From a virus: a stretch of DNA of 28,421 nucleotides. The notes under the pieces are model-generated. The model worked only from the letters and a program-made list of their open reading frames with translations. It had not been told where the DNA came from and made no database searches. How positions within the stretch are numbered: the stretch's first letter is position 1; every line of letters begins with the position of its first letter. A program made the translations under genes and the position numbers. Where the stretch lies: IMG/VR virus record IMGVR_UViG_3300032246_000582, positions 1 to 28,421 of that record. One strand, 5' to 3'. This document shows, piece by piece, positions 1 to 28,421 of the stretch.

Positions 1-333
1 CAAGTAGTAGAATCAATATTCATGTTGTCTAACGGCTCTACCGCAGCCACAACCGGTAGTAATACTGTTGTCACTGGTACAGTATTAGGAACTGGTGTTG
101 CGACTACATTTAGTAAGTTGGGCGGGGGAACAGCAATAACAGCGTTAGTGTTGGTTCAAAACTCAACAACTTCATATACCATATGGGCACAGGGTGTAGT
201 TGCATATACTGATAACAGTATGTATCAAGTTGTTTATGGTGGAGGATCAACTTGGACTAACTCTGGAACATTTCAAACAGGTGCCCCGAGTTATGGTAGC
301 AACTATGTTATTATAACTCCGCAGACTACTTGA
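1..333 (+). CDS. C-terminal part of a virion-type protein (5' end outside window)
   Basis: The frame is open from base 1, and the ATG at 22 has in-frame sense codons before it, so this is probably the tail of a longer gene rather than a 103-aa protein. The visible part is rich in Gly, Thr, Ser and Val, with short beta-strand-like stretches and few charged residues. That is typical of phage tail-fibre, tail-tip or head-decoration proteins. It lies upstream of other virion-like genes on the same strand. The exact product cannot be named. Confidence 0.6.
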   Translation, partial: QVVESIFMLSNGSTAATTGSNTVVTGTVLGTGVATTFSKLGGGTAITALVLVQNSTTSYTIWAQGVVAYTDNSMYQVVYGGGSTWTNSGTFQTGAPSYGSNYVIITPQTT

Positions 334-361
334 TTATGAAACACACTAACATCGTTCTAAT

Positions 362-1207
362 ATGAAACAAGACTCAAGTACAATAATTGATATTGAACAG
401 GATCCAGGACTACATCGTAGACCTATAGTTCAGAAAGTAACTAAGGTTATACCATCATTTAGTATCCCTAAATATCATTGGGTCAGAGATAAAATAGATA
501 GTAGAGATCATCCGTATCAACTAACAAATCAAACACAATCTAATGTTGTTGACTTAAGAGAATATTGCTCATCAATAGAAGACCAAGGCAATTTGGGTAG
601 CTGTACAGGTAATGCTATAGCAGGAGCAATAGAATTATTACACAAAAGACAAAATAGGACACTTGACATAAGCCGCTTGTTCATCTATTACTATGAAAGA
701 TTGTTCATTGGTAAAGTGAATTATGATAGTGGTGCATATATACGTGATGGTATCAAAGCATGTTATACATATGGTGCACCAACGGAAAACTTATGGCCAT
801 ATAATATAAGTAAGTTTAGAACTGTTCCATCAAAAGCAGCATTAACTGATGCAGCAAAAAGAAAAGTTACATCATATCAAAGAGCAACAGACTTTAATCA
901 AGTAATAGATGCTATCACTAGTGGATATCCAGTTACGATTGGTTTTAGTGTATATTCAAGTTTTGACAGCCCTACTGTGGCAAGAACTGGTATTATGCCA
1001 TATCCTGACACCAGTAAAGAAAGATTATTAGGCGGACATGCTGTATTATTAGTTGGCTACAACAAAAACAATAACACATTCATAGCTAGAAACAGTTGGG
1101 GAATAAATTGGGGTGACCGTGGCTACTTCTATATGCCGTTTCAAGTGATACAAAATACTAGTATGAGTAGTGACTTCTGGGTTATAAAATCAATTAGTAA
1201 CACTTAA
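362..1207 (+). CDS. Papain-like C1 family cysteine peptidase
   Basis: 281 aa. The full papain-type catalytic set is visible in the right order and context: oxyanion Gln75 and nucleophile Cys81 in QGNLGSCTG, His226 in GGHAVLLVGYN, and Asn244 in ARNSWGINWGDRGYFYMP. The NSWG block and the following GDRGYF are hallmarks of the C1A fold. No signal peptide or membrane segment is seen; about 60 residues precede the catalytic domain, too short and unlike a classic inhibitory propeptide to assign with confidence. The gene sits between virion-type genes, so the enzyme could be a virion component, a maturation protease, or an enzyme acting on host surface or host proteins. Family assignment is strong; role is unknown. 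Confidence 0.9.
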   Translation: MKQDSSTIIDIEQDPGLHRRPIVQKVTKVIPSFSIPKYHWVRDKIDSRDHPYQLTNQTQSNVVDLREYCSSIEDQGNLGSCTGNAIAGAIELLHKRQNRTLDISRLFIYYYERLFIGKVNYDSGAYIRDGIKACYTYGAPTENLWPYNISKFRTVPSKAALTDAAKRKVTSYQRATDFNQVIDAITSGYPVTIGFSVYSSFDSPTVARTGIMPYPDTSKERLLGGHAVLLVGYNKNNNTFIARNSWGINWGDRGYFYMPFQVIQNTSMSSDFWVIKSISNT

Positions 1208-1209
1208 CA

Positions 1210-1217
1210 GATAAATA
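1210..1217 (+). promoter_or_regulatory. Candidate late promoter box (GATAAATA)
   Basis: GATAAATA differs by one base from the T4 late promoter box TATAAATA and lies 24 bases before the ATG at 1242, a plausible leader length. The same octamer occurs before the plus-strand gene at 12349. Inferred from position and similarity only. Confidence 0.35.
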
Positions 1218-1218
1218 C

Positions 1219-1300
1219 ATAGATATAAAAGGAATAAAAACATGACAGTACCATTTTCAATCGGACCAGGAATAGATATAGGCGGCGGAATAGTAATTGG
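1219..1300 (+). repeat. Direct repeat, copy 1: leader, RBS and N-terminal codons
   Basis: An 82-bp segment covering the ribosome-binding region (AAAAGGAATAAAAAC), the start codon and the first about 20 codons is repeated at 1943-2024, exactly 724 bp away. By eye the copies differ at two positions (1277/2001 and 1289/2013). Both mismatches leave the encoded 20-residue N-terminus unchanged. Confidence 0.95.
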
Positions 1301-1925
1301 TGCCGGCGGCGGACCCTCTGATCCTGCCACCAACACAGGTGGTATCAACCTAGCAGTGATTGCCGGGTTGCCACAAAATCTCTACCCTGGCGTTAGTGTA
1401 GCAGGGGCAGCCGTGGCTCTAGGTCAAGGTACAATCGCAAATACTCAGTTTATCATCAACTCCACCAGTACATATGGTACACCGTCAGGATTTACTTTCT
1501 TAAGCAGTTGGTCCTGGACACAGTTTGATCCAACCCTTGTTGCTGTTACCACCACCAATACTGCCAATGATACTGCCACCGCTGCCAATATCAGCGACAC
1601 CAACAATGCTGTGCTGGGATCAGTGGTGATTGCACCTTCTTCCAAAGTCATGTTCAGCGTGAATCACAGTGTGTGGTGCGGCGCAGCGAGCTTTGACGGA
1701 GTTGGTGTGGGCAGTGCTACCACTCCTTATACAGGTTTCAACTCATATTTAGGACTTGACACTCAGTCTATTGGCATATATGATGACGGCAGTGTTTTCA
1801 CTAACAACGGCTTTGTAGGGTCCGGGTATGCGGTATTTGAAACCAACGGTCAAATCATTGATGTGGCAGTGGACACTGTGAACAACAAGATGTGGTACCG
1901 AGTTGCCGGCGGTGCTTGGCAATAA
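1242..1925 (+). CDS. Virion-type protein with repeated Gly-rich N-terminus and SPRY-like C-terminus
   Basis: 227 aa. The N-terminus reads MTVPFSIGPGIDIGGGIVIG, a near-tandem IGPGI/IGGGI pattern that is identical in the product of the gene at 1966. The C-terminal part (KVMFSV, YLGLDTQSIGIYDDGSVF, VIDVAVDTVNNKMWYRV) resembles SPRY-like domains of phage and bacterial surface proteins. It stops at GGAWQ, where relatives as I remember them usually run on, so the domain may be truncated. The body of the gene from about 1300 is visibly richer in G and C (about half of the bases) than its neighbours, suggesting a recently acquired module joined to a resident N-terminus. Probably a tail-tip or decoration protein; the exact role is unknown. 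Confidence 0.65.
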   Translation: MTVPFSIGPGIDIGGGIVIGAGGGPSDPATNTGGINLAVIAGLPQNLYPGVSVAGAAVALGQGTIANTQFIINSTSTYGTPSGFTFLSSWSWTQFDPTLVAVTTTNTANDTATAANISDTNNAVLGSVVIAPSSKVMFSVNHSVWCGAASFDGVGVGSATTPYTGFNSYLGLDTQSIGIYDDGSVFTNNGFVGSGYAVFETNGQIIDVAVDTVNNKMWYRVAGGAWQ

Positions 1926-1942
1926 TTGAGATTAATTAAATA

Positions 1943-2024
1943 ATAGATATAAAAGGAATAAAAACATGACAGTACCATTTTCAATCGGACCAGGAATAGA
2001 CATAGGCGGCGGGATAGTAATTGG
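1943..2024 (+). repeat. Direct repeat, copy 2: leader, RBS and N-terminal codons
   Basis: Second copy of the 82-bp repeat described at 1219-1300. It supplies the ribosome-binding region, start and first about 20 codons of the next gene. Sequence similarity stops abruptly after the GGGIVIG codons. Confidence 0.95.
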
Positions 2025-2463
2025 CGACGAACCACCCGTTGCGTCATTCACAGTCAATCCAGGAGATATTACATTTCAAACACTACTTTTCAGCGGATAT
2101 AGTGCCTACAGTTCAGCAGGATTTACTTCTGACGGCACACAATTATACAATGGTATTTGCTATACCATCTTACCAGCACTTCACACAGACATTCTTAACG
2201 CAATGAATTTGGCAGGCATGGCTCCAACAAATGCGTATGCTTGGAATGTCTCATGGACCACAGGTGGCACCAGTATAGCACGAGTAGGACTCGACGGAAA
2301 TGGAGTCAACACTTTGGTTTTTTCACTAATTGATCAAACTGATACTCAATGGCAAACTGGTAGTGATAATGGACCAACACAAATTGGTACATTTACATTC
2401 CCAGCAGTCTTTACACCATATGTACCAACTACACAGATACAACTTGCCAATGAATGGTGCTAA
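1966..2463 (+). CDS. Virion-type protein with the same repeated N-terminus
   Basis: 165 aa. The first 20 residues are identical to those of the product at 1242; the rest is unrelated to it. The remainder is beta-rich and low in charge (VASFTVNPGDITFQ, YAWNVSWTTGGTSIARVGLDG, PTQIGTFTFPAVF) and ends in Cys. A shared N-terminus with different C-terminal bodies suggests a docking or virion-incorporation peptide carrying exchangeable exposed domains. The stop codon directly abuts the ATG of the pirin-like gene at 2464. Function is inferred only from composition and context. Confidence 0.6.
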   Translation: MTVPFSIGPGIDIGGGIVIGDEPPVASFTVNPGDITFQTLLFSGYSAYSSAGFTSDGTQLYNGICYTILPALHTDILNAMNLAGMAPTNAYAWNVSWTTGGTSIARVGLDGNGVNTLVFSLIDQTDTQWQTGSDNGPTQIGTFTFPAVFTPYVPTTQIQLANEWC

Positions 2464-3135
2464 ATGATTGTAAAACGTCCTGCTAATACTAGGGGAAATC
2501 CTAGAGCAGATTTTATAAACAGTTACAGGACGTTTAGTTTCCCAAGCTATTACGATAGTCGCTATATGAACTATAGCGACTTACAAACAATCAACGATGA
2601 CCGTGTTCATTATGCTTGGCAAGTGCCATGGCATGAACATAAGAACATGGAAATCTTTGGCTATGTAGTTGAAGGTAGTAGTCATCATGTAGACAGTTTA
2701 GGCAATGATGTGGAAGTACCAGCTGGCGCCGTACAACGAATGAGTAGCGGTAGTGGCATCAGTCATACTGAAGGCAATACAACAAACATACCTAATCGTT
2801 ATCTACAACTTTGGATCAGACCCAATGTGTTTGATACTGAACCAAGACACCACTGGTATCAGTTTACCCGTGAAGATAAACTAAACAAGTTTTGCAACAT
2901 CACAGAGAAACTACCCATCAAACAAGATGCTAGACTACTAGCAGGTATCTTTACAGGTGATTTTGTATACAACCTGGACACTTTGCGAAAATACTATCTA
3001 TACGTAGTCAACGGTACAGTAACTGTAAATGGTATAGATTTGATTGAGGGTGATGGATTAAGTTATGATAGTGAATCTGTTATAACAATAAATAACCCAA
3101 ATGAATTAGAGATTATATTGTTTGACTTAAAATAA
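2464..3135 (+). CDS. Pirin-like bicupin protein (YhhW-type)
   Basis: 223 aa, near the usual pirin length of about 230-290. The pirin signature is clear: PWHEHKNMEIFGYVVEG, HHVDSLGN, then VQRMSSGSGISHTEGN. The four metal ligands of the N-terminal cupin are present as His57, His59, His101 and Glu103, the same spacing as in E. coli YhhW, a quercetinase. The second cupin half (about residues 130-223) is degenerate, as usual. Pirins bind iron; some have quercetin 2,3-dioxygenase activity and some act as transcription cofactors. The ATG follows the preceding stop with no gap, pointing to co-translation with virion-type genes, an unusual setting. Family call is strong; substrate is unknown. Confidence 0.88.
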   Translation: MIVKRPANTRGNPRADFINSYRTFSFPSYYDSRYMNYSDLQTINDDRVHYAWQVPWHEHKNMEIFGYVVEGSSHHVDSLGNDVEVPAGAVQRMSSGSGISHTEGNTTNIPNRYLQLWIRPNVFDTEPRHHWYQFTREDKLNKFCNITEKLPIKQDARLLAGIFTGDFVYNLDTLRKYYLYVVNGTVTVNGIDLIEGDGLSYDSESVITINNPNELEIILFDLK

Positions 3136-3157
3136 TTTTTTGGTAATCAATCTATAG

Positions 3158-3165
3158 TCTAAATA
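3158..3165 (+). promoter_or_regulatory. Possible late-promoter-like box (TCTAAATA)
   Basis: TCTAAATA lies six bases before the ATG at 3171 in the only gap between the pirin and glycan genes. It resembles the T4-type late box but would give an almost leaderless transcript, and no good Shine-Dalgarno sequence is visible here. Weak call. Confidence 0.2.
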
Positions 3166-3170
3166 TCTGT

Positions 3171-4289
3171 ATGAGATTTCACATACTAGGCCTTCCCCAC
3201 ACGGTAACAAGTAAAGAATACAACGCTTGCGCCTACACACAAAAAGTTGTAAAATTTGGTAAGATGATGAAAGCCCGTGGGCATACAATCATTCATTATG
3301 GACATGAAGATAGCGATTTAGTTTGTGATGAACATGTAACTGTAATCACAAATGAAGATTGGAAAGTTGCTTACGGCGATTACGATTGGCGTAAGAACTT
3401 CTTCAAGTTCAGTACAGACGACCACGCTTATCAAACATTCTATGCTAATGCTATAAGAGAAGTTGGCAAACGCAAACAAAAGAATGACTTCATCCTACCC
3501 TTCTGGGGTAGTGGCGTAAGGCCAATCTGTGATGCACATCCAGACATGATTACGGTAGAGCCAGGCATTGGTTATGCAGGTGGACACTGGGCACGATGGA
3601 AGATATTTGAAAGTTACGCTATCTATCATGCATACTATGGACTAGATGCAGTTGGCACTTGTAAGCAAGATTGGTATGATGCTGTTATACCAAACTACTT
3701 TGATCCAGATGACTTTGAATTCAAAGAACAAAAACAAGATTACTATTTGTTCTTGGGACGAGTATACAATGGCAAAGGTATTCAAGTAGCAATACAAGCA
3801 ACAGAAGCAATTGGTGCTAAACTAATTATTGCAGGACAGAATCCAGAAAACTTAACATTCCCTCCTCACGTAGAGTTTGCAGGTTATGCTGATGTAGCAA
3901 AACGCAAAGAACTAATGAGTAACGCTAAAGCTGCATTTGTTCCAAGTATGTATATTGAACCATTTGGTGGTGTACAAGTTGAATTACTGTTGAGCGGTAC
4001 TCCTACAATTACAACTGACTGGGGTAGTTTTACAGAGAACAATGTTCATGGATACACTGGATATCGTTGTCATACATTTGATCAGTTTGTATGGGCAGCA
4101 AAGAACATTCATACAATTGATCCAAAGAATTGCAGAAAGTTTGCTGAGAACTTTACACTAGATCGTGTTGCTCCAATGTATGAAGAATACTTTCAAATGG
4201 TACTAGATGTACATGAAGGTAAAGGCTGGTATCAAATGCACGAGGATAGAACAGATATGAATTGGCTAAAGAAAGATTTACCAACATGA
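3171..4289 (+). CDS. GT4-type glycosyltransferase (group 1)
   Basis: 372 aa with a GT-B layout. The C-terminal nucleotide-sugar domain starts near [14 protein letters not shown] (residues 191-204) and contains the EPFGGVQVE motif (Glu263 and Glu271, the E-x7-E pair of retaining GT4 enzymes), followed by [15 protein letters not shown]. The N-terminal domain ([11 protein letters not shown]) has the expected acceptor-side Rossmann-like start. Its stop overlaps the next start (ATGA), the first of several couplings in a four-gene glycan cluster. Donor and acceptor are unknown; virion protein, host surface glycan or modified DNA are all conceivable. Confidence 0.85.
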
Positions 4290-4855
4290 GCGACCATCAA
4301 GACGATCACAAATTTGAAATAGAGTATTGGGGCAACTGCGCTAATACATTTGATGAAGATCAAAAGCATTATGTCTATGCTAAGTTCATGGAGATAACAC
4401 GCATAGGTTATTCATTTGATGCACAAAACAAACGCATACTTGATATTGGTGGCGGACCAAGTTCTATGTTACTTAAGTGTAAGAACTTAGCTGAAGGCAA
4501 AGTCTGTGACCCTATTGACTATCCTGAATGGACTAAACTACGTTATGCTGGACATAACATTAGTGTCAATGTTCAACCAGGTGAAGCTGTTGATGAAGAA
4601 GGTTACGATGAAGTTTGGATTTACAATTGCTTACAACACGTTGAAAGTGTAGAACGAATTATCAACAATGCTAAACGTGCAGCACCTGTATTAAGACTAT
4701 TTGAATGGATTGATATTCCACCGCATGATGGACATCCTTTTGAGTTAACAAAAGATATGCTAGATGGTATCATTGCATTACCTGGCTCTGGTACAGTAAC
4801 ATTACGTGAATCTGGTTGCTACGGTAAAGCCTATTATGGCGTATTCCGTCAATGA
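4286..4855 (+). CDS. SAM-dependent methyltransferase (class I)
   Basis: 189 aa from the ATG at 4286, which overlaps the previous stop as ATGA. An upstream in-frame TTG at 4262 is less likely. Motif I is [11 protein letters not shown] (about residues 50-60), and an acidic-aromatic motif [13 protein letters not shown] follows, as in class I (Rossmann-fold) methyltransferases such as the UbiE/Coq5 group. It sits between two glycosyltransferase-type genes, so sugar or glycan O-methylation is a reasonable inference. The substrate cannot be read from the sequence. Confidence 0.78.
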
Positions 4856-4856
4856 A

Positions 4857-5690
4857 ATGAAACCGATTAGGATTTATATTTCGTGTAACGAGTTACCGAA
4901 TACTAAAGCTAGTTTGTTTCATATCATCAGTAAACTAAAAGCCAGTAATCTACACAACGAAAAGATAATCATAATCCATTCATGTGATTGGACACCTTAT
5001 GATTTCTTAGATGGATTAGACATTGAATATGTTGATAGTGGATTTACTGCGTCACACTATGAATTCCCTGCAATAAGAAAGTTCTGGCAAGATAGTAATC
5101 AATCAGACTTCTATGGACTATATCTACATTGCAAGGGTTCTAGTAAGACTGATACATTAGAATTTGAAAATGGATTACGCTGGGCATCATTAATGATGTT
5201 TGGCGTTGTTGACAATAGCAATACTTGTTTATATCATTTAGAACAGGGTTGTGACTTAGTTGGTTCAATGTGGCACTGGCACTTCAAAGGAAACTTCTAT
5301 TGGTTCAATTCAACATATGTTAAGCAGATAGTAGACCCATACTTGTTTGATTTAGATTATAGAAACAATTGCGAATTCTGGGCTGCATATAGTTATTGGT
5401 GGGGCAAATTTGAACTACCAAAAATAAAAAATCTATTCTATGTTCCTAGTCTAAGTAAAGATAACGAGTTTGTTAACATAGACAAACTACCCTCATTGTT
5501 TCAAAAGAAAATTATAGCAAGTAACTTTAACGATTACTTATTAACACAGGAATACTTTGCGTTTGATGTTATAGCAATAAAGTATGTTGAGTTCATTCAG
5601 TTTAGAAACATACTTAAAAAGTTTTTAAACTATGACGGGGTTGTTATAAACACAGACACTGGAGAAATATTTAATTACGATATGTTATGA
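4857..5690 (+). CDS. Putative glycosyltransferase with LHCKGSS and HFKGNFYWF motifs
   Basis: 277 aa from the ATG at 4857, one base after the preceding stop. An in-frame GTG at 4806 would overlap the methyltransferase heavily. Two blocks stand out: LYLHCKGSS (residues 88-96) with RW shortly after, and GCDLVGSMWHWHFKGNFYWF (131-150) followed by TYVKQI. Similar KG(V/S)S and H(F)xGNFWW blocks occur in poorly characterised glycosyltransferase-like proteins of bacterial polysaccharide loci, from memory. The location between a methyltransferase and a GT4 supports that reading. Its stop overlaps the next start as ATGA. Activity is unproven. Confidence 0.55.
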   Translation: MKPIRIYISCNELPNTKASLFHIISKLKASNLHNEKIIIIHSCDWTPYDFLDGLDIEYVDSGFTASHYEFPAIRKFWQDSNQSDFYGLYLHCKGSSKTDTLEFENGLRWASLMMFGVVDNSNTCLYHLEQGCDLVGSMWHWHFKGNFYWFNSTYVKQIVDPYLFDLDYRNNCEFWAAYSYWWGKFELPKIKNLFYVPSLSKDNEFVNIDKLPSLFQKKIIASNFNDYLLTQEYFAFDVIAIKYVEFIQFRNILKKFLNYDGVVINTDTGEIFNYDML

Positions 5691-6583
5691 AAAAAATAGT
5701 ATTTTATATGGAGCCTACTTGGGCGTTTGGAACAATTCACTATGAATTGTGTAAGTATCTATGGGGATATGGATTTGATTGTCAATTATTACCCTGGAAT
5801 CAAAGCTATAGTTTAGCAGAGATGCAGGAACTAATTGACACTACAGACTTGTTTGTTACCACTCCACATGGATGGAGACTACTTGGTTACAGTTACAAGA
5901 TAGTTGATCCAAGACAATGCGTAGTTATCAGTCATTCAAAATTAGATATGGATGAACTAATAGAGATGCATGGAAGTGATGACTTCTATAAGTTTCATAA
6001 GTACGGAGCCGTTAGTGAATGGTTAAGTAGTGTTAGCACACAATTAGGTATCACTAGACCGGCAACTGTTACACCATTGGGCATTAACACTAATAGTTTT
6101 TACAGTAAGCCAAATGATTCATTACAGGTAGTTGGCTGTATGAATTTAGGACAAGTGGGTGTACATCAAAAGATTAAACGTCCATGGTTATTGGAGATTG
6201 CTACACAACGAGCAGGATTGAATATCAAAGCAGCAGCAGCGTATCATCATTCATTTATAACAATGCCGGGCTTTTATAAAAGTGTAGATGCTGTACTAAT
6301 TGCTAGTACAGAAGAAGGCGCAGGATTACCTTTATTGGAAGCTGGGGCAGCCGGTAAATTAGTTATTAGTACACCAGTTGGACACTACCATAGAGTAGGA
6401 AATGTTGGTGCAGATTTTGTCCCTATTCAGGAAGATGAGTTTATAGAAAAAACAGTAGAACTATTGAGTTACTACAAAAGTAATCCAGAACAATATCGTA
6501 AACGATGTTTAGAAATACAACACCATGCTCAATCATATGATTGGAAATATGTGATTGACAAGTGGGTTGAAATATTAAGTTAA
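5687..6583 (+). CDS. GT4-type glycosyltransferase, last gene of the glycan cluster
   Basis: 298 aa, coupled to the preceding gene by ATGA. The C-terminal half shows the retaining GT4 donor-site pattern: STEEGAGLPLLEAGAAGKLVISTPVG, with Glu210 and Glu218 in E-x7-E spacing. PLGINTNSF (130-138) is the typical linker before the second Rossmann domain. The protein is shorter than a standard GT4 (about 350-400 aa), with a compact N-terminal domain. A strong terminator lies directly after the stop. With the neighbouring glycosyltransferase and methyltransferase genes it probably builds one short glycan. Confidence 0.82.
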   Translation: MKKIVFYMEPTWAFGTIHYELCKYLWGYGFDCQLLPWNQSYSLAEMQELIDTTDLFVTTPHGWRLLGYSYKIVDPRQCVVISHSKLDMDELIEMHGSDDFYKFHKYGAVSEWLSSVSTQLGITRPATVTPLGINTNSFYSKPNDSLQVVGCMNLGQVGVHQKIKRPWLLEIATQRAGLNIKAAAAYHHSFITMPGFYKSVDAVLIASTEEGAGLPLLEAGAAGKLVISTPVGHYHRVGNVGADFVPIQEDEFIEKTVELLSYYKSNPEQYRKRCLEIQHHAQSYDWKYVIDKWVEILS

Positions 6584-6585
6584 AT

Positions 6586-6610
6586 AAAAAGCCCCTTTCG
6601 GGGCTTTTTT
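6586..6610. terminator. Bidirectional rho-independent terminator
   Basis: Perfect GCCCC (6591-6595) / GGGGC (6600-6604) stem with a TTTC loop. It is flanked by A5 on the left and T6 on the right, so a U-run follows the hairpin on both strands. It separates the plus-strand glycan cluster from the convergent minus-strand region, and the last minus-strand gene ends inside its T-tract. Confidence 0.95.
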
Positions 6611-6821
6611 ACGTTTTCAGTTTCATAAGCATATAGTCAGTATACTTTGACATACACATTGCAGGAATCTCTAAGAACGGATCCTCTAGATGAAACGGAC
6701 AAGCTGTTTTCCATTTCATGTGTTCTTTGAAATATTTTAATTCTTGAAGGTCTTTGACACTAGACGGATCAAAGTTTCTACGAGAATTAAATTTCTGAGC
6801 GAATGTGTTTAGTACTGACAT
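6609..6821 (-). CDS. Hypothetical protein, 70 aa
   Basis: No family recognised. The ATG at 6821 is preceded by AAGGG at a five-base spacing, a good ribosome-binding site. The protein is mixed in charge (FAQKFNSRRNF near the start, MLMKLKT at the end) with no membrane segment. It is the last gene of the minus-strand accessory region; its TAA lies in the T-run of the bidirectional terminator. It follows the 130-aa gene by 14 bases and is probably co-transcribed with it from the promoter near 7300. Confidence 0.7.
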   Translation of the reverse strand: MSVLNTFAQKFNSRRNFDPSSVKDLQELKYFKEHMKWKTACPFHLEDPFLEIPAMCMSKYTDYMLMKLKT

Positions 6822-6835
6822 ATATACCCTTACTA

Positions 6836-7228
6836 TTACTTAGTAGTAACTCCTGCTTCGGCAAGTACTTGCTCAACCGAAACGTTCTTCTTAGCACGAG
6901 CCTTGATAGCATCAATGCTAGGCTTAGTCTTAGTCTTAGTCTTAGTGACCTTAACCTTAACAGTACCTTTACTTGCTTCCTTTGTTTTGTCAGCAAGTGT
7001 ATCAGCGATAGTTGCCTGATCACCGGGAGATGCGAACATCTCAAGTGTAGCGATATGTTGAAGTGCCTCAACCTTAGACATTTCACTAGGCAACTCTACC
7101 AAGTCAATACGACTTGCTCCGCCCTTAGTGAACTGCTTGATACGGCGAACCATATCATCAGTGAAACGAACTTTAGTGTTACCGTTGTGTGTAGTAAGAC
7201 CAGCGACTTTGAAAGTTTGATTAGCCAT
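6836..7228 (-). CDS. Hypothetical protein with Lys-Thr repeat linker, 130 aa
   Basis: The first about 85 residues look globular (NGNTKVRFTDDMVRRIKQF). A basic low-complexity linker TVKVKVTKTKTKTKP follows, then a short helical tail. The linker is encoded by four tandem copies of a hexamer (6923-6946 on the plus strand, CTTAGT), a likely slippage-prone repeat. The start is set by the strong site AAAGGAAACAAAATG, the same leader used by the sliding clamp gene. A near-consensus promoter lies upstream at 7291-7319. The basic tail suggests nucleic-acid binding, but no family was recognised. Confidence 0.75.
   Translation of the reverse strand: MANQTFKVAGLTTHNGNTKVRFTDDMVRRIKQFTKGGASRIDLVELPSEMSKVEALQHIATLEMFASPGDQATIADTLADKTKEASKGTVKVKVTKTKTKTKPSIDAIKARAKKNVSVEQVLAEAGVTTK
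6923..6946. repeat. Tandem hexamer repeat (CTTAGT x4)
   Basis: Four perfect copies of CTTAGT, encoding the Lys-Thr repeats of the protein read on the minus strand. A change in copy number keeps the reading frame because the unit is six bases. Confidence 0.9.
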
Positions 7229-7290
7229 TTTGTTTCCTTTAAGATAAGCTAAGTTTTAAAAATGTGCCGATATCACTCAGCACTGTTATA

Positions 7291-7319
7291 ATGATAACAC
7301 AGATTGGCATTATTGTCAA
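7291..7319 (-). promoter_or_regulatory. Sigma70-like promoter TTGACA-N17-TATCAT
   Basis: Read on the minus strand, TTGACA (7319-7314), a 17-base spacer and TATCAT (7296-7291), directing transcription into the 130-aa gene starting at 7228. The spacer only partly matches the family seen at 8027, 8842, 9131 and 9521. Confidence 0.75.
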
Positions 7320-7337
7320 CCATTTGTGTTACCAAAA

Positions 7338-7577
7338 TCATTTTGTTTTACCCGAAAGAGTAAAACCATCAAGGACACTTCCTGCTATTGCAAGGTCCTC
7401 AACCTCATCATGTAATTCGGCAATAGCCAAATTCAATTGTGTTCCTACATTACGCACGACACGGCGAACATATTCCGCTTCTTCAGATCCAAGCATTGCA
7501 AAATACTTTTTCAATTGATCCTCGGACAATGATGACAAGAATTCAAAAAATAGTAATTGTTCAGTATCAATATTCAT
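7338..7577 (-). CDS. Hypothetical acidic helical protein, 79 aa
   Basis: The ATG at 7577 gives MNIDTEQLLFFEFLSSLSED. It is preceded by TTGAGG at a good distance and lies one base after the stop of the upstream gene. A longer in-frame version starting at 7688 would overlap that gene by more than 100 bases and is rejected. The protein is mostly alpha-helical in appearance and acidic (EDQLKKYFAMLGSEEAEYVRRVV, AELHDEVEDLAIAG). No family is recognised. Probably co-transcribed with the 137-aa gene from the promoter at 8027-8055. Confidence 0.75.
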   Translation of the reverse strand: MNIDTEQLLFFEFLSSLSEDQLKKYFAMLGSEEAEYVRRVVRNVGTQLNLAIAELHDEVEDLAIAGSVLDGFTLSGKTK

Positions 7578-7578
7578 A

Positions 7579-7992
7579 TTAAGCCTCAACAATGTAGTGT
7601 TTGTCCCACTTACCGATGTTAACGTCAACATACCAACCCACGTTGAAGTAGTCAGTTTGAATGTCACTCTTGTCCCAGTTGCCATCATTCATAGCAACAA
7701 AAATTTCTTTCATAAATTCCAGTGCTACACCATCATAATGATTTTGAAAGTGATAGGGATTAACATCATCGTAGCCACGTGAGTTAGGAGTAAAACCGCG
7801 AGCCACTTGATAGTAGTCATTACCACAAACTTTATTGGAATTTGCAATGAAGTCGATGGAACCCGACTTAAGATTCAATACCAAGGTGGAATGATTGCGT
7901 ACAGCAAGTGAACCTTTGACTTTGTACTTAGCAAGAATAGCCTTGATTTTAGGGGCGATTTTTGCTTTCTTTTCCTGAGACATGTAAGCCAT
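7579..7992 (-). CDS. Conserved-looking phage/plasmid-type protein, 137 aa
   Basis: The product begins MAYMSQEKKAKIAPKIKAIL, followed by VKGSLAVRNHSTLVLNLKSGSIDFI and ends with WYVDVNIGKWDKHYIVEA. From memory, proteins with this opening and the VRNHSTLVL block are common hypothetical proteins of phages and mobile elements, but I cannot name a function. The start has a clear AGGAG site at proper spacing and a near-perfect promoter just upstream at 8027-8055. A mix of basic N-terminal helix and aromatic-rich beta segments suggests a small soluble domain. Confidence 0.8.
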   Translation of the reverse strand: MAYMSQEKKAKIAPKIKAILAKYKVKGSLAVRNHSTLVLNLKSGSIDFIANSNKVCGNDYYQVARGFTPNSRGYDDVNPYHFQNHYDGVALEFMKEIFVAMNDGNWDKSDIQTDYFNVGWYVDVNIGKWDKHYIVEA

Positions 7993-8026
7993 TTGAGAAC
8001 TCCTGTAATTAACTGATTAAGACTCT

Positions 8027-8055
8027 ATTATATACCCAAATCCATTTATTGTCAA
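8027..8055 (-). promoter_or_regulatory. Consensus sigma70-like promoter TTGACA-N17-TATAAT
   Basis: On the minus strand both hexamers are perfect consensus (8055-8050 and 8032-8027) with a 17-base spacer containing AAATGGATTTGGGT. The downstream leader AGAGTCTTAATCAGTTAA is shared with the promoter at 8842-8870. Drives the genes at 7992 and below. Confidence 0.93.
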
Positions 8056-8064
8056 CCGTCAGGA

Positions 8065-8235
8065 TCAGGAATTTACTGTATTATACGGGCTTAGTTCTTC
8101 CATATCCTGCTCATATTCCAGAATATCATAGACAAAGTGTAGTGGGATTCCCAATCGGACAGAGATTGTAACTGGGTTATAACCTTCTTCCAACATATCA
8201 CGGATGCTTAGATCCAAATCAGCCATTTTGCTCAT
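8065..8235 (-). CDS. Small putative helix-turn-helix protein, 56 aa
   Basis: The ATG at 8235 lies one base after the stop of the upstream membrane-protein gene and reads MSKMADLDLSIRDMLEEGYN; a second ATG at 8226 is possible. The centre, EGYNPVTISVRLGIPLHFVY, has the spacing of a short helix-turn-helix (a Gly in the turn, then LGIP before the recognition helix). An acidic tail EYEQDMEELSPYNTVNS follows. It fills what would otherwise be a gap of about 180 bases. Small HTH proteins of this sort can be regulators; that is an inference from one motif. Confidence 0.6.
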   Translation of the reverse strand: MSKMADLDLSIRDMLEEGYNPVTISVRLGIPLHFVYDILEYEQDMEELSPYNTVNS

Positions 8236-8236
8236 T

Positions 8237-8455
8237 TTAGTCTTTCTTGGTAGTTACAGTTGATTTAAATAAAAGAGCAAACAGGAATTGTAGTCCCCAA
8301 GCCTGTAGCCAACTAATTTCTTTTACGCCTTCTATAGCACCCACAAAACATCCATTCCATAATGCCATCACTGGCCAACTTAATAGAAAAGAGATAAACA
8401 GTAGGGTGCTGATACCTGCTAGGATAGCAGTAAATGCTACAATTATTGCCTTCAT
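8237..8455 (-). CDS. Small membrane protein, 72 aa
   Basis: Two hydrophobic stretches are visible: residues about 3-27 (IIVAFTAILAGISTLLFISF) and about 50-64 (LQAWGLQFLFALLF). The C-terminus is charged (KSTVTTKKD). The start has AAAGGG upstream, and its ATG overlaps the stop of a 22-codon ORF (ATGA), so translation is probably coupled to it. No family recognised; an inner-membrane protein of the host-interaction class is plausible. Confidence 0.7.
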   Translation of the reverse strand: MKAIIVAFTAILAGISTLLFISFLLSWPVMALWNGCFVGAIEGVKEISWLQAWGLQFLFALLFKSTVTTKKD

Positions 8456-8520
8456 AATTTACCCTTTAGAATACATAATTTAGCTGCCAAACAGGCTAGC
8501 ATAATTGCCAATAAAAACAT
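8452..8520 (-). CDS. Micro-ORF, 22 aa hydrophobic peptide
   Basis: Begins MFLLAIMLACLAAKLC and ends KGKL. The ATG at 8520 is preceded by TAAGGAGC, the best Shine-Dalgarno match in this region, which overlaps the stop of the upstream gene. Its TGA overlaps the next ATG as ATGA. The peptide is one short transmembrane-like helix with a basic tail. It could be a real membrane micropeptide or a translated leader coupling expression of the downstream membrane protein. Confidence 0.5.
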   Translation of the reverse strand: MFLLAIMLACLAAKLCILKGKL

Positions 8521-8530
8521 AAGTTGCTCC

Positions 8531-8809
8531 TTAAGCGGCAGACAACATGTTAGCCGGGACACGCCATGTGTTCAACGGACCAGTCTTAACGATAACAAAT
8601 TTGCGATTGATTTTTTGCACATCACCCGTGATTACCATACCGTTACGGCTGTTAGTGAATTTCACTTTAGTACCCACTGTCAGGGTGTACTTGTTTTTCT
8701 GTGCGATTTGGGCACGAGCAAAACGAATTGCATCACTGATACTAGTCAGTTGGTCATTAGTAAAGTTGCCTGCTAGAATAGCACGGTTGATTTCAGAAAT
8801 GTCAGTCAT
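8531..8809 (-). CDS. Hypothetical protein with SH3/KOW-like C-terminus, 92 aa
   Basis: The N-terminal half is helical (INRAILAGNFTNDQLTSISDAIRFARAQI). The C-terminal half, TLTVGTKVKFTNSRNGMVITGDVQKINRKFVIVKT, then WRVPANML, has the alternating G-V-F pattern of small beta-barrel (SH3- or KOW-like) domains. Similar small proteins recur in phages, from memory. The start has AAAGGAG at good spacing and a consensus promoter at 8842-8870. Nucleic-acid or protein binding is likely, but the function is unknown. Confidence 0.75.
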   Translation of the reverse strand: MTDISEINRAILAGNFTNDQLTSISDAIRFARAQIAQKNKYTLTVGTKVKFTNSRNGMVITGDVQKINRKFVIVKTGPLNTWRVPANMLSAA

Positions 8810-8841
8810 AAAAACTCCTTTAGTTAACTGATTAAGACTCT

Positions 8842-8870
8842 ATTATAAACCCAAATCCATTTAATGTCAA
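8842..8870 (-). promoter_or_regulatory. Consensus sigma70-like promoter TTGACA-N17-TATAAT
   Basis: Perfect hexamers on the minus strand (8870-8865 and 8847-8842), 17-base spacer with AAATGGATTTGGGT. The leader after the -10 box, AGAGTCTTAATCAGTTAA, is identical to that at 8027-8055. Drives the 92-aa gene and the small genes after it. Confidence 0.93.
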
Positions 8871-8871
8871 A

Positions 8872-9102
8872 TTATTTTTTCAGGTCTTGCTCAATTTTAT
8901 TGAGAGTTTCCTGAGATTCCAAACGGGCTAGCAAAATTTCATAGCCCAAATACAATGTTCCAGCAATAAATGCGAATCCAATTGCATTGAGGACTGTTTC
9001 ACGGGCAACAGTAGCAGCAATATAATCAATGGACAACGAGACACCTGCAGCGAATGCAACAAGCCCAACCAACTGTAATAGTGCTTTAAGTTTAAGAGAC
9101 AT
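8872..9102 (-). CDS. Small two-helix membrane protein, 76 aa
   Basis: Two hydrophobic segments: about residues 7-26 (LLQLVGLVAFAAGVSLSI) and about 38-56 (VLNAIGFAFIAGTLYLGY). An amphipathic charged tail (LARLESQETLNKIEQDLKK) follows. The ATG has AAAAGGAAATCAAA upstream, and its own promoter lies at 9131-9159. The stop abuts the -35 box of the next promoter. No family recognised. Confidence 0.75.
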   Translation of the reverse strand: MSLKLKALLQLVGLVAFAAGVSLSIDYIAATVARETVLNAIGFAFIAGTLYLGYEILLARLESQETLNKIEQDLKK

Positions 9103-9130
9103 TTTGATTTCCTTTTAAGTTAATATGTGT

Positions 9131-9159
9131 AGTATACACCCAAAACCATTTAATGTCAA
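9131..9159 (-). promoter_or_regulatory. Sigma70-like promoter TTGACA-N17-TATACT
   Basis: Minus strand -35 at 9159-9154 and -10 at 9136-9131, 17-base spacer with AAATGGTTTTGGGT. The TGA stop of the upstream gene (9158-9156) is part of the -35 hexamer. Confidence 0.88.
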
Positions 9160-9359
9160 GTTTTGGGGGTGTATTTTTGTGTCAATGCTTGGACTTCCTC
9201 TACTGTAGCCAGTCCATTACTAATCAATCTTTTCTGTTCCGTATTGATTGCATCCCGTTCATTGCGACCACGGATGTATTGGCTATAGTCATCACTAAAT
9301 TCATAGGTCCAATCATGGAACTGTAACAAGCGATCCAAGTTAACCAAGTTTTTGTTCAT
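9156..9359 (-). CDS. Hypothetical protein, 67 aa
   Basis: The ATG at 9359 (MNKNLVNLDRLLQFHDWTYE) is chosen because AGGAG lies seven bases upstream; a longer in-frame start at 9419 lacks this and would overlap the upstream ORF. The protein is soluble, acidic to neutral and mostly helical (RNERDAINTEQKRLISNGLATVEE). A DWTYEFSDDYSQYIRG block may form the core. No family is recognised. It is either co-translated with the 50-aa ORF before it or expressed from the promoter at 9521 with a structured leader. Confidence 0.7.
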   Translation of the reverse strand: MNKNLVNLDRLLQFHDWTYEFSDDYSQYIRGRNERDAINTEQKRLISNGLATVEEVQALTQKYTPKT

Positions 9360-9360
9360 A

Positions 9361-9513
9361 TCAAAACTCCTGTTTAGAATGTTTGGGTTTGCGTTTGTAC
9401 AATACTTTAGACTGTACAATTTTTTGCTTGAACGGAGTGTTGTTTTGAAACAACACTAGGTGAGCCCTGTGTTTGGGCTGTTCAACTGTGAAAGAGAGAA
9501 TTTGCTTTTTCAT
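9361..9513 (-). CDS. Possible basic protein, 50 aa, near-leaderless
   Basis: Starts MKKQILSFTVEQPKHRAHLV and ends KRKPKHSKQEF; it is strongly basic. The ATG lies only seven bases after the -10 box of the promoter at 9521-9549, so the transcript would begin at or next to the start codon and have no Shine-Dalgarno site. The stop is one base before the next ATG, which suits translational coupling. The DNA holds three inverted repeats, so the segment could instead be a structured 5' leader for the 67-aa gene. Confidence 0.4.
   Translation of the reverse strand: MKKQILSFTVEQPKHRAHLVLFQNNTPFKQKIVQSKVLYKRKPKHSKQEF
9395..9479 (-). other. Cluster of three inverted repeats in a leader/ORF
   Basis: Three consecutive inverted repeats: TTGTACA/TGTACAA (9395-9401 and 9413-9419, 11-base loop); a 10-bp palindrome AGTGTTGTTT/AAACAACACT with a 2-base centre (9436-9457); and AGCCC/GGGCT (9463-9467 and 9475-9479, 7-base loop). 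Together they could fold as an RNA leader, or the central palindrome could be an operator. Confidence 0.4.
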
Positions 9514-9520
9514 AACCCAT

Positions 9521-9549
9521 AGTATAGCACACCATCCATTTATTGTCAA
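9521..9549 (-). promoter_or_regulatory. Sigma70-like promoter TTGACA-N17-TATACT
   Basis: Minus strand -35 at 9549-9544 and -10 at 9526-9521, 17-base spacer beginning ATAAATGGATGG. The stop codon of the HNH gene (TGA, 9548-9546) is embedded in the -35 hexamer, as at 9154-9159. Confidence 0.88.
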
Positions 9550-10814
9550 TCTTTTTGCCGCTTGTTTTTCTCTCTAGTTTTGTAGTATTTTTTCATCCTT
9601 GCTTCTGTTTTTGCCAAGTCTTCTTTTTTACCCTTATTCCAAGTAATAATTTTACCTTCAGCAATACCGGCGTTACGTTTTTCTTTAATTTTTTGTTTGG
9701 CTTCTTCAGAATGTTTTGGTCTCGCTTTTAATGTACCTGCTAACTTTTTAGCTTCATAGTTAGCTTTGCGAGTTATTATGGCTCTTTCAATTTGCTCTTT
9801 GGGTTTGGGCACGCCTTTGTGGCAACTAACCCAACCGAGTTCATCCCTTTTGTTAATTCTAACTTTGGCTGTACCTTTGCGAGGATTCACCCAACCATTG
9901 GCAACCTTAACTGCCTTAGTAGCCTTTGATTTGGCAATGCCGTCCAACTTTCGTTGTAACTTTTCTTCTTCTGTATATACGTGTTTTTCTTTACCTGTTC
10001 CTTTATTCCACGCAACAATCTCACCTGTAGCAAATTTTGCTTTTCTTGTTTCTGATAGTTTCTTTTTGGCTTCATCACTATGTTTCCATCCATTAGCCAT
10101 TTTCGCATCAGCCGCTTTCCTGCCACTGGCTTTCCAATCTCTATTAAGCCATCTTTCACTAGTGGTTTTAATATCTTTCATCATTTGTTTATATATGGGA
10201 TCTTTCCAACGCTCGGTTAAACGCTTAGAATATTCTTCTTTTTTATTAGCAGTAAATGCTGAAGAAACTCTTTCTGATATTAATTTCTTATTTTTATCAG
10301 TATGTGTTTTTCCATACATCCCATTACCGGTGCCAGTTAACTTAGCCGATCGTATATCTTTAGTCCTTGCATTGGCATCTTTAATTTTTTGAATAGATTC
10401 AAGAGTATGCTTACTACCCTTAAAGTTTGGTCCGTGAATAGCAATGTGTTCTTTTATGGCCTTTACATATGCTATACGGCTAAGTTCATATATACGAGCG
10501 GGTATCAAATATGACCTATTTTGTTTAGGATTACCCGATCCATTAACCATTACATGTAATGCCATAGACATTTTGTTGTGCATTTTTGGACTCATTTTCA
10601 TTTTCCACAAAAGAAGATGTGCTATATAATGCTCTCTTGCATATAGGCGAACCACATTTTCTTTAAAGTCGGTGCCACCTAAACTTCTGGGAATTATGTG
10701 ATGATTCTCCCCGTACTCACCAATTGGAAAAACTCTTTGTTTAGCTTTCAATATTAATTGTTCATACCATAATCTGTACTTGCATTCTTTTACTTCATTG
10801 GGCCATACTATCAT
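9546..10814 (-). CDS. HNH homing endonuclease with NUMOD3-type repeats
   Basis: 422 aa from the ATG at 10814, which overlaps the preceding stop (TGATG). The nuclease domain is near the N-terminus: ENHHIIPRSLGGTDFKENVVRLYAREHYIAH (residues 37-66), a clear HNH ββα-metal motif. The rest is very basic and holds repeated short DNA-binding modules of the NUMOD3 kind (GKTHTDKNKKLISERVS, GWKHSDEAKKKLSETRKAKF, PKHSEEAKQKIKEKRNAG), separated by W-N/K-G blocks such as VAWNKGTGK and ITWNKGKKE. This is the layout of free-standing phage homing endonucleases. No intron boundary is evident. It sits in a run of co-directional genes as a likely selfish insertion. Confidence 0.9.
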   Translation of the reverse strand: MIVWPNEVKECKYRLWYEQLILKAKQRVFPIGEYGENHHIIPRSLGGTDFKENVVRLYAREHYIAHLLLWKMKMSPKMHNKMSMALHVMVNGSGNPKQNRSYLIPARIYELSRIAYVKAIKEHIAIHGPNFKGSKHTLESIQKIKDANARTKDIRSAKLTGTGNGMYGKTHTDKNKKLISERVSSAFTANKKEEYSKRLTERWKDPIYKQMMKDIKTTSERWLNRDWKASGRKAADAKMANGWKHSDEAKKKLSETRKAKFATGEIVAWNKGTGKEKHVYTEEEKLQRKLDGIAKSKATKAVKVANGWVNPRKGTAKVRINKRDELGWVSCHKGVPKPKEQIERAIITRKANYEAKKLAGTLKARPKHSEEAKQKIKEKRNAGIAEGKIITWNKGKKEDLAKTEARMKKYYKTREKNKRQKD

Positions 10815-11257
10815 CAACTAACCTCTGTTCTTCCATCACCTATATCCTTAGCACGTACCACTCTCATGTCCGTAGCCTGTGTTCGATTCTCTGGATCCGC
10901 TTGTTGCTGCTCATAAAGTTCCAGTGCTACATTACGGCATACAGTTTGAAACCAGCGATCCACGATAATAGTATCGGTGTCATCATCACGTATCTTATAA
11001 CCCGCACGAATCAAATTCAATACAAACTTGTCATTGAAATCAAGTTCAAATGCACCACTGTTAATATCATATGGGTCAATTTCCATCTTGAGTATATTAA
11101 CATAAGGTAGACCCAATTCTTCTGCCTTTTGTTTATCAGATACAGTAACAGGTTCCTTCTTTTCCTTAGGCTTGCGAGATTTCTTTTCCTTAACAGGTTT
11201 TGTTACCTCTACGATTGGTTCTGACTTTTTACCAAATAGTTTATCAAATAGTCCCAT
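10814..11257 (-). CDS. Conserved phage protein, MGLFDKLFGKK-type, 147 aa
   Basis: The chosen ATG at 11257 gives MGLFDKLFGKKSEPIVEV; it overlaps the end of the UvdE gene by 14 bases. A Lys/Glu/Pro-rich linker (about residues 12-37) precedes a domain with GLPYVNILKMEIDPYDINSGAFELDFNDKFV and IVDRWFQTVCRNVALELYEQQ. From memory, proteins with a similar start and a (V/D)xWFQxxCRNV block are common hypothetical proteins in T4-like cyanophages. The amphipathic GLFDKLFGKK start could associate with membranes. Function unknown. Confidence 0.75.
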   Translation of the reverse strand: MGLFDKLFGKKSEPIVEVTKPVKEKKSRKPKEKKEPVTVSDKQKAEELGLPYVNILKMEIDPYDINSGAFELDFNDKFVLNLIRAGYKIRDDDTDTIIVDRWFQTVCRNVALELYEQQQADPENRTQATDMRVVRAKDIGDGRTEVS

Positions 11258-12269
11258 GTTTATATCTTTCAAATAATTTAAAGCTGGCAAGATTCTTTGC
11301 CTTTGATTCACACATCATATCAAAGTTATCACAGAATGTCAATGCCCAATCATTCACCGCATCGTTCCAATAGTAATCACTATGTGCCCTGAGTTTTTGT
11401 TTGCTATGTCCTTCATTAATCAACGCACCATGATCGGGTAATCGTGTTGTGGAATGTTCTCCGAGTATATCTTCGCGGCTAACACTGTAATGCATAGTAG
11501 GGCGAACGCCACGCCAGCTATCAATAACCCGTTGTACAAGCGCATCATTAGGTTGAATGTATTGTCCTTCACGTATCCAATTATGGTGAATGTCCATGAC
11601 CGTAGGTACGAGGTCAGATAATGATAAGCAGTCAAGTAGTCCATGTGTGTATTCCTCATTCTCTAGTGTAAGTGTGTTACGGGCTTCTGTTGACAAACGA
11701 TTGTACACATCACGAATGCCCTGTGGACCTTTACGGCCACTGATGTGTACATTGATTTTGATATCCTGAAACTGTTTACCATAACCCATCATACGTGCCA
11801 TGTCAACATGATATTCAAATTCTTCTATACTCTTATTTACTACTTCTTCACGGTCACTTGCTAAAACTACAAATTGGTCAGGGTGAAAACTAAGACGAAC
11901 ATCATGTGCCCGTGCTGTTTCACCAATAGGTGCGAACCAATGTGCTAATTTGTTTTGAATGTCACTATCATGCCAGAAGTCTTTCCAGTCATCATGTGTA
12001 TAGAAACTGAGCATATCACTAGTAAGACGAACCATGCGTAGTTCGGGAGGTAATGTTGACACCTTCTTAACTAGATTGTGAGTATTTAGAATGTTGCGTT
12101 TTGCAACTTCAATTATCTTTTCCTCTGCTACTGCACGACTTTGACGATTAGCCCAAGCCATAGTAGTACCACCTGTGTTCAAACCCTCAACACTAGCGAT
12201 CTCACCTTTCTGATTAATCTCTGCCCATTTGCAAGCAAAGCCGATACGTTTGATAGATTGATTTGTCAA
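11244..12269 (-). CDS. uvdE: UV damage endonuclease, UvdE/UvsE family
   Basis: 341 aa. The start appears to be a TTG at 12269, since no in-frame ATG precedes the conserved RIGFACKWAE. Family landmarks follow in order: RMVRLTSDMLSFYTH, LSFHPDQFVVL (126-136), INVHISGRKG, LENEEY (202-207) and VMDIHHNW (224-231), which carry the metal-binding His, Glu and Asp of this TIM-barrel nuclease. UvdE nicks DNA 5' to UV photoproducts and starts alternative excision repair. A promoter lies directly upstream (12302-12330). A light-exposed habitat would make such a repair gene useful to a phage. The product is slightly longer than typical bacterial UvsE (about 300 aa). Confidence 0.9.
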   Translation of the reverse strand: MTNQSIKRIGFACKWAEINQKGEIASVEGLNTGGTTMAWANRQSRAVAEEKIIEVAKRNILNTHNLVKKVSTLPPELRMVRLTSDMLSFYTHDDWKDFWHDSDIQNKLAHWFAPIGETARAHDVRLSFHPDQFVVLASDREEVVNKSIEEFEYHVDMARMMGYGKQFQDIKINVHISGRKGPQGIRDVYNRLSTEARNTLTLENEEYTHGLLDCLSLSDLVPTVMDIHHNWIREGQYIQPNDALVQRVIDSWRGVRPTMHYSVSREDILGEHSTTRLPDHGALINEGHSKQKLRAHSDYYWNDAVNDWALTFCDNFDMMCESKAKNLASFKLFERYKHGTI

Positions 12270-12285
12270 GATAAAAGCCCAAAGT

Positions 12286-12293
12286 GATAAATA
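12286..12293 (+). promoter_or_regulatory. Candidate late promoter box (GATAAATA)
   Basis: GATAAATA on the plus strand, 55 bases before the ATG at 12349, the same octamer as at 1210. It lies divergently next to the uvdE promoter. A late promoter would match the proposed role of the three downstream genes as packaged head proteins. Confidence 0.35.
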
Positions 12294-12301
12294 AGATATG
12301 T

Positions 12302-12330
12302 ATTGTAGCGTATTTACGCAATAAAGTCAA
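12302..12330 (-). promoter_or_regulatory. Sigma70-like promoter TTGACT-N17-TACAAT with inverted repeat in spacer
   Basis: Minus strand -35 at 12330-12325 and -10 at 12307-12302, 17-base spacer, reading into uvdE. The spacer contains GCGTA-TT-TACGC (12308-12319), an inverted repeat between the two hexamers, which is a typical place for a repressor operator. Confidence 0.78.
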
Positions 12331-12348
12331 CTATTTACGGATACCACT

Positions 12349-12906
12349 ATGAAAATTAATGAATTTATAACCGAGTCTAGCAAAATTTGCCCACAATGCG
12401 GCATGAAAGGCTGTACGTGTGAACCCGGTAAATGCAAATGCAAACCAAAACCAGGTTATCCAAAAAAGGTTAATGAGACTGCATCGGCGCATCCAAGACA
12501 AGCCGCTATCGCTATTGCCATGAAAGAAAAAGGGCAGAAGCCTAAGAATGAAGAAGAAGATTTAGATGAGGGCGAAACTTGGGCAAAGCACAACAACCCT
12601 CGTGCAGGTGGCATGAGTAAAAAGAGTGTAGCCAGTTATCGCCGTAGCCATCCTGGTAGCAAGATTCAAACAGCAGTAACAACTAAACCAAGCAAACTTA
12701 AAAAAGGTAGTAAGGCAGCAAAACGCCGTGCTAGCTTCTGTGCTAGAATGCGTGGAATGAAGAAACATCGTACCAGTGCTAAAACAGCACACAATCCAAA
12801 TAGCAATATAAATAAAAGTTTGCGTAGATGGCATTGCGAATCTATTGAAGAACTACATGAATTAGTAATGTTAGCTGAACAATACATTAGGAACAATAAG
12901 AAATGA
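12349..12906 (+). CDS. Basic Cys-rich protein with capsid-targeting-like N-terminus (DUF6321-type)
   Basis: 185 aa. The N-terminus MKINEFITE-SS resembles the T4 internal-protein capsid-targeting peptide (MKTYQEFIAE-A) and ends in a match to the gp21 prohead protease rule (Leu/Ile-x-Glu before Ala/Gly/Ser). Next is a Cys cluster, CPQCGMKGCTCEPGKCKC (Cys14, 17, 22, 24, 29, 31), possibly zinc binding. Then a very basic region follows (PSKLKKGSKAAKRRASFCAR, HNPNSNINKSLRRWHCES), a block I recall from marine T4-like phages (DUF6321-type). Overall charge suits binding packaged DNA. Coupled to the next gene by ATGA. Confidence 0.72.
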   Translation: MKINEFITESSKICPQCGMKGCTCEPGKCKCKPKPGYPKKVNETASAHPRQAAIAIAMKEKGQKPKNEEEDLDEGETWAKHNNPRAGGMSKKSVASYRRSHPGSKIQTAVTTKPSKLKKGSKAAKRRASFCARMRGMKKHRTSAKTAHNPNSNINKSLRRWHCESIEELHELVMLAEQYIRNNKK

Positions 12907-14741
12907 AATTTGTAGAATTATTAGAAGGCGCAGAGCCAAAGATGCCAGGAGCCCCTAGTGGCATAAAGATTATGACACCTCAGCAATTTGTTGCTAAAAG
13001 TGGTGACACGCCTGATGAAAAAGATGAAGAACTAAAAGAATTTGCTCCATACGATCACAACGATAGTGACGATGATTTTGATGGCGAGGAAGATGATGAA
13101 GAATTAAGAAGTTTATATGATACCAAAGCTGAATTAGAAGCAGAATTGGATTATGCTGAAGATGATGAAGAAAGAGAACAGCTAGAATCAGATTTAGAAG
13201 ATGTTCATGCTAGGATTCAACAAATAAAGCCAGATGCTATCCTTGAGCAAGGTGTGGCGGAAGGCTCGTTAAACGAATTTGCTCAGGGATCGGGCGGCGG
13301 CGAATCAGGACGATGGTACACAGACGATGAAATGACTGACATAGTAGGTGATGGCTGGTGGCAGGACATGGACGTCAGCGGTGCAAACATTGGCGTAATT
13401 GATTCAGAAGTGCCAAAAGAATACATGATACAAGAAGCACAGGCTTGGTTAGATGACCAGGGTTATAGTGTTCAAGTATTAAATTGTAAAGTAAATGATG
13501 ATGACATGGAATGGTATATCGAAGGCAGTTTTCAAAACTCCGGCTTTGCTAAAAAAGGCATGGCAGAGAGTCAAGTACACTTAGATAGAATTCGTAGTCT
13601 ATCTGGACTAGGTGAAGCAACTAAACTACCAGCACAAACTCGTGATTTGGGCGGTCAAGAGTTCCAAGACTATATGAATCGTATCGTTGGCACACCTGAC
13701 TTAGATAAAAGTGGTAATGTCAAAGTAGATAAAAAGGGCAATGAAAAGTATGTGTCTGGTAAAACAAAAACAGACAAGTATAAAATGCCTTACATACATC
13801 GTAGTAGTGTAGTTACTTACTTAAGCCCAGATGGTAAGACATATGATGAAGATGCGGTTAAACAAACATTAGCAGTTCGTCCAAAAGCATTACTAAAACA
13901 AAATGAAAAGATGAAGCATAGCAACGGGGAATTAGAACAGTTCTTTAACGTTGGCTTTGCAGCATTAGTGGGTATCGCATTAGACCAAGAGACAAACAAT
14001 CTGATTGTTGTTAACACATGCCCGGGCGCAGGTAGTTGTAAAGTAGATTGCTTTGCTATGAAAGGTGGTAAGATTCAATTCAAAGCTGCTTGGCAAAGTG
14101 ATGGGCGTATATTAACTTATCTATTGAATGACCCTGATGGTTTCTTCAATCAACTAAGTGGTGAAATAACTAAAGAAGCAGCACTAGGTAAGAAGGGTGG
14201 TTATACTGTAACTATTCGTTGGCATGACGCCGGTGACTTCTTTAGTCCAGAATACTTAGACATGGCACTAAAGATGGCAGCACAGCATCCAGATGTTAAG
14301 TTCTATGCTTACACTAAGATGGCTGGCGCAGCACTAGCTAAAAAACCAAGTAACTTCATTATTAATTGGAGTGAAGGTGCTCATACAAGCCAAGAGAAAC
14401 AGGTTAAGGCTAAAGATGCTAACTTAGATACAACTAAGAATAGTCGTATCGTTCCTGATGATATGTTCCAAGACTTACTAATCAAGGATGAAAAAGGTAA
14501 TCTAGTTAAAGGTGAAGCAGGACAATGGCAAGTACAACCTAACAAACTACCTGAATTGAAACAAAGATTGGCTAAAGAGTATGGTATTAGTGCTAACTCT
14601 ATATTGAGTTACGATGAGTACATGGCTAAACGCAAATCAATCCCAGCTGGTATGAAGTACAATGTTATCGTTGCGCCGGGTGAGGGTGATATCAGTGCTA
14701 ACGATCCTAACATTGTCTCAACATTATTGTTAAGACACTAA
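12903..14741 (+). CDS. Gp88-like domain protein with capsid-targeting-like N-terminus
   Basis: 612 aa. It begins MKFVELLE-GAE, again matching the prohead protease rule. Residues about 35-110 are very acidic and partly coiled-coil (DDEELRSLYDTKAELEAELD). Residues about 116-223 form an inserted module bounded by GVAEGS and GMAESQ. The C-terminal half is a Gp88-type domain: NTCPGAGSCKVDCFAMKGGK (Cys373, 379, 383), then TIRWHDAGDFFSPEYL (437-452), HPDVKFYAYTKM, and a final APGEGDISANDPNI. Proteins of this group have a clustered Cys motif that may bind a metal or Fe-S centre; their reaction is unknown to me. Starts with ATGA overlap. Probably a packaged enzyme. Confidence 0.7.
   Translation: MKFVELLEGAEPKMPGAPSGIKIMTPQQFVAKSGDTPDEKDEELKEFAPYDHNDSDDDFDGEEDDEELRSLYDTKAELEAELDYAEDDEEREQLESDLEDVHARIQQIKPDAILEQGVAEGSLNEFAQGSGGGESGRWYTDDEMTDIVGDGWWQDMDVSGANIGVIDSEVPKEYMIQEAQAWLDDQGYSVQVLNCKVNDDDMEWYIEGSFQNSGFAKKGMAESQVHLDRIRSLSGLGEATKLPAQTRDLGGQEFQDYMNRIVGTPDLDKSGNVKVDKKGNEKYVSGKTKTDKYKMPYIHRSSVVTYLSPDGKTYDEDAVKQTLAVRPKALLKQNEKMKHSNGELEQFFNVGFAALVGIALDQETNNLIVVNTCPGAGSCKVDCFAMKGGKIQFKAAWQSDGRILTYLLNDPDGFFNQLSGEITKEAALGKKGGYTVTIRWHDAGDFFSPEYLDMALKMAAQHPDVKFYAYTKMAGAALAKKPSNFIINWSEGAHTSQEKQVKAKDANLDTTKNSRIVPDDMFQDLLIKDEKGNLVKGEAGQWQVQPNKLPELKQRLAKEYGISANSILSYDEYMAKRKSIPAGMKYNVIVAPGEGDISANDPNIVSTLLLRH
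13248..13571 (+). other. In-frame, GC-richer inserted module bounded by GVAE-G and GMAE-S sites
   Basis: This part of the 612-aa gene is visibly richer in G and C (about half) than the AT-rich coding sequence on both sides. It encodes QGVAEGSLNEFAQGSGGG, a globular-looking stretch (DDEMTDIVGDGWWQDMDVSG to MEWYIEGSF) and KKGMAES. Both borders have a Glu followed by a small residue after hydrophobic-x, similar to the capsid-targeting cleavage sites. From memory, GVAEGSLNE-like segments recur in unrelated aquatic phage proteins. Confidence 0.5.
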
Positions 14742-14742
14742 A

Positions 14743-15351
14743 ATGCGAGCAAATGAATTTGTAACTGAAAGTTTATTTGGGTTAGGAAGACAATCACCTA
14801 GGTTGAATCAAACTTTTTTAGATGCTTTTCATGCATGGCAATCAAACAGCAGTAACTTAAAAGAAGTTGAACAAGCGGCAACAGTGATTCTCAATGATCC
14901 TGCGTCAAAACCTTATCAGACTCCTCCGAGCAATATCAAAGAAATCTATCGCACCATTGGCGATATCAACAAAACACAAACAGCAAGAAATCGTGTGGCT
15001 GTTGCGTATGCTACAAACCTAGCAGGTGCTGAATATTATTTTAGAATTCAAAGTAAAAATAACAAAGATTTTCATGTTGTGAAGAAGCAATTTAATCCAC
15101 AGGACTTCTTGTTGGACTTTGCGGCTTTATGTAAGGGATTGGGTCTTACTAACGCACAATATCAAAAAGAAAACGAAATATGGATGCGTCCAACTCAATA
15201 CTATGCTTCTTACAATGCTGATGAACTAGTTGACCGTCGTAGTTGGATTCAGAAAATTTCTGGCAGAACACAACATCCAACAGTGCAGGCTAAAAATGTG
15301 GCTGTACAAAAACAAGCCGCACAAAATAAAGAACTAGACGATTTACTATAA
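14743..15351 (+). CDS. Putative packaged protein with capsid-targeting-like N-terminus, 202 aa
   Basis: Starts MRANEFVTE-SLFGLG, the third consecutive gene with an EF-x-x-E opening and a small residue after Glu. The rest is soluble and mixed alpha/beta (NLKEVEQAATVILNDPASKP, YYFRIQSKNNKDFHVVKKQF, FLLDFAALCKGLGLTNAQYQ) and ends in a Gln/Ala/Lys-rich helix. No catalytic motif or family was recognised. It begins one base after the previous stop and completes the plus-strand block. A role inside the virion is inferred only from the N-terminus and neighbours. Confidence 0.65.
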   Translation: MRANEFVTESLFGLGRQSPRLNQTFLDAFHAWQSNSSNLKEVEQAATVILNDPASKPYQTPPSNIKEIYRTIGDINKTQTARNRVAVAYATNLAGAEYYFRIQSKNNKDFHVVKKQFNPQDFLLDFAALCKGLGLTNAQYQKENEIWMRPTQYYASYNADELVDRRSWIQKISGRTQHPTVQAKNVAVQKQAAQNKELDDLL

Positions 15352-15366
15352 GGCAAGCTGTGCCAA

Positions 15367-16191
15367 CTACACCTTAAGTAGTTCTTCTAAAGTGTATAAC
15401 TCTTTCATATAGGGTGACACATTATCTAATACAGATACTGCTAAGTCACCCTTTCTTCTTGGACCATATTTTACGTCAAAGTCAACATTGTTAACCTTCT
15501 TGTATAGATTAACAATGTCCCTAACTGATGTACCCACACCGTGTCCTAAACATTCTATCTGATTACTAGGCTTTTCAATAGCACTACGCAATGCGTCACA
15601 TATCTCATTAACATGAACATAATCACGCACACAGGTTCCATCACTTGAACCATAATCTGTACCAAAGATAGTAAACTCTCCTGTCTCTTTAGTTTTCAAT
15701 AGATTATACATTAGTCCATCTGGATTCGTTGGAGCGAATCCGTCACTACCAATCACGTTGTAGAATCTGAAAGTTGTATAGGGTGTAGGCTTATGAGTAG
15801 TATAATACTCACGTACAACATCTTCCGCAGCACGTTTACTGATGCCATATGCGCTTTCACAATCTTGTGCAGCTCCTGTGCTAGCAAAGATAAAGTTCTT
15901 TGTCTTTACCTTATTAATAACATTCATTGTGCCATTTAAGTTAGTAATGTAATAGCTTAGTGGGATCTTTTCACTTTCACCTACATTGACTAGTGCAGCT
16001 AAATGAATCACACAATCAAAATCAGTTGGCAATTCAAATAGTTTGCGAATGTCAATCTGATAGAATTCACGTAGCCCATCTGCTTGTGGTACATTGATAT
16101 CTAGCCCATATACTTCATAATCGTTAGATAGCATCTTAATTAGATGACTACCAATATAACCTGAACAACCTGTTATTAATATTTTTTTCAT
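15367..16191 (-). CDS. NAD-dependent sugar epimerase, GalE-like (extended SDR)
   Basis: 274 aa, shorter than E. coli GalE (338). The nucleotide-binding motif is ITGCSGYIGSHL (Gly8, 11, 14). The catalytic Tyr115 and Lys119 lie in AYGISK, with Ser104-Thr105 upstream. The substrate region has FRFYNVIGSDG and DGTCVRDYVHVNEICDA, which closely match UDP-glucose 4-epimerases. The C-terminus RRKGDLAVSVLDNV is also typical. Its ATG overlaps the stop of the glycosyltransferase gene (TAATG), so the two are probably co-translated and the epimerase may supply that enzyme's nucleotide sugar. No clear terminator separates it from the convergent gene ending at 15351. Confidence 0.85.
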   Translation of the reverse strand: MKKILITGCSGYIGSHLIKMLSNDYEVYGLDINVPQADGLREFYQIDIRKLFELPTDFDCVIHLAALVNVGESEKIPLSYYITNLNGTMNVINKVKTKNFIFASTGAAQDCESAYGISKRAAEDVVREYYTTHKPTPYTTFRFYNVIGSDGFAPTNPDGLMYNLLKTKETGEFTIFGTDYGSSDGTCVRDYVHVNEICDALRSAIEKPSNQIECLGHGVGTSVRDIVNLYKKVNNVDFDVKYGPRRKGDLAVSVLDNVSPYMKELYTLEELLKV

Positions 16192-17543
16192 TATAATCCT
16201 TCAAATAAATCTAACCCGTAATCTTCTTCTACTGGTACAAACAACGGATCTTTACTCAAGTAGGTGTTGTCATCTGTGTAAACAACATGTAAAAATTTAT
16301 GCTTGTTAGTCAATACACTTTCAAAATCTTCACGTGCCAAATGACTACGTTCTAAATCACTAATGTAATCACTATACTTTACTGTAGTATAAGTATTGAT
16401 TTTAGCAGCATTTGTATTACTTTGTCTGGGGACAAAGTTATCTATAAATTCTATCCAACCCCTAGCAACTTCATTATCCAACTCACGTACATAATCTAAT
16501 GCTGAATGTATTTGAGATGTACCATACAATCTTTTAATTGTATCTGCGGCTTGTGTGATGCTGACTTTATAGTAGTAATCTTCATTGAAGTTATCACTCC
16601 AATCTTGTGTATCAAGCACTACGCATGGCATATGCCCAAGACATTCTAAAAAAGCAAACGGATAATTTTCACGTAAACTGGGCATAAAGAATACACTACT
16701 GCTACGAACAAAATCTACTTTCTCTTGCCCAGTAATGCCGGCACGAATTTCATAATCAGTAATATTTGCTTCCTCAAATGCCTTGATGAATTTCTTTTCA
16801 CCGTTAGTGTTAGTCATTACTTTACAGGGTAGTTTACATTCTTTCATTGCACGTATATATGCTTCTGGGTTCTTACCTTCTTCCCATCGTCCAATGAACA
16901 ACACACCCTTCTTAGGACCTTTGTACGGTTCAAGTAACCCACGTTCACTCATTGGCATACGTAATAACGCACAGTTCTTAGCACCATGTTTGGTTAGTTC
17001 ATCAATGTTCTTTTGACTTTGAGTTCCTATATAAATATCACTAAACTCCATATGTTTGTTGTAGAAGTTGTGATATGCTTCAATGAACACATCACTAAAG
17101 TTTTGTGATTCACGGAATATCATGCTATGCAAGTGTGTATAGAACATCACGGGTATATACTTGCTTAGTCCCATTGCATATGCTGCACTCATTGCCTCTT
17201 GAGTATTGCACACCATCATATCATAGATGTTAGATTCAAATGCATGTAGGATGCTTTTACGAAAGTTAACAATTTTTTCAAAGTTGATTGTATCGCTAAA
17301 TGCGAATGTAGCAGTATGGTCTGTGTACTTAAGTGGTTTTTTTGTGTAGATTACATTAGCGCCAAGTTCTTTGACTACTTCACTAAATTCGTGTGTGGGT
17401 TCTTTATCTAGTATAATATCAACTTTCCAATTGATACGTTGACATAGTTCTGTGAATCCTTTAGCGAATTGACCTATACCACCATGCGGTATAAAGTGTT
17501 GATCGCTAATCAGAAACATTATTCTTTTATTATATGTCCGCAT
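16191..17543 (-). CDS. GT4-type glycosyltransferase
   Basis: 450 aa from the ATG at 17543, which has GAGG six bases upstream; starts at 17555 or 17519 are possible. The N-terminal domain begins KRIMFLISDQHFIPHGGIGQFAKGF, with the Gly-rich acceptor loop of GT4 enzymes. The donor domain contains KGVLFIGRWEEGKNPEAYIRAM and FFMPSLRENYPFAFLECLGHMPCVVLD, where E-x7-E-like Glu residues lie. About 80 residues after the fold are unassigned. Coupled to the GalE-like gene and to the small gene before it. The operon link to queD/queE makes glycosylation of a DNA base one possible role; a surface or virion glycan is equally possible. Confidence 0.82.
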   Translation of the reverse strand: MRTYNKRIMFLISDQHFIPHGGIGQFAKGFTELCQRINWKVDIILDKEPTHEFSEVVKELGANVIYTKKPLKYTDHTATFAFSDTINFEKIVNFRKSILHAFESNIYDMMVCNTQEAMSAAYAMGLSKYIPVMFYTHLHSMIFRESQNFSDVFIEAYHNFYNKHMEFSDIYIGTQSQKNIDELTKHGAKNCALLRMPMSERGLLEPYKGPKKGVLFIGRWEEGKNPEAYIRAMKECKLPCKVMTNTNGEKKFIKAFEEANITDYEIRAGITGQEKVDFVRSSSVFFMPSLRENYPFAFLECLGHMPCVVLDTQDWSDNFNEDYYYKVSITQAADTIKRLYGTSQIHSALDYVRELDNEVARGWIEFIDNFVPRQSNTNAAKINTYTTVKYSDYISDLERSHLAREDFESVLTNKHKFLHVVYTDDNTYLSKDPLFVPVEEDYGLDLFEGL

Positions 17544-17724
17544 TCCATACCTCATCTATTTCAGGAACAGTACACCATTCTGTCCATCCAAGTGTTTTAA
17601 GAAACCCACCTGTAGTTGTATTATGTGCGCCATAGTCAGTAACCTCTGTTTGATAACGATATTGTAATATTTTTACAGGGCCATCCCATCCTGCTGTAAT
17701 GAGCCAGCGCATTTCAAATCTCAT
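17530..17724 (-). CDS. Hypothetical protein, 64 aa
   Basis: Begins MRFEMRWLITAGWDGPVKIL and is Trp/Tyr-rich (GWTEWCTVPEIDEVW). No family recognised. Its ATG overlaps the preceding stop (ATGA) and its end overlaps the glycosyltransferase start by 14 bases, so it lies in a fully overlapping run of genes. The aromatic, beta-like composition suggests a small folded domain. Confidence 0.65.
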   Translation of the reverse strand: MRFEMRWLITAGWDGPVKILQYRYQTEVTDYGAHNTTTGGFLKTLGWTEWCTVPEIDEVWNADI

Positions 17725-17966
17725 ACTAAATCCTTTAATCTTGCTACTAAATATTCATCTTTATCATACCAACGATCTTCAAACACCCAATCTGCAAACC
17801 CTGATACATACCCTGCGGTAATACAATATGCACTCTCTAACCATATTATACGCTTTGTTATATAGCATCGTCTAGGGATAAGGGTAAACTTTAATTTTCT
17901 ACCCCTGATACATCTTTTAAAATGATAATCATCGGCTGACATTTTAGTCCAATCACTTGAGGGCAT
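17721..17966 (-). CDS. Hypothetical basic protein, 81 aa
   Basis: Starts MPSSDWTKMSADDYHFKRCI at 17966, where its ATG overlaps the stop of the 31-aa gene (TAATG). A second Met at residue 9 is a possible alternative start. It is basic and Cys-containing (KRCIRGRKLKFTLIPRRCYITKR), with a hydrophobic, aromatic C-terminal half (WLESAYCITAGYVSGFADWVFEDRWYDKDEY). No family recognised. Ends with ATGA into the 64-aa gene. Confidence 0.65.
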   Translation of the reverse strand: MPSSDWTKMSADDYHFKRCIRGRKLKFTLIPRRCYITKRIIWLESAYCITAGYVSGFADWVFEDRWYDKDEYLVARLKDLV

Positions 17967-18061
17967 TATTCTCTATCCACTCTAGCATCTATATTGGAAC
18001 GATAGCACATGTATAATACACCTACTATATATCCAAGCAAACATCCCCAAAAGAAATCCAT
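17966..18061 (-). CDS. Membrane micropeptide, 31 aa
   Basis: MDFFWGCLLGYIVGVLYMCY followed by RSNIDARVDRE: one transmembrane helix with a charged C-terminal tail. The ATG overlaps the queE stop (TGATG) and the TAA overlaps the next ATG (TAATG), so it occupies exactly the space between two genes with one-base overlaps at each end. That arrangement strongly suggests a translated gene. Function unknown; the positive-inside pattern would place the tail in the cytoplasm. Confidence 0.65.
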   Translation of the reverse strand: MDFFWGCLLGYIVGVLYMCYRSNIDARVDRE

Positions 18062-18903
18062 CAAGTGCCCCACTCGTTTTTGAATAACGGCACTTGTAAT
18101 CTATCACTATAACGCCAGCCTAAGCGCATTGCTTCATTGGCGACATTTCTAGCATTCAATGTATAAAGTTTCTCAACACCACCGCATGGCATCAAATATA
18201 CATGACCTCTGAAGCCACGCTTACGATATTCATCTACTGCTTGTTGTGCTTCTAGTACATCTTCTTTTGTCGCTACAACAAACTTAAGATATACATGACC
18301 TACTTGACTATATTCATATACAATATCAGGACGTATTGCTTCACTCCATTTTTCACCACTGATACTGAGTTTAGGACTAACACTAAATGTGATTGCACCC
18401 TTAGAACGATTAATGGCCCACTGATGCAAAAATATTTTCAATTCTTGATGTAATGATTGTGTACCGTTAGTTTCAAATGTTAGTTCTTGCAATCCACGCA
18501 TATTATCATGTGAAAGCAGTTCTGGATAACTACGTTGCCAGCCTAATAACGGCTCACCGCCCGTAATAACAAGGTGCTCATCCATCCAACGATTGTTAGG
18601 AAGTATAGACATAATGCTACTAACAATAGTATCGGTACTGAGCATAGGACTAAGATGTTTGAAATTAGGGTCCCAACTTGCATAACTATCACATCCAGTA
18701 CTGACAAGTGGTAAGGATTTGTAATCCGTATAAGTTTCTGCTTTAATGAGATTTCGTTCTTCACTTAACTGTCCTTTAGGCATGCCGAAGCCACCGCATG
18801 TGAAATTACATCCGTAAGTTCTTAAAAAGACTGAGGGTACACCCATGTATCTGCCCTCTCCCTGAATACTATAAAATAATTCACTAATTTTTAAATTTGA
18901 CAT
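18061..18903 (-). CDS. queE: QueE-type radical SAM enzyme, 7-carboxy-7-deazaguanine synthase
   Basis: 280 aa from the ATG at 18903, which has AGGA in range and lies one base after the queD stop. QueE converts 6-carboxytetrahydropterin to 7-carboxy-7-deazaguanine (CDG). Visible landmarks: ISELFYSIQGEGRYMGVPSVFLRTYGC at the start, the radical-SAM GGEP motif in VITGGEPLLGWQ, FETNGTQ, and ISFSVSPKLS-like TFSVSPKLS. The Cys motif is unusual: Cys32 and Cys36 in GCNFTCGGFG, but the expected third Cys of CX3CX2C is Phe; Cys71 in STGCDSYASWDP may replace it. It is followed by the membrane micropeptide and glycosyltransferase genes in one overlapping operon. Confidence 0.88.
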   Translation of the reverse strand: MSNLKISELFYSIQGEGRYMGVPSVFLRTYGCNFTCGGFGMPKGQLSEERNLIKAETYTDYKSLPLVSTGCDSYASWDPNFKHLSPMLSTDTIVSSIMSILPNNRWMDEHLVITGGEPLLGWQRSYPELLSHDNMRGLQELTFETNGTQSLHQELKIFLHQWAINRSKGAITFSVSPKLSISGEKWSEAIRPDIVYEYSQVGHVYLKFVVATKEDVLEAQQAVDEYRKRGFRGHVYLMPCGGVEKLYTLNARNVANEAMRLGWRYSDRLQVPLFKNEWGT

Positions 18904-18904
18904 G

Positions 18905-19387
18905 TTAATCCTGAAACTCGTTATCTTCTCTATGTCCTTGTCGTCCTGCCATATTGCTATCAGTCTCACGTACCTCTACCTTGCAGCACCAGACCCGAGC
19001 AGCTTCTTCACTGCCGCAGTTTGGCAAGAAGATTGTGTTAATGTATTCATATAAGAAATCAGCAAGTCCTTCACACCCAGTACGTTCTACTTCTGTTATC
19101 TTTGCTAGTTTAAGTCTACCCAATTCAAGTAAGTGTTCACGCATTGGGTCATCTTGTGCGACTAGTAATGTATGATCGAACCAATCTTCTAGTAAGCCTT
19201 TAAGTGGCTTTAGTCCACCAAAGTCAGTTACCCAGTTACGGGCATCTAATGTATCTGCTTCAAATTCAAAATGAAACGACATTGCGTAACCATGAATTAA
19301 GTTACAATGACTATCTGCACGCCATTGACGATAAGCGACTGGACCTATCTGCTTGTACGTTTTTGTACTAAAATATTTCTTTGCCAT
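18905..19387 (-). CDS. queD: QueD-like 6-carboxy-tetrahydropterin synthase (PTPS/T-fold)
   Basis: 160 aa. QueD turns dihydroneopterin triphosphate into 6-carboxytetrahydropterin. Recognisable parts: SHCNLIHGYAMSFHFEFEA with the candidate catalytic Cys28, NWVTDFGGLKPLK, WFDHTLLV with His72, TGCEGLADFLYEYI with the substrate-anchoring Glu106, and KVEVRETDSNMAGRQ with Glu141. The usual zinc His triad is altered: the HGH is HGY (His32, Tyr34), and no AAH precedes it (AYRQWRADSH instead). His27 or His39 could compensate. A TTTACA-N17-TATAAT promoter is directly upstream. Forms the queD-queE pair with one-base spacing. Confidence 0.87.
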   Translation of the reverse strand: MAKKYFSTKTYKQIGPVAYRQWRADSHCNLIHGYAMSFHFEFEADTLDARNWVTDFGGLKPLKGLLEDWFDHTLLVAQDDPMREHLLELGRLKLAKITEVERTGCEGLADFLYEYINTIFLPNCGSEEAARVWCCKVEVRETDSNMAGRQGHREDNEFQD

Positions 19388-19404
19388 GATATTCTCCTAT
19401 GTTA

Positions 19405-19433
19405 ATTATAGCATAGGCAGCAGAATTTGTAAA
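19405..19433 (-). promoter_or_regulatory. Sigma70-like promoter TTTACA-N17-TATAAT
   Basis: Minus strand -35 at 19433-19428, 17-base spacer, perfect -10 at 19410-19405, reading into queD. The leader holds TAGGAGAATATC just before the ATG, a strong ribosome-binding site. This gives queD-queE and the downstream glycan genes their own transcription start. Confidence 0.88.
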
Positions 19434-19459
19434 GCGGGATGACGCCGAGACCGCTACTA

Positions 19460-20254
19460 TTATTTACCTAAATTCATTTCTTTTCGTATATTAGTAGCAC
19501 TTATTTGTGTAATACTTTCATCAAAAGTTTCTTCTCCTAACGTGTAACCTACACCGCGGCCCCATCCAATGTGAACAATATTGGGTACAACTTGTATTTC
19601 ATATTGCCCTTGATACAATGGGTCTAAGTCTCGACGGATATATTTCTTAACTTCTTCTATGGCAAAAGGATTACTATCTTGCCAACCTTGCACATCACGT
19701 ACTTGAATAATCACTTGCCCGGTCTTTGCTAATAGTCGTTCAAACAATGCACGATGACCATCATGCCATGGTTGCCAGCGACCTAGCATCTGTACTGTTT
19801 CTTTCTTCCAATCAAACACAGGTCTACGACGGTTCATTTTCAAATGAAACCCAATAAACTCAGCCCATTTTTCTGCATTCTGCTCGTTAACACGGAAGTC
19901 ATATGTTTCTGGTTCAATGAAGGCTTTGTTGGTATCAGCATAGCGACCTTCACGAATAGTATCTACCCAAATAGTCCAATCTGCACTGTAGTTCTCACGC
20001 ATTTCAACTAGTGGTGCAACAAAGTCAGCAATCACATATTCAGTTTCTACTTTGGTAGATAATTCATACATACGCTTGCTTTGGCGAATGCGACCTTCAG
20101 TACTAAAGTCCCAATCATCATATTTTTTTCGTATTTCATCGGCATTTAACCAAGTTACTGACATAAAGTTATTATTCATAAACTCTATTAAGTTTTGTGC
20201 CAATGTGGTTTTACCTGCTCCAGGCAGGCCCATAATTAGTATTCGTTTTACCAT
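19460..20254 (-). CDS. Fusion of CysC-like P-loop kinase and nucleotidyltransferase
   Basis: 264 aa in two domains. Residues 1-about 130: Walker A GLPGAGKTT (9-17), NADEIRKKYDDWDFSTEGRIRQ and WVDTIREGRYADTNKAFIEP, a pattern close to adenylylsulfate kinases. Residues about 150-264: GRWQPWHDGH (158-167), the HxGH motif of nucleotidyltransferases, and ISATNIRKEM (251-260), the ISxTxIR motif, as in NadM-type enzymes. The domain order is opposite to NadR (NMN adenylyltransferase then kinase) but the same as in PAPS synthetases. The start overlaps the end of the sulfotransferase-like gene by seven bases. Substrate unknown; nucleotide-activated sulfate, sugar or NAD precursor are all options. Confidence 0.75.
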   Translation of the reverse strand: MVKRILIMGLPGAGKTTLAQNLIEFMNNNFMSVTWLNADEIRKKYDDWDFSTEGRIRQSKRMYELSTKVETEYVIADFVAPLVEMRENYSADWTIWVDTIREGRYADTNKAFIEPETYDFRVNEQNAEKWAEFIGFHLKMNRRRPVFDWKKETVQMLGRWQPWHDGHRALFERLLAKTGQVIIQVRDVQGWQDSNPFAIEEVKKYIRRDLDPLYQGQYEIQVVPNIVHIGWGRGVGYTLGEETFDESITQISATNIRKEMNLGK

Positions 20255-20847
20255 ATATAATTCTCCAACCAGTTTTCAATAATATTTATTAATTCGTTGT
20301 AATTCTTAGGTTTTGGCGTAATAACAGCAGTACCCAAATCATATACGTAATCTTCATAGTTTACAACCTTATCAAAAATTACAGTGAGTTCTTCTAACTC
20401 GGTGTAATTTTTATGCATCCTTTTTAAACATCCTGCTAATCGAATCTTTTCTATTTTAATAATTTCATCAGCATACATGTCTAAATTCAACCGATCGTAT
20501 GTGTAAGTTTTTCTTATCTCGGCTAAATACACACTAGCTAATTGTGCTACTTTATCTTGCCGAACAATTTTAATATTATATGTTTCACGATTGTTGATTT
20601 TATCTAATAAAAATTTAGGATAGTTAATTAAATCCGCTGCATGAAATTTTATGACATATTCATTGGTAGATTGAATTAATTTTGAAAATTTATCAAACTC
20701 TGTTTTGTCTGGCGAATATGTTACATCATTATAACCAAGTATATTTAAATCGTTAGTTAGTTGCCTACAAATTACACTTGACCCGGATCTTGGTGGACCA
20801 ATGACCACTACTGGTAATTTTTTAACTTCATCTTTATTTACTATCAT
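20248..20847 (-). CDS. Small sulfotransferase-like P-loop protein
   Basis: 199 aa. The N-terminus VVVIGPPRSGSSVICRQL (residues 13-30) matches the 5'-phosphosulfate-binding loop of PAPS sulfotransferases (G-x-x-R-S-G-S/T). VRQDKVAQLASVYLAEI (95-111) matches the 3'-phosphate-binding motif, with Arg96 and Ser105, as in Stf0-like enzymes. It is shorter than most sulfotransferases (about 250-300 aa). It overlaps the genes on both sides. Next to a kinase-nucleotidyltransferase that resembles PAPS-making enzymes, a sulfation step is a testable idea. It could also be a nucleotide kinase-like P-loop protein. Confidence 0.6.
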   Translation of the reverse strand: MIVNKDEVKKLPVVVIGPPRSGSSVICRQLTNDLNILGYNDVTYSPDKTEFDKFSKLIQSTNEYVIKFHAADLINYPKFLLDKINNRETYNIKIVRQDKVAQLASVYLAEIRKTYTYDRLNLDMYADEIIKIEKIRLAGCLKRMHKNYTELEELTVIFDKVVNYEDYVYDLGTAVITPKPKNYNELINIIENWLENYIW

Positions 20848-21304
20848 TTTTTATATGTTCTGCTTCTGCTACCCGTTTGCGTAGACTGCTGCTACTAAAA
20901 CTGTGGTCACGACTATTGAATACTAATTCAATCTTACGCTTCTCACAGATTGCACGACCAGTAAAGTCTTTCTCCATGTACTCAACCCCTAGTATACGCA
21001 CATCTACGGGCAATGTCAATAAGATATCTTCCAAATCTTTTTCAGTATTATAAACAACGATTTCATCTACAAAACGTACAGCACTTAAACTGATTTGGCG
21101 TTCAACTATGCTTTGAATAGGTGCATTCTTTTCGGATCTATCCCATTGTGCGTTATTTTGTAATCCGGCAATGAGATAATCGCAATGATTCTTAGCTTCA
21201 CTAAGCATTGCGATATGTCCTGCATGTAATATATCAAATTGCGAGAATACAATACCAATCTTGAGACCCTGTAGTTTTAGTTCTTTGATTCTATTGAATA
21301 TCAT
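20834..21304 (-). CDS. Cytidylyltransferase-like nucleotidyltransferase
   Basis: 156 aa from the ATG at 21304, which overlaps the previous stop as ATGA; an upstream GTG at 21322 is less likely. The HxGH motif is clear in GIVFSQFDILHAGHIAMLSEAK (His27, His30), followed by ERQISLSAVRFVDEIVVY and the late SFSSSSLRKRV, equivalent to the ISTTxLR-type motif. This is the TagD/RfaE-C/PCYT group that joins CTP (or ATP) to phosphorylated alcohols or sugars. It lies between folE and the sulfotransferase-like gene. Its substrate may be made or used by the neighbouring kinase-nucleotidyltransferase. Confidence 0.8.
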   Translation of the reverse strand: MIFNRIKELKLQGLKIGIVFSQFDILHAGHIAMLSEAKNHCDYLIAGLQNNAQWDRSEKNAPIQSIVERQISLSAVRFVDEIVVYNTEKDLEDILLTLPVDVRILGVEYMEKDFTGRAICEKRKIELVFNSRDHSFSSSSLRKRVAEAEHIKNDSK

Positions 21305-21537
21305 TTTTTCAATACTCTCCACATCTTTGTTTTAGAATGTTCATTTAAGAATTCTTGTTCATCAGCATAAGTAGGAGCATCTGCTATGATTTCATCTAAT
21401 AACCATTTGATACGATGTAAATCTTGTTTAATCCCCCAAGTAGTGAATCCGTCATTATGATGAGAATGTAGTTCTACACCGGCCATATAAATTTGATGAT
21501 GAACACTATTGTAATCCATTGGTTTATGAAATCCCAT
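21301..21537 (-). CDS. Hypothetical His-rich protein, 78 aa
   Basis: Begins MGFHKPMDYNSVHHQIYMAG with six His in the first 27 residues (VHHQ, LHSHHND), possibly a metal site. A helical part follows (IKQDLHRIKWLLDEIIADAPTY, EQEFLNEHSKTKMWRVLKK). The start uses AGGAAAT contributed by the end of folE. No family recognised. Overlaps the next gene as ATGA. Confidence 0.65.
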   Translation of the reverse strand: MGFHKPMDYNSVHHQIYMAGVELHSHHNDGFTTWGIKQDLHRIKWLLDEIIADAPTYADEQEFLNEHSKTKMWRVLKK

Positions 21538-21539
21538 TA

Positions 21540-22211
21540 TTATTTCCTAGCTAATTGATAGAATTCTGCTCTTGCTGCTGGATCAGACTTAAATCCACCA
21601 CCTAGTTTACTTGTGACAGTGCTAGAACCAGTATCTTCCACACCGCGACTTTTTACACAATAATGTTGTGCGTCAATCATAACCGCAACATCTTCTGTTT
21701 CAAGGATATATTGCAATGCATGAAATACTTGTTCTGTCAATCGTTCTTGTATCTGTGGACGCTTACTAAAGTATTCTACAATACGATTGATTTTACTCAA
21801 TCCAAGAACCTTTTTATTGGGAACATATGCGACAGTAGCAAGACCATCAATCACTACAAAGTGATGTTCACAGTTACTTTGTACATTGATATTGCGTTCG
21901 CACACCATTTCATTGTATTTCATTTTGTTATCAACTGCTGTACATTTAGGGAATGCTTCATAATCAAGTCCCCAAAAGATTTCATTGACATACATTTTTG
22001 CTACACGCTTGGGTGTTTCCATTAAGCTATCATCATCTAAATCTAGACCTAAAACTTGCATGATATGACTGAAACTTTTTTCGATTTCTGCAATTTTGTC
22101 TTTACGATCCAATGATGTTTGGAATGTAGGAGTTTCAACTCCCACTTTAACCAAATGTTCGTGTACTTTTTGACCCAACTCTGGGTCTGTTTTTGTTTTA
22201 TTATAACTCAT
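21540..22211 (-). CDS. folE: GTP cyclohydrolase I
   Basis: 223 aa, standard length. Zinc and active-site residues are present: Cys114, His116 and His117 in QSNCEHHFV, and His183 and Cys185 in AQHYCVKSRGV. Other family blocks are METPKRVAKMYVNEIFWGL, GLSKINRIVEYFSKRPQIQERLT and TGSSTVTSKLGG. FolE opens GTP to dihydroneopterin triphosphate, the first step towards folate and 7-deazaguanines. With queD, queE and the DpdA-like gene nearby, the second route is the likely one here. The leader carries AAAGGAAGG before the ATG and an 11-bp stem-loop further upstream. Confidence 0.95.
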   Translation of the reverse strand: MSYNKTKTDPELGQKVHEHLVKVGVETPTFQTSLDRKDKIAEIEKSFSHIMQVLGLDLDDDSLMETPKRVAKMYVNEIFWGLDYEAFPKCTAVDNKMKYNEMVCERNINVQSNCEHHFVVIDGLATVAYVPNKKVLGLSKINRIVEYFSKRPQIQERLTEQVFHALQYILETEDVAVMIDAQHYCVKSRGVEDTGSSTVTSKLGGGFKSDPAARAEFYQLARK

Positions 22212-22246
22212 AGATAACCTTCCTTTGTGATGGTTTGTGTTTTGAA

Positions 22247-22274
22247 ATGTAAGCTACCGTTGTGTAGCTTACAT
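22247..22274 (-). other. 11-bp perfect stem-loop in the folE leader
   Basis: ATGTAAGCTAC (22247-22257) and GTAGCTTACAT (22264-22274) pair perfectly around a 6-base loop. On the minus strand no U-run follows, so it is not a standard terminator. A GATAAATA box (minus strand 22285-22278) lies just upstream. It may stabilise or process the folE mRNA, weakly terminate the preceding gene, or bind a regulator. Confidence 0.7.
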
Positions 22275-22290
22275 ATTTATTTATCACAGA

Positions 22291-22479
22291 TTAAGCCTTA
22301 GCTTCTTTTCTTGCTAATTTTTCAGCGGTAATTTCGTTACGGCGAGCCTTAACTGCTTTAGCAAGTTCACCCAATGCTTTGCGGGCACGTGTACCTGCTG
22401 CTGCATTGCCTTTGTTAAACTTGTCATTTTCAGCAGTGTATGCTGCCAATTGTGTTTCAATATCATTATGTGCGTTCAT
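22291..22479 (-). CDS. Small Hc1-like basic protein, 62 aa
   Basis: Starts MNAHNDIETQLAAYTAENDK and continues FNKGNAAAGTRARKALGELA, ending in Lys/Ala/Arg-rich helix (KAVKARRNEITAEKLARKEA). The KGNxAAGxRARKAL block is the signature of histone H1-like Hc1 family segments. It is basic, helical and probably binds nucleic acid or the nucleoid. The ATG overlaps the previous stop (ATGA). The call rests on one motif. Confidence 0.6.
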   Translation of the reverse strand: MNAHNDIETQLAAYTAENDKFNKGNAAAGTRARKALGELAKAVKARRNEITAEKLARKEAKA

Positions 22480-22742
22480 TTTTCGTTTTCCTTTGTAATA
22501 CGATTCTTTTTTCTATCCAGGTCATATTTTACTATTTCCTGTACTAATGTTGACTCATAATCCCATGTCATGGGATGATAAGTTCTAGGCTTGTTAACAT
22601 TATCCAGTGCGTCTTGAACGTCACTTTTTAATGCTTCATCATCCCATTCTATTGCCGTGCTACCGTCACCATAAGTATAAACAGTACAATGACTACCCTT
22701 AACAGTTTCAGTAGCCCACCAACATTTGCGATAATCTGTCAT
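22476..22742 (-). CDS. Hypothetical acidic protein, 88 aa
   Basis: Starts MTDYRKCWWATETVKGSHCT and contains VYTYGDGSTAIEWDDEALKS and TYHPMTWDYESTLVQEIV, ending with a charged tail DLDRKKNRITKENEK. No family recognised. One base separates it from the upstream glycosyltransferase stop. Coupled to the Hc1-like gene by ATGA. Confidence 0.65.
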   Translation of the reverse strand: MTDYRKCWWATETVKGSHCTVYTYGDGSTAIEWDDEALKSDVQDALDNVNKPRTYHPMTWDYESTLVQEIVKYDLDRKKNRITKENEK

Positions 22743-22743
22743 T

Positions 22744-23931
22744 TTAATATTTACTTTCTCTAGTATGTTTACGATAGTCTACGCCCATGCGTAACATAGA
22801 TTCGCCCTTGCCTTCAAGTATATCACAGATTCTATCAACTGTGCTATCGTTACGGTCACTTATCTTTCCCATGTTTTTATGAGGCTCTTGAAGTAGCCGG
22901 CGCAACTTACCAATAGCATTATCAATAGACCAAGGGATATACAAACGGTCAGGATCGTTAGCGAAAGTTTCAGGAAAACTACGATATGCAGGATACAACA
23001 CATTGCAGCCAAGAGCATCTGCTTCGCTGACCGTATTCGAAACCCAATCTTGTAAAGCGCAATTGAACACAACACGAGATTCATTAACAATATTGTAATA
23101 ATCATTCTTTTCTAAATCCTCATAGATGGTAAGTTTGCCTGCTGCTTGTAGATCACGGGTGCGTTGCATGTAACTTTCGCTATTGGATTTCAATTTGCCA
23201 CCACTACATACACAGAACTCAATACTATTTATAGGATGATTTGGATATTCTTTGTTGTACCATTGTTCAATGAGATCCATATAGAAGTCGGGTTGTTTCT
23301 CCTGATCCCAACGTGCAGAGAATACTACACGATTCTTTCGTTCATTAAATGGCTTGATACTTGCGACACGACCTTGTACTTCACTCTTGCCAAATGCTAA
23401 CCCACTGATATTGTAGATTGGGGCACGCCAACCTGCAATCTTCATGTGCATTACCATTTCTTCATTAGTAGCAAGTATGCCATCTACGAACGAGTCAACC
23501 ATCTTTTCATAATGCCCCATAAACTCTGACATGCCCCAAACATGTACAAAATCATCAGGATCAATAGACTGGGCAAGACAACGAACAAAAATCCTAGGAC
23601 GGAGAGTATCAGGGATTTGATTGAGTATATAAGGTAGGCTTTCGATACCGGGCTGAAACATGTCCTCAAAGTAGATAACATCTTCATTGTTTAATTCTCC
23701 TTGTTTCATCATACGAATTAGATTCATCAGTTGACTCATACCGTAGTATGTACGACCATGAGCATCTAATACTTGACCAGTTACAATAGCTTGATCATTA
23801 CTTAGTGTTTCTCCGGGTACTACAACATAGTTGATGCCTCTACGATCAAACACAGTAGTATTCCACTCTTGTAACTGTAGAGTATACCTTGCTTTATAGG
23901 GTTCAAGACCCATGTAATACAGTTTACGCAT
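22744..23931 (-). CDS. Glycosyltransferase-like protein (GT-B type)
   Basis: 395 aa from the ATG at 23931, which overlaps the previous stop (TAATG) and gives MRKLYYMGLEPYKARYTLQL; an ATG at 23955 is an alternative. The N-terminal domain has a Rossmann-like build. The C-terminal domain has RKNRVVFSARWDQEKQPDFYMDLIEQW, YEDLEKNDYYNIVNESRVVF and VSNTVSEADALGCNVLYPAYRSFPE, matching the donor-binding half of GT4-like glycosyltransferases with the Glu in SEADALG. It is placed between folE and the T-fold/DpdA genes, so base glycosylation is one option, though nothing in the sequence fixes the acceptor. Confidence 0.72.
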   Translation of the reverse strand: MRKLYYMGLEPYKARYTLQLQEWNTTVFDRRGINYVVVPGETLSNDQAIVTGQVLDAHGRTYYGMSQLMNLIRMMKQGELNNEDVIYFEDMFQPGIESLPYILNQIPDTLRPRIFVRCLAQSIDPDDFVHVWGMSEFMGHYEKMVDSFVDGILATNEEMVMHMKIAGWRAPIYNISGLAFGKSEVQGRVASIKPFNERKNRVVFSARWDQEKQPDFYMDLIEQWYNKEYPNHPINSIEFCVCSGGKLKSNSESYMQRTRDLQAAGKLTIYEDLEKNDYYNIVNESRVVFNCALQDWVSNTVSEADALGCNVLYPAYRSFPETFANDPDRLYIPWSIDNAIGKLRRLLQEPHKNMGKISDRNDSTVDRICDILEGKGESMLRMGVDYRKHTRESKY

Positions 23932-24137
23932 TATGGACGAGCGTTTTCCTGCCATTGATCTTTAGCAAACTTGCCTGTAGCAAATTTAGTATACTGACGA
24001 TATACATAACTCCGTTGATCATAGAGTTCTGCTTCATTGTACTTATAACCGTAATCCACACAGAATGTTAGATATTTCTCTAGGTCCTCAAAGATTTGAG
24101 TAACACGTGGGTTAGATTGAAAAGTTTGTTTTGCCAT
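23931..24137 (-). CDS. Hypothetical protein, 68 aa
   Basis: Starts MAKQTFQSNPRVTQIFEDLE after a good AAAGGAAATATAAA site. Tyr-rich (YLTFCVDYGYKYNEAELYDQRSYVYRQY) with a basic end (KFATGKFAKDQWQENARP). No family recognised. Its stop overlaps the glycosyltransferase start by one base. Confidence 0.65.
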   Translation of the reverse strand: MAKQTFQSNPRVTQIFEDLEKYLTFCVDYGYKYNEAELYDQRSYVYRQYTKFATGKFAKDQWQENARP

Positions 24138-24149
24138 TTTATATTTCCT

Positions 24150-24602
24150 TTAAATAGCGAGGTTACGATAAGGTTGAGTTCTATTATAAGAAATCGTAGC
24201 ACCATTCTCATTGTCCTCAGAGATAGTGATTTTGATATTACGATCTGGATACCGAGTTGAGATAACCTCATAAAGATTATCACTAATCATTTCACAACTT
24301 TTGTAATCCAATGCAAGAATGTTTTGAGAATATTGATTCTCTAACCATCTTTTGAATTGAATAAACTCAATATCTCTATCATTGTGAAACACTTCAATCG
24401 TCACTTCAAAGTGAAAGATGTGACGATGTGGAGTTGCTAGAAAGCTAACATCATACTCATCACCTGTTGCCAAGTTAGGGTCTGTTGCTGCTGCGGGGTA
24501 TTTATGAATACCCTCTTTTTGAAATCGTACAAAGATTGTACGAAATGCTTTATCTTTAATGCGTTGACGCTTTTCCATATCAGCTTGTTCTTGTTGATTC
24601 AT
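24150..24602 (-). CDS. Putative T-fold (PTPS/QueD-like) protein
   Basis: 150 aa. The block PHRHIFHFEVTIEVFHNDRD followed by IEFIQFKRWLENQY, then LDYKSCEMISDNLYEVI and ITISEDNENGATISY follows the order of PTPS/QueD T-fold enzymes: H-x-H (His59, His61), then the D/E-F-x-x-F/L-K strand, then a Glu in a C-E/T-A-E motif (Glu104), and a late Glu (Glu129). His33 could be the third zinc ligand. The catalytic Cys just before HxH is absent, and no DH pair is seen. It may be a divergent pterin or deazapurine enzyme. It lies two genes downstream of the DpdA-like gene. Fold call is moderate; activity is open. Confidence 0.5.
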   Translation of the reverse strand: MNQQEQADMEKRQRIKDKAFRTIFVRFQKEGIHKYPAAATDPNLATGDEYDVSFLATPHRHIFHFEVTIEVFHNDRDIEFIQFKRWLENQYSQNILALDYKSCEMISDNLYEVISTRYPDRNIKITISEDNENGATISYNRTQPYRNLAI

Positions 24603-24811
24603 TATCTATCATCCTCAAAGTTAACACGTTCGTGATCTTCTTCCCACTGAAGTTTTGTATATCTTCTTATCTCAGAGTATACATCATTTCTATCTATCAG
24701 CATAGCTTTAAGGGCGTCTACATTAAAGTTACTATCCTTTTCTGCCTTCAATATTTCTTTGTCAAGGTCTATAGCCCGTTGTTGTAGTTTAGCAATTCGT
24801 TGTCTATACAT
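24602..24811 (-). CDS. Hypothetical coiled-coil protein, 69 aa
   Basis: Starts MYRQRIAKLQQRAIDLDKEI; nearly all of the protein is charged heptad-like helix (KAEKDSNFNVDALKAMLIDR, DVYSEIRRYTKLQWEEDHER). Begins four bases after the stop of the DpdA-like gene and ends with TAATG into the T-fold gene. Probably a small partner or assembly protein; no family recognised. Confidence 0.65.
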   Translation of the reverse strand: MYRQRIAKLQQRAIDLDKEILKAEKDSNFNVDALKAMLIDRNDVYSEIRRYTKLQWEEDHERVNFEDDR

Positions 24812-24815
24812 ATTA

Positions 24816-26357
24816 TTACTCCAAAACTAATGACATAGCTTCATCGCTATCTTCTATTTCCTCAATTGGTTCTTCTTCTACCGTAAACAATTCTTCAAAC
24901 ATACTCATAGCATTAACAGTTTTCTTACCGCTAATGCCCTGACTACCTGATTGGAATTGTTTCCAATAACTACTGTGATAATCAATTAAATCTAATGATT
25001 CTTGTTTTGTTTTCTTACTAAAAATTTCATCAACAATGTTACCAAAGAAGTTATCACCTTCAAACTTGTGTACTAACATCTTGGGTACTACACCCGTTTC
25101 ATATTGACGATTAGCCTCTTGTACTGCATTCATATGCATCCAAACATTGTGACTTTGAATCAGTGTGTAGCTTAGTGTATCCCAACTTGTTTTAGTTTCT
25201 TTGCCATGCTGTCCTAGAAAACCTACACCACGATAACACAAGTCTTTCATAACTAATGCATCAGTTACCGGACTATCTGTAAACAATTTATGTATTCCAT
25301 CAGCTAGTACAGCATCACGATACTTACGATTGTCACTAGCATAGCTTTTCTTTTCAGCAGTCTTTTCCATACTATATGACCATTTTTTGTTGTGTTCAAT
25401 ATTTGTATTAAAATAAGCAAGACCTTTGGCAGCACTAAAGAATGGACTAGCACAGTCAAATGTAATCTGTAAACTTGGGTTATGATACTTGCGTACTGCT
25501 TTTTGAATATCAGTAAACAATACAGCATACTCTAAGATACTTGTGCCCAAGCAGTGAATCAAATCATGTTTACCTTCACGTAGTAATCCATCATGGATAA
25601 TACCAACTAATCTACGCAACATCAAGTGAATGTCAATCTTGTTCTGTCCCCCAAATGCCCAACCATTGAAATGATTATCTGGATAGATGTTTGGATCACA
25701 ATACTTTTTCATTTCTTCATACCAATCATCACTTTGAGTATGATTACGACCCTGCAACACATTTAAGAACTTACATTTCCCTGAGCGATTATTTATAAAA
25801 TATTCGTTGTTGATATGGGTAGCACTAATAGCTTCTTCAATAGTACTGATGCCATGTAAGCTATTACCATTCTTATCTTTCATTCCGAAAGTAGTTAATG
25901 ATTGACTTGGGATATCTAAACACATACCATAATCCATGTATGTGTCCATCCACTTTAATACTGCTTTGCGTTTTATCATGGCACGAGGACAGTTAGGATC
26001 CTTCCAGTCTGCTGGCCATTGCCCTTTTAGAATCTGAAAGCCACCACTATCACCCAACATGAATGTACCTTCTTCACGTTCACGTATGATAGATTCACTT
26101 GGATCATCAACTGTTGTATCTAAGTTCGCATGACCAGCACTATACAATCCCCACTTGTAGTAGTAAAGACCTTCTTTGCTGTTAAGAAAGTTTAGTTTCT
26201 CAACGTCACCATTGAACCCTGCAGGGATACGTGCTTGATCAAAGTAGTTTTGACCCTTGCGTTGCTTACCCAAGCCAGCAATATAGAAACTACTGACTGC
26301 GGGTAAAAACAATGCCCATTCAGGGTTATGCTTTTGTGATAGATTATCTTGTTTCAA
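24816..26357 (-). CDS. dpdA: DpdA-like DNA guanine transglycosylase (TGT superfamily)
   Basis: 513 aa. TGT hallmarks appear in order: MLGDSGGFQIL (Asp103), MCLDIPSQ (148), LNVLQGRNH (199-206), GWAFGGQ, HCLGTSILEYAVLFTDIQKAV and ITFDCASPF with the probable nucleophile Asp301. The CxCxxC-His zinc site of bacterial TGT is not present, which fits the DpdA branch that exchanges guanine in DNA for a 7-deazaguanine. The last about 60 residues are acidic. Translation appears to start at TTG 26357; no in-frame ATG occurs before residue 100. That TTG lies in a 14-bp palindrome. FolE, QueD and QueE in the same window supply the precursor. Confidence 0.88.
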   Translation of the reverse strand: MKQDNLSQKHNPEWALFLPAVSSFYIAGLGKQRKGQNYFDQARIPAGFNGDVEKLNFLNSKEGLYYYKWGLYSAGHANLDTTVDDPSESIIREREEGTFMLGDSGGFQILKGQWPADWKDPNCPRAMIKRKAVLKWMDTYMDYGMCLDIPSQSLTTFGMKDKNGNSLHGISTIEEAISATHINNEYFINNRSGKCKFLNVLQGRNHTQSDDWYEEMKKYCDPNIYPDNHFNGWAFGGQNKIDIHLMLRRLVGIIHDGLLREGKHDLIHCLGTSILEYAVLFTDIQKAVRKYHNPSLQITFDCASPFFSAAKGLAYFNTNIEHNKKWSYSMEKTAEKKSYASDNRKYRDAVLADGIHKLFTDSPVTDALVMKDLCYRGVGFLGQHGKETKTSWDTLSYTLIQSHNVWMHMNAVQEANRQYETGVVPKMLVHKFEGDNFFGNIVDEIFSKKTKQESLDLIDYHSSYWKQFQSGSQGISGKKTVNAMSMFEELFTVEEEPIEEIEDSDEAMSLVLE

Positions 26358-26721
26358 TTGAAACTTCTTTCTTAATCAAGGTCATGACCATTTGTATTTG
26401 GTCTTCTTTTTCTTTTATTTGCTCAAGTAAATTTTTGACAGTGGGATTGGCCGCAGCTAATAAATCAATTTCTATTTCTTCATCACGCTTCTTTTTAGCC
26501 CAATCAAGTATTGATTCTGCATCAGCACTTAGTGCTACATTAACATGTCCCATCTGTAGTGTTATCCAAGACATTCCGTCATATACTTCCATACTTTGAT
26601 TACTAGTATTGAATCTTAGATTACCAACACCTTGTGCCCCAACATAGTTATTAATGTAATTGGTAGCAGGACCACCAATTACATTTGTGTACTTACCGGA
26701 ACTAGAAATGTACTTTATCAT
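26344..26721 (-). CDS. Conserved phage protein, fibre-like N-terminus plus coiled coil, 125 aa
   Basis: Residues 1-about 55 contain YVGAQGVGNLRFNTSNQSMEVYDGMSWITL, a block common in phage fibre or spike chains. The rest is helical (ESILDWAKKKRDEEIEIDLL, NPTVKNLLEQIKEKEDQIQM). From memory, proteins of this two-part kind are common hypothetical proteins in T4-like aquatic phages. It is coupled to the clamp gene (ATGA) and overlaps the DpdA-like gene by 14 bases, so it is co-expressed with replication genes. Function unknown. Confidence 0.7.
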   Translation of the reverse strand: MIKYISSSGKYTNVIGGPATNYINNYVGAQGVGNLRFNTSNQSMEVYDGMSWITLQMGHVNVALSADAESILDWAKKKRDEEIEIDLLAAANPTVKNLLEQIKEKEDQIQMVMTLIKKEVSIETR

Positions 26722-27449
26722 TTCTTATTAGCTGGCAATAAGTAAACATATGTTGCGATACCACTATCAACTGTAATCTCAGTCGCACCTTGTTCGCTAA
26801 TCTTAACAGTCTTGTCACCAACTAAATCCATGATAGATAAGAATTCTTTAACGGGCCACTTGTGTGTACCAGCTAGTGTACCAGTTACTGGAGTGTTGAA
26901 CACAAAGTTTCCGCTGTGCGTTGACGCATCACCAAAGAATACTTTCAAATCACTACCATCAGTTTTGAACACAAAATGTTCTTCTTCGCTATTAGCTTGT
27001 GCTTGTTTCTTAAGACGTTGAATACCAGCAACTGTTGGCTCAAACTCAACATTCCACTTAGCACCCTTGAATGAAACACTTTTAACTTTCTCATCAACTA
27101 CGCTTTTAAGCATAAGACGATAATCGTTAATGAAGTCACCACTCTTTGTTTCAAAGTGAATAACTGAAGGCACATCTACACCATCACGTTGAGTACGAAC
27201 AACATTGATTTTAGATGTTTGATCATATTCATCAAACCCAATAATTGTTTTGAGTTTGTTCAAGTTAGGCATACCAAATACACCGATGAAATCGGCAATT
27301 GGGTCTTTGAATGTGCCACTGATGATAACACTTTTGTTTTCTGCTACTGCATTGATTGCGGTTACAGTATCTGTACCAGTGACCTTAATAAGTTCAATAG
27401 TACCAAGACCAAGAGTATGGTCAATTAAGTCTTTTAAATAATCTTTCAT
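26718..27449 (-). CDS. 45: DNA polymerase sliding clamp (T4 gp45-like)
   Basis: 243 aa, close to T4 gp45 (228 aa). The N-terminal part has SVIISGTFKDPIADFIGVFGMPNLNKLKTIIGF, typical of phage clamp proteins; later HFVFKTDGSDLKVFFGDAS and the last strands (TVKISEQGATEITVDSGIATYVYLLPA) fit a beta-rich clamp monomer. It would form the trimeric ring that tethers the polymerase and, in T4, also activates late transcription, which would agree with the late-type boxes on the plus strand. Start set by AAAGGAAACAAAATG; its own promoter is at 27492-27520. Confidence 0.85.
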   Translation of the reverse strand: MKDYLKDLIDHTLGLGTIELIKVTGTDTVTAINAVAENKSVIISGTFKDPIADFIGVFGMPNLNKLKTIIGFDEYDQTSKINVVRTQRDGVDVPSVIHFETKSGDFINDYRLMLKSVVDEKVKSVSFKGAKWNVEFEPTVAGIQRLKKQAQANSEEEHFVFKTDGSDLKVFFGDASTHSGNFVFNTPVTGTLAGTHKWPVKEFLSIMDLVGDKTVKISEQGATEITVDSGIATYVYLLPANKK

Positions 27450-27491
27450 TTTGTTTCCTTTGTTTAAAATATTTAGGAGTTCCTATCACGT

Positions 27492-27520
27492 ATTATAGTG
27501 GAATATATTGCGATAGTCAA
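27492..27520 (-). promoter_or_regulatory. Sigma70-like promoter TTGACT-N17-TATAAT
   Basis: Minus strand -35 at 27520-27515, 17-base spacer, perfect -10 at 27497-27492. It lies in the gap between the polymerase stop and the clamp gene, so the clamp and following genes can be transcribed independently of the polymerase. Confidence 0.88.
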
Positions 27521-27527
27521 CACCAGT

Positions 27528-28421
27528 TTAACCGAATGTGAATAGTTCATCAAATGTTGAGTTAACATCTGTGTTACTTCTGATATCCCAATCCAATACG
27601 CCAAGTAAGTTGTCTATCTTCTCATCTACCAATGTTGATTCCATTAGTAAATCATCGAATGGTAGTTCTTTGAACCATACTGGTAATCGCAATTCATCAA
27701 CTGGGTATGCAATACTAGTAAAACCCAATGCGTTGTCTTTGAGTTTACAAACAACAATCTTCATACCATCTATAATCTTTTGACTATAGTTGTCCCCATA
27801 TACTCTACGTAGATAGTTCCAGTTAATTGCTGCACGGGCATGACCAACACCGCACTTACCTGTCTTTTCAAATTCAATTGTATGCTTAGTTAAGTTATTG
27901 ACACTCTTTGGGCTACCCTTTGTCCAGCTATCTTGTTCAGACAGTTTAGTTTTGAATTCTTTAACCATTTCAATAACTTTATCACGCTGCTCACCAGCAA
28001 GGACCTTAGTAAGTACATCCATCAAGAATTCTTGAATGTATTTAGGAGTATCAGCACGTTTCAAGTCAAGACCCATCGCTTTGATATCGCCCATCTTACC
28101 GTTCACATCTTTACGCTTACCTTCTTTATCAAAGATATTGATAGCATAGCGTTTCTTTGTGATAAAGATAGCACGATCACCAATCAATTCACGACCAGCT
28201 TTAATGATTGCGCCATTCTTTCTTGGAGCATGAAAAGCACGTTCCATGAATGCAGGGAAACTTTCGTTAGCTTGGTCAGCGATACTATCATACAACCCAA
28301 TGCAAGTTTCTTTGTTCCACTCTAGTTCTCCATTCTGTATTTGCGAATTGAGAATAGGATATGCAGTAAAGTAACAACTGTCAGTATCACCATACACAAT
28401 AGCATTGCCATCGTGTGCATA
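27528..28421 (-). CDS. 43: Family B DNA polymerase, C-terminal part (5' end outside window)
   Basis: The frame is open to the window edge and reads YAHDGNAIVYGDTDSCYF, the polymerase motif C with the two catalytic Asp, so the exonuclease domain and most of the palm lie beyond the window. Later, GAIIKAGRELIGDRAIFITKKRYAINIFDKEG contains the KKRY motif of family B polymerases. The end, ELFTFG, resembles the C-terminal clamp-binding tail of T4-type gp43. Upstream of the sliding clamp gene in the same orientation. Confidence 0.92.
   Translation of the reverse strand, partial: YAHDGNAIVYGDTDSCYFTAYPILNSQIQNGELEWNKETCIGLYDSIADQANESFPAFMERAFHAPRKNGAIIKAGRELIGDRAIFITKKRYAINIFDKEGKRKDVNGKMGDIKAMGLDLKRADTPKYIQEFLMDVLTKVLAGEQRDKVIEMVKEFKTKLSEQDSWTKGSPKSVNNLTKHTIEFEKTGKCGVGHARAAINWNYLRRVYGDNYSQKIIDGMKIVVCKLKDNALGFTSIAYPVDELRLPVWFKELPFDDLLMESTLVDEKIDNLLGVLDWDIRSNTDVNSTFDELFTFG

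Follow-up and report, generated by a model that had tools for sequence, protein, structure and literature searches.

Do the three consecutive proteins encoded by a short plus-strand island in IMG/VR record IMGVR_UViG_3300032246_000582 represent cargo packaged in a phage head, and how might such cargo be put together and processed? The outcome of early conflict with bacterial immunity can hinge on phage proteins that are packaged and injected; outside T4, such cargo is hard to recognise because it has no shared fold. The window analysed here is the whole record (28,421 bases, with no further contigs), and relatives were used for genome-wide tests. Its source is a T4-like freshwater phage, with a DNA polymerase fragment (27528-28397) that matches phage family-B polymerase families. 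Head genes, gp21 included, are absent from the fragment, and the minus strand carries nearly every gene beyond 6.6 kb. The island consists of ORF1 (12349-12906), ORF2 (12903-14741), and ORF3 (14743-15351), all on the plus strand, with start and stop codons that overlap or sit 1 nt apart, and is flanked by minus-strand genes at 11244-12269 and 15367-16191. Coordinates, strand, and N-termini of the three ORFs were found as quoted in a first-pass annotation of this DNA, which had proposed a module of packaged proteins.

ORF1 encodes a tagged protein of 185 aa that is basic and Cys-rich, as previously described (pI 10.0, 8 Cys), and carries a C-terminal DUF6321 domain (aa 85-161; 12601..12831, plus strand; PF19846, E 5.5e-11, 43.4 bits, above the gathering score of 28.5); its predicted structure model was too poor for use. 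The acidic ORF2 protein, also tagged, is modular and 612 aa long, and the Gp88-like domain suspected in it corresponds to Pfam GP88 (PF17338; 92.3 bits, E 5.3e-26, above the gathering score of 24.4). ORF3 (202 aa) matched no Pfam family, and its relatives number none in phage genomes and a single, close one in IMG/VR (L082), the tag being the sole basis of its assignment. A search against defence families gave no more than a weak match to ORF3 (E 0.007).

The tags read MKINEFITE in ORF1 (12349..12375, plus strand), MKFVELLE in ORF2 (12903..12926, plus strand), and MRANEFVTE in ORF3 (14743..14769, plus strand), with predicted cuts after Glu9 (I-T-E|S), Glu8 (L-L-E|G), and Glu9 (V-T-E|S), respectively. 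IMG/VR searches returned 482 relatives of ORF2 and 101 of ORF1, and 80 of each were kept. Nearly all ORF1 relatives start M-[KR]-x-x-E-[FIL]-[ILV]-x-E, and nearly all ORF2 relatives M-[NK]-[FI]-K-E-L-x-E-G, with L6, E8, and G9 of the ORF2 tag nearly invariant. In five relatives of 303-367 kb, with genes called by a simple ORF method, the strict tag M[KR]xx[EDQ][FIL][ILVM]xE occurs at 35 of 2139 gene starts vs. 1 of 7957 internal Met residues. The T4-like appearance of the N-termini, the starting point of the first-pass annotation, thus exceeds chance, and the search it proposed for other genes with this N-terminus, run on the relatives, yielded those 35. Adjacent pairs of tagged genes, counted with a looser pattern, number 12, compared to 0.98 in shuffles. 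The carriers of the strict tag are mutually unrelated (amidoligase, GH19 chitinase or lysozyme with LysM, GNAT acetyltransferase, NT5C nucleotidase, and ART-PolyVal), which marks the tag as an N-terminal signal that is portable between non-homologous proteins and used across the genome. The 217 distinct tagged ORF starts in the retrieved loci fall into 141 different 9-mers, in which synonymous codons vary freely, indicating that the tag is conserved as protein.

At P3, the 217 starts have I (142), L (50), or V (25). The L/I-x-E motif fits the ORF1 and ORF2 tags exactly, and ORF3 has V. The residue following the tag Glu is A (50), S (32), D (20), G (15), V (13), N (12), T (12), R (11), E (10), L (10), or another; hence, the rule previously put forward, Leu/Ile-x-Glu followed by a small residue, describes the three tags (with V in the third), but its small-residue restriction does not extend across the family. 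Several tagged proteins deserve mention. One that starts MRAKEFIYE (L253:2847-3653) joins GNAT and ART-PolyVal domains in a single chain and is likely a packaged effector. In cyanophage S-SKS1 (L417:2760-3068), the product of a gene flanked by DUF6321 and gp17 begins MKNFKQFLSE|S, a signal of 10 residues, as in T4. Many ORF1 relatives have a short basic repeat, AANPAQQAAIAIAMKKAGKKPK, after the tag (e.g., L046:4477-4899), which is possibly DNA-binding.

A protease that could act on such tags is encoded in the relatives: a gp21-type Peptidase_S77 protein and gp23, ~2 kb apart, are present in 8/8 relatives over 230 kb. Alignment of gp22 and gp23 from five of these eight, with gp22 named by position and length, revealed an invariant LLAE|SSAGTT at the expected maturation site of gp23, while the gp22 scaffold keeps LVAEG, FV[AT]ES, and QLAES. 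The conservation of these sites implies that the specificity in this group is [LV]-x-E before a small residue, which fits the tags I-T-E|S, L-L-E|G, and V-T-E|S; the predicted [LIV]-x-E tag sites match the conserved gp22 and gp23 sites. In T4, gp21 recognises L/I-x-E and cleaves behind its Glu, and head targeting takes no more than the N-terminal 10 residues of IPIII (PMC9026906).

Expression timing was approached through the promoter box GATAAATA, located at 12286..12293 on the plus strand, -63 from the ORF1 ATG. In the five relatives, 143/222 copies of this box are found no more than 90 nt ahead of a gene, a space that makes up ~5% of the sequence, and it is found upstream of 45/65 ORF1 relatives, nearly all at -61 to -64, suggesting that GATAAATA is likely the late box of the group. 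The NATAAATA box precedes tagged genes in 9/49 cases vs. 293/2075, and the T4 late box TATAAATA, tried as a mark of tagged genes, is not enriched. The late-type box reported earlier for the island is therefore borne out for ORF1 but is not a general feature of tagged genes. In four annotated cyanophage records, the DUF6321 gene is close to the terminase large-subunit gene, in agreement with a late, head-related role. The variable residue after Glu and the restricted occurrence of the late box would also suit a tag that serves something besides head targeting, e.g., binding of another virion component or a chaperone, its likeness to the T4 signal being convergent. Such a role is very improbable, given that the core E-F-I-x-E equals that of the T4 signal, that gp21 and gp23 are present in the relatives, that the predicted site agrees with those of gp22 and gp23, and that the tagged proteins include a class predicted as injected (ART-PolyVal).

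Beyond the tag, two of the three proteins, ORF1 and ORF2, belong to modular polyprotein families with junction sites and junction DNA, a feature that the first-pass annotation had missed. The modular picture was drawn from the relatives, which are mosaics of 40-210-aa modules and vary widely in length because the part between the tag and the C-terminal domain is a string of short modules; the architecture is clear in the relatives, yet most modules have no Pfam family. With the caveat, common to all counts over relatives given here, that related sequences are not independent, [LVIM]-x-E lies directly before the DUF6321 unit in 25/25 ORF1 relatives and [LVIM]-x-E|A directly before the GP88 part in 31/32 ORF2 relatives, the upstream sequence differing in both families. 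In the shortest ORF1 relatives, the cut site of the tag itself abuts the domain, e.g., MRVDEIINE|DWQK (L030). Candidate sites in ORF1 are V-N-E43|T at the end of the Cys-rich module (12469..12477, plus strand), with upstream sequence that differs among relatives, and L-D-E74|G directly before the DUF6321 unit (12562..12570, plus strand). In ORF2, an acidic helical module (aa 62-115; 13086..13247, plus strand) has a homologous stretch inside an ORF1-family protein of locus L004 (61% identity), the counterpart within that ORF1-type protein extending over ORF2 aa 23-117. This module is followed by the junction element CAAGGTGTGGCGGAAGGC, which encodes QGVAEG with a candidate cut after Glu120 (13248..13265, plus strand), by a candidate site, M-A-E222|S, that separates the second module from the GP88 part (13560..13571, plus strand), and by the candidate L-G-E238|A directly before the conserved, folded GP88 part (13608..13616, plus strand). 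The latter part (aa 239-612, with Pfam GP88 at aa 331-502; 13617..14738, plus strand) has no [LIV]-x-E-[GAS] site in ORF2, and its fold gave no significant PDB match, just weak TIM-barrel-like ones. GP88 proteins of four phages from outside the group (two cyanophages, a Streptomyces phage, and a Mycobacterium phage) are ~240 aa long and have neither tag nor extension.

The distribution of the motif bears on whether the internal sites would be used. Among 32 ORF2 relatives, [LIV]-x-E-[GAS] sites number 81 in the variable part (shuffles, 18.7) and 9 in the GP88 part (shuffles, 26.4). In the AlphaFold model of ORF2, Glu8, Glu120, Glu222, and Glu238 lie between folded modules at pLDDT below 50; a further motif match, Glu178, falls within a predicted helix, suggesting that not every motif is a cut site. 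Cutting might instead be confined to the tag, with the internal [LIVM]-x-E linkers acting as flexible spacers between modules joined in one polyvalent protein that is head-targeted as in T4. This is unlikely, since hydrophobic-x-Glu is kept with a varying x before both conserved domains and coincides with the tag site in minimal forms, the motif is over-represented in the variable region and under-represented in the folded one, and V-A-E-G/S is found in scaffold gp22 as well. Consistent with tag-only cutting are the predicted disorder of the GVAEG linker, the loss of mainly N-terminal propeptides by virion-resident T4 head proteins (PMC9026906), and the description of polyvalent proteins as delivered multidomain chains (PMC5512222).

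Many linkers in ORF1 and ORF2 relatives read QGVAEG, resembling V-A-E-G of gp22, and are written in a conserved DNA sequence, AAGGTGTGGCGGARG, which is frame-locked and uses the rare codons GTG and GCG. In these relatives, the junction codons GGT, GTG, and GCG have frequencies of 1.00, 0.93, and 0.95 vs. background values of 0.58, 0.11, and 0.07, respectively. The gp22 genes write VAEG with GTT followed by GCA or GCT, and the junction codons are thus not explained by amino acid selection alone. The core GGTGTGGCGGA was found in 130 copies in 4.38 Mb of loci, with 0.38 expected; all 114 open-frame copies are in the GVAE frame, and 16 have no open 300-nt frame. Conservation ends near -3 and +13, the flanks beyond being unconserved. 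In a wider pass over more loci, 53/370 copies were near ORF or contig ends. The element is carried in 1-8 copies by 22/25 large contigs, with no occurrence of the reversed control pattern; eight of the 25 had been found through the junction element itself. An IMG/VR scan retrieved at least 120 stretches with the element; the 28-kb record has one copy. The tag is absent from some junction-bearing ORFs (strict pattern, 33/143; loose pattern, 77/143), and many of the untagged ones have a different short N-terminal segment that ends in [LI]-x-E. A bacterial origin of the junction was considered and rejected: 26 exact 18-mer matches in 257 Gb of bacterial genomes were scattered among unrelated taxa, near chance level, and four of them, when translated, were unlike the phage proteins. 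Among cultured or named phages with DUF6321 or GP88, 0/7 records have the junction at one mismatch, and a literature search found no mention of the GVAEG linker or DUF6321.

Homology between the mosaics frequently ends at the junctions. When BLAST matches with an identity of 95% or less were compared among 143 junction-bearing ORFs, 360/1882 of their internal ends were at the junction in both proteins, compared to ~12 at random placement; the count is somewhat inflated, as BLAST ends are drawn to a shared element, and the baseline ignores relatedness. In 17 matches, both ends coincide with junctions. In nucleotide comparisons, homology that extends in the 3′ direction ends for the most part at +10 to +16 of the element (152/707 ends), and homology that extends in the 5′ direction ends mostly at -6 to -1 (219/859 ends). 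Some of the exchanged modules beside junctions are >90% identical, as might be found if the DNA conservation merely reflected recent copying of modules with their ends and had no function at the DNA level. Others have fallen to 42-80% identity, yet the junctions adjoining them are nearly fixed at synonymous sites, and flanks outside -3..+13 are not conserved; recent copying as the whole explanation is therefore rather doubtful. For exchange at the junction itself, a site-specific recombinase was examined as the motor and rejected, with PF00589 (tyrosine) and PF00239 (serine) present in 0/8 large relatives, which favours modules probably exchanging by homologous recombination through the shared junction sequence. 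In relative G003, a GIY-YIG-like homing enzyme follows gp23, and the 28-kb record has an HNH homing endonuclease lookalike at 9546-10817; in principle, such enzymes could act on the junction sequence.

The first-pass reading of the island as cargo that is loaded, cleaved, and injected is partly supported. We consider it fairly probable that late, tagged polyproteins are packed in the prohead, cut by a gp21 homologue, and delivered with the DNA, their modules being exchanged at the junction. The tag would be a capsid targeting sequence of 8-9 residues, the counterpart of the T4 internal-protein signal, placed on late proteins and guiding these to the scaffold within the prohead; there, the gp21-type S77 protease would cut after Glu in [LIVM]-x-E. 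The same protease would be expected to cut again at the linkers of ORF1 and ORF2, so that ORF1 would give a Cys-rich and a DUF6321 piece, and ORF2 a helical, an alpha/beta, and a GP88 piece, each as a separate small protein. These pieces would remain in the filled head, exit with the DNA, and act in the new host. The linkers would double as exchange points, the 15-18 nt of the junction in the GVAE frame allowing modules to be added, lost, or swapped in frame, with each exchanged junction retaining its protease site. Held more tentatively, with slightly less than even confidence, is the proposal that in a large freshwater T4-like group this in-frame DNA is at once a module-exchange site and, in translation, the prohead-protease site at which every module is released within the capsid, with injected effectors added or swapped as single cassettes.

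Short repeated DNA at module borders has a precedent in T4-type phages, where mobile regulatory cassettes known as PeSLs are thought to drive modular shuffling. PeSLs are intergenic promoter/stem-loop units, whereas the junction described here is intragenic, in frame, and encodes a protease-type site. Like the signal of T4 IPI-III, the tag is a short N-terminal element with an E-F-I-x-E core on otherwise unrelated proteins, and, as for the T4 internal proteins, a predicted L/I-x-E cut is combined with diverse accessory cargo, with a gp21-type protease and gp22/gp23 in the relatives. In contrast to T4 (PMC9026906), the tag has 9 or 8 residues rather than 10 and accepts V and M at P3, and the proteins are modular mosaics with internal sites at module junctions and a shared DNA junction. 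The multidomain, injected-effector logic would be that of polyvalent proteins, in line with the ART-PolyVal domain of a tagged relative; T4's packaged Alt is likewise an ADP-ribosyltransferase (PMC5512222). Processing of polyvalent proteins is, however, ascribed to in-protein peptidase domains or is absent (PMC5512222), unlike the prohead-protease-type sites and common DNA junction found here. Ejection proteins of PhiKZ and SPN3US are also packaged and cut after Glu by a gp21 homologue, with several sites per propeptide, but their motif is S/A-x-E or A-x-E, their propeptides are mostly long, and the available parts of PMC5694885 and PMC9026906 describe no shared module junctions.

Cleavage at the junctions would make the capsid of these phages a site of polyprotein processing, and in a protein cut site that is fixed as DNA as well, protease specificity and module exchange would come together in an unusual way. 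Since tag and junction mark cargo by sequence alone, the likely cargo of hundreds of uncultured phages could be listed. Elsewhere in the window, the gene immediately ahead of the island, on the opposite strand (11244-12269), encodes a UvdE-type UV endonuclease (PF03851, E 2e-37), and a plus-strand gene near the left end (362-1207) encodes a papain-family cysteine protease (PF00112, E 2.9e-17). The minus-strand region 18061-26357 contains what we take, by motif recognition, to be a 7-deazaguanine gene set, with presumed QueE (18061-18969), QueD (18905-19387), and FolE (21540-22211), as well as a protein with DSGGFQ (24816-26357), which matched no Pfam or PHROG family and is presumably TGT-like; this gene set suggests that the phage DNA is modified.
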